Shown one piece after another: positions 1 through 64,000 of a stretch of DNA of 64,000 nt. Within the stretch, counting starts at the first letter, position 1. Each line of letters starts with the position of its first letter. Both the position numbers and the translations under genes were made by a program. A model generated the notes under the pieces. That model ran no database searches. It worked only from the letters and a program-made list of their open reading frames with translations, and was not told the origin of the DNA. The stretch is from the NCBI GenBank assembly GCA_003164095.1, contig PLRX01000089.1, positions 1 through 64,000 of the forward strand, in the 5' to 3' direction. This DNA comes from Acidimicrobiaceae bacterium (GTDB lineage Bacteria > Actinomycetota > Acidimicrobiia > Acidimicrobiales > RAAP-2).

Positions 1-1
1 C

Positions 2-1432
2 TCAGCCATGAGATCCTCCCGGTGCCTTCGGGGTCGAGGTGCCGGGAACTCGACCGGGCCGGTTGGCGGCTCCCTGGACTACTCCCGCACCGCTCGGGGC
101 GCCGGCACCTCCCGTGGTGGACGTAGGTGTGCCGTCCGAGGAGGGGCGATGGCCACCAACGGGGCGACTTCCTGCGGCAGTTGCTGCCCCGCCGGTCGTG
201 GCATCGCCGGCCGCACGGTCTCCCGCGCCGCCGCCGGTCGGCCCGCTGGCGTTCGGTCCAGTGGGGCTCGGACTCCCCGACGTGTTGGATGAACCGGTTC
301 CGGTGGCAGCGGGTGAATGGGCCGTGCTCGGGTCCGGGCCCTCGCTGGCCCCAGCGGCCGACCTCGCGCCGGCCTTGGCGGCCCCGGCCGCAGCTCCTAC
401 TCCGGCGGCTGCCGCGATCCCGACGGGTCCGGCCGCTGCACCGGCTTCCACGAGCGCTTTGCTGCCGCCTCCGCCTCCCATCATCTTCGCCGTACCGGCG
501 ACACGGCTCCCCATATAAGTCATCCGACCCGGCGCGCTGATCTGGGATGCCGCGGCTGCCGCGTGCTCGGTCGCCGCCGGTACATGCCTCAGGGCCATGG
601 GAAGGGCCAGCGAACCGAGGATGAGGAACGCCAGGCAGAGGAACAGGGTCGTCATGTCCCCACCGACCGCACCGGTGCTCGAGCCGGACAGCTGGCCGCT
701 GTTGAGGTCGGCGGCGGCCAGCACCATGAGCATGGTGATGACCAGTTGGGAGAGGATCGTGGCGATGATCAGATCGATCAACCGCTTGATCCAGTGGGCC
801 GTCCCGCCCCAGTAGAGCCCGCAGAGCGCCAGCGGTATGGCGAGCACCTCCAGATAGAGCAGCGCTCCCCGGAGGGCGAGGACGAACCAGATAACCAGGG
901 CGGCCAAGCCGGCCAGGGCCACGATGAGGGCCGCCGCCAACCCGGGCAAGCTGCTGCCACCGGTGCTGACGGTGGCCGAAAGGGCGAAATCGGACAGGTG
1001 ACCGAGGCCCTGCCCGAATCCCTGGTTGCCACCAAGGGCCACGTTCACCAGGAGGCCGCAACAGGCATTGACCAGGGTCAGGACGCCGGCGGTTACCGGG
1101 ATCGCGACAGCCGTCCCGATGGCCATCATGACTGGCGCCCCGAGACCTCGTTTCAGCACCGAGGTCAGGTCACCCCGTAGGGCGGCAGTCCCCACTCCGA
1201 TGAAGAGGATGGGCACGGACAGCCAGGCGACCACGGTGAGCATGGCCCGCCACGGGCCCTTGAACCACGATGTGAAGTCCGGGGTGGTGGTCGCCTGCAT
1301 GGCGTGGATCACACCGCCGATTGCCCAGCTGGTGAACCCACCGATCCCCTGAGAGATCGAGTGCCCGAACCATCCGACGATGTCCTGGCCAATGCCACCC
1401 AGAGGGTCGAACAGTGAGAGTCCGATGAGCAT
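2..1432 (-). CDS. TrbL/VirB6-like conjugation membrane protein
   Basis: A 476-residue polytopic membrane protein. About six hydrophobic segments fill roughly residues 50-320, followed by a low-complexity Gly/Ala/Ser/Thr/Pro-rich tail of about 150 residues. This layout (central membrane block, long disordered tail) is typical of TrbL/VirB6-type channel proteins of actinobacterial integrative conjugative elements. I infer a role in the type IV-like transfer channel from architecture and from the small membrane protein directly upstream, one base away. The open frame extends further upstream, but that extension is Ser/Pro/Arg-rich and overlaps the upstream gene, so ATG at 1432 is preferred. The stop codon sits at the window edge and the rest of the transfer operon is presumably to the left. 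Confidence 0.7.
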   Translation of the reverse strand: MLIGLSLFDPLGGIGQDIVGWFGHSISQGIGGFTSWAIGGVIHAMQATTTPDFTSWFKGPWRAMLTVVAWLSVPILFIGVGTAALRGDLTSVLKRGLGAPVMMAIGTAVAIPVTAGVLTLVNACCGLLVNVALGGNQGFGQGLGHLSDFALSATVSTGGSSLPGLAAALIVALAGLAALVIWFVLALRGALLYLEVLAIPLALCGLYWGGTAHWIKRLIDLIIATILSQLVITMLMVLAAADLNSGQLSGSSTGAVGGDMTTLFLCLAFLILGSLALPMALRHVPAATEHAAAAASQISAPGRMTYMGSRVAGTAKMMGGGGGSKALVEAGAAAGPVGIAAAAGVGAAAGAAKAGARSAAGASEGPDPSTAHSPAATGTGSSNTSGSPSPTGPNASGPTGGGAGDRAAGDATTGGAATAAGSRPVGGHRPSSDGTPTSTTGGAGAPSGAGVVQGAANRPGRVPGTSTPKAPGGSHG

Positions 1433-1433
1433 C

Positions 1434-1754
1434 TCAGCTGACCGAGGTGCCAAAGTTGAAGGCCCAGGTGATGAGGAAGACCCCGGCGCCAATGATGACG
1501 GCCCCGGCGAAGGCGGCCAGCACCTTGTGCTGGGAGACCGAGGTCCGGTTGATGGACCCGTTCTGGACTCCCCACCACAGACCGGCACCGCCGATGATGA
1601 GGCCGAGCAGGCAGGCGTAGACGGCCCACTGTTCGATCCCGCCAAGGAAGGACTGAACCTGGGACGAGCCCGGGAGCGAGCCGTTCGGGGTGATGGTGAA
1701 GTTGGCAGCCAAGAGGGGTGAGGCGATGTTCGGAACAAACGACTGAGGGATCAT
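1434..1754 (-). CDS. Small two-TM membrane protein (DUF6112/TrbC-like)
   Basis: A 106-residue protein with a short exported-looking N-terminal segment and two hydrophobic helices (about residues 42-62 and 78-100). Small proteins of this shape directly precede the TrbL-like gene in actinobacterial conjugative elements (DUF6112 'integral membrane protein' family; VirB2/TrbC-like pilin or channel subunits elsewhere). It ends one base before the start of the TrbL-like gene, so the two are surely cotranscribed. The start ATG at 1754 is the first gene start after a 333-bp non-coding stretch, making it a likely head of the transfer operon. The family assignment is by pattern only. Confidence 0.65.
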   Translation of the reverse strand: MIPQSFVPNIASPLLAANFTITPNGSLPGSSQVQSFLGGIEQWAVYACLLGLIIGGAGLWWGVQNGSINRTSVSQHKVLAAFAGAVIIGAGVFLITWAFNFGTSVS

Positions 1755-2087
1755 TGGACCTCCGGGGCTCTGGGCGGGACCGTGCGTCCTCGCCGTCGCC
1801 CATGTTCCGGATCCACGTCACCCTCAACGTCACCCTGGTTGAAGAAGCCAGTGACCAGGGGCGTTGCTGAAGGCTCGGACGTCACCCTCGCGCCAGCAAG
1901 TGGTGCATGGGTTGTTGAGGTGACGTCGAAGTCACCTCAAGCGGTGAGATCCCAGCGCCTGGACGTCCTCAGCGTTCTCGGTGATCAACATGCCGGTTCG
2001 TACGACCGGATCAAACCCAAGGCGGCTGAAAGGGAACCAGGTGCAACTCGGCGACCATGCCATCATTTGGTTGGCCTCGAGGCCGGC
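1755..2087. other. Non-coding stretch upstream of transfer genes
   Basis: No convincing gene is present; the longest frame here has no coding character. The stretch holds three copies of CGTCACCCT (1816-1824, 1828-1836, 1880-1888) in the same orientation, a smaller CCTGGT/ACCAGG inverted repeat around 1834-1859, and the long palindrome at 1915-1940. It probably contains the promoter and control sites for the leftward transfer genes. Confidence 0.5.
1915..1940. promoter_or_regulatory. 26-bp near-perfect palindrome, candidate operator
   Basis: Arms TTGAGGTGAC and GTCACCTCAA are perfect 10-base complements around a 6-base centre; counting the centre, 24 of 26 positions are palindromic. There is no T-tract, so a terminator is unlikely. 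It lies about 160 bp upstream of the leftward membrane-protein operon and about 150 bp beyond the 3' end of the AbrB-like gene, which fits an operator for a dimeric regulator of transfer. Confidence 0.45.
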
Positions 2088-2357
2088 CTAGATGGCCACC
2101 CACCCCTTGCGAAAGATTTCGTTCATGCTCTCTTCGTTCAGGATGACGAGCGATCCGGGTCGGTCGGGGTTGATGGTGATCCAAACAGAGTCACCTGGGC
2201 CTACCCCAATCGACTTGATCTGATCAGATGGCAGAGTGACCTGGTTCCTCTGCCCGATCACTCGAGGTCCGTCTGGGTGTGCATCCACCACTACAGGATA
2301 TGAAAGTTCATATCCTGTGTCGATGCCCCGCTGGCGCCACACTTCCGGGCGTGCCAC
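2088..2357 (-). CDS. AbrB/MazE-type DNA-binding protein
   Basis: An 89-residue protein. Residues about 30-75 match the swapped-hairpin AbrB fold: a segment reading QVTLPSDQIKSIGVGPGDSV corresponds to the family pattern of 'I-x-I/L-P-x-x-(8-9)-G-(8)-PGD'. AbrB/SpoVT/MazE proteins act as transition-state regulators or as antitoxins. No toxin gene is visible beside it, so a regulator of the transfer genes, transcribed in the same direction 333 bp further on, is the simpler reading. The N-terminal 30 residues are an unusual extension for the family. The SOS box at 2417-2430 lies 60 nt upstream of this start in the divergent region, so it could also influence this gene. Confidence 0.65.
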   Translation of the reverse strand: MARPEVWRQRGIDTGYELSYPVVVDAHPDGPRVIGQRNQVTLPSDQIKSIGVGPGDSVWITINPDRPGSLVILNEESMNEIFRKGWVAI

Positions 2358-2416
2358 GATGCGACCCGTGGCTGTCGGCGCGCTATCGGTGCAATGTCAC
2401 ACCCAGCCGTCAGAAT

Positions 2417-2430
2417 CGAACACATGTTCG
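2417..2430. promoter_or_regulatory. LexA (SOS) box 1
   Basis: CGAACACATGTTCG matches the actinobacterial/Gram-positive LexA consensus CGAAC-RNRY-GTTCG at every defined position. It is centred about 52 nt upstream of the start at 2476 and lies in the divergent region opposite the AbrB-like gene. A second perfect box lies 1.6 kb downstream. Confidence 0.8.
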
Positions 2431-2475
2431 TGACGGAGCAGCGCCGCAGCCATAACCATGCGAAGGGGACCTCTA

Positions 2476-2868
2476 ATGCCTGATGCGACCGCTCCGGAGC
2501 CTCAGTTCGCCACTTGCAAGTGTGAGGCAGCCGCTCAGCGGGCCGTGCTGGGTTATGAGGTTGCTGGTATCGCTGCCAGCATCGGACCCCTCGACCTGCC
2601 GAGACAGCGGGAGACAAGTTGCCGAGGTTGGGCGGTGACAGTTCCGAGCCTGGGTCGCGTTGAATGTGTTCTTGACTCCCGGGCGGATCTGAACGCTGTT
2701 GGCCCAGAGCTGGATCAACTGAGCAATGCGGGTTGGAGCGTTTGGGCGTTGGTGCCACTCGATCGCCTGTCGCGCGCCCACGAGGCGTTTCAGTCAGGCG
2801 TTGAGTTCGTTCAAGGCTGGTGGGAGAACAACGGGGCCATCGCCTTCACGGCGCCCGAAATCCCCTGA
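2476..2868 (+). CDS. Unknown 130-aa protein behind a LexA box
   Basis: I do not recognise the family. The protein is soluble, without signal peptide or membrane segment. It has a CxC pair near the N-terminus (Cys14, Cys16), two more cysteines near the middle, and a Trp-rich C-terminal part. ATG at 2476 is chosen over an in-frame ATG at 2458 because AGGGGA lies 7-8 bases before it. The SOS box is 45 nt upstream of the start. A HAD phosphatase gene begins 71 bp after the stop on the same strand, so the two are probably cotranscribed and damage-inducible. Base composition is lower in GC than the chromosome to the right, in keeping with acquired DNA. Confidence 0.6.
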   Translation: MPDATAPEPQFATCKCEAAAQRAVLGYEVAGIAASIGPLDLPRQRETSCRGWAVTVPSLGRVECVLDSRADLNAVGPELDQLSNAGWSVWALVPLDRLSRAHEAFQSGVEFVQGWWENNGAIAFTAPEIP

Positions 2869-2939
2869 TCCACAGCGTGGATGTCCTACCGTGGAGTTAG
2901 AGTCGCGATTTCGAGTCGGCTTCTGACGAACGGCAGGTC

Positions 2940-3884
2940 ATGGCACAGGCCATCTATACGCAGACGACCATCGCCATGGTCTGGGATTTTGACAAGACGC
3001 TGATCCCCGGGTACTCCCAGAAACCGATCTTTGAAGAGTACGGAATCGATGAAGCGCGTTTCTGGCGCGAAGTAAACGGCCTCGAGGACCTCTACCGGCG
3101 CCGGGATCTGCTCGTAGCCAAGGACACCGCGTATTTGCTCCACATGCTCTCGTACGTCAGAGAGGGAGCGATGGCCGGTCTCACCAACTCAAAGCTTGTC
3201 GAGCTTGGTGCCCGGATCGAGATGTGCCCTGGGATTCCTGACTTTCTCCCCCACATTCAGGAGCTCGTTGCATCTGACGATCGCTTCGCCAGCCACGGAA
3301 TCTCGGTCGAGCACTACATCGTCTCGACTGGGATCAGGCACCTGATCGAAGGCAGTTCCGTAAGCGCGCACGTTCAGAAGATCTGGGCCAACGAGTTCGT
3401 CGATCAACCTCCCGGCCCAGGCTACGACCCGGCCACCCATGAGTTTGAGGCAAATGATGGAGTGATTGCCCAAGTTGGGTACATGATCGACAACACCTCC
3501 AAAACCAGGGCCATCTTTGAGATCAACAAGGGTCCTGATGTCGAGGTGAATGCTCGGATGGCCGAAGAAGAGAGAAAAGTCCCGATAAAGAACATGATCT
3601 ACATTGCCGATGGGCCGAGCGATGTCCCTGTGTTCTCTGTCGTGGGCGTGAACGGGGGAAGGCGCCTCGGCGTCTATCAGACGGCGGAGCCCTCGAACTT
3701 CGAAGGAGTCAAGCAACTCGAGGACGATGCGAGGGTCGACAGCATTGCAGAGGCGAACTTCATGCAGGGTACGCAAGCGTGGAGGTGGCTTACGTCCGAA
3801 GTCCGACGAATTGGGACAAGGATCTGCGACGATCGAGATCGCTACCTCGCCGCCGTGAAGGCTCCTGCCGGGCACATCACCTAA
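2940..3884 (+). CDS. HAD-family phosphatase
   Basis: A 314-residue haloacid-dehalogenase-superfamily protein. Motif I is WDFDKT (nucleophile Asp16, acid/base Asp18), motif II is the Ser/Thr of IVST near residue 123, and motif IV is ADGPSDVPVF around residue 225, giving an intact Mg-dependent phosphohydrolase site. The long cap between motifs I and II is typical of the uncharacterised DFDKTLIPGY family. The substrate is unknown. It follows the SOS-boxed 130-aa gene and precedes the ubiquitin-like operon, all on the same strand, so it may supply a phosphatase activity to a damage- or phage-responsive system; that role is inference from location. Confidence 0.8.
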   Translation: MAQAIYTQTTIAMVWDFDKTLIPGYSQKPIFEEYGIDEARFWREVNGLEDLYRRRDLLVAKDTAYLLHMLSYVREGAMAGLTNSKLVELGARIEMCPGIPDFLPHIQELVASDDRFASHGISVEHYIVSTGIRHLIEGSSVSAHVQKIWANEFVDQPPGPGYDPATHEFEANDGVIAQVGYMIDNTSKTRAIFEINKGPDVEVNARMAEEERKVPIKNMIYIADGPSDVPVFSVVGVNGGRRLGVYQTAEPSNFEGVKQLEDDARVDSIAEANFMQGTQAWRWLTSEVRRIGTRICDDRDRYLAAVKAPAGHIT

Positions 3885-4032
3885 CCGAGACAATCTCGAG
3901 GATCGGCTGGCACGACTTCGACCAGGTCCGGTCAGATCGAAAGTTGCGAAGTCTCCTGCCGGCGGTTGCGGAGCCATGGATCGAATCCCAAGCATGACGG
4001 CCCTGCCTTCCCCTACCACCCCCTGAGCCGTA

Positions 4033-4046
4033 CGAACACGTGTTCG
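4033..4046. promoter_or_regulatory. LexA (SOS) box 2
   Basis: CGAACACGTGTTCG is a perfect palindrome and a full match to the LexA consensus. It lies 48 nt upstream of the ATG of the ubiquitin-like gene at 4095. TAAGCT just after it (4049-4054) could be a -10 element, which would place the operator between -10 and -35. It strongly suggests LexA repression of the three-gene operon. Confidence 0.85.
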
Positions 4047-4094
4047 TGTAAGCTCTGAGTGGTCGGCGTGTGTCGATCGGTCAGGAGAAATGAG

Positions 4095-4367
4095 ATGCCC
4101 CCGGAAGAAGAGACTCAGGCCCATCCGGACCGGTTCGAGATCGTCGTCGACACCGTCGAGCACACCGTGCACGCCGCCGAAGTGAGTTGGAAGCATGTCG
4201 TGGATATCGCGTACCCGGGCCAGGCCGACGACCCGCAATACGTCTTCAAGGTCCAATACGAGGACGCCAGGAGCCATCCCACGTCGGGGACGCTGGTGAA
4301 GGGTCATCACGTAACCGTCGAGCGGAGTGGAACCACATTCAGTGTCCTTCGATCCGTGGTCTCGTAG
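4095..4367 (+). CDS. Ubiquitin-like protein (multiubiquitin family)
   Basis: A 90-residue protein, one beta-grasp domain spanning about residues 13-87. It starts FEIVVDTVEHTVHA, has a central helix (SWKHVVDIA), then a strand pair and the family-typical turn SGTLVKGHHVTV before the last strand. This is the pattern of prokaryotic multiubiquitin-family domains (PF14452), here a single copy. The C-terminus is RSVVS with no di-glycine, so conjugation through a GG tail is not expected unless it is processed differently. ATG at 4095 is chosen because AGGAG lies 7 bases upstream; a GTG at 4059 has no such site. It overlaps the downstream E1-like gene by about 25-40 bases and is the first gene behind LexA box 2. 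Confidence 0.8.
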   Translation: MPPEEETQAHPDRFEIVVDTVEHTVHAAEVSWKHVVDIAYPGQADDPQYVFKVQYEDARSHPTSGTLVKGHHVTVERSGTTFSVLRSVVS

Positions 4368-5526
4368 TCCCGACTTAGCGAGGCTCATCGCAGCGGGCTA
4401 CGAGCTGGAGTTGACAGGCGACGGCTACCTGCTCGTACGCAACATCCCGTACTTGGACGAACATCAATCGATCCAACGGGGATCGGTGGTCTCAAAGTTG
4501 GAATTGAATGGTGACGTGACGGTCAATCCAGTGGCTGACCACGTCGCGTATTTCGTGGGCACAACACCACATCGGTGGAACGGCGAGCAGCTGACGCCGC
4601 TGGCCGGTGCCAATCTTGTGCTCGCCGATGGTCGGATTGCTCAGTTTTCGATGTCGCTCAAGTGCCCGACGGAGGATCGCTACCCCGACTACTTCTCGAA
4701 GATCGAGTACCACGTGCAGAACATCGAGAATGAAGCGAAGCAACTCGATGCGGCGGTGACCTCGCAGACGTTCGGCCCATGCATCATCAAGAACGATGAG
4801 TGGCCTTTCGAATATGCCGACACCGCCAGTGGACGTGCGGGAATCGGTGCAACTAACGGACGCCTCGCCGGCCAGAAGATCGCCATTGTTGGCCTCGGCG
4901 GCACCGGCTCCTACATTCTTGATCTCGTCGCGAAGTGTCCGGTTGCCGAAATCCATCTCTACGATGGGGACCGCTTCTCAAGTCATAATGCCTTCCGCTC
5001 GCCCGGAGCGGCGAGCCTGGATGAGGTTCGAATCGGTAGACCGAAGGTCGAACGCTATGCGGAAATCTATTCGCAACTGAAGCGCAGGATCACACCCCAC
5101 CCCTACAACATCGATGCCGCGAATGTCTCAGAACTCGCAGCGTTCGACTTCGTCTTCCTGGCCATGGAGGGAGGAGCGACAAAACTCGCGATCGTCGAAG
5201 CGTTGGAAAACATGGGCAAGCCATTCGTCAATGCCAGCATGGGTGTCAAGAAGCCCGGCGACGGCGACCAGCTTCAGGCAGTCGTTGAAGTGAATGGAAG
5301 CACTGTCGACAACCGTGACAGTTTTCGGCAGACGGTCGACTTCGGGGAGGTTGATCCGGACGATCCGTACCTTGAGAACATTCAGGTTGCCGAACTCAAT
5401 GCCCTCAACGCGACGATGGCCGTTCTCTGGTGGAAGAAGTGGGCGGCGATCTACGTGAGCAACAAGCCAAATTTCGGAATGCTCATTGACACCTACCTCG
5501 ACGTATACACGACGTACCGTTCGTGA
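4327..5526 (+). CDS. E1-like DUF6791-ThiF adenylating protein
   Basis: A protein of about 399 residues. Residues 17-165 fit the DUF6791 domain that precedes ThiF domains in ubiquitin-like operons. Residues 180-399 are a ThiF/E1 adenylation domain: GLGGTGS (189-195), the DGD nucleotide motif (213-215), Asn221, Arg224 and Lys240. It should adenylate the C-terminus of the neighbouring ubiquitin-like protein. The only cysteines are 113, 152 and 204; none follows residue 204, where E1 enzymes carry their catalytic cysteine, so thioester transfer by this protein is doubtful. The start is GTG at 4327 or GTG at 4342, both inside the upstream gene, implying translational coupling. The stop overlaps the next start. 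Confidence 0.85.
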   Translation: MEPHSVSFDPWSRSPDLARLIAAGYELELTGDGYLLVRNIPYLDEHQSIQRGSVVSKLELNGDVTVNPVADHVAYFVGTTPHRWNGEQLTPLAGANLVLADGRIAQFSMSLKCPTEDRYPDYFSKIEYHVQNIENEAKQLDAAVTSQTFGPCIIKNDEWPFEYADTASGRAGIGATNGRLAGQKIAIVGLGGTGSYILDLVAKCPVAEIHLYDGDRFSSHNAFRSPGAASLDEVRIGRPKVERYAEIYSQLKRRITPHPYNIDAANVSELAAFDFVFLAMEGGATKLAIVEALENMGKPFVNASMGVKKPGDGDQLQAVVEVNGSTVDNRDSFRQTVDFGEVDPDDPYLENIQVAELNALNATMAVLWWKKWAAIYVSNKPNFGMLIDTYLDVYTTYRS

Positions 5527-5933
5527 TGTCTACGATCACCGAAGTCACTTACGCCTTCGTCGACTCAGCTCCGGGGCAGCTGGAGCCAGGCAAGATCTAC
5601 ATCTCCACGAGGTACCGTGCGATCGTCCACCTCTGCCTTTGCGGGTGCAACGAGAAGGTTCTACTCAGACTTGATCCAGGCGAGTGGAGCTTCACCTTCG
5701 ATGGCCGAACAATCTCCATTCACGATTCCGTTGGCAACGTCGGGCTGCCTTGCCGATCGCACTACTTTGTGCGACGGAACCGGGTCCATTGGTTACCACC
5801 ACTTCTCGAAGTCGATCCTGAGGTGGCACTGGGTCAGAGATCCGCTCGCGACGAACAGAGCGAGAGGTCGACAACAAGGAGCTTTGCTCGCTGGTTCCGT
5901 CGGCGCCGATCCCGCCCTCCAGAAAACGCTTGA
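5526..5933 (+). CDS. DUF6527 (BubE-like) protein
   Basis: A 135-residue protein with the DUF6527 signature: a CLCGC cluster (Cys37, 39, 41), the segment SIHDSVGN (64-71), and CRSHYFV (Cys76, Ser78, His79), which together look like a metal-binding or catalytic centre. DUF6527 proteins accompany E1/ubiquitin-like operons; from memory the family has been linked to removal of conjugates in bacterial ubiquitination-like (Bub) pathways, which I could not check. The C-terminal 35 residues are Arg/Ser-rich and probably disordered. ATG at 5526 overlaps the E1 stop (TGATG), so the three genes form one operon. No E2 or JAB gene follows; the next gene is convergent. Confidence 0.75.
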   Translation: MSTITEVTYAFVDSAPGQLEPGKIYISTRYRAIVHLCLCGCNEKVLLRLDPGEWSFTFDGRTISIHDSVGNVGLPCRSHYFVRRNRVHWLPPLLEVDPEVALGQRSARDEQSERSTTRSFARWFRRRRSRPPENA

Positions 5934-5984
5934 GATGCTGGTCGCCGCGACACATGAATAACGCTCAGGCTCAGGACCAGACCA

Positions 5985-7226
5985 TTAGCGCTCTGGTGGA
6001 GGACACTCGATACCTGCGATCTGCATGAGCGCACAGAACGTGTCACGAGCTACCTTCCACTCGCCGTCGACGAGGACGGCGCGACCCTGTCGCCCGCGGA
6101 TCATCGGGGTGCCGCTAAAAGGCCCGGAGATGGTGAGGGAGAACACGACGCGGGCCTCGTGGTCATTCACAAATCGCAAGCCATCGACCTTCACCGATCG
6201 CTGGGACGGATCCTGGTCGATGCTGTGGCGTTGACCAGCAGCGAGAAGTGCCTCCCCGAGATTGGCACCTCCTTCGACGGCCGGGATGGAGCCGTCCGCT
6301 TCGTCGACATCGAGCATGCGTGCGAATGCGTCCTCGACGGCAGATCGGGCAGCTGATTCATCGTCTGGAGGTGGGCCAGGGATCGACGACCCGGGGGGAC
6401 CTTGAGGAGTGATCAGCTGGCTCAGCACGGACGAGTCCTGCTTTGGGCCAGGCTCCTGCTGTCGAAGTGCTCGAAGAGTCGCAGCCTGTTCGGATGTGAT
6501 GCCCTGTGACCGTTGCTCTACCGCTTCTTGTGAACTGAGCCCGGCGCCGATCCAATCAGCCACTTCCGCAAAAGGGATTCCGGCCGCCCACCACTCGCGG
6601 ATGACATCCCCTGGGCCGCGACCCTGGATGGCCAAGCGCCCAGCTTCGCCCGGAGTGAGGCCGAGGGCGTGCCACGTGTACGCGTCGGCGGCTTCGATCC
6701 CCATCGCTGCCCATCGCTGAGCTTCCTCATCCAGCCATTGTCTCTGGAGGTAGCCGTGCATGACCCTGGGGTCTCCACGTAGCAATCCACCTGCCATCAC
6801 CTGGCTACCGGTGACCGAAGGTGTCCGGCTGATCCAGGCGCTGGAGCCGAAAGAAGAACTCCGCGACCTGGACTGAGCCTGGGCTTGAGTGAAGGCTTCG
6901 ACTGGACCCAAGCCCTTCGCCTTTTCGGCCGATGCGGTGTCGATGTCGTAACCCATCTCGTGCCACAGGGCAGCTTCCGAGGAGTCGATCCCGGCGTCGC
7001 GCCATGCCTGGATGGTCGTGGGGTCCACCCCTGCCGCCATCCATTGGGCGGCTTCGAGACCCTCCGTCACTCCCTGTTGAATCCATGCTTCTGCACGAGC
7101 GATAGTGAAGCGCCAACTGCGCCAGATCTCGGCGTCACTGGGTTCGAATCCGGCTGCAATCCAGGCTTCCAACTGCTCAGGTTTGCTGTCGTCGGGTTCG
7201 GAGGCATCCACTCGTGTTCGCATCAC
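5985..7226 (-). CDS. W-repeat protein with MTB12/NTF2-like C-terminal domain
   Basis: A 413-residue soluble protein. Residues about 18-255 contain roughly eleven copies of a 13-residue unit of the form W-x-x-x-G-hydrophobic-x4-A-x-x-W, in two blocks separated by a Ser/Gln/Arg-rich linker. A Pro-rich hinge follows, then a C-terminal domain (about 285-413) ending in DGEWKVARDTFCALMQIAG, which resembles the SnoaL/NTF2-like fold of mycobacterial MTB12-type proteins. There is no signal peptide. It begins 13 bp after the VWA gene and is the last gene of the moxR-VWA operon, so it is probably a scaffold, client or effector of that pair. Function unknown. Confidence 0.7.
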   Translation of the reverse strand: MMRTRVDASEPDDSKPEQLEAWIAAGFEPSDAEIWRSWRFTIARAEAWIQQGVTEGLEAAQWMAAGVDPTTIQAWRDAGIDSSEAALWHEMGYDIDTASAEKAKGLGPVEAFTQAQAQSRSRSSSFGSSAWISRTPSVTGSQVMAGGLLRGDPRVMHGYLQRQWLDEEAQRWAAMGIEAADAYTWHALGLTPGEAGRLAIQGRGPGDVIREWWAAGIPFAEVADWIGAGLSSQEAVEQRSQGITSEQAATLRALRQQEPGPKQDSSVLSQLITPQGPPGSSIPGPPPDDESAARSAVEDAFARMLDVDEADGSIPAVEGGANLGEALLAAGQRHSIDQDPSQRSVKVDGLRFVNDHEARVVFSLTISGPFSGTPMIRGRQGRAVLVDGEWKVARDTFCALMQIAGIECPPPER

Positions 7227-7239
7227 TTGGACCTCGTGG

Positions 7240-8526
7240 TCACGCCGCGTCAGCCGCGCCGATGTCGATTGCTCGGGCCCACTCCGGGACGGACCCGCGC
7301 GGGTCCATCAGCCCGACGATCACGCGGATGCCCTTAGGCGCTGCCGCAGGCCATGGTGTGTGCCCGTCCGTCAGGACGACGATCAAGTCCGGCTTCGGGC
7401 GGAGCTCGGCCGCCTTGGCAAGCCCAACTCCCATGTCGGTTCCACCACCTCCGAGGAGGATGACGTCCTTGGCCTGCATCACCTTCTGCGCCTCGAAGGC
7501 CTCGGCATCGCAGCAGATGATGTCGAGCTGTCGACGTCCCACTCCCAGACTCCGGAGGACTCCGCCTACTTCCGCCAGGGACTGGGCGAGCATCCCGTCG
7601 TTCATGCTTCCCGAGGTGTCCAAGACCATGGCCACCTTCGGCAGAGGCTGGCGGAGACTCGGAAGGATCACGTCGCCCGAGATGGAGGACCGCCGAGATG
7701 GCTTGCGGTAGCTGAAGTCGACGCGACCGGCCACATCGGCCACGCCGCGACGCACTGCTGCAGCCAGTACCTGCTGCCATCGCACCGTCGGCTCGAGGAG
7801 TTCGCTGGCCCAGCGCTGCCAGCCGGCGGGCGTGTTCCCATAGAGCTGCTGGTGCTCTTTGATCTGCCGCGCGACCTCTCGCTCCAGGAGCTTCTGTGCT
7901 GCATCGGCGAGTCCTGAGCGATCGCTGTCCCAGGGCCGGCCCTGCCCGTCGCAGCCGCTCCCGCAATCTCCCTGGGACTGGTCATCCAGCCGCCCTGGTG
8001 GGAGCTGGAGATCCACAGCGCCCCCGAGGGCATCCCAATACTGTTCAGCGGTCCAACCGTCAGCGAGGCCAAGGGCGTGCGGAGTGACCGCGCCGTCCGG
8101 TCTCTTGGTTGTCCCAGCGACCAGATCATCGTTGATCTCCGCATCGGCCGCAGTGTTCCAACGTCGTTGGTCGGGATTGCCCTCGCTGACTGGTGCTTGA
8201 TGGCCGGACACCTCCCGGCATGGGAAGCGATCGCCATGGTGACGGAGCAAATGGCTGACCTGGTGGATCAACCAGAACCCCGTGGTCGGCACGTCCAACT
8301 CACTCATGACCTCAGGATCGAGGTACACATGCCACGACTGGTCGACGGGCAGCGCAGAGAGATCAAGTCGCTGGTCCGGGTGAAGGTCTAACTGGTCGAC
8401 GACGATGGGTTCGAGGGACAACAGAGCGCTCGCCATGTACGGCACCTGGTGCGCCGCCCACACGCGTGCGGCGGCCCACAGCCGCCGTTCTGTGGGACCC
8501 AACATGTCAAGCGATCCCTGTTTCAC
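7240..8526 (-). CDS. VWA-like protein with degenerate metallopeptidase domain (DUF2201-like)
   Basis: A 428-residue protein. The N-terminal part (about 10-230) resembles the putative metallopeptidase domain of DUF2201 proteins; its zinc motif reads HQVSH (88-92) in place of HExxH, so the catalytic Glu is lost. The C-terminal part (about 295-428) is a von Willebrand A-like domain with a complete MIDAS start, DTSGSM (303-308), and a later TDGH. VWA proteins of this type work with MoxR ATPases as chaperone or metal-insertion pairs. GTG at 8526 has GGGGAGGGG upstream and overlaps the moxR stop by 20 bases; an ATG at 8505 is the alternative start. Confidence 0.85.
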   Translation of the reverse strand: MKQGSLDMLGPTERRLWAAARVWAAHQVPYMASALLSLEPIVVDQLDLHPDQRLDLSALPVDQSWHVYLDPEVMSELDVPTTGFWLIHQVSHLLRHHGDRFPCREVSGHQAPVSEGNPDQRRWNTAADAEINDDLVAGTTKRPDGAVTPHALGLADGWTAEQYWDALGGAVDLQLPPGRLDDQSQGDCGSGCDGQGRPWDSDRSGLADAAQKLLEREVARQIKEHQQLYGNTPAGWQRWASELLEPTVRWQQVLAAAVRRGVADVAGRVDFSYRKPSRRSSISGDVILPSLRQPLPKVAMVLDTSGSMNDGMLAQSLAEVGGVLRSLGVGRRQLDIICCDAEAFEAQKVMQAKDVILLGGGGTDMGVGLAKAAELRPKPDLIVVLTDGHTPWPAAAPKGIRVIVGLMDPRGSVPEWARAIDIGAADAA

Positions 8527-9619
8527 CTGGCCCCTCCCCGCTCAGAAGTCCTGCCGCTCGCAGGACGGGAGCGATCTCCAAGAGTCCACTCGGGAGCTCC
8601 GCTCCATCCGGGCGTGCTCCGGCCAACGCGCGCGCCGCCAGCGTGGCCACATCGGGTGCTTTCACGGCCACTCTCGCCACAACGCGCCATGCCGCGCTCC
8701 AGGATGCCGCATCCCCGTGGGCAATGGCGACGGTGGCGACAGCCGTCAAGACTGCGAAGGCTCGGTCGCTTCGTTCGGGAAGTTCGAAGCCGTCCGGATC
8801 GGCCAGGACCGCCTCAGGATCAGGCAAGTCCATGTTGGCCAGCCACGATAGGAACTCGATACCGGCGCCCTCGCCGACCGCGCCGATGACCAGGTGCATC
8901 CGGGCGCTTTCCGATGCGCCCACGGCATCACAGGTGGCGAGCAGCGTGGCCACCGAATCCCAGCTGCGAGGGCTCGGCCATCCTCGTCCAGCCTGATCGG
9001 CGATCTGGGGCACCTGGAGTGCCAGTGCCGGCCGCACCTCCAGAAACGCTCCGACGGCCGCCCTCACGGCCAGAGTCTGGGCATCGGACGGCGTGTGCCC
9101 CTCAAATACGGGCGGCGCACCGAAGCCCATGGCGATGCCCTTGGCCACGGCCTTCGCATCAACAGGCCAGTCCAGGTGGACCAGGCGATTCGCCAGGGGT
9201 GCTGACAGCTGCCATCCGTCGGCCGCCTCCTCGGGGGGATTGGCAGCTGCCACCACGCGGACGCTCTCGGGAAGGGCGAGATCGCCGACCACCCGCTCAA
9301 GCACGACCCGAAGCATTGCCGCCTGCACTGCGGGCGGGGCTGTCGTCAACTCGTCCAAGAAGAGCAGGCCGTGACCGGACGCGGCCAGCCTCCTCGCCCA
9401 GAGCGGCGGTGCCATCTGGACGGCCCCATCGATCACAACCGGTAGGCCGGCAAAGTCGGCAGGCTCGCGGATAGAGCCGATCACGACTTCGGTCGGCCAG
9501 CCAAGGGCCTCACCGAGAGCGCGTACGACCGATGTCTTGCCCGTGCCAGGACTCCCCCAGAGAAGAACCGGTACACCCGCCTGGACCGAGATGGACAGGG
9601 CCTCACTCACTGATGACAC
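8507..9619 (-). CDS. MoxR-family AAA+ ATPase
   Basis: A 370-residue AAA+ protein of the MoxR branch: Walker A GSPGTGKT (22-29), Walker B LLFLDEL (85-91), sensor-like Asn in AAANPPEE near residue 126, and an arginine-finger region around ANRLVHLDW. It is a cytosolic ATP-driven remodelling factor whose partner is the VWA protein encoded immediately downstream with overlap. First gene of the leftward three-gene operon. MoxR/VWA sets have been described both as maturation chaperones and as cores of NTP-dependent conflict systems; the position in a mobile element next to a ubiquitin-like operon favours the latter, without proof. Confidence 0.9.
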   Translation of the reverse strand: MSSVSEALSISVQAGVPVLLWGSPGTGKTSVVRALGEALGWPTEVVIGSIREPADFAGLPVVIDGAVQMAPPLWARRLAASGHGLLFLDELTTAPPAVQAAMLRVVLERVVGDLALPESVRVVAAANPPEEAADGWQLSAPLANRLVHLDWPVDAKAVAKGIAMGFGAPPVFEGHTPSDAQTLAVRAAVGAFLEVRPALALQVPQIADQAGRGWPSPRSWDSVATLLATCDAVGASESARMHLVIGAVGEGAGIEFLSWLANMDLPDPEAVLADPDGFELPERSDRAFAVLTAVATVAIAHGDAASWSAAWRVVARVAVKAPDVATLAARALAGARPDGAELPSGLLEIAPVLRAAGLLSGEGPGETGIA

Positions 9620-9829
9620 GTCGATCGCAACTCACCTCCACTGCCCATTGTTCCAGATGCATGGCTTGAACCGTCCTGAACAGGGCAGCGTGCATTGCAT
9701 TCTGAATGTCAGGGGATTCCGCCGCTCCGTCTCGGTGATGACACCGGGGCTGCGATCACACTGACCTGGGCGTTCACCGAATCGGGTCGGCTTTAGGCGG
9801 AGACTCGCGGAGCCTCGGTCAATAAGACA

Positions 9830-10690
9830 TCAAGAGCTCGGCGAGTCGGCTTTGAGCGAGTACACGATCGTGACCTGGGCGCTGGCCTGTTGGGACCCCA
9901 CTTCCAGAGGAACGGCGGACGACTGGGCGGAGGTCCCCGCGGCGGAGTTGAAACCCGGGCTGGGCTGTGAGATTGGCGTCGTGTCTGTCAGCGAGCACAC
10001 CGGTCCGAGCCGTTCACTTGCGGATGCGGCCATAGTTTGGGCGTGGCTCACCGCCTGGTGAACTGCATCGGTCCGGGCATGGTCCTCGAGATTTCGGGTG
10101 TCCTTGATCGAGAAGGTTGCGGAGTTGATCTGGCCAGCATTCCCGGCGGCCCCGGAGACCGCGTCGATAACACTCCCAGCGGATGCAAGGTTGGTGATCA
10201 TTGCGGTGACGCTGTTATTGACGCCGTACCCGGTGAGCACCTCAGTTCCGTTCTTGAGTGTGTAGTTCGGTTGGACGCTTAGACCTGTCGTCTGGATGTT
10301 CTGTTTCGTCACCCCGCCGGCAGCGAAGGCCGCGATCACCGCCGCCGCAGCGGTGTTGTTGGACGCCAGGGCGGCCTGGGCCGTTGCCCCGGTCGTCGAG
10401 ATGGTGATGTCCACCGTGAGGGTGTCGGGAGTACCGGTCGCAACACCGGTTCCCTGAACCGTCAGCTTCGCTGAATTGGGGGAGCACCCCGGCACGCTCG
10501 CAGTCGAAGTGCTCCCTGTCGCACATCCGGTCGCAACGACGCCGGCCAGACCGACGGCGGCGATACCAACCGCGACGAAGTGATGGCGTCGCCCTGCAGT
10601 GCGTATCCGGGCAGGCACCTGAGCCTTAGTATCCGGGTCGACACCAGATCTACCTGGCACCTCAGATGTGTCGTCGGCGGTGTCGGACAT
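9830..10690 (-). CDS. SIMPL (DUF541) domain secreted or membrane-anchored protein
   Basis: A 286-residue protein with an N-terminal cytoplasmic stretch of about 35 residues, one hydrophobic helix ending in a possible lipobox (VVATGC), then a SIMPL/DUF541 domain (about 70-286) recognised by LTVQGTGVATGTPDTLTVDI and the later ITNLASAGSVIDAVSG region. SIMPL proteins are extracytoplasmic and mostly uncharacterised. ATG at 10690 is chosen because AAGGAA lies at good distance; the frame extends further upstream without support. It is 37 bp downstream of the anti-sigma-like gene on the same strand and is probably a target or part of that operon. Confidence 0.75.
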   Translation of the reverse strand: MSDTADDTSEVPGRSGVDPDTKAQVPARIRTAGRRHHFVAVGIAAVGLAGVVATGCATGSTSTASVPGCSPNSAKLTVQGTGVATGTPDTLTVDITISTTGATAQAALASNNTAAAAVIAAFAAGGVTKQNIQTTGLSVQPNYTLKNGTEVLTGYGVNNSVTAMITNLASAGSVIDAVSGAAGNAGQINSATFSIKDTRNLEDHARTDAVHQAVSHAQTMAASASERLGPVCSLTDTTPISQPSPGFNSAAGTSAQSSAVPLEVGSQQASAQVTIVYSLKADSPSS

Positions 10691-10727
10691 GCCAATTCCT
10701 TCTTTCTGTGCTCGGGAGTGGAATTGA

Positions 10728-11558
10728 TCAACGGGATACGACGACAACCATGAACCACTGGTTCGGGACCTCGGCACACGACGGGGAAACGGTCGTGGCC
10801 TGCTGGTGCGATGCGGGTGGACAGGCGCTGGCGAGGGTTGCCGTGATCACCACATCACCAGGCTTAATGGCTTCGAAGACTGAGCTGCCCGACTGTCTCG
10901 CTCCATTTCGGGCCCTTCCCACCGCCCGCATGACGCCCGGATGAGTTCGGGACACACTTACAGGTAGTTCCTGGTGGAGCGTTGCCGAGAGACTTGAGGC
11001 GGAGGCGACGATCGGTGCCCCCCAGGACCCCGCTTTCGTCGCGGGCAGGCTGAGAGTGACCCGCTGGCCAACCTTGACGGTGACCGATGCCGGGGACGAC
11101 GTGACACCCGACGCGCCTGCAGCGCTGTTGGCACTGGCGAATCCTTGGATGACGGCTGCGGTAGCGAAGAACGCCCCGGCGCACCGGGACACTCCCGATT
11201 CCACGCTCACGGAGACGCATTCCGACTCGGTGCCCGCCCCCGATGGAGTGCCCACACTTGACGAGGGTCCGGAGGTAGCGGTGGAGCCTCCCACTGTAGG
11301 CGTCGGCACACGCGGGCCGGAGCCCGATGCCACCCGATTGTCCGTTCTTGCCGTAGTGGAGAGCACGCCGGTTCCCACTACCACCGCGATGATCGCAGCC
11401 ACGGCGCACCCGATCGTCGCCACAGTGCGGTGTCGCTTCACACGACGACGGCTGACATCGCCCATGAGTTCATTCGCGGAAGACCCCTTCGGCTGCCATG
11501 CCGACGAAACTTCGTCCATGGCTCTACGGAGCCGCGAGTCCAAGTCATCGGTTGTCAT
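10728..11558 (-). CDS. Membrane protein, probable anti-sigma factor
   Basis: A 276-residue protein with a cytoplasmic N-terminus of about 45 residues, one membrane helix (about 46-68), a Ser/Thr/Gly-rich linker and an extracytoplasmic domain (about 110-276). Its start overlaps the sigma gene stop by ATGA, the usual arrangement of ECF sigma and cognate anti-sigma. The N-terminal part lacks an obvious HxxxCxxC zinc motif. The external domain presumably senses an envelope signal. Assignment rests on topology and position. Confidence 0.6.
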   Translation of the reverse strand: MTTDDLDSRLRRAMDEVSSAWQPKGSSANELMGDVSRRRVKRHRTVATIGCAVAAIIAVVVGTGVLSTTARTDNRVASGSGPRVPTPTVGGSTATSGPSSSVGTPSGAGTESECVSVSVESGVSRCAGAFFATAAVIQGFASANSAAGASGVTSSPASVTVKVGQRVTLSLPATKAGSWGAPIVASASSLSATLHQELPVSVSRTHPGVMRAVGRARNGARQSGSSVFEAIKPGDVVITATLASACPPASHQQATTVSPSCAEVPNQWFMVVVVSR

Positions 11559-12181
11559 AGCTCATCCCTTTCGAGGCTCATGGAGCCGAGCATCGCCGAC
11601 AAGGAGGCGCGTGCTTTCGCCAGCTGGGACTTCACGGTCCCCACGCTGCAGCTAAGAATCCTGGCGATCTCGGCTTCAGGAAGATCCTCGTAGTAGCGGA
11701 GGATCACCGTTTCGCGTTGACGGGGCGGGAGACCACGGACTGCATCCATGACAATGAGGGAGTCGTCCGACGCAAGGGTGGTATCGGTGTCCGATCCTTC
11801 CGTCGACTGGCGATCGGGATCACTTGCGTAGATCCTGCGATTTGACCGGTCCTCGGTGCCACGTCGGCGAAGCCGCGACCTACACAGGTTGATGACAGCC
11901 GTCCGGAGGTACCAATGGGCACGCTCAAGGTGTCGGATCCGCCACCAATTCGAGAATGTTCGCAGGAATGCCTCTTGGACGACCTCTTCGGCTCCTCCGC
12001 GGTCACCGAGCAGGAGCGCCGCCAAACGGCACAATCCGTCGTAGTGCGTGACGAATAGATCTGCGATCTGCTCGTCACGATCGGATCTGGAGTCGTTCAC
12101 CGCGACATTCGTCCGATGATGGGCCCCGGCACCCAATTCAGCATTTGCCAGCGCCGGCAGCGGAACTCCCATACCTTCCAC
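11555..12181 (-). CDS. ECF RNA polymerase sigma factor (SigE-like)
   Basis: Up to 208 residues. Sigma region 2 lies around DLFVTHYDGLCRLAALLLGD and the following EEVVQEAFLRTF; region 4 is the C-terminal part with LPPRQRETVILRYYEDLPEA and ILSCSVGTVKSQLAKA helix-turn-helix. It directs RNA polymerase to a small regulon, probably including its own operon with the anti-sigma-like and SIMPL genes. The real start may be GTG at 12100, since the first 27 residues precede the sigma fold. This is the last gene before the att site, so the regulon is part of the mobile element. Confidence 0.85.
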   Translation of the reverse strand: MEGMGVPLPALANAELGAGAHHRTNVAVNDSRSDRDEQIADLFVTHYDGLCRLAALLLGDRGGAEEVVQEAFLRTFSNWWRIRHLERAHWYLRTAVINLCRSRLRRRGTEDRSNRRIYASDPDRQSTEGSDTDTTLASDDSLIVMDAVRGLPPRQRETVILRYYEDLPEAEIARILSCSVGTVKSQLAKARASLSAMLGSMSLERDEL

Positions 12182-12764
12182 GACGCACGGGGGTCCGGAA
12201 ACGTTGCCCGCGACGTCACCAAAGGCACCTGGACACGCTCAGGCCTTCAGCCACGCATCACGTCGAGTCACCTGGAACAGCCAAGGCCGCCCACCTATTC
12301 GATGGTCCATCGTCCTGCACCATCTCATCCAGGTCCACTCGGATGGCGCGCCTGTCTCCCGGCGGGGGGAGGCAGGCGGCCCTGCTTCGGATCAAGGCAG
12401 GTGGCGGAACCCACTCCCCGAAGAGGTAAGCCCAACCTATCGTGTGCCGAAGTCAGTTGGCGAGCGAGTGGCACCAGGGGAGCCCAATCGATCGGAAGGT
12501 ACGGTACGCGCTGCTTGTGTGGTCGTAGCTCAGCGCTGACACCGCCGTAGGACAACAAGGGTTGATTCAAAACAGTCGGAGCCGGGCGCCAGTTGGGGGA
12601 CCTCAGTCCGCCATTCCTGAGGGCAATCAGCCAGATCCTGTCCTATAAAATGTCCTACAAACAGCGCCGTTAGCTGTCGTCGGATACCTTCCCCGTCGCC
12701 CATCATCGCAGGTCAGAACGTTGCGCACCGTCCGATGTCTGCCATAACGTAGCCTTGGGACGAA
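12182..12764. other. Non-coding stretch at the end of the mobile element
   Basis: No gene is supported; the open frames here are Arg/Pro/Ser-rich shadows. The stretch separates the sigma factor gene from the tRNA fragment. Its right part contains three copies of TGTCCTA described separately. No integrase or excisionase gene is found on this side. Confidence 0.5.
12548..12657. repeat. TGTCCTA repeats near the att site
   Basis: TGTCCTA occurs at 12639-12645 and 12651-12657, exactly 12 bp apart, and in reverse orientation at 12548-12554. Short direct and inverted repeats 100-250 bp inside the core site are the usual arrangement of integrase or excisionase arm-binding sites. The assignment is inferred from position and spacing. 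Confidence 0.4.
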
Positions 12765-12806
12765 CTGATAATGCTGAGGTCACAAGTTCGATTCTTGTTA
12801 GCCCCA
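12765..12806 (+). other. tRNA-Ile(GAT) 3' fragment, probable attR of integrative element
   Basis: The sequence reads as the 3' half of a tRNA: anticodon loop CTGATAA (anticodon GAT), stem strand TGCTG, variable region, T-arm with ACAAG/CTTGT stem and TTCGATT loop, acceptor strand TAGCCCC and discriminator A. The matching 5' half (GGGGCTA..., D-arm and the CAGCA stem strand) is absent upstream. A 3'-half copy of a tRNA is what a tyrosine recombinase leaves at the distal end of an element integrated into that tRNA. The intact tRNA-Ile should be at the other end, left of this window. Confidence 0.75.
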
Positions 12807-12939
12807 CTCGATTTTCCCTGATCAGCACCAGTTGCTGCGGAAGAGCCGCTCAGCGGATCCGACTCCATGCCCCGGGGTGCGGCTGGCAGTCCAGGATCCC
12901 GGTCGTCGACCGTCACGGCGTCAGGATTAGGGTCCGCCC

Positions 12940-13563
12940 ATGGCCCCGGCACGCGAGTTCGTCCTTTTCGACCTGGGTGGTGTCCTGGTCGAATTGCGGG
13001 GCGTGACGACGATGCCCGAATTCGCCGGGATCGACGACGAGCAGGAGCTGTGGCGCCGTTGGCTCGGCTGCAGGTGGGTCCGCCGGTTGGAGAGCGGGGA
13101 CTGCGACCCCGAAGCATTCGCCCAGGATGTGGTCGACGACTGGCACCTGGCGGTTGGGCCCGAGGAATTCCTGGCGATGTTCGCATCGTGGCCGGTAGGG
13201 CCGTTGGTCGGGGCAGAGGACCTGGTGCGACGGACAGCTGCGGAGGTGCCCGTCGGGTGTCTCTCCAACACGAACGTGCTCCATTGGGACGGCAACGCCG
13301 AGCACTGGCCGTTGATGGAGGTGTTCGCTCACCGGTTCCTGTCACACCGAATGGGCGAGGTGAAGCCCGACGCCGTGGCGTTCGCCCGAGTCGCCGAGGA
13401 ACTGGCACTCCCGACCGACCGGATCCTGCTCCTGGACGACAACCAGGTGAACGTCGACGGGGCGCGTGCCGCCGGCTTCCAGGCGGAGCGGGTGCTCGGC
13501 GTAGGCGAGGCCCACCGTGTGTTGGGACTGGCCAGAGTGCTCCATCGCGGTCCTCAGGGCTGA
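12940..13563 (+). CDS. HAD-IA family phosphatase (YihX-like)
   Basis: A 207-residue HAD hydrolase with a small helical cap. Motif I is FDLGGVLVE (nucleophile Asp; the usual second Asp is Gly, as in YihX-like sugar-phosphate phosphatases), motif II is SNT near residue 109, motif III Lys is in GEVKPD and motif IV is LLLDDNQVNV. It probably acts on a small phosphorylated metabolite. It is the first gene to the right of the att fragment, so it marks the host chromosome. Confidence 0.8.
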   Translation: MAPAREFVLFDLGGVLVELRGVTTMPEFAGIDDEQELWRRWLGCRWVRRLESGDCDPEAFAQDVVDDWHLAVGPEEFLAMFASWPVGPLVGAEDLVRRTAAEVPVGCLSNTNVLHWDGNAEHWPLMEVFAHRFLSHRMGEVKPDAVAFARVAEELALPTDRILLLDDNQVNVDGARAAGFQAERVLGVGEAHRVLGLARVLHRGPQG

Positions 13564-13767
13564 AGGGACCGTATCGGTAGGTCGGGGCACTGCCGTGTCT
13601 GCCGGCGCGCCACCGGGGCCAGGGTGACTATCCGGACGTCCCGGACTTGGGTGGCCCGAGCCCGATGAAGGCGGGCGCCCGGTCCGCATGCCCGGGCGGG
13701 CAGGGCGGCGCCTCGGGCGTTCGACCGGTCTCCTGCGGGACCCTGACGCCGAGCAGTCGTCCCCACG

Positions 13768-15339
13768 TCACAGCAGGCTGGGAATCACGGCCTCCACCAC
13801 GCTGGGCCCCGGGGTGGCGAGGGCACGCCCCAGTTCGTCGGCGAATTGCTCGGTCGTCTCGGCCCGGGCAGCGTGGAGCCCGAGGCCCTGGGCCAGTGGG
13901 ACGAACCCGATGTCAGGACGACCCAGGTCGAGCATGTCGCGGGCACGCGGCCCGGGCTCGGCGGCACCCACCCGGTCGAGCTCCATGTTCAGCACGGCGT
14001 AGGAGTGGTTGTTGAGGATGACGGTGGTCACGTCGAGGCCCTCGCGGGCCATGGTCCACCACGCCTGGATCGTGTAGAGGGCGCTGCCGTCGGCCTCGAG
14101 CGCCACCACCCTGCGGCTCCGGTCGGCAACGGCGGCGCCGACGGCCACCGGTAGGCCCTGTCCGATGGCCCCGCCGGTCAGGCACAACCAGTCGTGGGGC
14201 GGAGCGCCGGCCGTGGCTCCCGGGGCGAACAGACCAGAGGTGTTCCCCTCGTCGGACACCACCGCCCCCTCGGGGAGCAGCGCACCGAGCGTTTGGCACA
14301 CGGTCTGGGCCGACAACGCGCCGGTGGCCGGTGCGGGCCGCTCGGCCTGTTGGCGTGGTGCGGCCCCGGCCGTGGCGCCGACCAGGTCGGCCAGGGCGTC
14401 GACGGCCCCTGGCAGATCGTCGCCCGGGCCCGCCACCGGGTGCACGGTGCACCCGGTGGGCACCAGGTCACTCGGCTTACCCGGATAGGCGAAGAAGGAG
14501 ACCGGCGACTTGCCGTCGAGGAGGATCAGGTGGCGGATGCCGTCGAGGCGCATCATCGCGAACTCCGCCAGGTAGCCGAGGCGCTCCACCGGCGGACGAC
14601 CGGCACCCCGCTCGAGCTTCGCCGGGAACGTCTCGCACAGGAGCTCGGCGCCGGTCGAGGTGGCCAGATCGGCGACTGCGTCGAGCAGGGGGCCCGAGCA
14701 CGCGCGGCCGCCGATGAAGACGGCGCAGCGCTCGCCCGAGCGGAGGGCCGCCGCAGCCGCCTCGAGTACGTCCTGGTCGGGGGCGGTGCCGCCACCGGGG
14801 CCGGTGCCCACGCCGCCCGACGCATCCACGGGCACGCCGCCCTCCGACCACGAGACGTCGGCCGGGAGGATCAGGGTGGCCACAGCCCCGGGCGGCCCGA
14901 AGGCGGCGGCCAGGGTGTCCCGGGCGTCCGCGCCGACCTGTTCGGTCGACTCGGTGGTCCGGACGAACCTGGAGACGTTGCGGGCGACGGTGGCGATGTC
15001 CGACTGGAGCTGGGCGTCATACGGGCGGTGGGACAGGGCGTGGTCGCCCACGATGTTCACGACGGGGCTGTGGGCGCGGCGGGCATTGTGGAGGTTGGCG
15101 AGTCCGTTCCCCAGTCCGGGCCCGAGATGGAGGAGGGTGGACGCGGGCCGTCCGGCCACGCGGGCGTACCCGTCGGCGGCACCGGTGGCCACCCCCTCGA
15201 AGAGCGCGAGCACCCCGTGCATGCCCGGCTCGTCGTCGAGGGCGGCGACGAAGTGCATCTCCGAGGTGCCCGGGTTCATGAAGCAGGTGTCGACACCGTG
15301 GGCGGTGAGCGTGCGGATGAGGGACCGGGCACCGTTCAC
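13768..15339 (-). CDS. Thiamine-pyrophosphate enzyme (acetolactate synthase large-subunit-like)
   Basis: A 523-residue TPP enzyme. The N-terminal Pyr domain carries the catalytic Glu in ALFEGVATGAADGYARV (about 48), the central domain is degenerate in nucleotide contacts, and the C-terminal PP domain has the Mg/TPP motif GDG-like region LEADGSALYTIQAWW followed by NNHSY. Similar proteins annotate as acetolactate synthase large subunit or benzoylformate-decarboxylase-like; no small subunit is encoded here. It overlaps the upstream FAD dehydrogenase by ATGA, which suggests a joint pathway in 2-hydroxy- or 2-oxo-acid metabolism. Confidence 0.75.
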   Translation of the reverse strand: MNGARSLIRTLTAHGVDTCFMNPGTSEMHFVAALDDEPGMHGVLALFEGVATGAADGYARVAGRPASTLLHLGPGLGNGLANLHNARRAHSPVVNIVGDHALSHRPYDAQLQSDIATVARNVSRFVRTTESTEQVGADARDTLAAAFGPPGAVATLILPADVSWSEGGVPVDASGGVGTGPGGGTAPDQDVLEAAAAALRSGERCAVFIGGRACSGPLLDAVADLATSTGAELLCETFPAKLERGAGRPPVERLGYLAEFAMMRLDGIRHLILLDGKSPVSFFAYPGKPSDLVPTGCTVHPVAGPGDDLPGAVDALADLVGATAGAAPRQQAERPAPATGALSAQTVCQTLGALLPEGAVVSDEGNTSGLFAPGATAGAPPHDWLCLTGGAIGQGLPVAVGAAVADRSRRVVALEADGSALYTIQAWWTMAREGLDVTTVILNNHSYAVLNMELDRVGAAEPGPRARDMLDLGRPDIGFVPLAQGLGLHAARAETTEQFADELGRALATPGPSVVEAVIPSLL

Positions 15340-16772
15340 GGACGGGCTCCTTCCAGACGGGGGGCGGTCAGGACCTTCCCGGGGTTGAGGATGCCGGCGG
15401 GGTCGAACGCGTGCTTGATCCGGCGCATCAGGTCCAGCTTCACCGGATCCTCCAGGTCGGTGAACGACGCCAGCTTGGCCGTGCCGATGCCGTGCTCGCC
15501 CGACACGGCACCACCGTGCGCCATACCGGCAGCGAGGATGTCGTGGACCAGCCGGTGGCGCACGTCCGGGTCGGACTGGAAGACCGACAGGTGGACGTTG
15601 CCGTCACCCGCGTGCCCGCATCCGACCACCAGGGAGCCGGTGGCTGCGGCGAGGTCCCCCACGTCGGTCAGGTAGGTCGGGATCGACGCCCGGGGCACGA
15701 CCACGTCCACGATGTCGTCGGCCCCGGCGGCCTTGGAGGCCCAGAAGGCGTGCTCGCGCGCCGCGATCAGCTGGTGGCCGGCGTGGTCGGGCAGCACGTA
15801 GACGTCGAGGGCGCCGAGCTCGGCCAGCTGGCTCGCCAGCGCCTCGGTGTCCTCCTCGAGCCGTTCGGGATGATGGTCCTCGAGCACGATCACCAGGTAG
15901 GCGAGTGCGGCGGCTCGCACGTCCTCGGGGATGCCGAGGTCGATACCGGCGTTGGCGGTGATGCCGGCCATCGAGATCATGTCGATGTACTCGACCAGGA
16001 GCGGTCCGACGCCGCTGGCCACCACTGGCGGGACGGCCCCGGCCACCAGGTCCATGGTGGGGAACGGTGCCAGTACGGTGGCCTGGTGCTCCGGCCTCGG
16101 GTGGAGGCGGAGGATCGCCCGGGTCACCAGGGCGAGCGTGCCCTCGGACCCGATCACCAACTGGGTGAGGTCGTAGCCGCTGGTGGCCTTGACGAACTTG
16201 CCACCGGTCGAGATGACCTCGCCGGTGCCCAGGACGGCCTCGAGGCCGAGGACGTGGTGGCGGGTCACCCCGTACTTGACGGCCCGCATGCCGCCGGCGT
16301 TCGTCGAGATGTTGCCACCGAGGCTGGCCGACTGCTCCCCCGGGAACACGGGGTAGACCAGGCCGAGCGGTGTGAGGGCGGCGTCGAGCTCGGCAAGGGT
16401 GACCCCGGGCTCGACCACGGCGACCTGATTGGCCGTGTCGATCTCCAGGATGGCCGACATCCGCTCGAAGGAGACGACGACGCCGCCGGCTACGGGCACC
16501 GACCCGCCCGACAGCCCGGTGCCCGAGCCACGGGCGGTCAGCGGAATGCCGAGTTCGCAGGCCACGGTCACGACCGCAGCCACTTCGGTGGTGGTGGCGG
16601 GGCGGACCACAGCCCCCGGCCGGACCGGGTCCAGGCCGAGCGCCTCGTCGTGGCAGAGGTCGTCGGGTACGGCGGCGCCCACGTCGACGTGGGCCACTCC
16701 ACAGATGGCGGCCAGCCGGTCCCCGATCGTCGACTCCACCGTGCGCATACCTCCCCGGGCCTGTCTCGCCAC
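15336..16772 (-). CDS. FAD-linked 2-hydroxyacid dehydrogenase (GlcD/DLD-like)
   Basis: A 470-478 residue flavoprotein of the FAD-PCMH / FAD-oxidase C family: VRPATTTEVAAVV, the pyrophosphate-binding GSGTGLSGG, and the NISTNAGGMRAVKYGVTRHHVLGLEAVL stretch are all in their usual order, and the C-terminal half ends with HGIGTAKL. Members oxidise glycolate or D-lactate. A second start (ATG at 16748) is possible but has its Shine-Dalgarno too close. It heads a two-gene operon with the TPP enzyme, which could convert the 2-oxoacid product. Confidence 0.85.
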   Translation of the reverse strand: MARQARGGMRTVESTIGDRLAAICGVAHVDVGAAVPDDLCHDEALGLDPVRPGAVVRPATTTEVAAVVTVACELGIPLTARGSGTGLSGGSVPVAGGVVVSFERMSAILEIDTANQVAVVEPGVTLAELDAALTPLGLVYPVFPGEQSASLGGNISTNAGGMRAVKYGVTRHHVLGLEAVLGTGEVISTGGKFVKATSGYDLTQLVIGSEGTLALVTRAILRLHPRPEHQATVLAPFPTMDLVAGAVPPVVASGVGPLLVEYIDMISMAGITANAGIDLGIPEDVRAAALAYLVIVLEDHHPERLEEDTEALASQLAELGALDVYVLPDHAGHQLIAAREHAFWASKAAGADDIVDVVVPRASIPTYLTDVGDLAAATGSLVVGCGHAGDGNVHLSVFQSDPDVRHRLVHDILAAGMAHGGAVSGEHGIGTAKLASFTDLEDPVKLDLMRRIKHAFDPAGILNPGKVLTAPRLEGARP

Positions 16773-16915
16773 GCCCGAAGGACACGCTAACCCGTGGTGC
16801 CGGGTCGGCCCGGGCGCTCGCGACAGCTCGCACTCCCGGGCGGTCCCCGCGAATGGGAGCCGGGAGGACGCTTCGGTAGGCTGGGAGCCGTGGCAACCAG
16901 GAACTGGACTCGCTC

Positions 16916-17806
16916 GTGACGCCGGGACTGCACGGTGGCCACCGCGTCGCAGTCACGCTGCACAACCTGGTGACCCAGTGGAACACCGGGCCGTTCGCCA
17001 TCCTGACATTGGTCACCGTCCTGGTGGTGGGTGTCTGGTATGTGCAGTCGGCCTGGGCACTGTCGGCGAAGGGACGGACCTGGAGCCGCTGGCGCACGAC
17101 GTCGTTCCTCACCGGACTGGTGATGATCGATCTGGCCCTGCAGTCGCCGGTGGCCACGTTCACGATGGGCTACTTCGAAGCCCACGTGGTCCAGCATCTC
17201 CTGCTGATGGTCACGGCACCGCCGCTGCTCGCCCTCGGTGCCCCCATGACCCTCGCCCTGCAGACGTCGAGCCGACCGGTCAAGGTCCGGCTGCTCAGGA
17301 TCCTCAATTCCCAGGCGTTCCGCTGGTGGAGCCATCCGATCCCGTCCGCCGCCGTGTACTACGTCGGGATGTTCGCCTTCTTCCTGACGTCGGCGTTGGG
17401 CCTGGCCATGAGCCACATGTGGCTCATGGACCTCGTGAACCTGGCGTTCCTGATCGCCTCGATGCACTTCTGGTGGCCGATCGTCGGCATGGACTACATC
17501 CCGCACTGGCCGATGAGCCACGGAATGAAGATGGTGGCCCTTCTCATCGGTGTGCCCCTGGAGTCGTTCCTGGCGCTCGCCCTGATCATGTCGAGCCGGC
17601 CCGCGGCGTCGATGTACACCCTGGGTAGCACCCACTCCGGCGCCGCCATTCTCTGGATCGGCGCCGAGGCCTTCACCTTCCTGGCCCTGATCCCGATCTT
17701 CCTCCAGTGGCTGCGCGTCGAGGGGCGGCGCACCGTCCGGGTCGACGCCGAACTCGATGCGGCCTACGAGGCAGCCGGCACCACACTCACGCCCGTCGAC
17801 TACTGA
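16916..17806 (+). CDS. ctaG: CtaG-family cytochrome c oxidase assembly protein
   Basis: A 296-residue membrane protein with about seven helices and the caa3-type CtaG hallmarks: HVVQHLLLMVTAPPLLALGAP in the middle, HMWLMDLVNLAFLIASMHFWWPIVG, and the conserved histidines of the copper-related membrane face. It assists copper insertion into cytochrome oxidase. Start GTG at 16916 puts about 25 residues before the first helix. It stands alone between divergent and convergent neighbours. Confidence 0.85.
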   Translation: MTPGLHGGHRVAVTLHNLVTQWNTGPFAILTLVTVLVVGVWYVQSAWALSAKGRTWSRWRTTSFLTGLVMIDLALQSPVATFTMGYFEAHVVQHLLLMVTAPPLLALGAPMTLALQTSSRPVKVRLLRILNSQAFRWWSHPIPSAAVYYVGMFAFFLTSALGLAMSHMWLMDLVNLAFLIASMHFWWPIVGMDYIPHWPMSHGMKMVALLIGVPLESFLALALIMSSRPAASMYTLGSTHSGAAILWIGAEAFTFLALIPIFLQWLRVEGRRTVRVDAELDAAYEAAGTTLTPVDY

Positions 17807-17822
17807 CCCTCCGGCCGCCCGG

Positions 17823-18899
17823 TCAGGCGGAGGCGAAGGTGTAGGTGAAGGGCACCGTCTTCGGCACGTCGGTGAAGGCGCTCTTCCCCTTGATGGTGAT
17901 GCCCACGATGACCGCCGAGGAGCCGACTTCGACGGTCATCGTCCCTTCAGCCGGGTAGGTCAGCACCTGTCCGGCCTGCTGCACGCCGCTGACCAGCGGA
18001 ATGGCCGAGGAGGAGCTGGTCACCTGGACCCAGCACGGACCGGAGGTGGCGACCACCACATCGAATTTCGAGGTGGCCACCGTGTACGAGGCACCGGATG
18101 ACGAGGTGCCGGTCGGCTGGACCGGGAACGCCTGACGGGGTGCCGGAGCCGCGGTGGGGGTCGAGGTGGATCCGCCGCCGGACGGAGACGCCGACCCGGC
18201 CGGCACGACCCGCAGGATGTGGGCGTTCGCCAGGACCTTGGGACGCACGGCCAGCAGCACTGACCCCACTGCGACGATCAGGACCAGGACGCCGACGATC
18301 CAGGTGAACGCCTTCAGCCACCCGGGCGCCTTCATGCGCCGACGACCCCGGGCCACCTGACGCCGCCCCTTGCGCAGGTCGGAGCGGGGCACCACCGGGA
18401 ACGTGCCCGTCGGAGGCCCCGAGGTGACCTGGTAGCCGTAGTTCCCCGAGGCACCCGACGCCGAGGTGATCCGTCCGCCGACCTGCGGCACCTCGCCCGT
18501 CTCGGTGAACGCCCTCAGGTGGTCGGGCCCCGTGGTGACAGCTGCCACCACGCTGGTCACGGCGGGAGTCGCCCGTGTGGTCGTCATGTCGCCGAAGTTC
18601 CTCCGTTGGGCGACGAACCGGGTGCAGATCGTGTCTTCGTCGAGGCCGAGGAGCGTGGCATAGCGGCGAAGGGTGGAGATGGCGAGGACCTCGTCGGGCA
18701 GGGACTCCAGGTCGTCGTGCTCGAGCGCCTCGATCTGGGTGATCGGGCGGCCCAGGCGGTCGTGGACGGTCAGCAGGTCGAGGCCGCGCTCGGCCCTGGC
18801 CCTCCGTAGCTGCGTCCCGACCGACTCGGCGGACTCAGCTGGCAGCTGGTCCTGACCGTCGCCGCCCCGGCGCGTCGTTCCACCTCGGGGGCGGTTCAC
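17823..18899 (-). CDS. RodZ-like helix-turn-helix membrane protein
   Basis: A 358-residue protein. An N-terminal HTH (about 26-95, VGTQLRRARAERGLDLLTVHDRLG) is followed by a linker, one membrane helix (about 200-220), a Ser/Thr/Pro-rich stretch and a C-terminal beta-domain (about 265-355) of the DUF4115 kind. This is the RodZ layout, in which the HTH binds cytoskeletal MreB and the outer domain the wall machinery. It lies 165 bp from the LCP protein gene on the same strand; both concern the cell envelope. Confidence 0.75.
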   Translation of the reverse strand: MNRPRGGTTRRGGDGQDQLPAESAESVGTQLRRARAERGLDLLTVHDRLGRPITQIEALEHDDLESLPDEVLAISTLRRYATLLGLDEDTICTRFVAQRRNFGDMTTTRATPAVTSVVAAVTTGPDHLRAFTETGEVPQVGGRITSASGASGNYGYQVTSGPPTGTFPVVPRSDLRKGRRQVARGRRRMKAPGWLKAFTWIVGVLVLIVAVGSVLLAVRPKVLANAHILRVVPAGSASPSGGGSTSTPTAAPAPRQAFPVQPTGTSSSGASYTVATSKFDVVVATSGPCWVQVTSSSSAIPLVSGVQQAGQVLTYPAEGTMTVEVGSSAVIVGITIKGKSAFTDVPKTVPFTYTFASA

Positions 18900-19064
18900 C
18901 TGGGGTCTCCTGACATGGTCCTGGGTGCAGCGTACTTGCCGGGGTGCCCGAATCGGCTGACGTGGAGCGGTCGACGTCGCCCGACGCGCCGCCGTGGGCC
19001 GCTGAGCCTTCCTTCGTAGTGGTCACCAGGGAGGACGAGGCGAGTGCCGGGACCAGGTCGCCGG

Positions 19065-20753
19065 TCAGGCCGGGCAGGCCCGGGGGTCCCAGGGCTGCAG
19101 TGGCGTGACCGCCGGAGTTGGCGCCTGGAACGGGGTATCCGATGAGGACGACGTCGTCGACGTCGTCGACGCAGACGCCGTGGTGGTGGTCGTCGCACCG
19201 GTGGCGGGAGTGGCCGTGGCCGGCGGACTGTCCACTGTGAACTGTGTGCCGGTCACGACCGTCACCTGGGCGCCGTCGGTGGTGGGTCCGAGGGCGGTGA
19301 TGACGGATCCGGACATCGACTTGGCAACGGCCTGCGCCGCGGCCTGGTCGACGGCGGTCCTGTTGGCGAAGTACACCACCGTCTCTGCTTCCGTACCGAC
19401 CGGGGTGGAGTCACCCACGCCGACCACGTGGTACCCGAGGGCCGTCAGGGCGTCGCCGGTGTCCGCGGCCTGGTCGGTGACGCCGGAACCGTTCAACACG
19501 GAGACGGTCACCGAGGAGGGAGCGGGAAGGGTGAGCCCGGTCTCGGTGTCCGTGTCGGGACCGATACCGAGGAACTTCTGGATGACCTGGTCGTCCTGGA
19601 CGTTGGAGGGGAACTCGATGTCGCCGTAGGAACCGCCCTTGTAGACGTAGGAGCCGAATTGGTCGACCTGGACCGGGAGCGTCAGCTGTGGAGCCGAGTT
19701 TGGATCCACTCCGTGGAAGTCGAGGACCATGTTGACCATGTCCGAGGTGGAGAACCGCTTGTCCACCTCCAGCTGGGGTGCCACCGAGCTGATGAGCTGC
19801 CCGTCGGTGATGGGGTTCGACAGCCCGTTCTTCGACACGGCGGTGCCCAGCACGCGGAGGAATTCGTGGTCGCGGCGGATGCGTGCGAGGTCGCTCTGGT
19901 TCTCGAACGGCCAGTAGTTGGGGTCGGACGTGCTGACACCGGGAGGCTTGTACTGGAGGTGCCGGGCCCGGACGACCTGCAGCGCGTGGACCCCGTCGAG
20001 ACTGATGCAGCCCGGTGTGAAGACCTGGAGTCCGGAGTAGGCGTCGAAGACCGGCTCGGGAAAGTACATCTTCACCCCGCCGAGAGCGTTGACCACGTTG
20101 GCGAAGGTGTCGAAATTGAGCACCACATAGTGCTGGATGGGGATCCCGAGGTTCTCGTTGATGGCGGACACCAGCTGGCTGGGACCCTCGTAGAGGGCGG
20201 CGTCGATCTTGTTCGCCCCGTCAGCGCGGGCATTGGGGACGAACAGGTCGCGCGGGATCGACAGGATGGACATGCTGCGCTTCGACGGGTCGAGGTGGAG
20301 GATCATCACCACGTCGCTGTTGACGCCGTTGACGCCGTCCGAGCACAGCCCGTAGGCGGCGTTCTGGACCGTGAGCGCGCAGCGGTCGGTCGACCCGACG
20401 AGCAGGATGTTCTCGGTGCCTGCGTCGGCACCGGCGCTCGGTACGTCGACGAGCCCCTTCACGTCGAGGCGGTGGATCTCCCCGTTGAGGTACCAGGCAT
20501 AGCCGGCGGTGCCGGCGACCGCCACGACCACCAGGACGCCGACCACGCCGAGGACCCACCAGAGTCTGTGGTGCCGAGGCCGGACCTGACCATGTCGCCG
20601 GGGGCGCCGCCTGCCGCCGGAGCGCGCCACCTGTTCCCCGAGGGAGCGCAGGCCGTGCTCGTCGAACGTGGAAGGGCCGGTTGCACCGTCCTGACGACCG
20701 GTCCGGACCCGGGCTGGAACGGCCCCGGGATCCTCTGGACCGTGGGAAGTCAT
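19065..20753 (-). CDS. LytR-CpsA-Psr family protein with LytR_C domain
   Basis: A 562-residue protein: basic cytoplasmic N-terminus (about 65 residues), one membrane helix (about 66-88), an LCP domain (about 120-330) with SIPRDLFV, the FDTFANVVNALGGVKMYFPEP segment and the arginines of RARHLQY and ARIRRDHEFLR, then a LytR_C domain (about 410-510; VSVLNGSGV) and a Thr/Ser-rich tail. LCP enzymes transfer lipid-linked glycopolymers onto peptidoglycan, in actinobacteria arabinogalactan or similar polymers. Complete and of normal length. Confidence 0.9.
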   Translation of the reverse strand: MTSHGPEDPGAVPARVRTGRQDGATGPSTFDEHGLRSLGEQVARSGGRRRPRRHGQVRPRHHRLWWVLGVVGVLVVVAVAGTAGYAWYLNGEIHRLDVKGLVDVPSAGADAGTENILLVGSTDRCALTVQNAAYGLCSDGVNGVNSDVVMILHLDPSKRSMSILSIPRDLFVPNARADGANKIDAALYEGPSQLVSAINENLGIPIQHYVVLNFDTFANVVNALGGVKMYFPEPVFDAYSGLQVFTPGCISLDGVHALQVVRARHLQYKPPGVSTSDPNYWPFENQSDLARIRRDHEFLRVLGTAVSKNGLSNPITDGQLISSVAPQLEVDKRFSTSDMVNMVLDFHGVDPNSAPQLTLPVQVDQFGSYVYKGGSYGDIEFPSNVQDDQVIQKFLGIGPDTDTETGLTLPAPSSVTVSVLNGSGVTDQAADTGDALTALGYHVVGVGDSTPVGTEAETVVYFANRTAVDQAAAQAVAKSMSGSVITALGPTTDGAQVTVVTGTQFTVDSPPATATPATGATTTTTASASTTSTTSSSSDTPFQAPTPAVTPLQPWDPRACPA

Positions 20754-20829
20754 GACCCTCCACGTTAGTGACGCATGCCTCCGAATTGGTGGCAGCAGGT
20801 CGAAACCGCTGGTCAGAAGTGGTGTGGAG

Positions 20830-22395
20830 TCACTCAGGGCTGCTCTCGGGCGCCGTCGCGGTCACCTGGAAGTCCCCAGAGCGCAGGCGCAGCGTGTCGC
20901 GCCAGAAGCTGACGGTCCAGCTCGGCCAGTTGTTGGTGATCCTGCCCGCAGTGTCCTTGTACCAACTGGTGCAGTTACCGGCCCAGGCCGTCCGGCCCAT
21001 CAGCCGCTGGGTGCGCCGGTCGTCACGCAGGTAGGCGCCGTCGCGCACCACGACGGCGGCACCGGCCGTGCCGGTCATGGTCCGTGTCTGGGCGGCCAGG
21101 GCCTGCAGCACCAGGTTCAGCTGCCGCTCCACCATGAAGAGGATCGAGTTGTGGCCGAGGTTGGTGTTGGGTCCGTAGAGCACGTAGCAGTTCGGGAACC
21201 CGGCCACGGCTGTACCGAGGTAGGCATGGGCCCCCTCACGCCAGGACGCGGCGAGCGTGCGGCCCCGGACGCCGACCACCTCGATGTGCGACAGGAACGC
21301 GGTGGTGACGAATCCCGTGCCCCAGATGAGGACGTCCGCGGGGTGGCGTGCACCGTCGGCGGTCACCACGGCATCGGGCTCGACGCGTGCGACAGGGGAG
21401 TCGACCACTGTGACGTCGGGGCGCAGCAGGGCCGGGTACCAGTCGTTGGAGATGAGGATCCGTTTGCAGCCCACCGGGTAGTCGGGCACCACGGCGTGCT
21501 CGGGGAGCCGGTCGTTGACGACGTCGTCCCGGATCCCGTTGCGGAACATGTCCTGGACCTTGCGGCCGGCCCAGCTGTCGCGACGGAAGGTGACCCAGCG
21601 CAGTTCGAGGGTCCAGTAGATCCACCAGCGGTACGCGGTCCGCAGCGGTCCGAAGCGACGCAGGGCCTGTCGGGTGGTCCTTTGGTACGGGTGGTCCTTC
21701 TTGGGCCCGACGTAGCTGGGGCTGCGCTGGAACACGGTGGTCGACGCCGCCGCGGCGGCCACCGGCGGGACGAATTGGATGGCGCTGGCCCCGGTTCCGA
21801 CCACGGCGACCCGCTTGCCCTCCAGGTCGACGGAGTGGTTCCACCGGGCCGAGTGCCACGAGGGCCCGGCAAAACTGTCCACTCCTGCCACGTCGGGCAC
21901 ATGGGGGCGGTTGAGTTGACCGCAGGCGAACACGAGGGTGTCGGCCACGAGTGTCGCCGGACCGGCCGCGTCGACCAGATCGAGCCGCCACCTGCCGGTG
22001 GACTCGTCGAACCTGGCCGAGGTGACGGTGGTGCCGGTGCGGAGGTGCGGGGTGAGATTGTGGCGCCGGACGAGATCCTCGGCGTAGTCGAGGATCTCGG
22101 GCTGTTCGGCAAATCGCCGTGACCAGTCGGTCTTCGGTGCGAACGAGAAGGAGTAGAGGTGGGAGGGTACGTCGCAGGCCGCGCCCGGATAGACGTTGTC
22201 CCGCCAGGTGCCACCGACGCCGTCGGACTGCTCGAGGATGGTGAAGGACCGGACGCCGGCGCGGACCAGCTGGATGGCGGTGGCCAGCCCCGACAGGCCG
22301 CCGCCGACGATGGCGACCGCCGGGGTCGGGCGACCCTCGACCCGGGCCCGCCGGACCTCCCGTTCGAATGCTCTGTGCCCGATGTCCAGCGCCAT
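20830..22395 (-). CDS. Flavin-containing monooxygenase (Baeyer-Villiger-like)
   Basis: A 521-residue FAD/NADPH enzyme. The FAD Rossmann motif is VGGGLSGLATAIQL near residue 30, the NADPH motif is VVGTGASAIQFVP near 195, and the monooxygenase fingerprint corresponds to the SARWNHSVD region just before it. Substrates of this family are ketones or soft nucleophiles. ATG at 22395 is preferred because GGGGGAG precedes it; the longer frame upstream is Arg/Pro-rich and unsupported. No partner gene is adjacent; the divergent neighbour is the permease at 22647. Confidence 0.85.
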   Translation of the reverse strand: MALDIGHRAFEREVRRARVEGRPTPAVAIVGGGLSGLATAIQLVRAGVRSFTILEQSDGVGGTWRDNVYPGAACDVPSHLYSFSFAPKTDWSRRFAEQPEILDYAEDLVRRHNLTPHLRTGTTVTSARFDESTGRWRLDLVDAAGPATLVADTLVFACGQLNRPHVPDVAGVDSFAGPSWHSARWNHSVDLEGKRVAVVGTGASAIQFVPPVAAAAASTTVFQRSPSYVGPKKDHPYQRTTRQALRRFGPLRTAYRWWIYWTLELRWVTFRRDSWAGRKVQDMFRNGIRDDVVNDRLPEHAVVPDYPVGCKRILISNDWYPALLRPDVTVVDSPVARVEPDAVVTADGARHPADVLIWGTGFVTTAFLSHIEVVGVRGRTLAASWREGAHAYLGTAVAGFPNCYVLYGPNTNLGHNSILFMVERQLNLVLQALAAQTRTMTGTAGAAVVVRDGAYLRDDRRTQRLMGRTAWAGNCTSWYKDTAGRITNNWPSWTVSFWRDTLRLRSGDFQVTATAPESSPE

Positions 22396-22539
22396 GACTC
22401 CCCCTGCTTCCGCCTCCACCGGCGGGGGAGGCGCAAGACGACGATACCGGCGCCGAGAGGTGTCCGGCAGGGCGGAGCGCGAGCCCCTCGGGAGGACGAT
22501 CTCGACCGACGACCCGGACCCGTGCGAGCGGGGTAAATA

Positions 22540-22547
22540 CTCTAGAC
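22540..22547. promoter_or_regulatory. Candidate HutC/GntR operator before the permease
   Basis: CTCTAGAC follows directly on, and overlaps, a possible -10 element TACTCT (22538-22543). It matches the GT-N-TA-N-AC operator type at all but one base and shares the TCTAGAC core with the site at 25132-25139, which overlaps its own -10 element in the same manner. It lies about 100 nt upstream of the permease start. Confidence 0.5.
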
Positions 22548-22646
22548 ACATCAGGTGCCGGGTGTTACGTTGCCGCTAGTCACGAGGGGTCCGCGACTGC
22601 AGTCCGACCGAATTGTTCGAGTGCAACGACGAGAAAGAGGACGCCA

Positions 22647-24242
22647 GTGCCCGAGGGAATTGAGCCACTCGAGATCGAACCCGAGCACCTGGGGGTGCGT
22701 TCGGACGAGGAATTGCTGGCGGAGCTCGGGTACAAGCAGGAGCTGAACCGGTCCTGGTCCGGGTTCTCCAACTTCGCCATCTCGTTCTCGATCATCTCGA
22801 TCCTGGCCGGCTGTTTCACAACGTTCTCCAGCGGGTGGAACGGCGGTGGCCCGGCCGCCATCGCCTGGGGCTGGCCGATCCTCGCCGCGCTGATCCTCTG
22901 CATCGGGCTGTGCCTGGCCGAGCTGGTGTCCGCCTACCCGACGTCTGGCGGCATCTACTGGTGGGCATCCAAGCTGGGCGGCCCGAAGGCCGGCTACTAC
23001 ACCGGCTGGCTCAACCTCATCGGCCTGCTGGCCATCGTGGCCTCGGTGGCCTACGGCTGCGCCACCTTCCTGGACCTGACACTGGGGTTCTTCTCGACCA
23101 GCTGGCACTCCGGGAGCCTCAACACCATCTTCCTGTTCTTCATCGGGATCCTGGTCATCGCCGCCGTCGTGAACATCTTCTCCAGCCACCTGCTGGCCAT
23201 GGTCAACAACGTCTCGGTGTGGTGGCACGTCTTCGGCGCCGCCGCCGTCATCCTGATCCTGGTCTTCGTGCCCCATCACCATGCGAGTGCGTCGATGGTG
23301 TTCACCTCGACCGTCAACAACACCGGGTTCTTCAGTGGGAAGACCCACGGGCTCGGATTCCTCATCGTGGTCCTGCCGATCGGCGGCCTGCTGACCCAGT
23401 ACACGATCACCGGGTACGACGCCTCGGCCCACCTGTCCGAGGAGACGCGCTCGGCCGCCGACACGGCGGCCAAGGGCATGTGGCGCTCGATCTTCTACTC
23501 GGCCATCGGCGGCTGGATCCTCCTCCTGGCGTTCCTCTTCGCCGTGCAGGACGAGGCCAAGGTCACGGCCGCGGGCGGCGGAGTGGCATCCATCTTCGCC
23601 CAGGCACTGACGTCCCGATGGGGTGCGACGGTGCTGCTGATCTCCACGCTCGGCCAGTTCTTCTGCACCATGGCGTGCATGACCAGCTGCTCCCGGATGC
23701 TCTTCGCATTCAGCCGTGACGGCGCCGTGCCCGGCCACAAGCAGTGGTCGCGGTTGAGCTCACGACGGGTGCCGGTCGGCGGCGTGATCCTGACAGCGGT
23801 CATCGGCATCATCCTGACGTCACCGGCTCTCATCCCGGTCGACATCGCCGGGGCCCCCGTGCCGATCGCGTTCTACGCAGTGGTGTCGATCGGCGTCATC
23901 GGCCTCTACTGGTGCTTCGCCATCCCGATCTGGCACCGCTGGCGTCTCGGCGAGAAGTTCAAAGCCGGCGGTTGGAGCGTCGGAGCCAAGTACAAGTGGC
24001 TGTGCGTCATCGCCCTCATCGATGTCGTCCTGTGCTCGATCATGGCGTTCATGCCGACGTCGAACCTCGGCGTGCCGTGGAGCAGCGGCTTCGGCCTGAA
24101 GTATGTCAATTACACGATCATCGTGGTCCCTGTGGCCATGATCGCCCTGTGGGTCTACTGGCACCTCTCCGTGAAGAAGTGGTTCACCGGCCCGCGCCAG
24201 ACGATCAACGTGTCCGACGAGGAGCTCGCTCAGGGGATCTGA
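22647..24242 (+). CDS. APC-superfamily amino acid / quaternary amine permease
   Basis: A 531-residue transporter with about twelve hydrophobic helices. The first helix region NRSWSGFSNFAISFSIISIL and the SGGIYWWASKLGG loop are typical of the amino acid/GABA/choline permease branch of the APC superfamily. It should import a small amine or amino acid by proton or sodium symport. Translation starts at GTG 22647. The shared operator and the kinase and demethylase genes 1-4 kb downstream suggest choline, glycine betaine, dimethylglycine or a similar N-methyl compound as substrate; that is inference. Confidence 0.85.
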   Translation: MPEGIEPLEIEPEHLGVRSDEELLAELGYKQELNRSWSGFSNFAISFSIISILAGCFTTFSSGWNGGGPAAIAWGWPILAALILCIGLCLAELVSAYPTSGGIYWWASKLGGPKAGYYTGWLNLIGLLAIVASVAYGCATFLDLTLGFFSTSWHSGSLNTIFLFFIGILVIAAVVNIFSSHLLAMVNNVSVWWHVFGAAAVILILVFVPHHHASASMVFTSTVNNTGFFSGKTHGLGFLIVVLPIGGLLTQYTITGYDASAHLSEETRSAADTAAKGMWRSIFYSAIGGWILLLAFLFAVQDEAKVTAAGGGVASIFAQALTSRWGATVLLISTLGQFFCTMACMTSCSRMLFAFSRDGAVPGHKQWSRLSSRRVPVGGVILTAVIGIILTSPALIPVDIAGAPVPIAFYAVVSIGVIGLYWCFAIPIWHRWRLGEKFKAGGWSVGAKYKWLCVIALIDVVLCSIMAFMPTSNLGVPWSSGFGLKYVNYTIIVVPVAMIALWVYWHLSVKKWFTGPRQTINVSDEELAQGI

Positions 24243-24304
24243 CCCTCCGGCAACCGCTCCGGGCTCCGGGTGACGTCCGTACGCAACGGGCGCGGACGGG
24301 TCGG

Positions 24305-25081
24305 TCAGGTGATGCCGGTCTGCAGCGCGATCTTGATCCGGTCGGATCGGAAGATGTCCCGGGCGAACTCGACGGCCAGTCCGGCGGTGGTGAACGCCGT
24401 CCGGGTGATGAGCATGAGAGCCGAGCCCTGGTCCACCTGCAGCAGCTCGGCCTCGTCCGCCCGGGCGATGACCGGCTCGAGCGCCTCGACGGCCGAGGTG
24501 GGTCGTTGCCCGTAGGTGCGGGTCAGGAGACCGTAGAGCGAGCCGGACAGCCCGTAGTCGAGCAGGTCGGGGAAGGGACCGGTGGGAAAGAAGGAACGTT
24601 CGATGGCCAACGGCTCGCGTCGAGCGGTCCGCACGCGGACGATCTCGTGCACGGGCGTGCCGCGCTGGATCCCCAGCGCGCTCGCCACCTTGGCGTTGGA
24701 CGGGACGGTGGTGGCGGACACCACCCGTGCGCCGGCCCGCAGGTTCGATCGGCGCATCTGCTCGGTGAAGCCGGCCATGCCCGTCAGGTCGCACTCGATG
24801 CGCGGCTCCCGGACGAACGTGCCGCCGAGTCTCCCCGTCTTGCGCTCGAGTGTCCCCTTCCCCTCGAGGGTGGCGAGCGCCTGACGCAGGGTCATCCGGC
24901 TGACGCCGAGGGACGCGGCGAAGACGTCCTCGCGCGGTAGGCGGTCGCCGGGCACCAGGTCACCCCTCCCGATGAGGTCGGTGAGCCACCTGGCGATGCT
25001 GGCGTGCACCGGCGTGCCGTCCGGGGTGGGGAACGAGGGCGCGCCGGCCAGCCAGTCGAGGGGGGTCTCCGCGCGCGTCAC
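24305..25081 (-). CDS. GntR/HutC-family repressor (UTRA domain)
   Basis: A 258-residue regulator. The N-terminal winged helix (about 25-95) contains LPREDVFAASLGVSRMTLRQALATLEGKG; the C-terminal UTRA ligand domain (about 110-255) has the PLAIERSFFP and SLYGLLTRTYG landmarks. It likely senses an amine or its breakdown product. GTG at 25081 is chosen because the longer frame adds a non-conserved stretch that would cover the promoter. It lies between the permease and the divergent kinase/dehydrogenase genes, and a GTCTAGAC operator sits in the intergenic region. Confidence 0.9.
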   Translation of the reverse strand: MTRAETPLDWLAGAPSFPTPDGTPVHASIARWLTDLIGRGDLVPGDRLPREDVFAASLGVSRMTLRQALATLEGKGTLERKTGRLGGTFVREPRIECDLTGMAGFTEQMRRSNLRAGARVVSATTVPSNAKVASALGIQRGTPVHEIVRVRTARREPLAIERSFFPTGPFPDLLDYGLSGSLYGLLTRTYGQRPTSAVEALEPVIARADEAELLQVDQGSALMLITRTAFTTAGLAVEFARDIFRSDRIKIALQTGIT

Positions 25082-25131
25082 TGGGGCGATGCTACGGCAA
25101 CCCCCGGAGCGCCGGAGGCCACTGATATTCT

Positions 25132-25139
25132 GTCTAGAC
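25132..25139. promoter_or_regulatory. HutC/GntR operator GTCTAGAC
   Basis: GTCTAGAC is an exact match to the HutC-subfamily operator form GT-N-TA-N-AC and is a perfect palindrome. It abuts a -10-like TATTCT (25126-25131) of the rightward kinase/dehydrogenase operon and lies 51 bp from the divergent regulator start, so it can serve both repression of the operon and autoregulation. Confidence 0.65.
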
Positions 25140-25213
25140 CATGGGCGGACGCCCAGGGCCACAGACCAGGGTCCGTCGTCGCAACGGGCGGTCAAGGCGC
25201 ACCAAGGGGGGTC

Positions 25214-26155
25214 ATGGACGGTTCGCAGACGGAGGCACCGGCGGTAGGTCCGACGCTGTCCCGATCCCTCTGCGACGCCGTGGACGTCCTACGGGGCCGT
25301 CCCCTGGAGGTGACGGAGCTGGCCGGCGGGTTGACCAACCGGAACTTCAAGGTCGTCACGCCCGAGGGCGCTTACGTGGTGCGGATCTCCGGGCCCGGCA
25401 GCGGTGCACTCTCGATCGACCGGGACAACGAGTACCGGAACTCGGTCATCGCGGCACGGACGGGCGTCGGCGCCCCGGTGCACGCCTACGTGCCCACCGA
25501 GTCGGCGCTCGTCATCGGTTACATCGAGGGTCGTACGTTCACCGACCAGGACTTCGACGCCCCCGGGGTGATCGATCGGGTGGCGGCGTCCTGTCGCCGA
25601 CTCCACGACGGGCCCCGCTTCGTCAACTCCTTCGACATGTTCGAGATCCAGGCCGGCTACCTGCAGATCGTCCTGGAGAGCGGGTACCGGTTGCCCGACG
25701 ACTACCTGGAGCACGCCCCGGCGGTGGAGCGCATCCGGGAGGCGCTCACGGTCCGCGCGGTGCCGACCGTCGCCTGCAACAACGACCTCCTCGCAGGCAA
25801 CTTCATCGATGACGGCGAGACCGTCCGACTGATCGACTACGAGTACGCCGGCAACAACGACGCCTGCTTCGAGCTCGGCAACATCTGGAGCGAGTGCCAC
25901 CTGACCCAGTGGCAGCTCGAGCACCTGGTCACCACGTACTACGGCCGGTTCCTGGCGAACAAGGTGGCCCGGGCACGGCTGCTGGGTCTGATGGGGCAGT
26001 ACGGGTGGACGTTGTGGGCCTCGATCCAGGAGGCGACGAGTGACATCGAGTTCGAGTTCTGGCCCTGGGGCATGGAGAAGTACGAGCGCGCCGTGGCCAC
26101 GTTCCGCGGTGCTGAGCTCACCCGCCTCATCGACGACGTCCAACGGGCCGACTGA
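25214..26155 (+). CDS. Choline-kinase-like phosphotransferase
   Basis: A 313-residue APH/choline-kinase-fold protein. The nucleotide loop region GGLTNRNFKV is near residue 41, the catalytic loop is ACNNDLLAGNF (the usual His of HND is Asn here; the catalytic Asp and the Asn are kept) and the Mg site is LIDYEYAGNND. It would phosphorylate choline or a related amino alcohol. ATG at 25214 is chosen because AAGGGGGG lies just upstream. It precedes the dehydrogenase by 53 bp, giving one operon under the GTCTAGAC operator. Confidence 0.75.
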   Translation: MDGSQTEAPAVGPTLSRSLCDAVDVLRGRPLEVTELAGGLTNRNFKVVTPEGAYVVRISGPGSGALSIDRDNEYRNSVIAARTGVGAPVHAYVPTESALVIGYIEGRTFTDQDFDAPGVIDRVAASCRRLHDGPRFVNSFDMFEIQAGYLQIVLESGYRLPDDYLEHAPAVERIREALTVRAVPTVACNNDLLAGNFIDDGETVRLIDYEYAGNNDACFELGNIWSECHLTQWQLEHLVTTYYGRFLANKVARARLLGLMGQYGWTLWASIQEATSDIEFEFWPWGMEKYERAVATFRGAELTRLIDDVQRAD

Positions 26156-26208
26156 CGGCACCGGACGGCCCACCGACAACAATCCCTCTGACGACAAGGA
26201 CCCATGAC

Positions 26209-28671
26209 ATGAGTACGGACAACGGACTGCCCGATCGGGCGCAGGTGGTCATCATCGGCGGCGGCATCGTGGGTACCAGCGTCGCCTACCACCTGACCCG
26301 GATGGGGCGCACGGACGTGGTCCTGATCGAACAGGGCCAGCTGTCGTCGGGCACGACCTGGCACGCGGCCGGCCTGCTGGGGCAGCTGAGGGCGACGGAA
26401 GGTGGGACCCGGCTCGTGCAGTACTCGGCCCAGCTCTACAGCGACCTGGAGGCGGAAACGGGTCTCGCTACCGGATTCAAGCGGTGTGGGGGTGTGACCG
26501 TCGCCCGGACGGAGGACCGCATGGTGCAGCTGCGACGGACAGCGGCGACGGCCGAGGTCTACGACCTCGAGTGCGAGCTGATCAGCCCGGCTCGGGCCAA
26601 GGACCTCTACCCCGTACTGGAAACCGAGGGCCTGGTGGGCGCCATCTGGCTGCCCGGCGACGGGACCGCAAATCCGGTCGACGTCACGGCGTCGCTGGCC
26701 CGCGGCGCGCGGGACCGCGGCGCACGGGTCTTCGAGCGCACCCGGGTACTCGCCATCGGACAGGAGTCCGGCCGAGTGACCGGGGTCGTCACCGACAGGG
26801 GCACCATCGAGGCGGAGGTGGTGGTGAACTGTGCCGGCCAGTGGGCCAAGGCCGTCGGCGCCCTGGCCGGGGTCAACGTGCCCCTGCACTCGGCCGAACA
26901 CTTCTACGTGGTGTCCGAACAGATCGAGGGGGTCCATCCCGATCTGCCCATCCTGCGGGACCCGGATGGCTACACCTACTTCAAGGAGGAGGTCGGCGGC
27001 CTCGTCATCGGGGGGTTCGAGCCCGAGGCCAAGCCCTGGGTGGCACCCGACCAGCTGCCGTACCCGTTCGAGTTCCAGCTCCTCGACGAGGACTGGGACC
27101 ACTTCTCGATCATCATGGAGAGCGCGTTGGAGCGTATCCCCGCCCTCCATCACACGGGCATCCGGAAGTTCTACAACGGTCCCGAGAGCTTCACTCCCGA
27201 CAACCAATTCATCGTGGGGGAGGCGCCTGAGCTCGCCAACTTCTTCGTCGGTGCAGGATTCAACTCGGTGGGCATCGCCTCGGCCGGTGGGGCCGGCCGT
27301 GCCCTGGCGGAGTGGATCGTGGAGGGTGAGCCGACCGTCGATCTGGTCGCTCAGGACATCCGTAGGTTCGCGCCGTTCAACGGGAACAACCAGTGGCTCC
27401 ACGACCGGGTGGGCGAGATCCTGGGGCTCCACTACGGGGTCCCGTGGCCGAACCGGGAGCTCGTGACCTCCCGACCGTTCCGCAGGTCGCCGGTGTACCA
27501 CCTACTGCAGGCGGCCGGTGCCCAATTCGGCTCCAAGATGGGCTGGGAGCGCGCCAATGTCTTCGCGCCGGCCGGCGCCGAGCCCGTGCTCGACTACACG
27601 TGGGACCGGCCCGACTGGCTGACGTGGTCGGCGGGCGAGCAGGAGCGGACCCGGACGTCGGCGACCCTGTTCGACGAGACCTCCTTCGGCAAGCTGCTCC
27701 TGACCGGCCGTGACGCCGAGCAGGTGCTCCAGCGTCTCTGCACCGCCGACGTGGGCGTGCCGGTGGGGCGCGCCGTCTACACCGGCATGCTGAACAGCCG
27801 GGGTGGCTACGAGGCCGATGTGACGGTCACGAGGCTGGCCACAGACCGCTACCTCCTGGTCACGGGTTCGGCCTCCGTGCTGCGAGACCTGTCCTGGATC
27901 CAGCGGCACACGGCCCCCGACGAGCACCTGGCCGTGGTGGACGTGTCCTCCGCCTACGCCGTCTACGGCGTGATGGGCCCGCGTTCGCGCGAGCTGCTGC
28001 TGCGGCTGACCCGTGCCGACCTGTCGGACGCGTCGTTCCCCTTCGGCTCGAGTCGGGAGATCGATCTCGGGCACGCCACGGTGCGGGCCACCCGGATCAC
28101 CTATGTCGGTGAGCTGGGGTGGGAGCTCTACGTGCCGACCGAGTTCGCCGTGGGCGTCTTCGAGCTCCTCCTCGAGGCCGGCGCCGACCTGCCGCTCACC
28201 CAGGCCGGGTACTACGCGATCAATTCGCTGCGACTGGACAAGGGCTACCGCGCCTTCGGCGCCGACCTGACGCCCGACCACAACCCGGTGGAGGCGGGCC
28301 TGCGCTTCACCTGCAAGCTCGGCACCGACATCGACTTCGTGGGACGGGCCGCCGTCGAGCGGGCGGTGGTCGAAGGGCCCCGCCGCCGGCTCGTGTCCTT
28401 CCGACTGGAGGATCCGGACGCCATGATGTGGGGCGGCGAGCTGGTCCTCCGGGACGGCGTGGCCGCCGGCCAGGTGACCTCGGTGGCCTGGTCGGCCACG
28501 CTCGGCGTGTGCGTCGGTCTGGCGTACGTCTGGCGGCGCGACCGGGAGCCGGTGACGGCGGACCACCTGACGGAGGCTGTCTGGCACGTCAACGTGGGTG
28601 GACGCCTGCTGTCCGCCTCGGTGGGGCTCAAGGCACCCTACGACCCGGCCAACGAGCGCATCCGCTCGTGA
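26209..28671 (+). CDS. Dimethylglycine/sarcosine dehydrogenase-like flavoprotein
   Basis: An 820-residue two-part enzyme. Residues 1-400 form a DAO-type FAD oxidoreductase (IIGGGIVGTSVAYHL at 15-29; GTTWHAAGLLGQLR, the segment that bears the covalent flavin histidine in dimethylglycine dehydrogenases). Residues about 425-815 are a GcvT-like aminomethyltransferase domain that binds folate (GELGWELYVP and the FGADLTPDHNPVEAGL region). Such enzymes demethylate dimethylglycine or sarcosine and pass the C1 unit to tetrahydrofolate. Length is normal for the family. Confidence 0.9.
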   Translation: MSTDNGLPDRAQVVIIGGGIVGTSVAYHLTRMGRTDVVLIEQGQLSSGTTWHAAGLLGQLRATEGGTRLVQYSAQLYSDLEAETGLATGFKRCGGVTVARTEDRMVQLRRTAATAEVYDLECELISPARAKDLYPVLETEGLVGAIWLPGDGTANPVDVTASLARGARDRGARVFERTRVLAIGQESGRVTGVVTDRGTIEAEVVVNCAGQWAKAVGALAGVNVPLHSAEHFYVVSEQIEGVHPDLPILRDPDGYTYFKEEVGGLVIGGFEPEAKPWVAPDQLPYPFEFQLLDEDWDHFSIIMESALERIPALHHTGIRKFYNGPESFTPDNQFIVGEAPELANFFVGAGFNSVGIASAGGAGRALAEWIVEGEPTVDLVAQDIRRFAPFNGNNQWLHDRVGEILGLHYGVPWPNRELVTSRPFRRSPVYHLLQAAGAQFGSKMGWERANVFAPAGAEPVLDYTWDRPDWLTWSAGEQERTRTSATLFDETSFGKLLLTGRDAEQVLQRLCTADVGVPVGRAVYTGMLNSRGGYEADVTVTRLATDRYLLVTGSASVLRDLSWIQRHTAPDEHLAVVDVSSAYAVYGVMGPRSRELLLRLTRADLSDASFPFGSSREIDLGHATVRATRITYVGELGWELYVPTEFAVGVFELLLEAGADLPLTQAGYYAINSLRLDKGYRAFGADLTPDHNPVEAGLRFTCKLGTDIDFVGRAAVERAVVEGPRRRLVSFRLEDPDAMMWGGELVLRDGVAAGQVTSVAWSATLGVCVGLAYVWRRDREPVTADHLTEAVWHVNVGGRLLSASVGLKAPYDPANERIRS

Positions 28672-28726
28672 GCGGCGGGCGGTCAGTGGCTTGCCCCGGC
28701 CGCCCGGCCTCACCAGACTCGACGAT

Positions 28727-29530
28727 GTGACGGCTACGCCGACCGACCCCTCCGACGCCGTGCCCGACCCGACGCCCGAGGGCTCCTCGCCCTCGAGGCT
28801 GGCCCGGGCCAGGGCGGCATTCGCGCGCAGTCTGCGGACCTTGCTGGCGCCTGACGGGTTGCCCGCCGGGGCATCGGCCGAGCTGGAGTCCGCCCTCGGG
28901 GACATCGGCCGTGAGGCCCTCGCCCCCGGGCCCGGGCGGCTGCGCCGGATCCGGGGCGAGGTGGCGGCCGCCCCACCCCGGCTCCTCGACTGGATGTCGA
29001 CCCAGGTGATCGAGCACCCGGCCGTGGTCTACGACGTCGCGGGGGTGGAGGAGCTGTCGTCCCGTCAGACGAAGTCGATCCAGGCGGCGGTCGGTGCCCT
29101 GCAATTGGCGCTGGTGGGCGCGGCCTCGGCATCGACGCTCGAGGGCGGTCCCGTCATCGCCCTCGCCATCGACGGCGTCGTCGGACAGGTGGCGGCCGTC
29201 GTCCACGGCGTCTGCGACTGGTACACGACAGGGTCGTATCTGGTGCGTCGGCTCGACGGGCTCGGCCTCCGGGCCGACGCGGGGGAGATCCGCCGTCTGA
29301 CCAATGCCGCGCTCATGTCGAAGGGCAAGGCTGTCGACGAGCGGATGCTGGCCCGGTCGACCGAGCTCCGCCTGATCCGCCGGTGGTCGGGCAACGGGCT
29401 GGTCGACGCACTGCCGTTCGGTTCGTCGCTGGGCAAGGCCTCCGTCAAGGCGGCCGGGCGGATCGACCTCTCCGACCTGGAGCGCCTGGTGGCCGTGCTG
29501 CGCGCCGACGAACTCCCCCCGGGCCGGTAG
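28727..29530 (+). CDS. Uncharacterised 267-aa protein
   Basis: I do not recognise it with confidence. It is Arg/Ala-rich at the N-terminus, has two moderately hydrophobic stretches near residues 115-160 (Ala/Gly/Val-rich, possibly amphipathic or membrane-associated), and a helical C-terminal half. The pattern loosely recalls EcsC-family proteins. GTG at 28727 is chosen because the upstream extension overlaps the previous gene. It starts 55 bp after the dimethylglycine dehydrogenase-like gene. Confidence 0.5.
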   Translation: MTATPTDPSDAVPDPTPEGSSPSRLARARAAFARSLRTLLAPDGLPAGASAELESALGDIGREALAPGPGRLRRIRGEVAAAPPRLLDWMSTQVIEHPAVVYDVAGVEELSSRQTKSIQAAVGALQLALVGAASASTLEGGPVIALAIDGVVGQVAAVVHGVCDWYTTGSYLVRRLDGLGLRADAGEIRRLTNAALMSKGKAVDERMLARSTELRLIRRWSGNGLVDALPFGSSLGKASVKAAGRIDLSDLERLVAVLRADELPPGR

Positions 29531-29541
29531 GAGAGGGGAGT

Positions 29542-30321
29542 TCAGAGCACCTTGGCCAGGAACGACCGGGTGCGCTCGTGCTGCGGGTCGGTCAGCACCT
29601 GGGTCGGATCGCCCTGCTCGACGACCACTCCGCCGTCCATGAACACGACGGTGTCGCCCACCTCGCGTGCGAAGCCCATCTCGTGGGTCACCACGATCAT
29701 GGTCATGCCCTCGTTGGCCAGGTCGCGCATGACGTCGAGGACGTCGCCCACCAGCTCCGGATCGAGGGCCGACGTCGGCTCGTCGAAGAGCATGAGCTTC
29801 GGGTCCATGGCCAACGCCCGGGCGATGGCGACCCGTTGCTGCTGGCCACCGGACAGCTGGTTCGGGTAGCTGTCGACCTTGTCGGCCAATCCCACACGGG
29901 CGAGCAGGTCGCGGGCCCGCTCCCTGGACGCTCCGGAGGCGGCCCTTCGCACCCACACCGGCCCGGAGGTCACGTTGTCGAGCACGGACATGTGGGGGAA
30001 GAGGTTGAACCGCTGGAAGACCATGCCGATCTCGGCGCGCTTGGCGCAGACCTCACGGTCCTTGAGCTCATGGAGGCGGTTGCCGACCTCGCGATAACCG
30101 ACGAGCTCGCCGTCGACGCAGAGCTCGCCCCCGTCGATCTTCTCCAGGTGGTTGATGCACCGCAGGAACGTGCTCTTGCCGGATCCAGAAGGGCCGATGA
30201 GGCAGAGCACTTCGCCCCGGCCGACGGTGATGTCGATGCCCTTGAGCACCTCGAGGCGGCCGTACGCCTTGTGGACCGCGCGCGCCTCCACCATGGGCCG
30301 TGTGTCTGCCGGGACCGTCAC
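29542..30321 (-). CDS. Polar amino acid ABC transporter, ATP-binding protein
   Basis: A 259-residue ABC ATPase of the GlnQ type: Walker [10 protein letters not shown] near residue 46, Q-loop [17 protein letters not shown], signature LSGGQQQR, Walker [15 protein letters not shown] and the H-loop VTHEMG. GTG at 30321 overlaps the permease stop (GTGA), and the strong adjacency fixes this start. It forms a complete importer with the two genes upstream. Confidence 0.93.
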
Positions 30322-31340
30322 ATCACTCCCTCGTGGTGGATCGGGACGGCGCTGGCGAGGGTCGGAACGGGAACGGCGGGCTGGCGACGGAGCGCCTGAC
30401 GGAGCCGCTGGAGGGGTGTGGGCGGGAGCTGCCTGGCGGAGCCCCGGGCGTAGTACCGCTCCACGTAGTACTGGCCGATCGTCATGATCGAGGTGAAGAA
30501 CAGATACCAGAGGCTGGCCACCATGAGGAGGGGCACCACCTGGTAGGTGGTGGAGGCGATGCTCTGGGTCGCCTGGAAGAGGTCGACGACGGCGATGGTG
30601 GAGACGAGTGACGTGGTCTTGAGCATCGAGATCGTCTCGTTGCCTGTGGGGGGGATGATGACCCGCATGGCCTGGGGGAGGATGATCCTGCGGAGCATCT
30701 GGCGCTTGGACATTCCGAGGCTGGCGGCAGCCTCGGACTGGCCCTCGTCGACCGAGATGATGCCGGCCCGGACGATCTCGGCCATGTACGCACCCTCGTT
30801 GAAGCTGAGTCCGAGCGCCCCGGCGACGAACGTCGTGATGAGCGTGTTGGAGTTGAAGGTCAGCAGCGCCGGCCCGAACGGCACCCCCAGGGTCAGGTGC
30901 TGGTAGAGGTAGGCGATCCCGAGGTACCAGAAGAAGAGCTGGACCAGGACGGGTGTGCCCCGGAAGAACCAGATGTACACCCAGGCCGCTCCCGACAGCA
31001 GGCGGCTGGGCGACAGGCGCATGACGGCGAGCAAGATGCCGATGAGGACGCCCGCCACCATGGCGATCACGGTGAGCTCCAGGGTCACCGTGATGCCCCG
31101 CAGTACGGGGGCCACGAACAGGTAGTGGCCGACCACGCCCCACTGGAAGCGGCCCTCGCGGACCCCTCCGCGGACCACGTGGGAGAAGAGCAGGCTGTTC
31201 ACCAGCATCGCCAAGAGGACGAGGATGACCACGCTGGCCACCCAGCGCCACGGGTGGCGCACGGGGACGATCGTCATGGTCGACGGACCCCGACCCGCGC
31301 CACCGTCAGCCGGTGGAGCGGGGCCGGTGGCGTCCGTCAT
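30318..31340 (-). CDS. Polar amino acid ABC transporter, permease
   Basis: A 340-residue membrane protein with an N-terminal extension, a first helix near residues 35-55, and the HisM/GlnP-type permease core, including the cytoplasmic EAA loop ([20 protein letters not shown]) that contacts the ATPase. Longer than average because of N- and C-terminal tails. It is the middle gene of the binding protein - permease - ATPase operon. Confidence 0.9.
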
Positions 31341-31367
31341 CGATCAGCCGCGTCGAGCGCCGCGGCC

Positions 31368-32306
31368 TCAGCTGGTGGCGCCGTTGATGGTGGCCGTGGT
31401 GACGGCGCCGGACTGCACACCCCACTTGACCAGGATCTGGTGGTAGACGCCGTTGGAGATCAGCAGGTTGACGGCTGCGGCCACGGGGGCGGCCATGCCG
31501 TTCCCCTTGGGGAGCGCGAGGCCGTACGGGGCCGGCGCGTAGGCGGTGCCGCTGAGCTGGAACACTCCGTTCGAGGTGGCGACGATGTACGCGGCCACCG
31601 GCGAGTCGGCGAACCCGGCGTCGGCCCGTCCGCTCGAGACCGCCACGTTGGCGTCGGTCTGGGTGCCGAATACCAGGACATTGGCCTTCGGCTTGCCGGA
31701 GGCTACGCACTTGGCTGCCTGGGTCTTGGCGTCCGCCTCCTCGGTCGTGCCGCTCTCGACGGCGATCGAGTGCCCGCAGATGACGCTGATGTCGTTGAAG
31801 ACCAGCGAGCTGCCCGTCTTGACGTAGAACGACTCACCGGCGCTGAAGTAGGTGACGAAGTCGACGACCTTCTGGCGGGCCAGCGTGTCGGTGAAGGAGG
31901 AGGCGCCCATGCCGTACTTGCCGGCGACGATGCCCGGGATGATGGTGTCGAAGGTGACGTTCACCAGCTTCGCCTTGAGGCCCAGGGTCTGCGTGATGGC
32001 GTTGGTGAGGTCGGCATCCATGCCCACGATGGTGCTGCCGTCGGGGGCGATGAACTCGTTGGGCGGATACGTGGCGTCCATGGCCACCGTCAGACTGCCC
32101 GCCGACTTGACCGAGGCCGGGACGGTCGCGGCAATGGCGGCGTTGGCCGGTTGGGTCGGGATCACCGTGGTCGGGATGGGCGGCGCCGTGGTCGTCGTCG
32201 TGGACGCCGGAGCCGCGGTGGTCGTCGAGCTGCTCGAATTGCTGGAGCACGCGGTGGCGACCAGCGCCAGTGTGCCGAGTGCGACGGCCACCGCCGTCTT
32301 CTTCAT
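31368..32306 (-). CDS. Amino acid ABC transporter substrate-binding lipoprotein
   Basis: A 312-residue lipoprotein: MKKT start, hydrophobic helix, lipobox ATAC, then a Ser/Thr/Pro linker. The SBP_bac_3 domain (about 70-312) shows LTVAMDATYPPNEF and VGMDADLTNAITQTLGLKAK, typical for polar amino acid receptors. It is anchored to the outer face of the membrane and feeds the downstream permease. ATG at 32306 gives a proper signal peptide; the frame continues upstream but without support. Confidence 0.9.
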   Translation of the reverse strand: MKKTAVAVALGTLALVATACSSNSSSSTTTAAPASTTTTTAPPIPTTVIPTQPANAAIAATVPASVKSAGSLTVAMDATYPPNEFIAPDGSTIVGMDADLTNAITQTLGLKAKLVNVTFDTIIPGIVAGKYGMGASSFTDTLARQKVVDFVTYFSAGESFYVKTGSSLVFNDISVICGHSIAVESGTTEEADAKTQAAKCVASGKPKANVLVFGTQTDANVAVSSGRADAGFADSPVAAYIVATSNGVFQLSGTAYAPAPYGLALPKGNGMAAPVAAAVNLLISNGVYHQILVKWGVQSGAVTTATINGATS

Positions 32307-32470
32307 GCCTCGGGTCGTCGATCGCACCGGTGAACCTCCACGTTCGTCCTGGTTGGGCGGCCCAAGTGTGCCACGGCCGGAGAACCCGGGGCCAACGTGG
32401 GCTGCAGACGCGGAACCACCGGCCGTGGTGATGACCGGCCGGTGGTTCGCAAGGTCTTGTCGGTTCCGCG

Positions 32471-33514
32471 TCAGGCGGACACCGGTTCGGGTTCCGGAGC
32501 CGACCCTTCGACCTGTGGCGGGCTGCCGGAGGTCCCGCCTCCACCCGGCCCCTCGACGTCGCGGTAGTGGTTGCGCCAGATGAGCCTGTACACCCGGGTC
32601 CACCGGGGGATCGACCGCAACCCCGGGATGAAGGGGACCAGGGCCAGCAGGATCGTCAGACCGATCATGATGGCGAACACCTGGAAGTCCCCGTTGGTCG
32701 AGTTGTTGGCCGGGGGCACCTGGTACCAGAGGGTGTAGAGCCACAGCCACGCCTGACCCGGCCACTGGCCCGTCTCGTTCATCATCCCCCACTGGTCGCC
32801 GGCCAAGTGGTCCTTCGTGGCCAGGCTGGCCAGGTACTGGCCGTCGGCGATGAAGAGGAGCGGCTTGGTGTAGTCGGTCCCGTAGAACTGCCGGGAGGCC
32901 AGCAGGGCCCCGTCGAGCGCACCGCTCCGGGCCATGGAGGTCAGGGCCGTCACGATGGTGCCGACCGGGCCGTAGTCACCGGCCGGTACGGTCAGCTTGC
33001 CGTCCGTGAACGTGGCGTTGGCCACGGCCTTCTCGTAGGCCGCCGTCCAGGCCGCCTGCTGGGTGGACGAGGCCGCACGGTACTCGGCCACCGCCGCCTG
33101 GACCTCGGGATCGTTCGGCAGCGTGCTGAGCGGCGCGAGGACGAAGTCGTTGGCGGTGTCGATCGGGTGGTGGACGCCCAGCCAGTGCTCAGGGGTGATG
33201 AAGCCGATCGACTGGGCGGTTCCGTTCTCGTTGTACGGAGGCCCGTAGCCGGCGGTGCCGCTGGTGCCGTCGAGCTCGGTGATGGCCGTCTGGGCGAAGT
33301 CGACCGGGTTGGCGGTCGACCACGACCGGACCGTCACCGGCTTGTCGTCCGGCGAGCCGAACACCACGGCCAGCCCCGTGACCAGGATCGCCACCACGAC
33401 GAGGGCGATCAGGAATTCTTTGACAATGTCGTAGCGCTCGTAGCGGCCCTTCCAGGCGACGGCGTCCCGGTCCTGGACGAACTTCTTGGGCTTCTTGTGG
33501 GTGTCGGCACTCAT
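32471..33514 (-). CDS. Cytochrome b-associated membrane subunit (unknown family)
   Basis: A 347-residue protein with a basic N-terminus, one helix (about 33-55), a large presumably extracytoplasmic domain (about 60-260) and a second helix (about 272-295) followed by PGLRSIPRWTRVYRLIWR and a Gly/Pro-rich tail. I recognise no catalytic motif; the last helix region recalls the C-terminal helices of cytochrome b or subunit IV. Its start overlaps the cytochrome b stop (ATGA), so it is surely a partner subunit. ATG at 33514 is set by this overlap. Confidence 0.6.
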   Translation of the reverse strand: MSADTHKKPKKFVQDRDAVAWKGRYERYDIVKEFLIALVVVAILVTGLAVVFGSPDDKPVTVRSWSTANPVDFAQTAITELDGTSGTAGYGPPYNENGTAQSIGFITPEHWLGVHHPIDTANDFVLAPLSTLPNDPEVQAAVAEYRAASSTQQAAWTAAYEKAVANATFTDGKLTVPAGDYGPVGTIVTALTSMARSGALDGALLASRQFYGTDYTKPLLFIADGQYLASLATKDHLAGDQWGMMNETGQWPGQAWLWLYTLWYQVPPANNSTNGDFQVFAIMIGLTILLALVPFIPGLRSIPRWTRVYRLIWRNHYRDVEGPGGGGTSGSPPQVEGSAPEPEPVSA

Positions 33515-34230
33515 GCCTGCACCTCCGATGCGGCGGCCCCCGGCTCGACGCCCGGGGTCTCGTTCTTGGCCGCGAAGGGTGTCACCACGCCCCGCAGGCG
33601 GACCATCAGGACGTGGAGCCCGACCAGGGCGACCACGCAGAGCGGCAGGAGCACGATGTGCCACATGATCATCTGGCCGAAGTTGGTCACGTTGAAGATC
33701 GCGCCCGCCCCGGTCGAGTTGATGCCGTCCTTGGCCTGGGTGCTGATCCACTGGGAGTCGAAGTTCTGCTGGGACAGGTAGCCGGTGAACGCCGCCCCGA
33801 CCGAGACCAGGAACACGACCACACCGGAGATCCACGTCGCCTTGCGCTTACCGCGCCAGGCGGCCATGAAGAACTTGCCCCACAGGTGGACGACCATGGC
33901 GAACATGAAGATCTCGACGGACCACAGGTGCAGTGAGTTGACGAAGAGGCCCGTCGACGACACGTGCCACCAGTTGGGGCCGAAGATGGCGAGGACGAAC
34001 CCGGTGGCGATCACCACGCAGAGGGCGGAGATGGTGACCACGCCGAACACGTAGATCCAGGAGGCCACGTAGGCCGGTTGGCGGTCGGGCAGCATGCGCT
34101 GCGGTGGCAGGGCTTCGACGGCAGCCGTCCGGATCTTGGCCGTCCACTGGTCGGCGTCCTCCGGTCGGTCGGCGGCCTTGTCGAGGTCGGCTTGGTCGGG
34201 CCGTGGGGCCTTCGGGTCGGCGATGGTCAT
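33511..34230 (-). CDS. Cytochrome b N-terminal domain protein
   Basis: A 239-residue membrane protein with four helices and paired histidines for two b-type hemes: LHLWSVEIFMFAMVVHLWGKFF in helix 2 (His-13-His) and MWHIVLLPLCVVALVGLHVLM in helix 4. This is the cytochrome b6 / QcrB N-terminal half. It should carry electrons from (mena)quinol across the membrane. It sits between a 65-residue membrane protein and the 347-residue subunit with ATGA overlaps at both ends. No Rieske protein or cytochrome c is encoded nearby. Confidence 0.85.
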   Translation of the reverse strand: MTIADPKAPRPDQADLDKAADRPEDADQWTAKIRTAAVEALPPQRMLPDRQPAYVASWIYVFGVVTISALCVVIATGFVLAIFGPNWWHVSSTGLFVNSLHLWSVEIFMFAMVVHLWGKFFMAAWRGKRKATWISGVVVFLVSVGAAFTGYLSQQNFDSQWISTQAKDGINSTGAGAIFNVTNFGQMIMWHIVLLPLCVVALVGLHVLMVRLRGVVTPFAAKNETPGVEPGAAASEVQA

Positions 34231-34424
34231 CGGTCCCCTTCCTTGCTCTTGTGCGTCTTGAAGGGGATCAGGATGGCGGCGAAGAACACGACGACCATCA
34301 GGATGATGACGATCAGGTTCCCGTAGGACATCTGGATGAAGCCCCAGTGGATGTAGTTGCCTGGCTTGTTCAGATCGATCAGGGCTCCGAACAACGTGGT
34401 GAACACGAGTGCGATGGCTGGCAT
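34227..34424 (-). CDS. Small membrane protein of the cytochrome b operon
   Basis: A 65-residue protein with two hydrophobic segments (about 1-18 and 34-54) and a basic C-terminus. Its stop overlaps the cytochrome b start (ATGA), and it is the first gene of the three-gene operon, with an AGGAGG-like site (AGGAGGTC) just before ATG. Probably a small stabilising subunit of the complex. Family unknown. Confidence 0.65.
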   Translation of the reverse strand: MPAIALVFTTLFGALIDLNKPGNYIHWGFIQMSYGNLIVIILMVVVFFAAILIPFKTHKSKEGDR

Positions 34425-34569
34425 GGGTTGACCTCCTGGTTCGGAGGCTACGGAGTCAGGGATGTGTCACACAGGGCCGAAAGTCCCTAGTAGGCCGTCC
34501 CGGAAGTCACGTCGGATCCTGTAGGGGTGCAATCGGGGCTGCGACACACCCGGTGGGTAGGTTGGACCG

Positions 34570-37281
34570 ATGACGTACCCGGGACCGCAGGCATTGGGCA
34601 GGAGCGTGGTGGTGGGCCCCGGTGCGCCACCGCCGGACGCTTGGGCAGACGCCCTTCGTGTCGTCGTGGGACCCGAGGCGCTGGCTTCGCCGTCGGCGGT
34701 CGTCGCCATCCTCCACGAGGCCTGGTCCGACCGGCGTCCCGTGGTCGTGGAGCTCGCCGTCGACCCGGAGGACCTGCGGGCGCCCGAGCGGTACGTCGGG
34801 CCGGTCCACGCGCTCGAACCCGGCTTCACCTTCTGGCGCGAGCGCCTCCAGTTCCTGGTGTGGGCCAACACGTACGACGCCCGGGACGGCCAGCCGGTCT
34901 GGTGGCACGGACGCAAACTGGCGCGCCGACTTGCCGACGAGGGGGTCGTGGAGGAGGGGCCGGCCGACGTGTCCCGCCTCGACGGCACCCCACTCTGGGT
35001 GGACGGCGGTCCGCCGGACCCGCCGGAGCCGGGCGACGGCACGGCCGTGGTGCACCGCTGGACGGCGGAGGCCGGTCGCCTCACCCCGTCGACGCGACTG
35101 TCCCCCGACGCCGACCTGGCGCCCGACCAGTTGGCTGCCGTCGATCACGCGGCCGGCCCGGCCCGGGTCATCGCCCCGGCAGGCTCCGGCAAGACGCGCG
35201 TGCTGACCGAGCGGCTGCGGCTCCTCGTGCGGCGTGGCACCTTCCCTGGTGCCGTCACCGCGCTCGCCTACAACACGCGGGCGGCCGAGGAGCTCCGCGG
35301 ACGTGCATCGGACGTGCTCGTGCCGGACGGACCTCACGTCCGGACGCTCAACAGCCTCGCCCTGTGGGTCTGCAACGCCTCCGGCCCCTCCGGCCGGCTC
35401 CGGGTGCTCGATGAGGCGGCCGTGCGCGACCTGGTCGGCGAGCTGTTCGAGGTCAAGCGGCAGGTCAACACGGACACCACCGCGCCGTTCCTGGCCGCGC
35501 TCTCACTCGTGCGACTCGGCCTGGTGTCCCCGGCCGCCGCCGAGGAGGCCTATCCGGACGCCTCGGGGTTGGCCGAGGGATTCGACGGATTCCGCACGAC
35601 CCTGGCCGAGCGCGGCCAGGTCGACTTCGACGAGCAGATCTACCGGGCCATCGAGATCCTCGTCACCGACCCGGTGGCCAGGGCGGCGGCACAGGTGCGC
35701 TGTCGGCGGATGCTGGTGGACGAGTTCCAGGACCTGACGCCGGCCCATCTCCTCCTGATCCGGCTGCTGGTCGCCCCGGGCTTCGACTGCTTCGGCGTGG
35801 GTGACGACGACCAGGTCATCTACGGCTACTCCGGCGCCACCCCGGAGTTCCTGATCGACTTCGCGTCGTACTTCCCGGGGGCGGCGGACCACCCGCTCGA
35901 GGTGAACTACCGCTGCCCGCCCGCCGTGGTCGACGCCGCCCGCCACCTCCTCTCCTACAACCACGACCGGGTGGCGAAGACGATCCGGAGTCCGGAGGGG
36001 CGGACCGATCCGGCACCGGGGAGGTCCGGCCTGCTGGCGGGTTCCGGTGCCGTGGTGGTGGAGCGGGCGGCGACGGACGCGCTGGCCGGGCGGGCCGTCG
36101 AGGTGATCGACGCCTGGCGGGCTGACGGGGTCGAACCCGGTGACATCGCCGTTCTCGCCCGGGTCAACTCGGCCCTGCTGCCGGTGCAGGTGGCCTGCCT
36201 CGAGTCCGACGTGCCGTGCACCACCCCGCTGACGACCCAGGTCCTGTCCCGCACCGGGATCCGCACCGCCTTCGCGTACCTCCGGATAGGGACCGATCCG
36301 GAGGCGATCCGCCGCGAGGACGTGCGCGACACCGTGCGTCGACCGTCGAGGGGGATCGCTCCCATGGTGGTGGACATGATGACCAAGCAGCGGACCACCT
36401 CGGTGAGCGACATCCGCCGCCTCGCGTCGCGCCTGTCCGGCCGTGACGTTCCCAAGCTGCTCTCCTACGCCGACGACCTGGAGGTGGTGGCCGCCGCCAC
36501 GTCCCGATCGACCGCCGAGGCCTTGGAGGCCATCCGGATCGGCATCGGCCTCGATGCCACCCTCGATACGCTCGACGCGTCCCGGGCCGGGGCCGACCGC
36601 TCCACCCATGCCGACGACCTGGCGGCCCTGGAGTCGGTGGCGCCCTTCCATCCGGACGCCGCCACCTTCGCCCACTGGCTGCGGGAGGTACTGAGCCGTC
36701 CTGCGGCAGCCGGCCCCGGTGTCGAACTCTCGACGGTGCACCGGATCAAGGGCAAGGAGTGGGGTCACGTCCTGGTGGTGGGCGCCTCGTCCGGCCTCTT
36801 CCCGCACCGGCTCAGCGACGACGTGGAAGGTGAGCGCAGGGTCTTCCACGTGGCGCTGACCAGGGCCGGGACCCAGGTGGTGGTCCTGGCCGACCGCGAG
36901 GGCCCGTCAGCCTTCCTCGGCGAACTGGACGGCACCACGCCCCACGTCGCGCCGAAACCGCTCGCGGCCGCACCACCGGACCCGCGTGCCGGTGGGAGGG
37001 AGCGACGGCGTGCGGCAACTCCGGGTCCGTCGGCCGCCGGGACCGGAGGCCCGGAGGAGGCGGCACTGCGGTCGTGGCGGTCGTCGGTCGCCCGCAAGGA
37101 TGGGATGCCCGCCTACGTCGTGCTCAACGACAAGGAGCTGGTGGGCATCGCCGAGCGGAATCCGGCGACCCTGGCCGAACTCGGCCGGTGCCGCGGTATG
37201 GGCCCGATCCGCCTCGAGCGTTGGGGCGACGAGATCCTGGCCGTTCTCGAGGGCGCGTCGGCACCGACCGCGGACGATTGA
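34570..37281 (+). CDS. UvrD/Rep-like superfamily 1 helicase with HRDC domain
   Basis: A 903-residue ATP-dependent DNA helicase. The core spans about 190-790: Walker A APAGSGKT, VDEFQD motif II, GDDDQVIYGYSGA motif III, LEVNYRCP motif IV, VHRIKGKEWGHVLVVG motif V and VALTRAG motif VI. A C-terminal HRDC domain (about 835-900) supports DNA binding. The first about 185 residues are an extension that I do not recognise, with a nuclease-like or nucleic-acid-binding character not evident. Likely role in DNA repair or replication restart. Confidence 0.9.
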   Translation: MTYPGPQALGRSVVVGPGAPPPDAWADALRVVVGPEALASPSAVVAILHEAWSDRRPVVVELAVDPEDLRAPERYVGPVHALEPGFTFWRERLQFLVWANTYDARDGQPVWWHGRKLARRLADEGVVEEGPADVSRLDGTPLWVDGGPPDPPEPGDGTAVVHRWTAEAGRLTPSTRLSPDADLAPDQLAAVDHAAGPARVIAPAGSGKTRVLTERLRLLVRRGTFPGAVTALAYNTRAAEELRGRASDVLVPDGPHVRTLNSLALWVCNASGPSGRLRVLDEAAVRDLVGELFEVKRQVNTDTTAPFLAALSLVRLGLVSPAAAEEAYPDASGLAEGFDGFRTTLAERGQVDFDEQIYRAIEILVTDPVARAAAQVRCRRMLVDEFQDLTPAHLLLIRLLVAPGFDCFGVGDDDQVIYGYSGATPEFLIDFASYFPGAADHPLEVNYRCPPAVVDAARHLLSYNHDRVAKTIRSPEGRTDPAPGRSGLLAGSGAVVVERAATDALAGRAVEVIDAWRADGVEPGDIAVLARVNSALLPVQVACLESDVPCTTPLTTQVLSRTGIRTAFAYLRIGTDPEAIRREDVRDTVRRPSRGIAPMVVDMMTKQRTTSVSDIRRLASRLSGRDVPKLLSYADDLEVVAAATSRSTAEALEAIRIGIGLDATLDTLDASRAGADRSTHADDLAALESVAPFHPDAATFAHWLREVLSRPAAAGPGVELSTVHRIKGKEWGHVLVVGASSGLFPHRLSDDVEGERRVFHVALTRAGTQVVVLADREGPSAFLGELDGTTPHVAPKPLAAAPPDPRAGGRERRRAATPGPSAAGTGGPEEAALRSWRSSVARKDGMPAYVVLNDKELVGIAERNPATLAELGRCRGMGPIRLERWGDEILAVLEGASAPTADD

Positions 37282-37379
37282 CCTGGGCCACACCGTGTCC
37301 GGGGCGATCGGGAGGGCTCCGACCTACTCTGGCGTCAGGCCGCTGACTGCCGGCTCGTCCCACGCCCTGAGGAGACCCC

Positions 37380-38255
37380 ATGGAACTCGGCATCCACTTC
37401 GCCAACTTCACCCTGCCGGGCGGCCCCGGCGCCATCGGTCCGATCCTGTCCGACACGGCCCGTGCGGCCGAGGAGGCGGGGTGCTCGACCTTCACGCTCA
37501 TGGACCACTACTTCCAGATGGAGGAGTTCGCCGACCGTCGTGAGCCGATGCTCGAGGGCTACACGGCCCTCGGCTTCCTGGCGGGGCGCACCGAGCGGTT
37601 GCGACTGGGCCTGATGGTGACGGGCGTCACCTACCGGCACCCGGGCCTCCTGGCCAACATCGTCACCACGTTGGACGTCGTGTCCCAGGGACGGGCCCAG
37701 CTCGGGATCGGCGCCGCCTGGTACGAGCGGGAGCACCTCGCGTACGGGGTGCCCTTCCCCCCGCTGTCCGAGCGCTTCGAGCGGCTCGAGGAGACGCTGC
37801 AGATCTGCCACCAGATGTGGAGTGACGACGACGGCCCGTACGGCGGCACCTACTACCAGCTGGCCGAGACCGTCTGCTCGCCGAAGCCGGTGAGCACCCC
37901 CCGCCCCCCGATCCTGATCGGGGGGAGCGGTGAGCGGAAGACGCTCCGACTCGTCGCCCGCTATGCGGACGCCTGCAACCTCTTCGCCACCGAACCGGCC
38001 GAGGTGGCCCACAAGATCGAGGTACTGGAACGCCACTGCGTCGACGAGGACCGCGACCCCGCCGCCATCCAGAAGACGATCCTGGCCATGGTGGACCCGT
38101 TGACCGACACCGACGCCTTCCTGTCGTCGATGGAGGACTATGCGGCGTTGGGCGTCGACCTAGTTGAGGTCATGCCACTGGTCGAGGACCCGGCCACCTG
38201 GGCCGGGCGCCTCGGCGAGCGCGTCGTACCCCGGCTGGCTGAACTCGGGTCCTGA
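37380..38255 (+). CDS. LLM-class F420-dependent oxidoreductase
   Basis: A 291-residue TIM-barrel enzyme of the bacterial luciferase-like superfamily, F420 branch, recognised by the N-terminal LGIHFANF, the FTLMDHYFQ segment and the phosphate/cofactor region ILIGGSGERKTLRLVARYADACN. It would reduce or oxidise an unknown substrate with coenzyme F420. AGGAG precedes the ATG at 37380. The gene stands alone. Confidence 0.85.
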   Translation: MELGIHFANFTLPGGPGAIGPILSDTARAAEEAGCSTFTLMDHYFQMEEFADRREPMLEGYTALGFLAGRTERLRLGLMVTGVTYRHPGLLANIVTTLDVVSQGRAQLGIGAAWYEREHLAYGVPFPPLSERFERLEETLQICHQMWSDDDGPYGGTYYQLAETVCSPKPVSTPRPPILIGGSGERKTLRLVARYADACNLFATEPAEVAHKIEVLERHCVDEDRDPAAIQKTILAMVDPLTDTDAFLSSMEDYAALGVDLVEVMPLVEDPATWAGRLGERVVPRLAELGS

Positions 38256-38267
38256 CCGCCGGCGACC

Positions 38268-38753
38268 TCAGCCGGCCTTCTTCGCCGGTGCCTTGCGGGC
38301 CGTGGCCTTCTTGGCCGTGGCCTTCTTCGCCGTCACCTTCTTCGCCGGTGCCTTGCGGGCGACGGCCTTCTTGGCGGGCGCCTTGGCTGCGGGCGTGCGC
38401 TTCGCTGCGGCCCTCTTGGCCGGGACGCGTGACCGTGCCGACTTCTTGGCGGCACCCACCCGGCGGCGTGTGCGCCGCGTGGCGTCCCGTCCGGCCTCGG
38501 CGGCACGGTCCGTCTGCTCGTTGACAGCCTTCATCACGTCGGACACCAACTTGCGCTGACTCCTCAGCACCCGCTCGGCCACGTCGAACACGTCGTCGAC
38601 CATCCGCTCGAGGTCCTGCGAGACGGGCGGCACCAGGCGGTCCGCCTCACGCGTGATCCCCTTGGCCAGTTGGTGGCTGGCCTGGAGCAGCTCCTTCTCG
38701 GCCCGTTCGATCGCCCGTTCGATCCGTGTCCTGGTCTCCCTGGCCTCGGCCAT
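38268..38753 (-). CDS. Histone H1-like Lys/Ala-rich DNA-binding protein
   Basis: A 161-residue protein. The N-terminal 90 residues are helical and charged; the C-terminal 65 residues are Lys/Ala/Arg/Pro repeats of the AKKA and APAKK type, like the tails of actinobacterial HupB or eukaryotic H1. It probably binds and compacts DNA. ATG at 38753 has AAGGAGG eight bases upstream; the ATG six bases earlier is too close to that site. The N-terminal half is not the HU fold, so it is not HupB. Confidence 0.75.
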   Translation of the reverse strand: MAEARETRTRIERAIERAEKELLQASHQLAKGITREADRLVPPVSQDLERMVDDVFDVAERVLRSQRKLVSDVMKAVNEQTDRAAEAGRDATRRTRRRVGAAKKSARSRVPAKRAAAKRTPAAKAPAKKAVARKAPAKKVTAKKATAKKATARKAPAKKAG

Positions 38754-38866
38754 GTGCATCGCCTCCTTGGTCGTTGCGGCGTGCCCGCCGTCACCTGGAG
38801 CCATGGTGACCCTGCCCTCGATGTCTGACGAGGGGCGAACGTCCCAACTTGCGCGGCCGGCGTTGC

Positions 38867-40078
38867 TCAGACGGGTACGGGCGAGAAGCGCAGGGGCAGG
38901 CGCGCCGGCCCCCAGATGCCGAATGTGGCGGGTTTCCACTCGACGTGTCCGTCGACCCCCAGGTCCGGCATGCGCCGGGACAGGAGCACCAGTGCCTCCT
39001 GGAGCTCGGCGCGCGCCAAGGCGGCGCCCATGCAGTGGTGGATCCCGGACCCGAAGGTCATCTGCTGGGTCGTCCGCTCCCGGGTGATGTCGAAGGTGCC
39101 GGGCTCCTCATAGGTGCCCGGGTCGCGGTTGGCCCCGGCGAGTGACACCGACACGAGCGTGCCCTTGGGGAAGAGCACGTCACGGAAGACGACGTCCTCG
39201 GGGGTGACGCGTATCGTCCCCCTGACGGCGCCGAGGTAGCGCATCGCCTCCTCCACGGCCCGCTGGGCGAGTTCGGGCCGCTCCCGCAGCAGAGCCCACT
39301 GGTCGGGGTACTCGGCGAAGAGGGCGAGGGCGCACGCCAGCTGGTTACGGGTCGTGTCGGTCCCGGCCATCAGCACGGCGACGGCCAGGGCGACCAGCTC
39401 CTCGTTGGACAGGCGGTCGCCGGCCTCCTCGATGGCGATCAGCACGCTGAGCAGGTCGTCGCCCGGTGTCGTTCGGCGGGCGGCGATCAGGTCGGCGAGG
39501 TACGACTCGAGCGAGGCGTTGGCCGCCTCGATGAGCGGCAGGTCCTCGGCGAGGTTCTGGTTGAAGATGCGGAAGATGTCGGTGGCCCATGCCGAGAACT
39601 GGCGCCAGTCCTCCTTGGGGGCACCCAGCAGCTCACAGATGATCGGGATCGGATAGGGCTCGCACACGTCACGCACGAGCTCGCAGTGCCCGGAATCGCC
39701 GAACGCGTCGACCAGGCCGCCGACCACCTCGCGCATGAACGGTCGCAGGCGGTCGGCCGCCGCCGGGGTGAACGCCGGAGCAACCAGGCGGCGCAGGCGG
39801 GCGTGGTCCTCGCCCTCCATGGCCAGGATCGACGGCCGCCCCCGGTCTTCGACGGGCTCCATGCCGTTCATCTGGCGGAGCAGCGAGAGCGCATTGTGGA
39901 ACCGGCGGTCGCGCAGGAGGGACACGCAGTCCTCCTGGCGGCTCACGGTGAACCCCATCGGGGTCCGGGCCAGCCAGTGCCGCTCGCGGGCCTCGGCGAT
40001 GACAGCGAGCGACTCCTCGCGACCCATGCCGGCAGTGTCGACCATGGGTAGGTCGAGCTCGTACGCAGACGTCACCAT
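38867..40078 (-). CDS. Cytochrome P450
   Basis: A 403-residue bacterial class I P450. The I-helix motif is AGTDTT, the ExxR motif is EEAMRYL, and the heme-cysteine loop is FGSGIHHCMGAALARAE near residue 350. The soluble enzyme needs external ferredoxin/reductase, which are not encoded nearby. The substrate is unknown; its divergent neighbour is the SCO6745-family gene. Confidence 0.93.
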   Translation of the reverse strand: MVTSAYELDLPMVDTAGMGREESLAVIAEARERHWLARTPMGFTVSRQEDCVSLLRDRRFHNALSLLRQMNGMEPVEDRGRPSILAMEGEDHARLRRLVAPAFTPAAADRLRPFMREVVGGLVDAFGDSGHCELVRDVCEPYPIPIICELLGAPKEDWRQFSAWATDIFRIFNQNLAEDLPLIEAANASLESYLADLIAARRTTPGDDLLSVLIAIEEAGDRLSNEELVALAVAVLMAGTDTTRNQLACALALFAEYPDQWALLRERPELAQRAVEEAMRYLGAVRGTIRVTPEDVVFRDVLFPKGTLVSVSLAGANRDPGTYEEPGTFDITRERTTQQMTFGSGIHHCMGAALARAELQEALVLLSRRMPDLGVDGHVEWKPATFGIWGPARLPLRFSPVPV

Positions 40079-40156
40079 TGGGGCACTCTCCGTCGGGGAA
40101 GGGACCCGACCAAGTTATCCCGGTCGCCGCAAGCGGGGCATCGCTAGGGTGCGGCA

Positions 40157-40917
40157 ATGGATGCCCTCGCTGCCGCAACTGCCATCGGACCTCCGCTCGG
40201 GACGGTGGGTGCCGCCTTCTACTTCTCGCCGGAGGCGACGGCGCGGGCCGAGGGGATCGGTCTGGACGTGGTCAGCCTCTACGCGGCCGGACGGGGGCCG
40301 TGCTCGGTGCGTGCTCGCCGGCCGAGGTCGACGAGGCCTTCTTCTTCTTCAAGTCCGGGCTGATCGCCGGGGTGGTCGAGGCGGCCCGGACGAAGGCCGA
40401 CCAGGGGGACATCCTCGCCGCGCACCTCGGGTCCGCCGACGACTTCGCCGATGCGACCTACGGATCGGTCGATCCCGCCGTGCTCGCGGCATTCGACGAC
40501 GCGTCGTCCCTCGTGGTCGAGGCCCTGCCCACGGGGCAATGGCCCCTGGTCGACGGCTACCGGGCCCAGCCGGTGCCGGTGCGGCCCACCGCTTCCGCCT
40601 ACCGGGGCGCGGTGCTCCTGCGTGAGCTACGGGGCGGTGTCCACCGACATGCGGTCGAGGCGGTCGGACTGAGCGCGGCCGTAGCGTGCCAGTTCGACCG
40701 GGGGGACGACTACTACCGGCTCCACGGCTTCGGCGACGCAGACCGCGTGCCCGAGACCCGGGCCACCCTGGCGGCGCGGGTGCAGGCCGAGGAGGCCACC
40801 GACGCAGCCGTGGCCGAGCTGCTGTCGGTGCTCGACACGACGCAACTGGAGAACCTGGTGACCGGGGCCGAGCTGCTGGCGTCCAGCGGTCCCGGGGTCG
40901 TCCTGCCCGGCAACTGA
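40157..40917 (+). pseudogene. SCO6745-family protein, one-base frameshift
   Basis: The N-terminal 50 residues (from ATG 40157, with AAFYFSPEATARAEGIG) and the following about 200 residues (AVLGACSPAEVDEAFFFFKSG onward) together make one protein of the uncharacterised actinobacterial SCO6745 family. They lie in two different frames. The break is at the G run 40293-40297: one additional G restores a single frame with AGRGAVLGACSP. Otherwise the gene shows no decay and its codon use matches neighbours, so a sequencing error or a very recent mutation is equally possible. Confidence 0.7.
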
Positions 40918-40938
40918 GCCGACGGCGGGGTCGGGTGC

Positions 40939-41910
40939 CTACCCGACACCGGGGACGGCCACGAAGTTGTCGGAGGAGGGCACGACCTCACCCGACCAGC
41001 GGTAGGCCACGAGCGGGCGGCCCTGGTCGCGCACGGCGCTGTAGTCGACACACACTGCGTGCCGGCCGGCCGGTTGCGGTGTGCCCGTGAACCAATAATG
41101 GCCGAAGAAGACGGGCACCGGGTCGGAGTACCGGACGTCGTCGACACGGTCGACGGGCACGTCGGGCAGGCCGGGGTGCGCCAGACCGTCGAGCGTCCGT
41201 GAGCCGGGGGGCACCACGGCCAGGTCGCGCAATGACGTCGCCGACTCGTCCCACCACCGGACGCGGGTCGCCCACCTCGGGGTGCCTTCGGGGTCGACGA
41301 AGGCGAGGTCGTCGCCGAGCCGAACCTCTGGGCCTTTCAAGACGATCTCCACGGCGGTGAAGGTTTCGGTGCCCGGGGTGTTGGCCTCGAGCAGGAAGTC
41401 GTCACTGAGCGCCGTGCCCGGCGTCACCCACTTGTCGAGTACCGCCAGCGACGATGTGTGCCAGCAGGCGTGGGCCACCCGCAAGCCTCCGAGGTCGAGC
41501 CACAGGGGCAGGGTCCGGAACCACTCGAGGGTGGAGGCGTGGAGGGCCGAACCCTCACCGAATTGGTCGAGGAAGGCCTGGTGCTGGCGCCGGTTGTGGG
41601 GGCCGCGCCGACCCTGGTGGGTCCGGAGGTAGTCGCCGGGCCGCCCGGGGTGGACCGTGGCCCAGGACACGGCGTTGAACTCGTGGTTGCCCATGACCAC
41701 CTGCGCCGACCCGGCCTCGTGCATGGCCCGGACCAGCTCCACCACCCGCACCTGGCCGGCCCCCCGGTCGATCAGGTCGCCGACGAAGACCGCCTGATGG
41801 CCGGCGAGCCGGTAGGCGCCGTCGACCTCGGCGTACCCCAGCGCGGCCAGCAGACCCTCGAGCTTGTCGGAACTCCCGTGGACGTCACCGATGATGTCGT
41901 ATGCGGTCAC
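40939..41910 (-). CDS. Metallophosphoesterase (PPP-like phosphatase)
   Basis: A 323-residue calcineurin-like enzyme: GDVHGSSDKL (motif I, residues 7-16), GDLIDRG (motif II) and GNHE (motif III), followed by later metal-site histidines such as FFGHYWF. This is close to bacterial PrpE/ApaH-type protein or dinucleotide phosphatases. GTG at 41910 has GGAGG upstream. Cytosolic. The long open frame upstream in the same register is discussed as a separate entry. Confidence 0.85.
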   Translation of the reverse strand: MTAYDIIGDVHGSSDKLEGLLAALGYAEVDGAYRLAGHQAVFVGDLIDRGAGQVRVVELVRAMHEAGSAQVVMGNHEFNAVSWATVHPGRPGDYLRTHQGRRGPHNRRQHQAFLDQFGEGSALHASTLEWFRTLPLWLDLGGLRVAHACWHTSSLAVLDKWVTPGTALSDDFLLEANTPGTETFTAVEIVLKGPEVRLGDDLAFVDPEGTPRWATRVRWWDESATSLRDLAVVPPGSRTLDGLAHPGLPDVPVDRVDDVRYSDPVPVFFGHYWFTGTPQPAGRHAVCVDYSAVRDQGRPLVAYRWSGEVVPSSDNFVAVPGVG

Positions 41911-42251
41911 GCGCGCTGCCTCCTCTCCGGCGGTCGGTCGCCCGGATGCGTCATACGGGGGACGTGTGGTCAGGCGGTTCGCCGGAACCACGGCGTGGTC
42001 GGGATCCACACGCCTGATCACTGCCAGTCTACGGGGGTGGTCCCGCAGCCGGACAGCGTGACGACGACCTTCGGTCGCCCGCGGTGTCGACCCTCGGAAC
42101 CGGGCGATGACACGATCTCCGACACGGCGGCTGACGAACGGGGCGTGGGCCGGTCCGCGAGCGGCCGCCAGGCGACCGGCCAGGACGCTGCGCCGGGGAT
42201 CCACGGACCCCACGGCGGCCAGCGCCGCCTCGTGTACCGCTGCATCGTAGG
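41911..42251. other. Gene-poor stretch with an open frame lacking a start
   Basis: Between the metallophosphoesterase and the MFS gene the same minus-strand frame stays open for about 110 codons with GC-rich third positions, yet has no plausible start codon and no recognised domain. A 75-codon frame starting at 42245 is Arg/Trp/Pro-rich and looks like a shadow. It may be a decayed gene or a 5' extension of the phosphoesterase. Nothing else is seen. Confidence 0.3.
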
Positions 42252-44000
42252 TCAGGCGGGGACGCCCTCGATGAATTGGTCTGACGCCGACAGGTCCTCG
42301 AACTCCTCGTTGACCTGGCGGTCGTGCTCCTGCTGATCGCGGAGAGCGGCCGAGCGCCGCCACCGGCCCACCAGCAGGAAGATCGTCGGGATGAACAGGA
42401 GCTCGCCGACCACGCAGATCAGCCACCACCGCTGCCACTCCTTCGGGGCGGCAGCCCGGGCGTTCAGCACGTCGCGACCGTGCGTCGAGAGGAACTCCCG
42501 GTCCGCCTTCGGGATGTGGGATGCGGCGATGAGATCGGCCGCGGCCACGGCGAACGGCACCCCACGCGCGGCATGGATCTGAGCGATGGCGGCCACCTCC
42601 GCCTTGCGGTTGGACGGATCGGCCTGCAGCTCGGCCAGGGTGGCAGGCTGGACGACCTTCAAGGTGGCGATCTGAGTCGAGTACCTGGCCTGCAGGGCCG
42701 CGGCCTGGGGCCCGTAGTCGGCGACGGGGGTCGCCGAGGGCACCACGAAGGGCACCACGAGGAAGGCACCCGCGGCGACGACGCGCAGGACCCAGCCCCA
42801 GATGGCGAGCCCGGTGGCCACGAGCGCCGGGTTCCGCCGCTCGAGGGTCTCGGTGTAGGCGGCCATCCACGGGGCGTAGGCGACACCGCGGGCGGCCGAC
42901 ATGATCATGATGACGACGACGAACGTCGCATAGGTGGTGTGGGGACGGGTGGCGAGCGCGGCGAAGACGAGGCCCATCCCGACTGCCACGATGCTCCCGG
43001 CCAGCATGAAGGGCTTCCTGACCCGGAGCTTGTCGGAGATGATGCCCACGCCGACCACGGCCACGGCGTCGGCCGACCAGAACCAGTTGCCCAACCCGTT
43101 GGCCTCCGACTGACTGAAGCCGAAGACGGACACGAAGTAGATGACGAAGAATCCCACGGCGGATAGGTAGATCAGGAGGAACAGGCTCACACCTATCGAC
43201 GGGATCACCGTGTCCCAGCCGACCATCTGGCGGAACGGGCGCTTCATGGCGTTCTCCACCTGGAGGCCGCGGGCCCTGACCTCAGCCAGCACGCGCTCCC
43301 GCAGCGACGTGATGAGCTGGTCCCGCAGGCTCGGGGCGAGTTCGCGGAGGAACAGCAGGGCCAGGAGGAAGACGACCAGCCCGACGGCACCGGCCACCCG
43401 GAACTGGAACTGCCAGTCGTGGGAATCCACCGTCTGGGAGGCGACCAGGGACACCGTCAGGCTCCCGAGGACGGGACCCAGCGTCCAGAAGCCCATGGCT
43501 GCGCCGCGACGCTGTTGGGGGGAGAAGTCGCGCACGAGCGCCGGTGTCGCCACCAGCACGATGCCCTCGAAGAAGCCGACCGTGGCGACGGCCAGGGCGT
43601 AGGTGGCCCGGGTGTGGGCGTTGGGGATTCCGAGGAAGGTGACGAGGCCCACGACCAGCAGGCCGACGACCACCATGTTCGCCCTGCCGATCCGGTCGGC
43701 GATCGACGCGATGAGGGACGAGACGGCACCGGCCACGCTGCTGACCACCACCACGGTCAGGTAGAAGCGGAAGGACATCTGGTAGTAGTTCAAGATCCGG
43801 AACGAGACGGACCCCGCCACGTACTGCTGGTAGTACATGACGATGCTGCTCACCACCACAAGCAGGAGCAGCAGGTACCGGGCACGGGTGGGGGGATAGT
43901 GGTGCAGCTCCCGCCGCCACAGGCGGGCGATGCCCGGAGCCGTGGCACCGGGCGCACGAACCGTGGCGGCGCCAACGGCTGGATCCGGGGCGCCGCTCAC
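42252..44000 (-). CDS. MFS transporter
   Basis: A 582-residue major facilitator with twelve predicted helices. The TM2-3 loop carries SIADRIGRANM, the family's G-x3-DRxGRR-like signature. A large soluble insertion (about 430-530) lies before the last helix, unusual for simple drug exporters. The start overlaps the TetR gene stop by ATGA, so transporter and regulator form an operon. Likely an exporter or metabolite importer controlled by the TetR ligand. Confidence 0.85.
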   Translation of the reverse strand: MSGAPDPAVGAATVRAPGATAPGIARLWRRELHHYPPTRARYLLLLLVVVSSIVMYYQQYVAGSVSFRILNYYQMSFRFYLTVVVVSSVAGAVSSLIASIADRIGRANMVVVGLLVVGLVTFLGIPNAHTRATYALAVATVGFFEGIVLVATPALVRDFSPQQRRGAAMGFWTLGPVLGSLTVSLVASQTVDSHDWQFQFRVAGAVGLVVFLLALLFLRELAPSLRDQLITSLRERVLAEVRARGLQVENAMKRPFRQMVGWDTVIPSIGVSLFLLIYLSAVGFFVIYFVSVFGFSQSEANGLGNWFWSADAVAVVGVGIISDKLRVRKPFMLAGSIVAVGMGLVFAALATRPHTTYATFVVVIMIMSAARGVAYAPWMAAYTETLERRNPALVATGLAIWGWVLRVVAAGAFLVVPFVVPSATPVADYGPQAAALQARYSTQIATLKVVQPATLAELQADPSNRKAEVAAIAQIHAARGVPFAVAAADLIAASHIPKADREFLSTHGRDVLNARAAAPKEWQRWWLICVVGELLFIPTIFLLVGRWRRSAALRDQQEHDRQVNEEFEDLSASDQFIEGVPA

Positions 44001-44578
44001 GAGAACGCGGCGATTACGACGGACACCGATCGGAGCAGGTCGGTCCGGAGGTCCTCGGGGTCGCCCATCTGGACCACCCAGTCGACGATCGCCCCGAGCC
44101 CGAGCCTCACCATCACGGTGGCGGCGGCCTCCGGATGGGTACCGGGGGCGAGTTCGGCATCGGCCACGGCCTCGCCGAAGGCCCGCTCCAGCTCCTGACG
44201 CATGCGCTGGAGGAGGAGGAAGCGGCCGGAGCCCATCGATGCCAGCACGCCGGACGCGAGGAGGCCCCGCACTAGCTCACGTTCGTGGTCGACGATTCCG
44301 GTCAGCAACTCGATGAGGTCCGTCACCCGGAACAGGCCGCGCGCGTCGAGCCCGGACAGGCCCTCGTTGAAACGGTGGACTCCCTCCGCCATCAACGCGG
44401 CGATCACGTCGTCACGCCCCCCGACCAACGCGTAGATGGTGGGGACGCTGACCTGAGCAGCATCGGCGAGTGTACGCATCGAGAGCGCTCCCACGCCCTT
44501 ACGGGCGATGAGATCGTGCGCCGCCTGGAGTATCTGGTTTCGGCGGCGGAGCTTGTTGGTGGTCCGGAGATCCTGCAC
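43997..44578 (-). CDS. TetR-family regulator
   Basis: A 193-residue repressor. The HTH (about 15-60) contains ILQAAHDLIARKGVGALSMRTLADAAQVSVPTIYALVGG split over helices 1-3; the C-terminal ligand domain is divergent. It is autoregulated in all likelihood: two TGCAC-RCG-TGCA sites lie at its start. GTG at 44578 lies within the first operator. Cotranscribed with the downstream MFS gene. Confidence 0.9.
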   Translation of the reverse strand: MQDLRTTNKLRRRNQILQAAHDLIARKGVGALSMRTLADAAQVSVPTIYALVGGRDDVIAALMAEGVHRFNEGLSGLDARGLFRVTDLIELLTGIVDHERELVRGLLASGVLASMGSGRFLLLQRMRQELERAFGEAVADAELAPGTHPEAAATVMVRLGLGAIVDWVVQMGDPEDLRTDLLRSVSVVIAAFS

Positions 44579-44604
44579 ACGTGCACGTTATTGCACGCGT
44601 GCAA
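44574..44604. promoter_or_regulatory. Tandem TetR operators
   Basis: TGCACACGTGCA (44574-44585) and TGCACGCGTGCA (44592-44603; within the 14-base palindrome TTGCACGCGTGCAA, 44591-44604) are near-identical 12-mers exactly 18 bp apart. They cover the start codon and 5' region of the TetR gene and lie in the divergent space before the GGDEF-EAL gene. Repeated palindromes at this spacing fit two TetR dimers side by side. Confidence 0.65.
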
Positions 44605-44730
44605 GATCCGCCTGCCCGGGGGAATCGGCCCGCCAGGTGCAATGCCTGTTCCGTGGTCATTTGTACACATCGGTCCTAACATCAGTGTTCGGTGCAGGGG
44701 CGGCTCCGCCTCACGGCCGGGGAGGGAGCC

Positions 44731-47700
44731 ATGGGACCCACACCGTCGGTTCCGGCCAGCGTGCGGCGCCCCGAGTCGTCTACCGGGCGGCCCGTCGTCC
44801 TGGTCGTCGACCCACAGCATTCGTTGCTGGACGACCTGGTGGTGGGGATGCTCGAGCGGTCGTCCGGCGTGCTCGACCCACAGTGGCCGGCCCGCACCGC
44901 CCCGGAAGTCCGCACTGTCCGCCACCGCGACGAGGCGCGCCGGACGCTGGAGACCGAGCCGGTGGTGGCAGTCGTCCTGATCCTTCCCGTGGGTGACCAA
45001 CAGGCCCACGAGCGCACGCGCGACCTGCGATCGGTGATCGCAGCGGTGCCGCTGATCGTCGTCCACGACGTTGGGTCCGGGGAACGTGCCGAATTCGTCG
45101 GGCGCGGCGCCGACGACGCCATCACCCGCGGGTCCCTGACCACCGCGCTGGTACCGGCGCTGGTGACGGAACTGCGCCGGCGACGCCGCACGACGCTGGA
45201 GGACCTGGTGGCGGCCCACCTCCTCGTCGACGTGCTGGCCTGGGAGTCGGGCTATGTCCTCCTCGATGCGGACGGGCACGTCGTGGAGAGCGCGCTGCAA
45301 TCGGGTGAGCCGTGGTTCGGGGGACTGACCGGGCTGCGGGCCGCCGACCTGGTCGTGCCCGGTGAAGTCGAGCGGTTCGAGGGCGCGCGGCGACTGGCCC
45401 AGCAGATCCCGTCGGTGGCCCGGACCGTGGTGGTCGAGGTCGTCGCGCCCGGGCCCGGACGCCGCTGGCTCGAGGTCTCGCTGGTGAACGTGTCCACGTT
45501 GTCGCCGCTCGGTGGCGTGGTGGCGACCCACCGGGACGTGTCCGATCAGCGCCGGCCGGCGCCGTTCCTGTCGGGATCGGGCCCGGGACTCCCGGGCACC
45601 CAGGTCATGGAGTGCCTGAGCGAGGGCGTGGTGGTGTTCGGGTCGGACGGGCGGATCACGGCTTGGAACGACGCGGCGTCCCGACTGCTCGGGACCCCGG
45701 TGACCGACGCACTGGCGGCGGACATCCAGGACATCGTCCCCCATCTGCGGCCGCCGACACCGTCGGAGCGCACGGGTGTCCCGGACGTCTGGGTCGACGA
45801 GTTCCGCAGCGTGCTGTCCGACGGCTCCGAGCAGGTGCTGGAACGGCGCTTCACCCGGAGGTGGGGAGAGCAGGGGGCCCTGTGCGAGACGGTGCTGGTG
45901 GTCTCCTCTGCGACCGAGGCCCGAGCCTCCGCCGCCCTCGCCCGGCGGTTCCAGGCCATCCTCGACTCGTCGTCGGAGGCCATCCTGTCGAAGACCACCG
46001 ACGGCATCATCATCACCTGGAACGGCGCCGCGGCCCGGATGTACGGCTACACCGCCGAGGAGGCGGTCGGTCAGCACGTGTCGATGCTGGTGCCGGCCAA
46101 CCGTCGTGCGGAGCTGGCCACGATCATGCACCGGGTCCTGGCGGGGGCCGGGGTCGAGCGGCTCGAGACCGTACGGCGGCGCAAGGACACCTCCGAGGCC
46201 GAGGTGATCCTCAACGTGTCGCCGCTGCACGACGACGACGGCAACGTGGTGGGCGCCATCACGGTCGCCTCCGACATCACCGAGCAGCGGGTGGCGGAGG
46301 CGGAGCGTGAGCTCGCCGAGGTCCACTTCGATGGGATGTTCCGACGGTCGGCCTTCGGGATGGCGTTGGCGGACCTGGTCGGCCGGATCACCGTGGCCAA
46401 TCCTGCACTGTGCGAGATGCTCGGTCACACGGCACGTGAGCTGGTGGGCCACCAGCTCTCGGACTTCGCTGCGGTGGGAGTGGCGACCGCCGACGACGGT
46501 GGACTCCCGTCCGTGCGGGAGGGCACCGACTCCTATAGCGACGAGCGCCGCTATCGCCGGCCTGAGGAGGTGGTCGTGTGGCTCCAGTGCAACGTCACCC
46601 TCATCCGGGGTCCGTCCGACGAGCCCCTGTACCTGATGGTCCAGGCACTCGACATCACGGCACGCAAGCGCATCGAGATGGAGCTCGAACACCGCGTGCT
46701 GCACGACGACCTCACCGGCCTGCCGAACCGTGCGTTGCTGAACGACCGCCTCGACCAGGCCCTGGCCTCCGCCCGTCGATCGGGAGCACAGGTGGGCGTG
46801 GTGTTCCTCGACGTCGACGGCTTCAAGCACGTCAACGATGCCCTCGGCCACGGCACGGGCGACAACCTGCTGGTCGAGCTGGGCCACCGGCTGTGCACCG
46901 CGGTGCGGCCCGACGACACGGTGGCCCGGTTCGGGGGTGACGAGTTCGTCATCCTGTGCGCCGATGTGGACATCGAGGAGACGGAGCAACTGGCCGAGCG
47001 GATCGGGGCCACCATGTCCGAGCGGTTCGACGTCGGAGGCCACGAGGTGGAGGTCCACGCCAGCCTCGGGATCACCGTGAGCGTGCCCGAGAGCACGGTG
47101 CAGTCGATCCTGTCCGAGGCGGACGCCGCAATGTTCCGGGCGAAGGATCTGGGGCGGAACCGTGCAGCCGTGTTCGACGACACCCTCCGCGCCCGCGCCG
47201 TCGAGTTCCTGGACGGCGAGAAGGCCCTGCGCCTCGCCATTGCCCGCCGCGAACTGGTCGCCTACTACCAGCCGATCATCGACCTGGCGTCGGGCCGACC
47301 CATCGGGGTCGAGGCGTTGGTCCGGTGGGTCCGGGAGGACGGCGGAGTCATTGCTCCGGACCAGTTCATCCCCCTGGCCGAGGCGACGGGCCTCATCGTG
47401 CGCCTCGGTGAGCTCGTGTTGCTGGAGTCGGCCGAGACCGTGTCGAAGTGGAACGCGGACGGCGCCGTTGACGGTGGGCTGTGGGTCAGCGTCAACCTGT
47501 CCGCCCGCCAGCTGTCCGAGCCGTCACTCGTGGAGACGGTCCGCCACGCGCTCGAGTCGACCGGGTTGCCAGCGGATCGGCTGCACCTCGAGGTCACCGA
47601 GACGGTGGTGATGGACGACGTGCGCGAGTCGATCGTACGACTCGACGACATCCGCGGCCTGGGCGTTCGACTGTCGATCGACGACTTCGGCACGGGGCAC

Positions 47701-48033
47701 AGCTCGCTCGCCTATCTGAAGCAGCTGCCCGTCGACACGCTGAAGATCGACCGTTCGTTCGTGGACGGGGTGGTCGACGACCCCGACGACCGGACCATCG
47801 TGGAGGCGGTCGTGAGTCTCGGCCGGGCGCTCGGGCTCACCTGTCTGGCTGAAGGGGTGGAGACGCCCGCCCAGCTCGAGGCACTGGTACGGATGGGATG
47901 CCAGCTGGGCCAGGGCTACCACTGGGCCCGGCCGATGCCGGCGGACGAGGCCAGACGGTGGTTCGAGGCCCGGATGCCGACGGTGCATAACGGTGGCGGA
48001 ACGATCGGGCCCTCGGACGTTACAGAGTCGTAA
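44731..48033 (+). CDS. PAS-GGDEF-EAL c-di-GMP turnover protein
   Basis: A 1100-residue cytosolic signalling protein. A receiver-like or degenerate N-terminal domain (about 18-115) is followed by several PAS domains (about 145-240, 285-370, 395-505, 515-640), then GGDEF (about 650-815; FGGDEFV with the inhibitory-site RPDD five residues before) and EAL (about 830-1080; VEALVRW, NLSARQL, IDDFGTG, LKID, AEGVET). All catalytic residues of both domains are present, so it can make and break c-di-GMP. ATG 44731 is preferred, with GGGAGGGA upstream. The TetR operators lie in its upstream region. Confidence 0.9.
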   Translation: MGPTPSVPASVRRPESSTGRPVVLVVDPQHSLLDDLVVGMLERSSGVLDPQWPARTAPEVRTVRHRDEARRTLETEPVVAVVLILPVGDQQAHERTRDLRSVIAAVPLIVVHDVGSGERAEFVGRGADDAITRGSLTTALVPALVTELRRRRRTTLEDLVAAHLLVDVLAWESGYVLLDADGHVVESALQSGEPWFGGLTGLRAADLVVPGEVERFEGARRLAQQIPSVARTVVVEVVAPGPGRRWLEVSLVNVSTLSPLGGVVATHRDVSDQRRPAPFLSGSGPGLPGTQVMECLSEGVVVFGSDGRITAWNDAASRLLGTPVTDALAADIQDIVPHLRPPTPSERTGVPDVWVDEFRSVLSDGSEQVLERRFTRRWGEQGALCETVLVVSSATEARASAALARRFQAILDSSSEAILSKTTDGIIITWNGAAARMYGYTAEEAVGQHVSMLVPANRRAELATIMHRVLAGAGVERLETVRRRKDTSEAEVILNVSPLHDDDGNVVGAITVASDITEQRVAEAERELAEVHFDGMFRRSAFGMALADLVGRITVANPALCEMLGHTARELVGHQLSDFAAVGVATADDGGLPSVREGTDSYSDERRYRRPEEVVVWLQCNVTLIRGPSDEPLYLMVQALDITARKRIEMELEHRVLHDDLTGLPNRALLNDRLDQALASARRSGAQVGVVFLDVDGFKHVNDALGHGTGDNLLVELGHRLCTAVRPDDTVARFGGDEFVILCADVDIEETEQLAERIGATMSERFDVGGHEVEVHASLGITVSVPESTVQSILSEADAAMFRAKDLGRNRAAVFDDTLRARAVEFLDGEKALRLAIARRELVAYYQPIIDLASGRPIGVEALVRWVREDGGVIAPDQFIPLAEATGLIVRLGELVLLESAETVSKWNADGAVDGGLWVSVNLSARQLSEPSLVETVRHALESTGLPADRLHLEVTETVVMDDVRESIVRLDDIRGLGVRLSIDDFGTGHSSLAYLKQLPVDTLKIDRSFVDGVVDDPDDRTIVEAVVSLGRALGLTCLAEGVETPAQLEALVRMGCQLGQGYHWARPMPADEARRWFEARMPTVHNGGGTIGPSDVTES

Positions 48034-48075
48034 CAGCCCCTTCCCCTGATCGGCGGCCTGCGTAACGATTGAACC

Positions 48076-48930
48076 ATGGGATCGCTCGTCCACCTCCACC
48101 CCCACCGGGACACCGGCTCCGGTGCGGTCGGGACCGGGGTGCGCGAGGCCGGCGGGAACGACACGTCCAGCGATGCCGGACCGGTGTGGCTGCTGGGGGC
48201 TGCTGCCGTCCTCGCTCCGGTCGTCGTCGCCATCCTGCTCACACCGTGGCGCGATCGGCTGGCAACGGCAGACGATGCCCTGCTGCTCGTGGTGGTGATC
48301 GTCGCCGTGGCCACCTCGGGCCGTCGGTGGGCCGCCGCGTTGTGCGCCGTCAGCGCCGCGCTGTCGTTCGACTTCTTCCTCACCCGGCCCTACGAGTCGC
48401 TCCGGATCACCCGCAGCAGCGACCTGACGACCGAGGTCCTCCTCCTGGTGGTCGGCCTCCTGGTGGGTGACCTGGCTGCTCGTGGCCGGCACCACCGGAC
48501 CTCGGCCCGTGAGGGACGCGACCACCTCGCCGCGCTGCACGCCGTCACCGAGCTGGCCGCGGCCGGTGGGGAGCCTGAGGACGTGGCCCGTCTGGTCGAC
48601 GTCGAGCTCCGGCGTTTGCTGACCCTCCGCAGCTGTACCTACGCCACGGGCGACGGAGGCCTGGCCGCCCGACTGCGGCCCAGCGGTGAGGTCCGGGTGG
48701 GTGCCGTGGTCTGGAACACCCAGGACCTCGGGCTGCCACATCGTGGGGTCGACCTGCCGGTGCGCTCCGGCGGCGAGGTGGTCGGCCACTTCCTGCTGGT
48801 GCCCGAGCCCGGGGTGCCGGTGGGCCAGGACGTGCTGCTGGTGGCTGTGTCCCTCGCCGACCAGGTCGGCGCGGCCGTGGCCGCGGCGCACGTACCCGAC
48901 GTGGACGGCACCGTGACCATCAGGCGCTGA
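48076..48930 (+). CDS. DUF4118 (KdpD-like) sensor without kinase domain
   Basis: A 284-residue membrane protein. About four helices in residues 35-145 form the DUF4118 domain of KdpD-type sensors (FDFFLTRPYESLRITRSSDL is characteristic), followed by a GAF-like cytosolic domain (about 160-275). The histidine kinase core is absent and the gene ends normally. It begins 42 bp after the GGDEF-EAL gene and may be its sensory partner. Confidence 0.75.
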   Translation: MGSLVHLHPHRDTGSGAVGTGVREAGGNDTSSDAGPVWLLGAAAVLAPVVVAILLTPWRDRLATADDALLLVVVIVAVATSGRRWAAALCAVSAALSFDFFLTRPYESLRITRSSDLTTEVLLLVVGLLVGDLAARGRHHRTSAREGRDHLAALHAVTELAAAGGEPEDVARLVDVELRRLLTLRSCTYATGDGGLAARLRPSGEVRVGAVVWNTQDLGLPHRGVDLPVRSGGEVVGHFLLVPEPGVPVGQDVLLVAVSLADQVGAAVAAAHVPDVDGTVTIRR

Positions 48931-49162
48931 CGGAGGCCCGTAGGGGCCGGGTGCCGATTGACACACTCCCGCTACCGGCGGTTCCGGTTCACACAATGCA
49001 TGCACGCCTGCAATCCTCCGGAAACGAAGGCCACGTACGGTCGTTGCCACGAGGTGTACGACACCGTGCGCCCTCGACCCGAGGGGACCGGTCAGGGGCG
49101 GGCCCGACCGGCGCCTCCGGGGCCGACTCGACGGGCGGTACGGGAGGGCGAAGGACCGAGCC

Positions 49163-50692
49163 ATGGCCGCAGACCCAGAGGATGAGGGCAGGCCGTTCGA
49201 CGACGATCTCGGACCGCTGGCCGTGCTCGCCCGGGAGGGTTCGCTGATCGACCCGGGGGGCCACGCGCCGGCCACTCCGCACGTCATCGTCCTGTTCGGC
49301 GCCACGGGTGACCTGGCCAAACGGAAGCTCCTGCCCGGCCTGTTCCATCTGTCTCGCGCCGGGATGCTGCCCGACTGCCACATCGTGGCCACCTCGCTCG
49401 ACGCTCTCGACGAGGGTGAGTACCACGACATCGCCAGATCGGCCTGTGACGAGTTCGCCCGGGGCCTCATCACGAACGAGCACTGGGGCGAGTTCGAACG
49501 ACGCATCACGTATGTGTCCGGGCACCACGGTGTGCACGGCCTGGCCGACACGGTCCGGACTCTGGAGGCCACCTTCGACACCGAGCCCCGGCGGCTCCAC
49601 TACCTGAGCATCCCGCCCCATGCCGCCGATGCGGTCGTCCGTACCCTCGGCGAGGCGGGGCTCACCGACCGGGCCCGCGTCATCATGGAGAAGCCCTTCG
49701 GGACGGACCTCCACAGTGCCCGCCAGCTGAACTCCCTCGTCCGCGAGGTCTTCGACGACGACCAGGTCTTCCGCATCGATCACTTCCTTGGCAAGGAGGC
49801 GGCCCAGAACATCCTGGCGTTCCGCTTCGCCAACGGTCTGTTCGAGCCGATCTGGAACCGGCAGCACATCGACCACGTCCAGATCGACGTGCCGGAGACG
49901 CTCGGCGTCGAGTCGCGCTCTGCCTTCTACGAGCAGACCGGGGCCTACCGGGACATGGTGGTCACCCACCTCCTGCAGGTCCTGGCCTTCGTGGCCATGG
50001 AGCCACCGACCGAGCTCGAGCCGCGGTCGATCAACGAGGAGAAAAACAAGGTCTTCCGCTCACTCCGGCCGATCGACCCCGGCAACGTCGTCCGGGGCCA
50101 GTACGAGGGGTACACGCACGCAGACGGGGTGGCCCCTGACTCCGACACGGAGACCTTCATCGCCCTGCGCTGCGAGATCGACAACTGGCGGTGGGCCGGG
50201 GTCCCGTTCTTCCTGCGGACCGGCAAGCACCTGGCGGAGGGCGCCCGGATCGTGTCGATCGCCTTCCGTGAGCCGCCGAAGTCGATGTTTCCCGCAGGCT
50301 CGGGCGTGGGGACCCAGGGGCCCGACCACCTGACCTTCGACCTGGCCGACGCGTCCAAGCTCTCGCTCTCGTTCTACGGCAAACGGCCCGGTCCGGGAAT
50401 GAAGCTCGACAAGCTCAGCCTGCAGTTCGCGCTGCACGAGACCGAGGAGTCCGACAACGTCCTCGAGGCCTACGAACGCCTCATCCACGACTCGATGGCC
50501 GGTGACCAGACCCTCTTCACCAACGCGGAGGGGATCGAGCGCCTGTGGGAGGTGTCCCAGCCACTGCTCGAGCACCCGCCGGAGGTACAGCTCTACCGCG
50601 TCGGGTCGTGGGGCCCGCCGGCCATGCGCGAGCTGATCGCCCCCCGCTCGTGGCGGCTGCCGTTCGAGCGGGGATGGCGTCAGAAGCGGTGA
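49163..50692 (+). CDS. zwf: Glucose-6-phosphate 1-dehydrogenase
   Basis: A 509-residue enzyme converting glucose 6-phosphate and NAD(P)+ to 6-phosphogluconolactone, first step of the oxidative pentose phosphate pathway. The dinucleotide motif is FGATGDLAKRKLLPGL (about 45-60), the substrate site is RIDHFLGKE near residue 195, and EKPFG is conserved. Full length with a short N-terminal extension. It starts 232 bp after the previous gene and precedes a potassium-channel gene by 39 bp. Confidence 0.97.
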   Translation: MAADPEDEGRPFDDDLGPLAVLAREGSLIDPGGHAPATPHVIVLFGATGDLAKRKLLPGLFHLSRAGMLPDCHIVATSLDALDEGEYHDIARSACDEFARGLITNEHWGEFERRITYVSGHHGVHGLADTVRTLEATFDTEPRRLHYLSIPPHAADAVVRTLGEAGLTDRARVIMEKPFGTDLHSARQLNSLVREVFDDDQVFRIDHFLGKEAAQNILAFRFANGLFEPIWNRQHIDHVQIDVPETLGVESRSAFYEQTGAYRDMVVTHLLQVLAFVAMEPPTELEPRSINEEKNKVFRSLRPIDPGNVVRGQYEGYTHADGVAPDSDTETFIALRCEIDNWRWAGVPFFLRTGKHLAEGARIVSIAFREPPKSMFPAGSGVGTQGPDHLTFDLADASKLSLSFYGKRPGPGMKLDKLSLQFALHETEESDNVLEAYERLIHDSMAGDQTLFTNAEGIERLWEVSQPLLEHPPEVQLYRVGSWGPPAMRELIAPRSWRLPFERGWRQKR

Positions 50693-50731
50693 CGCTCCGG
50701 GGGAAGGGACCGGCCCCGGGCGAGGACGACC

Positions 50732-52512
50732 GTGTCTGACGGGACCTGGGGCAGCGACGGCCAGGTCATCGTGTGCGGGCTCCACGGCGTGGGACTGCGC
50801 ACGGTCGAGCAGCTCCACCAGAGCCGTGTGCCGGTCGTGGTGGTCGATGACGCGCCGGACCCCCGACTGGCTGATGTGGTGGAGGGATGGGGTGTGCCGC
50901 CCATCCGGCGGAGTGCCCGGATGGGCGACGGGTTGGCGGGGGCCGGCCTCGACAAGGCCCAGGCGGTCATCTGCGTCGAGTCCGACGAGCTGGCCACCCT
51001 CGAGATCGCCATGCGCGTGCGCGAGGCGCGTCCGGACGTCCGTCTGGTGGTCCTGATGGCCAACCCGTCCGTGGGTCGGGCTCTCGAGCGCATCCTCGGG
51101 TCCGGGATCATCCTGGACCCGGCAGCACTCGCGGCACCCTCGTTCGTGGAGGTGTGCCTCCACCGCCCCTCGCACCGTCTCGAGCTCGGGGGCGAGCGGT
51201 TCGTGGTGGCCGAGGTGGCCGCTGGCGAGGACGAGGCGGCGGGCCGGACGTTCCGCAGCCGGTTCGGGCACCTGGCGCCCGTGGCCGTCGTGCCGGCGGA
51301 CGGCAGCGGCATCGTGTGCTGTCCCGGCCGTGACCACCCGGTGGCCGTGGGGGACCGGGTGACGGTCCTCGCTACCACCGCCGACCTGGACCGGGCGGGG
51401 GTCGACGTCGGCGAGGGCGACGGTCCGGCCGGCACGAGGATCCCTGTGGTCGAACGGGCCAGGCGCCGGTTGAACGCCCTCCGGGAGTCCAACGGCTGGG
51501 GCCTCACCGTGGTGGCGGTCGCTGTCTTCGTCCTCCTCGTCGTGGCATCGGCCGTCATCCGCGTCGGCTACGTGGTCCACGGGCCTCCGGGGCACCTGAG
51601 CACGCTGGAGTCGGTGTACTTCACGGTGGAGACTGTGGCCACTGTCGGCTACGGGGACTTCAACTTCTCGGGTCAGTCCCCCTGGTTCGTGGTCTTCGGG
51701 ATCGTCCTCATCGTGCTCGGGGTCGCATTGGTCTCGACGGTGTTCGCACTGTTCACGAACTTCCTCGTGAGCCGGCGCATCGACCAGTCGCTCGGTAGGG
51801 GCAAGGTGCCCGGCATGACCGGGCACGTGGTCGTGTGGGTCTCGGTGCGGTCGGCGTGCGGGTGGTGGAGGGTCTGGTGGCCGAGGGGCGCAAGGTGGTT
51901 GTCGTCGAACGCGATGCCGGCAACCGCTACCTCGACCGGGCGAGGGCGCTCGACGTTCCCGTGGTGATCGCCGACGCCACGCAGCGCCAGACGCACGCCA
52001 CCGTCAACCTGGCCGATGCCTCGGCCGTGGCCATCCTGACCAGTGCCGACCTCACCAACATCGAGACAGGGCTGGCGGTGCGCGAGTCACTGGGCGACCG
52101 GTGGGACGAGGTGCCGGTCGTGCTGAGGGTGTTCGACCGCGACTTGGCCAGGATGATGGAGCGGAACTTCGGGTTCCGCCACGTGCGGTCGACGTCGGCC
52201 CTGGCCGCTCCATGGTTCGTCGGAGCGGCCCTCGGTCTCGACGTGTTGGAGACCTTCTTCGTGGACCAACAGCCGTTCCTCGTGGGCCGGCTGGCCATCG
52301 TCCCGGGCGGGGGGCTCCAGGGCCTGGCCATGCAGGACCTGTCGGCCCGGACCAGGGTGGTGGCATTGGCCCGGGCGGCCACGGGCGGGACGCTCGAACA
52401 CCCACCCCGCCGGGGGACCCGTTTCCAGGGGGGTGACCGGGCCTATCTCCTCGGTCCCTACGACGAACTCCTCGACGTGCTCCGTCGGGACCAGCGGCCG
52501 TCGAGTTCCTGA
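50732..52512 (+). pseudogene. RCK-type potassium channel protein, one-base frameshift
   Basis: Residues 1-250 form a first TrkA-N/RCK-like NAD-binding module, about 255-360 a two-helix ion channel with selectivity filter TVGYGDF, and about 365-590 a second TrkA-N module. The second module (GLGAVGVRVVEGLVAEGRKVVVVERD) is out of frame with the channel: the break lies near the G run 51837-51839, where one extra base would join VVV to GLGAVG. With the base restored the protein is about 593 residues. Sequencing error or a real truncation after the channel cannot be told apart here. It begins with GTG at 50732. Confidence 0.75.
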
Positions 52513-52671
52513 GCCATCACCCGACGTTCGCCCTCGCAGGTGTGACGCGGGACCGGATCGGACGATGGGGAGGATGATCGGGCATGATCGGTGCGACGCC
52601 GCGAGCCGGACCGGCGGACCGTCAGGGCAATCAGGACAATCAGGACGAACTGAGTGAGGTGGGGGGAACGC

Positions 52672-53934
52672 ATGATGCGCAAGCTCGTGACCGCTGCTGT
52701 CGCCGTGGCGGCGGCAACATCTGTCCTCGTCGGTGTAGCCGGCGTGGCGTCGGCCGCCCCGGCTCCAATGCAACTGGTCATCGGGCAGTCCCAGGCATTC
52801 GCCATCCTCGGGGCGTCGTGCGGCGGCATCCAGGAAGCCGTGACGACGAACGGCTTCGGCCCGTCCACCGGCTACCCGACGGGCGTGGTCCAGATGAAGA
52901 CTTCGTGCGGAGGCAGCGGCAAGGGCGGTGGCTACCACTCGACGACCTACACGGCGACGGCCGACGTGGTCTGGGACTTGACCGCGGCGGTCGTATCGAC
53001 ATCGGCGCCGGCCACCGGCGCCGTCACCGACCCGTCGTACAGCGCGTTCGACACAAGTGGCAACGAGGTCTACAACTCGGGGACCTCGGCGTTCCTGCTC
53101 CTGGCGCCGACCTACGTTCCGGTGCCACGGGTCACGGGTGACTCGGTCACCGTGGGCCCTGCCGCCGGTGGGACGTCGGTGACGATCACGGGCACCGGGT
53201 TCACCGCGGCCACGGCCGTGTCCTTCGGAGGCGTGCCGGCGGCGAGCTTCACCATCACCTCCGACACCTCGATCACGGCCGTATCGCCCGGCGCTGCGGC
53301 CGGAACGGTCGACGTGACCGTCACCTCGGCCGGAGGCACCGACCAGACCGGACCGTTTGACCTGTTCTCGTTCGTGGCCGCGCCGACGGTCACCTCACTG
53401 AGCCCGTCCTCGGGGCCGCTCAACGGAGGGAACCTGATCGTCGTCTCGGGCACCGGCCTGGCGGCGGTCACATCGGTCGACATCGGAGGGTCGTACGCCG
53501 CGGTCGAAGCGCAGGACGACACCTCGATCACCGTGATCGCTCCAGCGGGCGAATCCGTCGACAACTCCTCACTGCGGGTCACGTCCGTTGGGGGAACGGC
53601 TTCCGCCGCGTACGCCTACACCGCACCGGACCTGTGCGGCACGGGCTGCGTGTTCACGAGTCCCGCAACCGCGTCGGCCTTCGCGAATGTCCCATTCAGC
53701 TTCACCGTGTCGGCGAGCGGCTATGTCATCCCGTCCTTCACGGAGAAGGGCAAGCTGCCGAAGGGCGTCACCTTCGTCGAGAACTACGACGGCTCCGCCA
53801 CCCTGTCGGGTACGCCGGTCGTCGTCGGGCGACGGGCCCCCGCCGGCACCTATCGGGCCAAGGTCACGGCCACGTTCGCGTACGGCACGGCGGTCAAACG
53901 GATCATCCAACAAGTGGTCCTGACGGTCAGCTGA
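52672..53934 (+). CDS. Secreted IPT/TIG-domain protein
   Basis: A 420-residue exported protein with a clear Sec signal peptide (hydrophobic core about 5-30, ending ASAAPA). Mature part: an N-terminal domain (about 35-150) of unknown type with two cysteines, two IPT/TIG immunoglobulin-like domains (about 150-235 and 240-325) and a C-terminal Ig-like domain (about 335-420). Such proteins are cell-surface or extracellular structural or binding proteins. ATG at 52672 or 52675; GGGGGGAA precedes. Confidence 0.8.
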   Translation: MMRKLVTAAVAVAAATSVLVGVAGVASAAPAPMQLVIGQSQAFAILGASCGGIQEAVTTNGFGPSTGYPTGVVQMKTSCGGSGKGGGYHSTTYTATADVVWDLTAAVVSTSAPATGAVTDPSYSAFDTSGNEVYNSGTSAFLLLAPTYVPVPRVTGDSVTVGPAAGGTSVTITGTGFTAATAVSFGGVPAASFTITSDTSITAVSPGAAAGTVDVTVTSAGGTDQTGPFDLFSFVAAPTVTSLSPSSGPLNGGNLIVVSGTGLAAVTSVDIGGSYAAVEAQDDTSITVIAPAGESVDNSSLRVTSVGGTASAAYAYTAPDLCGTGCVFTSPATASAFANVPFSFTVSASGYVIPSFTEKGKLPKGVTFVENYDGSATLSGTPVVVGRRAPAGTYRAKVTATFAYGTAVKRIIQQVVLTVS

Positions 53935-54000
53935 TCGGCCGCACCTGGTCGACAGTCGGCTCGGCCCGGTGTCCGCGAACTAGTCCGGGACGCCCGGCAG

Positions 54001-54016
54001 GTACCCTGAGGGGTAC
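54001..54016. promoter_or_regulatory. CsoR/CstR operator 1 (own promoter)
   Basis: GTACCCTGAGGGGTAC is an inverted repeat (GTACCC / GGGTAC) of the TACCC-N4-GGGTA type bound by CsoR-family proteins. It ends 20 nt before the regulator start, implying autoregulation. Near-identical sites occur at 56065 and 58306. Confidence 0.75.
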
Positions 54017-54035
54017 ACGATCCGGAGGTAGACCC

Positions 54036-54305
54036 GTGGAATTGCCCGATGAGGTCGTCGACGACCTGCGCAAGCGGCTGCGGCGCGCCGGCGGTCAGGT
54101 CCAGGCCGTCGAGAAGATGCTGGCAGAGGGTCGCGAGTGCCGCGACATCGTCACCCAGCTGAGCGCGGCGATCAACGCGCTCGAGCAGACCGGCTTCCGC
54201 CTGATCGCGTCAGGCCTCACCTACTGCATCGAGCACCCGGACGAGGCCGCCGCCTCGGGCTACCCGCTGGACGAGGTGCAACGCCTCTTTACGAAGCTGG
54301 CCTGA
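54036..54305 (+). CDS. cstR: CsoR-family repressor, CstR-like persulfide sensor
   Basis: An 89-residue all-helical repressor of the CsoR/RcnR family: LRKRLRRAGGQVQAVEKML, with Cys35 in RECRDIV and Cys64 in LTYCIEH. Copper-sensing CsoR has a His four residues before the second Cys; here that position is Gly60, so the C-H-C copper site is broken while both cysteines remain, as in the persulfide sensor CstR. The neighbouring sulfur genes agree. GTG 54036 has GGAGGT in place. Its 3' end overlaps the convergent reductase gene by 17 bases. Confidence 0.85.
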   Translation: MELPDEVVDDLRKRLRRAGGQVQAVEKMLAEGRECRDIVTQLSAAINALEQTGFRLIASGLTYCIEHPDEAAASGYPLDEVQRLFTKLA

Positions 54306-56013
54306 CGAGCGACCGGGCCGACGCGGTCCGGGCCGCCTCTGCCGCCCGCCAGGTGGCCAGCCCGCCGTCCAGGTTGCGTGCCTCGAGGCCCGACTCGTGG
54401 AGCAGCTCGGTGGCGGTGTGGCCGCGCTGCCCGACCTGGCAGAACACCAGGAAGGGCCCCGGCCCGAGCGTCGGCAGGTCACGTCGAAGGTCGTCGAGTG
54501 GCGCGTGGACCGCCCCCGGAATGCTCCCGGCCCGGAACTCGTCGAGCGTCCGGACGTCGAGCAGCGTCCACCCCGCGGCGACAAGGCTTTCCACCTCGGT
54601 GGCCTCGACCACGTCGCATTCGCCGGACAGGATGTTCTCGGACATGTACCCGAGCATGTTGACGGGGTCCTTGGCCGACGAGAAGGGCGGGGCGTAGGCG
54701 AGTTCGAGATCGGCCAGGGCCGGTGCCTGCGTGCCGGCCGACATGGCGGTCGCCAGGATGTCGATGCGCTTGTCCACCCCGGAACCGCCCACCGCCTGGG
54801 CGCCCAGGATGGTGCCGTCGAGCGGGTCGAACAGCAGCTTGAGGGTCATCTGCTCGGCGCCGGGGTAGTAGGTGGCGTGGTTCCACGGATGGGCGTGGAT
54901 GCAGCGGTACGGCCTGCCGACCGCCCGCAGCCGCGCCTCGTTCCACCCCGTCATGGCCGCGGTCCGGGAGAAGACCTTGACGATGGCGGTGCCGAGCGAG
55001 GGGACCGAGGGCCGATCGAGCCCGGCGATGTGGTCGGCCACCCGGCGGCCCTGACGGTTGGCCACGTTCGCCAATGCGACCAGGGACGACCCTCCGCTCA
55101 CCGAGTCGGTCTTCTCCACGGCGTCGCCGACCGCATAGATGTCGGGATTGCTCGTGCGCCCGGACCCGTCCACGGCGATCCCGCCCTGGGCGCCGATCGT
55201 GAGCCCGGCCATGACGGCCAGCCGCGTGTCGGGGCGGACTCCGATGGAGCCGACCACGAGGTCGGCGGGTAGGACGCGTCCATCGACCAGGATCACCGCA
55301 GTGTCCGTCACCTCGGTGACCGCCGCCCCGGTGACGACGCCCACGCCGTTCGCCAGCAGTTCGGCCTCCACCAGCACCGCCAACTCCGGGTCGAGGGGGG
55401 TCAGGACCTGGGCGGCAGCCTCGACCACGGTCACCTCGATACCGGAGCGTGACAGGTTCTCGGCAGTCTCCAAGCCGATGAACCCCGCGCCGATGACCAC
55501 GGCGGTCTGAGGGCGCGACGAGACGTCGCCCGCCAGGCGCTCGGCGTCCTCCACCGTGCGCAACGACCGCACCCGCTCGAACCCCGGGATCGGTGGGCGT
55601 ACCGACACCGCACCGGGACTGAGCACCAGCTTGTCGAACGCGATCTCCGTGGTGGACCCGTCGACGGTCGAGCGCACGGTCACCGTGCGGGCGGAGGGGT
55701 CGATGTCCACGACCTCGCTGTCGACCCGGACGTCGAGGCGGAAGCGCTCGTAGAGCTTCTGCGGCGTCTGGAGCAACAGGTCGTCCTCGTCCTCGATCAC
55801 CCCGCCGACGAAGTAGGGCAGCCCGCAGTTGGCATAGGAGACATGACCCGACCGCTCGAGCACGATGATCTCGGCCGACTCGTCGAGACGGCGGAGGCGT
55901 GTCGCCGCCGACATCCCGCCGGCCACGCCCCCGATGACGACCACCTGGCGTGGGCGGTTGGCGTCAACGGTGTCGTCGTGGGTGGACGTCGTTGGTCTCG
56001 GCATGTGACACAT
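54289..56013 (-). CDS. CoA-disulfide/persulfide reductase with rhodanese domain
   Basis: A 574-residue flavoprotein. Residues about 20-460 are a CoA-disulfide reductase-type FAD/NAD(P)H enzyme with the single active-site Cys in SYANCGLPY (about residue 63) and the dinucleotide motif VVIGAGFIGLETAENL. Residues about 475-560 are a rhodanese domain with active-site loop FCQVGQRG. This CoADR-RHD fusion reduces CoA or low-molecular-weight persulfides and polysulfides. The start region is the divergent promoter shared with the sulfide:quinone reductase-like gene, which carries operator 2. Confidence 0.9.
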   Translation of the reverse strand: MCHMPRPTTSTHDDTVDANRPRQVVVIGGVAGGMSAATRLRRLDESAEIIVLERSGHVSYANCGLPYFVGGVIEDEDDLLLQTPQKLYERFRLDVRVDSEVVDIDPSARTVTVRSTVDGSTTEIAFDKLVLSPGAVSVRPPIPGFERVRSLRTVEDAERLAGDVSSRPQTAVVIGAGFIGLETAENLSRSGIEVTVVEAAAQVLTPLDPELAVLVEAELLANGVGVVTGAAVTEVTDTAVILVDGRVLPADLVVGSIGVRPDTRLAVMAGLTIGAQGGIAVDGSGRTSNPDIYAVGDAVEKTDSVSGGSSLVALANVANRQGRRVADHIAGLDRPSVPSLGTAIVKVFSRTAAMTGWNEARLRAVGRPYRCIHAHPWNHATYYPGAEQMTLKLLFDPLDGTILGAQAVGGSGVDKRIDILATAMSAGTQAPALADLELAYAPPFSSAKDPVNMLGYMSENILSGECDVVEATEVESLVAAGWTLLDVRTLDEFRAGSIPGAVHAPLDDLRRDLPTLGPGPFLVFCQVGQRGHTATELLHESGLEARNLDGGLATWRAAEAARTASARSLVRPAS

Positions 56014-56064
56014 CCTCGTGGAGGGTCCGGATCGGAAAAAAGGGGAGTTCGACTCTGTTAACTA

Positions 56065-56078
56065 TACCCCTAGGGGTA
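56065..56078. promoter_or_regulatory. CsoR/CstR operator 2 (divergent promoter)
   Basis: TACCCCTAGGGGTA is a perfect 14-base palindrome in the region between the divergent reductase (start 56013) and sulfide:quinone reductase-like (start 56174) genes. It fits the operator of the CstR-like repressor encoded at 54036 and could control both directions. Confidence 0.8.
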
Positions 56079-56173
56079 CTAACTTCCTACCACGGGACGA
56101 GGAGTCCCACCAGGCCGAGGAGCGTGGCGATGGACGGGGCGTGGGAGTGCGGGTGCGGAAGGCGTGGTGCGAC

Positions 56174-57415
56174 ATGCATCGCATCGTGATCCTGGGGGGT
56201 GGCACGGGAGGGACGCTCGCGGCCAACCGCCTCAGGAAGGCGTTTGGCACCGACGAGGCCGGCATCACCGTTGTCGACCGGGACGACGCCCACGTCTACC
56301 AGCCCGGACTCCTCTTCGTGCCGTTCGGGCTGACCCACCCGGAGGACATCACCCGACCACGCGGTCGCCAGCTGCGCGGCGGCATCGACTACAGGACCAC
56401 AGGTGTCGATCGGGTCGAGCCGGACCAGCAGACCGTCGTCCTCGCCGACGGATCCACCCTCGACTACGACGTGTTGGTGGTGGCCACCGGTGCGGTCCTC
56501 GCCCCCGAGGAGACCGAGGGTCTGACCGGCCCGGGGTGGATGGAGCGGGTCTTCACCTTCTACACCCCGGAGGGAGCAGCCGCACTCGAACAGGCCCTCG
56601 CGACCTTCGACCACGGCCGGCTGGTCGTCAACGTCGTCGACCTACCCATCAAGTGCCCGGTGGCACCGCTGGAGTTCTGCTTCCTCGCCGACTGGTTCCT
56701 CCGCGAGCGCGGCGTCCGCGACCGCGTCGACCTGACCTATGTGACCCCCCTCGACGGTGCCTTCACCAAGCCGGTGGCATCGGATCGTCTGGGAGGGATG
56801 CTGGCGGAGCGGGACATCGAACTGGTCACGGAGTTCAACACGGGCGAGGTGGACGGAGCAGGTGGCCGTCTCATCTCCTTTGACGATCGGGAGGTTCCCT
56901 TCGACCTGGCGGTCGTGGTTCCGGCCCACAACGGTGCGCCCTGCATCGTCCGGTCCGACGGGCTGGGCGACGAGTTCGGCTTCGTCCCGACCGATGAGCA
57001 TACCCTCCAGTCCACGTCCCACCCTGAGGTGTTCGTCCTCGGGGACGCCGCATCCCTGCCGGTCTCCAAGGCCGGCTCGGTGACCCACTTCGAGGGCGAG
57101 GTCCTCGTGGAGAACGTGCACCGGTTCCTCCGCGGAGAGCCGTTGGACGCCAGCTACGACGGGCATGTCAACTGCTTCATCGAGACAGGATTCCACAAGG
57201 CGATGCTCATCGACTTCAACTACGACATGGAGCCCCTCCCGGGCCACTACCCCGGGGACGTCGGGCTACCGCTCCTGAAGGAGTCCCATCTCAACCACCT
57301 CGGGAAGCTGCTGTTCCAGTGGGTGTACTGGCACAGCCTGCTGCCCGGCCGGGACCTGCCCGGTATCCACAGCACCATGCCCACGCGGGGCAAGCGACAG
57401 GCATCCGCGGTCTAG
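56174..57415 (+). CDS. Sulfide:quinone oxidoreductase-like flavoprotein
   Basis: A 413-residue FAD enzyme of the SQR/FCSD family: IVILGGGTGGTLAANRL at the N-terminus, VVATGAVLAPEE in the middle and VFVLGDAASLPVSKAGSVTHFEG near the C-terminus. Cys161 (IKCPVAPLEFC) and Cys334 (HVNCFIETG) are at the positions of the redox-active cysteine pair, and a hydrophobic C-terminal region would touch the membrane. It oxidises sulfide to polysulfide and reduces quinone. The next gene follows after 15 bp, so it starts the SQR-DsrC-DsrE operon behind operator 2. Confidence 0.85.
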   Translation: MHRIVILGGGTGGTLAANRLRKAFGTDEAGITVVDRDDAHVYQPGLLFVPFGLTHPEDITRPRGRQLRGGIDYRTTGVDRVEPDQQTVVLADGSTLDYDVLVVATGAVLAPEETEGLTGPGWMERVFTFYTPEGAAALEQALATFDHGRLVVNVVDLPIKCPVAPLEFCFLADWFLRERGVRDRVDLTYVTPLDGAFTKPVASDRLGGMLAERDIELVTEFNTGEVDGAGGRLISFDDREVPFDLAVVVPAHNGAPCIVRSDGLGDEFGFVPTDEHTLQSTSHPEVFVLGDAASLPVSKAGSVTHFEGEVLVENVHRFLRGEPLDASYDGHVNCFIETGFHKAMLIDFNYDMEPLPGHYPGDVGLPLLKESHLNHLGKLLFQWVYWHSLLPGRDLPGIHSTMPTRGKRQASAV

Positions 57416-57430
57416 GAAGGAGAAGTCGCC

Positions 57431-57748
57431 ATGACGGTCACGAGCATCGCCGGCGTCGACGTCGACCTGAACGAAGAGGGGTTCCTGACGGATTCCTCGC
57501 AGTGGACCGAGGACATGGCCGTCGAAATCGCGCGGGGCGAGGGCATCGATCCGCTGACGGACCGTCACTGGGAGGTCATCCGCTTCATGCGGGCCGAGTA
57601 CGAGGCGAAGGGTACGGGGCCGACCGTGCGGATGCTCGGTAAGACCTCGGGGGTGCCGGTCAAGGAGCTCTACCAGCTGTTCCCCAAGGGCCCGGCCAAG
57701 TTGGCCGCCAAGATCGCCGGTATCCCCAAGCCGCGCGGCTGTATCTGA
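57431..57748 (+). CDS. TusE/DsrC-family sulfur carrier, one cysteine
   Basis: A 105-residue protein of the DsrC/TusE/DsvC family (LFPKGPAKLAAKIAGIPKP before the C-terminus). The penultimate residue is the conserved CysA (RGCI). The second cysteine that defines redox-active DsrC, about eleven residues upstream, is replaced by Ala (KLAAKIAG for KGGCKIAG). It therefore can carry a persulfide but not form the trisulfide, closer to TusE-like sulfur relay proteins. SD AAGGAG precedes the ATG. Confidence 0.85.
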   Translation: MTVTSIAGVDVDLNEEGFLTDSSQWTEDMAVEIARGEGIDPLTDRHWEVIRFMRAEYEAKGTGPTVRMLGKTSGVPVKELYQLFPKGPAKLAAKIAGIPKPRGCI

Positions 57749-57788
57749 CCTCGCCCGGCGGCGGGCACCACGAACGAAGGAGCGCACT

Positions 57789-58256
57789 ATGCCGGATCCG
57801 ATCGAGAAGGTGTCGATCATCATCTCCAAGGGTTCCCTCGAAGGGATCTATCCGGGCCTGATCATGGCCAACGGGGCCCGGGCCGAGGGCATCGAGGCCA
57901 ACCTGTTCTTCACCTTCTTCGGGCTCGATGCCATCCACCGCAAGCGCTTGGACCACATCAAGGTGGCAGCGGTGGGCAACCCCGGCATGCACATGGCGAG
58001 CCTGGTCGGCGTGCTGCCGGGGATGTCGGCCATCGCCACCCACATGATGGAGAAGAAGATGGAGTCGTTCGACATCCCCGGCATCCCGGAATTCATGGAA
58101 CTCATCGGCGACACGGGCTGCGGCATGTATGCCTGCAAGGCCTCGGTCGACCTGTTCGGGTTCTCCGAGGAGGATTTCATCGAGCAGGTCGAGGGCATCA
58201 TCACCGTCGGCGAGTTCTACGAGATCGCCGCCGGTGGCGAGATCATCTTCACCTGA
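57789..58256 (+). CDS. DsrE/DsrF-like sulfur carrier
   Basis: A 155-residue protein of the DsrE2/peroxiredoxin-like family, with a Rossmann-type N-terminus (VSIIISKGSLEGIYPGLIMANG) and the conserved cysteines Cys111 and Cys116 in GCGMYACKAS. Members accept and hand over persulfide sulfur, here presumably from the DsrC-like protein. It follows that gene by 40 bp with SD GAAGGAG. Cytosolic. Confidence 0.85.
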   Translation: MPDPIEKVSIIISKGSLEGIYPGLIMANGARAEGIEANLFFTFFGLDAIHRKRLDHIKVAAVGNPGMHMASLVGVLPGMSAIATHMMEKKMESFDIPGIPEFMELIGDTGCGMYACKASVDLFGFSEEDFIEQVEGIITVGEFYEIAAGGEIIFT

Positions 58257-58305
58257 GCCCACGGCGGCTGACGCAGCGAATCACGCGGACGATCCTCCGG
58301 GAATG

Positions 58306-58321
58306 ATACCCTCGGGGGTAT
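58306..58321. promoter_or_regulatory. CsoR/CstR operator 3
   Basis: ATACCCTCGGGGGTAT is an inverted repeat (ATACCC / GGGTAT) around TCGG, matching operators 1 and 2. The first two bases of the next start codon (ATG at 58320) lie inside it. It implies that the small cysteine-rich gene belongs to the same regulon. Confidence 0.7.
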
Positions 58322-58475
58322 GTGTAGAGCCGTGACGTGCAAGCAGTGCGGGCGCCCGACCTGGAAGGGGTGCGGGCTCCACGTGGAGCAGGTGCTCGGT
58401 GACGTCGCCCCCGAGGACCGCTGCGCCTGCCGCACCGGATCGCCCCCGGCCAGGAAGCGTTGGTTCGGCCGCTGA
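58320..58475 (+). CDS. 51-aa cysteine-rich (zinc-ribbon-like) protein
   Basis: A 51-residue protein starting MCRAVTCKQCGRPTWKGCG, with six more or less paired cysteines (CxxC near residues 7-10, CAC near 35-37) and a basic tail. Small proteins with this start are widespread and uncharacterised in actinobacteria and probably bind zinc. The start codon overlaps operator 3 and no Shine-Dalgarno is possible on a transcript starting there, so translation may be leaderless. It ends 3 bases before the stop of the convergent gene. Confidence 0.75.
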   Translation: MCRAVTCKQCGRPTWKGCGLHVEQVLGDVAPEDRCACRTGSPPARKRWFGR

Positions 58476-58478
58476 GGC

Positions 58479-59126
58479 TCAGTCGCGGCGTGTCGGCCGG
58501 TGGCCGGGGCGTCCGCCACCGGTGTTGTCGCCCTCGGTGACCACCTCGACGACCGGTTCGGGACGGTCGTCGAACTCGGTGCGTAGCGCCCGCGACATGA
58601 CGGCGTGCTGCAGGTAGAGGGTGGTGATGTAGGTGAGCTCGAGGATCTCCTCATCGGGAAGTGCCTCGCGGAGGGCGTCGAACAGCCCGTCCGGCACGCG
58701 CCCGTGGTCGAGGGCCAGGCAGTCGGTATAGGCCATCACCAGGCGTTGGGTGTGGTCGAAGCAGTCGGCGGCCGCCCAGTGCGGGACGGCTCCGATGGCC
58801 TCCTCGGACACCCCGAGGGCCCGCAACGACTTGCAGTGCTGCGAGTAGACGAACTGGCTGCCTGCTGCCCACCCGACACGGGCCTGGGCCAACTCGCGCA
58901 GCACCGGGTCGAGGAGCCGCTTGGGGCTCTGGTAGAGGCCGAACCCCTGGACGGAGTGCTCGAGCACGTCCGGTACCAGGGCGAACACCGTCCACCAGTC
59001 GCCCGGGGTGCCGTCCGAGGTGCCCGGCTCCGCCACCGGGTCCCGGTCCTCGAAGAGCAGGTCGTACATCACCGTGACGATGGGCGCCTCCGCGTCCGCA
59101 CGCGGTACCTGGCGGAGCCGGGGCAC
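58479..59126 (-). CDS. Carboxymuconolactone decarboxylase-family (AhpD-like) protein
   Basis: A 215-residue helical protein starting VPRLRQVPRADAEAP, typical of CMD-family proteins. The core (about 50-165) keeps LRELAQARVGW and the region SQHCKSLRALG; only one of the two AhpD cysteines (CxxC) is evident, in QHC. Likely a hydroperoxide- or decarboxylation-related enzyme of unknown substrate. GTG at 59126 lies 8 bp after the VOC gene stop, so the two are cotranscribed. Confidence 0.75.
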   Translation of the reverse strand: MPRLRQVPRADAEAPIVTVMYDLLFEDRDPVAEPGTSDGTPGDWWTVFALVPDVLEHSVQGFGLYQSPKRLLDPVLRELAQARVGWAAGSQFVYSQHCKSLRALGVSEEAIGAVPHWAAADCFDHTQRLVMAYTDCLALDHGRVPDGLFDALREALPDEEILELTYITTLYLQHAVMSRALRTEFDDRPEPVVEVVTEGDNTGGGRPGHRPTRRD

Positions 59127-59134
59127 CGTGGAAC

Positions 59135-59716
59135 TCAGGCAGTGGCCGCGTCGACGGCGCGGGCCGGGCTGTGGGACACGTCGGCGGGACCCAGCTCTCG
59201 GGACCAGCAGGCGAACTCGAGCAGGATGCCGTCGGGGTCCTGGAAGTAGATCGACCGCACGAACACGCCGGGATGCAGGTCGTCGGAGATGCCCCACTCG
59301 CTGTCGTCGTGGTTGGCCACGTCGGTGCAGTCGATACCCGCTGCACGGAGCCGGTCGCGGTACTGGTCGATCCTGTGCGGTGGCACGGCGAAGGCGACGT
59401 GGTTCATCGAGCCCACCGCGCTGGTGAGGCTGCCCTGGTCGGGCCGGCCGGTGGGCGCCGACACGCCCGGCACGCCGTCTGGGGCGTCAGGGAACCAGAA
59501 GAAGGCGAGGGCGTCGCCACCGCCGCAGTCGAAGAAGAAGTGCTGGCCCATGCCGCCCGGCAGCTCGATTGTCTTGATCAGGGGCATGCCGAGGACGTTG
59601 GAGTAGAAGTCCACGGTCCGGGCCATGTCCCGGCACACGAGTGCCAGGTGATTGATGCCCCGGAACTCGAAGCCGACGTCCCTCTCGTCGGGCATCCGCC
59701 CGTTCTGGCTGGTCAT
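59135..59716 (-). CDS. VOC-family (glyoxalase/dioxygenase) protein
   Basis: A 193-residue protein with the paired beta-alpha-beta-beta-beta modules of the vicinal oxygen chelate superfamily: NHLALVCRDMARTVDFYSNVLG in the first, MNHVAFAVPP and PDGILLEFAC in the second. His and Glu ligands for a divalent metal are in place. Might be a lyase, dioxygenase or isomerase. ATG 59716 has GAGGAG upstream. Transcribed together with the CMD-family gene. Confidence 0.85.
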   Translation of the reverse strand: MTSQNGRMPDERDVGFEFRGINHLALVCRDMARTVDFYSNVLGMPLIKTIELPGGMGQHFFFDCGGGDALAFFWFPDAPDGVPGVSAPTGRPDQGSLTSAVGSMNHVAFAVPPHRIDQYRDRLRAAGIDCTDVANHDDSEWGISDDLHPGVFVRSIYFQDPDGILLEFACWSRELGPADVSHSPARAVDAATA

Positions 59717-59838
59717 ACGCACTCCTCGCGACGACTGGCGGTCGGCCCGCGGTCACCACCGGAAGGGCGCCCGTCCTCAAACCGTACCGCCGGACGTGCC
59801 CGTGCGCCCGTACGCGGGCCACGAGCCGCCGGCGGACG

Positions 59839-60951
59839 TCAGGCGCCGTCGAGGGTGGCCAGCGCGTCGAGGTCGAGAGCCTGCTCGGCATGGCGGCGCG
59901 TGTTCGTGAGGAACATCTCGTCCCCTCGTTCCGTCTGCTTGACCATCATCGAGGCGCCCACCGCCATCATGAGGCCCCCGAAGCACTCGCGGCGATAGTC
60001 CTTCTGCAGCTCGTCGAGGGGGTAGTCCGTCACACCGTGGTCGCCGAGCGCGCGTTGGTAGCCGGCCAGCAGGTCGTCGACGTGGGCGCGGCGGACCTCG
60101 GGCTCGAGGCTGCCGCCAACGAAGTAGGCCAGGTCGTACGCGGCACCGCCCCAGTTGACGGTCTGGTAGTCGACGACGACAGGATCCGGGTCGCCGGGGG
60201 TGAACAGCATGTTGTCGAGCCGGAAGTCGGCGTGGACGACGGTGCCCGGGCCGCGTGGGCGCGCCATCCACTCGCCCAGCCGGGGGAGGAATGCCCTGAG
60301 CAGGTCCACATGGGCCGGCTCGAGGCGGTCGCCGTACCGCTCGAGGAAGCCCGGGAACACGCCGGTCACGATGGACGCGGTGAACGCGTCGCTGTCCGGC
60401 GTGGCCCGGTTGACCCACGGGCTGGCCGCCAGGTCGGGCGCCTCCCAGCAGGGGCCGTGCAGTCCGGCCATCTGGCGGAGCGCGGCCGCCGCGGTGTCGG
60501 CGTCACATCCGGCCAGCTCGTCGCCCTGACTCGCGCCGGTCACGTCCTGGAGCAGGAGGGTGAACCAGGCCTCCTCCGGGTCGACGGCGGCGAACAGCAG
60601 GCCGGGGTGGCGCACCGCCACGCGGGGGGCGATCTCGGCGTAGAAGCGCACCTCGACCTCGTAGGCACGCATGATCCGCCCGGTGGCATGGCTCTGTGGG
60701 TCACCCGAGGTGAATTTGCCGACCACCGTGGCGGGCCCCGTGCCGGCCGGCTCGTAGGTGAGGGCGAAGCGCACGGTGTCGGCCATCTGACCGGTGCCCA
60801 CCGGGGTCGGGACGACGCCGACGACACGTGCCGCCTCCGGGAGGAGGCCGCGGTCGGCCAACACGGACGTGAGCCACGCGGCATCCACGTCGGTCGCGCT
60901 CCGCCGGACCTCTGACGGCCCGCCGGCAGTCACCGGGCTGTGATCGGTCAT
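59839..60951 (-). CDS. Phosphotransferase (APH/EcKinase-like)
   Basis: A 370-residue kinase-like protein. The catalytic loop VVHADFRLDNML fits HxDxxxxN and the metal motif is VVDYQTVNWGG. Similar proteins in actinobacteria (often named phosphotransferase or oxidoreductase-associated kinase, DUF1679/EcKinase) occur beside SDR and CoA-ligase genes. The substrate is unknown. ATG 60951 is chosen; an ATG 48 bases upstream is possible. Confidence 0.75.
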   Translation of the reverse strand: MTDHSPVTAGGPSEVRRSATDVDAAWLTSVLADRGLLPEAARVVGVVPTPVGTGQMADTVRFALTYEPAGTGPATVVGKFTSGDPQSHATGRIMRAYEVEVRFYAEIAPRVAVRHPGLLFAAVDPEEAWFTLLLQDVTGASQGDELAGCDADTAAAALRQMAGLHGPCWEAPDLAASPWVNRATPDSDAFTASIVTGVFPGFLERYGDRLEPAHVDLLRAFLPRLGEWMARPRGPGTVVHADFRLDNMLFTPGDPDPVVVDYQTVNWGGAAYDLAYFVGGSLEPEVRRAHVDDLLAGYQRALGDHGVTDYPLDELQKDYRRECFGGLMMAVGASMMVKQTERGDEMFLTNTRRHAEQALDLDALATLDGA

Positions 60952-61000
60952 CGACGCCGGTCCATCTGCCTGCTCCCCCTGCACGTCGCCATGCCGCAAG

Positions 61001-61921
61001 CTACCCCGCGTGCCCCTCGTCGTGCCGGTGACGGCCGCGGTCGAGGTCCTCGGCAGCCACGGTCAGAAGTCGCTGCAGGTGCAGCCCGTGGCGGACGTCG
61101 AGCGCGTGGGGCTGCCCCGAGCGGGCCGTGGCCACGAACTCGTCGACCAGAGTGGCGGACGCCGACGCCGACACGCCCACAGTGGTCACCTCGAGTACAC
61201 CGTCAGGTGTGTAGACCTCGACGCCGGCCCGGGCCGGGTCGAGCGCGCAGTAGGCGGTCAGCGAGGCTTCGCTGACCGCACCGCCCTCGTGCTCGAGGAG
61301 GAGTCCGACCCACCGGTGGGCGTCGCCGTGTGCCCGGATGCCGACCACGCTGCCGAGCGCCGCGTCCAGCAGGTCGATCACGTGGGGCCCGAGGTCGAGG
61401 AGCGGGCCGTGCTGCAGTCGCCAGGGTGTGGCGAACATGCCGCCGAGGAACCCCCCGGTCAGGAACCACCCCCGACCCCCCAGGGGGCTCATGCCCGCCA
61501 TGGCTGCGAGCAGTGCTCGGACCTCCGGCACGTAGCGCCAGGTCAGGACCATCTGGGTGGGTACCCCTGCTTCCTGGACGACATCGCTCAGCCGTTCTGC
61601 GGCGGCCAGGTCGAGCGCCACGGGCTTCTCCAGCAGCAGCGCCTTGCCGGCCTGCGCCGCCCGGCCGGCGAGCTCGGCCTGGATGTCGGGCGGCAGGGCG
61701 AACACCAGCGCGTCGACCTCGTCGAGGAACCGGTCGAAGGACGCGTGTGCGGTCGCGCCGTGGGGCACCGCCAGCTCGGCGGCGGCTTCCTCCCGCCGCG
61801 CCCAGACCGCTGTGAGCTCGACATCCGGATGGGCCACCAGCGCCGGGACGTGGAACAGGCGCGCCCATGGCCCGGCCCCGACCACGCCCACTCGTAGGGG
61901 TCCCGCGCCTGTCGTCACCAT
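61001..61921 (-). CDS. Gfo/Idh/MocA-family oxidoreductase
   Basis: A 306-residue NAD(P)-dependent dehydrogenase. The N-terminal Rossmann fold has VGVVGAGPWARLFHVPALVAHP; the EKP catalytic motif (LLEKPVALD) is near residue 100 and a His in DLGPHVIDLLD is at the usual site. Substrates are sugars or their acids. It lies 49 bp upstream of the kinase-like gene on the same strand and after the SDR gene, so the three may form one operon. Confidence 0.85.
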   Translation of the reverse strand: MVTTGAGPLRVGVVGAGPWARLFHVPALVAHPDVELTAVWARREEAAAELAVPHGATAHASFDRFLDEVDALVFALPPDIQAELAGRAAQAGKALLLEKPVALDLAAAERLSDVVQEAGVPTQMVLTWRYVPEVRALLAAMAGMSPLGGRGWFLTGGFLGGMFATPWRLQHGPLLDLGPHVIDLLDAALGSVVGIRAHGDAHRWVGLLLEHEGGAVSEASLTAYCALDPARAGVEVYTPDGVLEVTTVGVSASASATLVDEFVATARSGQPHALDVRHGLHLQRLLTVAAEDLDRGRHRHDEGHAG

Positions 61922-61995
61922 TTCGGGCCCGTCCGTCGGCGGTGTGCTCGTGTCGCCCGTCGGTCCATGGTCGACCTCCTGTCGTGTGTCGGGCC

Positions 61996-62796
61996 TCAGT
62001 CGGCGCCGGCCAGGCGCGGCGAGACGATCAGGCCCCCATCGACGCGCAGGACCTGTCCGTTGATGAACGACGCCCGGTCCGAGAGCAGGAAGCCCACGGC
62101 GTGGGCGATGTCCTCCGGCGTACCGAGCCGACCGAGCGGGTTCTGTTCGGCCAGGCGGGCCCGACCGGTCTCGGACACCCCTCGGGCCGCTGTGTCGGTG
62201 AGGATGAAGCCCGGGGCGACGGCATTGCAGCGGATCCCGTCACGGCCGTACCGGGTGGCGACGTGTCGCATCAGCTGCTCGACGGCGGCCTTGGAGACGC
62301 CGTAGGCGACCCGACGGTGCTCGCCGATCGACGCCGATCCGGACGAGATCAACACGATCGACCCGCCACCCCGGGCACGCATGAGGGGAAGGACAGAGCG
62401 AACGAGCAGGAGTCCACCGGTGGCATTGGTGGCCAGGACCTTGTCCCACGTCGCGAGGTCGACGTCCTCGGCGCCGAGGTCTGTTCGGAAGTCGGTCCAT
62501 GCTGCGTTGTGGTCGAGGAGGTCGATGCCGCCGAAGTGGCGGGCCGTCGCGTCCACGGCCTCGGCCACCGAAGCGCCGTCGGACACGTCGCAGGTCAGGC
62601 CCAGCGCCTGGTGGCCGGCATCGACGAGCTCAGCGGCAACGGCACGCGCCGCGTCGCCGTCCCTGTCCGTCACGGCCACCCGTGCACCGAGCCGGCACAA
62701 ATGGCGGGCGGTGGCACTGCCGATGCCCCGGCCCGAACCGGACACGATGGCCACGCGCCCGTCGAGGCGGTCGCTGACATCAGTCGCGTCGGTCAT
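61996..62796 (-). CDS. Short-chain dehydrogenase/reductase
   Basis: A 266-residue classical SDR. The cofactor motif is SGSGRGIGSATA (19-30, TGxxxGxG type), an NxA segment is DHNAAW, the catalytic Ser is in VLISSGSASIG, and the YxxxK motif is YGVSKAAVEQL. The aspartate after the second strand (TDRD) favours NAD+. It probably oxidises a hydroxy group in the local catabolic cluster. Its upstream region holds hairpins and short frames described separately. Confidence 0.9.
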   Translation of the reverse strand: MTDATDVSDRLDGRVAIVSGSGRGIGSATARHLCRLGARVAVTDRDGDAARAVAAELVDAGHQALGLTCDVSDGASVAEAVDATARHFGGIDLLDHNAAWTDFRTDLGAEDVDLATWDKVLATNATGGLLLVRSVLPLMRARGGGSIVLISSGSASIGEHRRVAYGVSKAAVEQLMRHVATRYGRDGIRCNAVAPGFILTDTAARGVSETGRARLAEQNPLGRLGTPEDIAHAVGFLLSDRASFINGQVLRVDGGLIVSPRLAGAD

Positions 62797-62809
62797 GTGA
62801 GCACGGTAC

Positions 62810-62878
62810 TCAATCGGGCCCGGACGCGAGCGAGCGCCCGTCCCACAGATCGGCGGGGACCGGGCGCTTGCTCTTCAC
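62810..62878 (-). CDS. Possible 22-aa upstream ORF
   Basis: GTG at 62878 with GGAG five bases upstream opens a 22-codon frame with nearly all codons ending in G or C, ending 13 bp before the SDR start. It reads through the hairpin at 62833-62868. It resembles no family I know; it could be a leader peptide for the SDR operon or a chance frame. Confidence 0.3.
   Translation of the reverse strand: MKSKRPVPADLWDGRSLASGPD
62833..62868. promoter_or_regulatory. GC-rich hairpin upstream of the SDR gene
   Basis: AGCGCCCG pairs with CGGGCGCT (8 bp) and, past a single bulged base, TCCC pairs with GGGA, enclosing a short loop. There is no T-run after it, so it is not a standard terminator. It lies about 40-70 nt before the SDR start in the transcript and inside the possible 22-aa frame. 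Confidence 0.4.
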
Positions 62879-63226
62879 TGTTCTCCGGAGGGGCGGTGGA
62901 TGGGGAGCGGCTACCGGGCGGAGATACTCTCCTGCCGTTGCAACGCTCTCACTACGAGCTGCTTGCCTTGTGGCTTCCCGGGCCGACGGGTGACCCCCCG
63001 TCTGCTCCCGCACCGCCCACTCTCAGAGCGGGCAACCCGTGCGTTTTCGCATCGGCGCCTCCTTCGGGTTCCTGTCGGAACCTCTGCGACAAGTGTAGGG
63101 ACGCACGTTCCGCGAAACGAGAGGCGAAGGTCCCGGAAACGTGCGACCCATCGGATCGCGTCGTCCGACCGCGCCGCTACGGTGGCCCGGGGGTGACACC
63201 GCCCCCGACACCGCCAGGAGGAACCA
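62879..63226. other. Intergenic region rich in hairpins
   Basis: About 350 bp without a clear gene. Reading the minus strand it has a -10-like TACACT (complement of 63095-63100), hairpins GGTTCC/GGAACC (about 63072-63087) and GACGGG/CCCGTC (about 62985-63002), and a 9-codon frame with a strong Shine-Dalgarno at 63023-63052. The plus strand carries the promoter of the isomerase-fold gene at its right end. I recognise no known RNA family. Confidence 0.35.
63023..63052 (-). CDS. Possible leader peptide MRKRTGCPL
   Basis: A 9-codon frame (ATG 63052, TGA 63025-63023) preceded by GAAGGAGG at ideal distance and lying between two hairpins. Such short, strongly initiated frames in a long 5' region are typical of attenuator leader peptides. 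It would belong to a leftward transcript leading to the SDR gene 230 bp downstream. Support is structural only. Confidence 0.3.
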   Translation of the reverse strand: MRKRTGCPL

Positions 63227-63982
63227 ATGCCCGACACGCTTGCCGCACTCCATGCCTCCGTGGACCGCCTGGCCACCGTTGCCGGCCCGTTGGCGCCGGA
63301 GCAGCTCACGGCGTCGGCCTACCCGAGCGAGTGGACGATCGCCGACACGCTCTCCCACGTGGGATCCGGTGCGGTCATCTTCCGCCGGGTCCTCGATGAC
63401 GCGCTGGCAGGCGTCGAGACACCCGGTGAGGCCTTTCCCGCCGTGTGGGACGAGTGGAACGCCAAATCGCCGGTGGAGCAGGGGGCGGACGCCCTGGTCG
63501 CCGACCGGAACCTCCTCGACCGCCTCGAGTCGCTGGGACACGACGAACGCGATCGGTTCCACGCCTCCCTCGGCCCGATGTCCGTCGATTTCGAGGGGTT
63601 CGTGGCTCTGCGGCTCAACGAACACGCCCTGCACACGTGGGACGTCGAGGTGGCGCTCGACCCGGCGGCCACCCTCGGGCCCGAGGCCACGGCATGCGTG
63701 ATCGACGGATTGGAGCGGGTGGCGGGCTACACGGCGCGGCCGACCGGTGTCGGGCGTACGGTCACCATCGTCACCACCGAACCCCGGCGAGGGATCACCG
63801 TCGTCCTCGGCAGCGACACCGTGTCCTTCGCCTATGGGGAACCGGTGGCCGACCCCGACGTGATCCTCCCGGCGGAGGCCTGCATCCGTCTCGTCTACGG
63901 ACGGCTCGACCCCGAGCACGCCGGCGGTGTGGAGGAGAGCCCCGTGGTGGACGAGCTCCGGCGGGTGTTCCCGGGGTCCTAA
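63227..63982 (+). CDS. Mycothiol-dependent maleylpyruvate isomerase-family protein
   Basis: A 251-residue DinB-fold protein of the maleylpyruvate isomerase N-terminal family: helices starting LHASVDRLATV, WTIADTLSHVGSGA with a metal-binding His, and NEHALHTWDVEVALD carrying the further His/Asp ligands. The second domain (about 165-250) is the small C-terminal module of such proteins. Members use mycothiol in isomerase or transferase reactions. ATG 63227 has AGGAGG upstream. Confidence 0.85.
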   Translation: MPDTLAALHASVDRLATVAGPLAPEQLTASAYPSEWTIADTLSHVGSGAVIFRRVLDDALAGVETPGEAFPAVWDEWNAKSPVEQGADALVADRNLLDRLESLGHDERDRFHASLGPMSVDFEGFVALRLNEHALHTWDVEVALDPAATLGPEATACVIDGLERVAGYTARPTGVGRTVTIVTTEPRRGITVVLGSDTVSFAYGEPVADPDVILPAEACIRLVYGRLDPEHAGGVEESPVVDELRRVFPGS

Positions 63983-64000
63983 CCCCTGGCCTCAGGCCCG

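Follow-up and report, generated by a model that had tools for sequence, protein, structure and literature searches.

Organization of the locus

The window (the whole 64-kb stretch of DNA that was analysed, starting where its contig starts) contains a fragment of a tRNA gene at 12764–12807, to the left and right of which the composition differs visibly, GC being 63.0% at 1–12763 vs. 69.9% at 13768–64000. The features needed to follow the argument are these (coordinates, strand, description and, in parentheses, grounds):

1–12763, no strand: visible right part of a probable inserted element, the left part of which would lie beyond the contig start (GC step; rarity in the genus; window begins at the contig start)
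2458–3884, plus: cargo pair of a small ORF (2458–2868) and a HAD-family gene (2940–3884), candidate defence family PDC-S34 (Pfam HAD, PADLOC PDC-S34)
4327–5933, plus: DUF6791-ThiF gene (4327–5526) and DUF6527 gene (5523–5933) (Pfam, NCBIfam)
7240–9619, minus: DUF2201/VWA gene and AAA ATPase gene (Pfam, PHROG)
12498–12763, plus: conserved noncoding right-end module, the putative P arm of attP (homologues in G004 and G008 continue into the same core with no tRNA behind it)
12547–12554, minus: inverted copy of TGTCCTAC
12639–12658, plus: pair of direct repeats, TGTCCTA-TAAAA-TGTCCTAC, putative arm-type sites of the integrase (a single C/T is all that varies here in the module alignment; similar pair in attL of the G004, G007 and G012 tRNA-Ile elements)
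12764–12807, plus: very probable attR, i.e., the displaced tRNA-Ile(GAT) 3' half from the anticodon loop to one base beyond the discriminator (44/44 identity, no 5' half)
12765–12771, plus: anticodon loop CTGATAA, which would serve as the 7-bp overlap in strand exchange (the identity block and the tRNA-Ile fragments of G017 and G057 begin here; role assigned from known integrases, PMC8371274)
13768–16772, minus: conserved chromosomal flank of acetolactate-synthase-like (13768–15339) and GlcD-like (15336–16772) genes (in G009 and G002 behind gyrA-tRNA-Ile and on the same contig)

Besides these genes, the visible part of the element encodes a SIMPL-domain protein and a SigE-family sigma factor, and its stretch 4000–12497 finds merely scattered short matches across 13 genomes of the genus. 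The initial annotation had pictured an acquired island of lower GC carrying transfer genes and conflict-type genes; the lower GC is borne out by the values above, and the conflict-type genes are confirmed by the Pfam, NCBIfam and PADLOC matches (PDC-S34 included). For the transfer genes no confirmation was obtained: the membrane protein at 2–1738 has no match to any Pfam, NCBIfam or PHROG family. The DUF6791-ThiF gene overlaps the DUF6527 gene and adjoins the HAD gene of the PDC-S34 pair, an arrangement possibly representing an E1-like conflict or defence operon.

A displaced 3' half of tRNA-Ile(GAT)

The sequence at 12764–12807 (ACTGATAATGCTGAGGTCACAAGTTCGATTCTTGTTAGCCCCAC) is identical at 44/44 positions to C44:1–44 (minus strand) of the same genome, where C44:1–75 (minus strand) is an intact tRNA-Ile(GAT) according to ARAGORN and the top-scoring tRNA of the assembly. 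Within the fragment, the T loop begins at 12787 and the discriminator A is position 12806. Neither ARAGORN nor Rfam found a tRNA in the 64-kb window, the fragment having no 5' half, and the 43-mer is present a single time in the window, even if up to 3 mismatches are allowed (chance expectation 0.00). The initial annotation's description of a tRNA-Ile(GAT) 3' half lacking the 5' half and marking the right end of an element thus agrees with the data, and the intact tRNA-Ile with an identical 3' end that it predicted does exist, but on another contig. The genome accordingly holds both an intact tRNA and a displaced fragment of that very tRNA, the fragment being the tRNA 3' end, correctly oriented and located downstream of the tRNA. 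On the right, the 44-bp identity stops where C44 ends, and the true repeat could be longer; as this contig edge coincides exactly with the tRNA-Ile 3' end, the left junction of the element is not assembled.

The displaced half has accumulated 0/44 changes (95% upper bound on divergence 6.6%), while the gyrA-tRNA DNA of G012, the nearest relative, is 13% different from that of the genome studied here, and the insertion is therefore probably younger than the split from G012, judging from these sequence comparisons.

The chromosomal side and the ancestral gene order

The DNA comprising gyrA and tRNA-Ile was searched against the genome itself and 60 relatives. Most genomes of the genus have gyrA-like DNA followed by tRNA-Ile, and two of them (G009 and G002) keep gyrA, tRNA-Ile and the right-flank genes of the window on a single contig and on the same strand, with ~3.4 kb between tRNA-Ile and the right-flank block in both and without the element seen in the window. 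For this reason, gyrA, tRNA-Ile and right flank look like the ancestral order, from which it would follow that 1–12763 is inserted DNA. The proposal that the fragment is the boundary between acquired DNA and the chromosome is hence well supported, the right flank lying behind gyrA-tRNA-Ile in relatives, and the left side being GC-poor and, at 4000–12497, nearly absent from the genus. No DNA of the genus matches the strip at 12808–13767 (960 bp, carrying a HAD-family gene), so that the chromosomal side is demonstrated only from 13768 onward; as other genomes of the genus have different genes between tRNA-Ile and the right flank, this strip is evidently variable.

Such variability of the DNA to the right of tRNA-Ile makes an accretion of old ends plausible, and the fragment could then be an old tRNA remnant that has nothing to do with the DNA to its left, e.g., the end of an earlier, lost element. 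We regard this as extremely improbable: a fragment under no constraint would hardly have stayed free of changes (0/44, as above) had it been sitting there for long by the measure of the G012 divergence, and it is abutted, precisely at the core, by the conserved end module.

tRNA-Ile and its integrases in related genomes

Separate tRNA-Ile 3' fragments were also found in G006, G017 and G057, those of G017 and G057 beginning at the same anticodon loop, and the one in G017 being 43/43 identical to its own tRNA; the contigs of G006 and G017 end right at the repeat. Tyrosine integrases are encoded directly behind tRNA-Ile, on the same strand, in G004, G007 and G008, and an integrase remnant is found there in G012. 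The G007 integrase has a Phage_integrase catalytic domain and an N-terminal SAM-like domain, and the gene pair beside it is homologous to the one at 2458–3884 of the window (38% and 61% identity), which indicates that elements at tRNA-Ile share cargo. Between tRNA-Ile and integrase, G004, G007 and G012 have TGTCCTAC-N4-GTCCTAA. The search of genome contigs matched G004, G007 and one distant relative, and viral contigs contained neither a match to the arm pair nor a relative of the integrase.

Two further observations concern tRNA loci of this group. In G032 (contig C148), the tRNA-Ile 5' half that comes after a gyrA-like gene is broken at the anticodon loop (CTGATAATG) and followed by non-tRNA DNA, and the gyrA-tRNA-Ile DNA search listed no intact tRNA-Ile for G032. 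The genome studied here has, at C149:1–1359, an integrase that shares ~75% identity with the G004 and G007 integrases, is located at tRNA-Val(CAC) and is accompanied by variant repeats TGCCCTACAGATGCCCTAC; this suggests that arm motif and target change together.

An integrase to the left of the fragment had been predicted as well. None is encoded in the window, the visible 12.7 kb of the element included (its left part is not assembled), and that portion of the prediction is less secure than the annotation put it; what speaks for it are the relatives with an integrase after tRNA-Ile. No integrase was found next to tRNA-Ile in the MAG itself, the MAG gave no hit to the expected attL arm pattern with up to 1 mismatch allowed, and a search for a neighbouring contig overlapping C109:1 found none. 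The lack of an integrase in the window and of the attL pattern in the MAG follows from the left part of the element being missing at contig edges. Several integrases of the same genome are found at other tRNAs (Val, Glu, Asn, Thr and Ser), and C67 has a truncated integrase at its edge. The integrase of the element itself probably belongs to the clade adjoining tRNA-Ile in G004, G007 and G012, and probably binds the paired TGTCCTA sites at 12639–12658.

The conserved right-end module

Six copies of the module, or of its right part, are present in G004 and G008 (72–92% identity), and all six run into the core AACTGATAAYGCTGAGG, after which no tRNA sequence follows. An integrase with 46% identity to that of G007 has its 3' end ~30 bp from one of these copies. 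In G008 C146 (L145 2971–4489), an intact tRNA-Ser(GCT) has an integrase gene on its 5' side, and the module follows ~30 bp behind the stop codon of that gene; in C148 of the genome studied here, an integrase occupies the same position relative to tRNA-Ser without the module.

The paired repeats of the window read TGTCCTATAAAATGTCCTAC and are presumed to be arm-type integrase sites because of their position and conservation. GTCCTA occurs 9 times in the 64 kb on both strands together, and 3 of these hexamers fall within 12498–12763, where 0.025 would be expected from the density elsewhere (Poisson P ~2.6e-6, for a motif taken from other genomes and a test set up after the window had been seen). 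A GGTCAG-type motif downstream of tRNAs was likewise considered and dismissed as too common (75 copies in the window).

As the six module copies enter the same core without a tRNA, the junction in the window is recombinant at this core, i.e., a hybrid in which a conserved element end on the left meets half of a host tRNA on the right, at the sequence common to both. A hybrid junction at a common core is predicted by site-specific recombination and not by random breakage. The arm-plus-core pattern was found in this window alone among 172 genomes of the family, none of the others joining a module copy to a tRNA half, and this counts against attR to some degree; it is also what one would see if a dispersed or free module copy had been joined to the tRNA-Ile 3' half during assembly, by way of the ~17–18 bp of core common to module and tRNA, the junction then existing in no cell. 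A metagenome-type assembly of 163 contigs and the exact termination of C44 at the tRNA end would suit such a chimera. We nevertheless deem it unlikely, given that the common core is shorter than the k-mers that assemblers commonly use, that the GC step and the cargo on the left fit an island, and that tRNA-Ile 3' fragments with the same start occur independently in G017 and G057.

Origin of the junction

All in all, 12764–12807 is very probably the attR of an integrative element (an island, IME or ICE) that resides in the tRNA-Ile(GAT) gene downstream of gyrA. This reading, at which the initial annotation had also arrived, is supported by the identical 3' half in the genome, the gene order of the relatives, the GC step and the rarity of 4000–12497; by the module recurring six times with its own core and without a tRNA; by the integrases after tRNA-Ile in G004, G007 and G008 and the remnant in G012, three of these loci having TGTCCTA pairs; and by the 3' fragments of G017 and G057 that begin at the same place. 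Against it count that the assembly contains neither the left junction nor an integrase for this element, and that the strip 12808–13767 lacks a DNA match in the genus.

As for the mechanism, a tyrosine integrase would pair the attP core ACTGATAAYGCTGAGG with the anticodon-loop region of tRNA-Ile, and strand exchange would take place in or near CTGATAA; tRNA-targeting tyrosine integrases commonly use the anticodon loop as the overlap region and the stems as core sites (PMC8371274). The original tRNA 3' half would thereby be displaced to the right end of the element, as the hybrid junction visible in the sequence suggests, and the 3' half of the C44 tRNA would be supplied by the left end of the element, restoring the tRNA. 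One could also imagine that the element has split tRNA-Ile without restoring it, the C44 tRNA then stemming from empty-site cells, and the fragment being the attR of an insertion that is disruptive or confined to a minority of cells. If the assembly graph forked here, C44 would presumably end at the tRNA end, as it does; the module copies elsewhere have the core alone behind them and no tRNA 3' half, and the tRNA-Ile of G032 is broken at the same loop. This, however, seems very unlikely to us: only one tRNA-Ile(GAT) was typed in the genome (not every tRNA being typed), its loss would therefore probably be lethal, and islands of tyrosine integrases normally restore their tRNA genes (PMC4383910).

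Comparison with known systems

With attR as the preferred reading, the case resembles the tRNA islands collected by Islander (PMC4383910) in having a 3' tRNA half at the far end, an intact tRNA elsewhere, a start at the anticodon loop and an integrase beside the tRNA (here in relatives); unlike in those, the tRNA is on one contig and the fragment on another, and the integrase of the element itself is missing from the assembly. Islander counts 2083 islands at the anticodon-loop subsite and 3760 with a 3' fragment (PMC4383910), and this kind of insertion is already well known, the present locus being a further case with an unusually clear conserved end. No paper combining Acidimicrobiia, ICE and tRNA turned up in the literature collection searched. 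The attP of phage lambda type (PMC8371274) is comparable in its core with repeated short sites ~105–125 bp away on one side and, in relatives, similar sites on the other side, whereas the arm sites proposed here are derived from conservation alone.

Integron attI/attC sites share with the locus a tyrosine recombinase, paired direct repeats beside a core and, near some module copies in relatives, imperfect palindromic repeats; unlike attC sites, however, these palindromes are irregularly spaced among ordinary multi-gene stretches. An integron reading of the module and the nearby palindromes was dropped on account of this irregular spacing in relatives and the absence of a palindrome from the window, and integron-integrase models scored far below their cut-offs for three related integrases.

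Mini-elements with the same end

The palindrome in question is dispersed, imperfect and at least 134 bp long, has about a dozen copies in the genome studied here and more in G008, usually keeps one orientation per contig (L188, L189, L191, L192 and L193 in the former; L195 and L196 in the latter) and is absent from the 64-kb window. In G004 C468 (L141 1592–2488) and G008 C126 (L195 5291–6079), it is split by a ~585-bp noncoding insertion that has the module as its right end and is flanked by imperfect repeats (ATGGGGTAACTGAATGCTGAGGAACC / ATGGACTGAATCCTCAGCAACC), the core of the split repeat resembling the tRNA-Ile anticodon region. Of the whole case, these mini-elements ending in the module are what departs most from the ordinary. 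That tyrosine integrases of tRNA islands mobilise such MITE-like mini-elements in trans, and into non-tRNA repeats, is a rather doubtful conjecture, and the mini-elements could serve to test the action of an integrase in trans on small noncoding elements.

For the lineage itself, the finding pins down the right end of an island that carries candidate defence genes in uncultured Acidimicrobiales, in which tRNA-Ile beside gyrA is a recurrent insertion site, and ties a conserved attachment-site arm to a clade of integrases, by which the missing left end becomes predictable.
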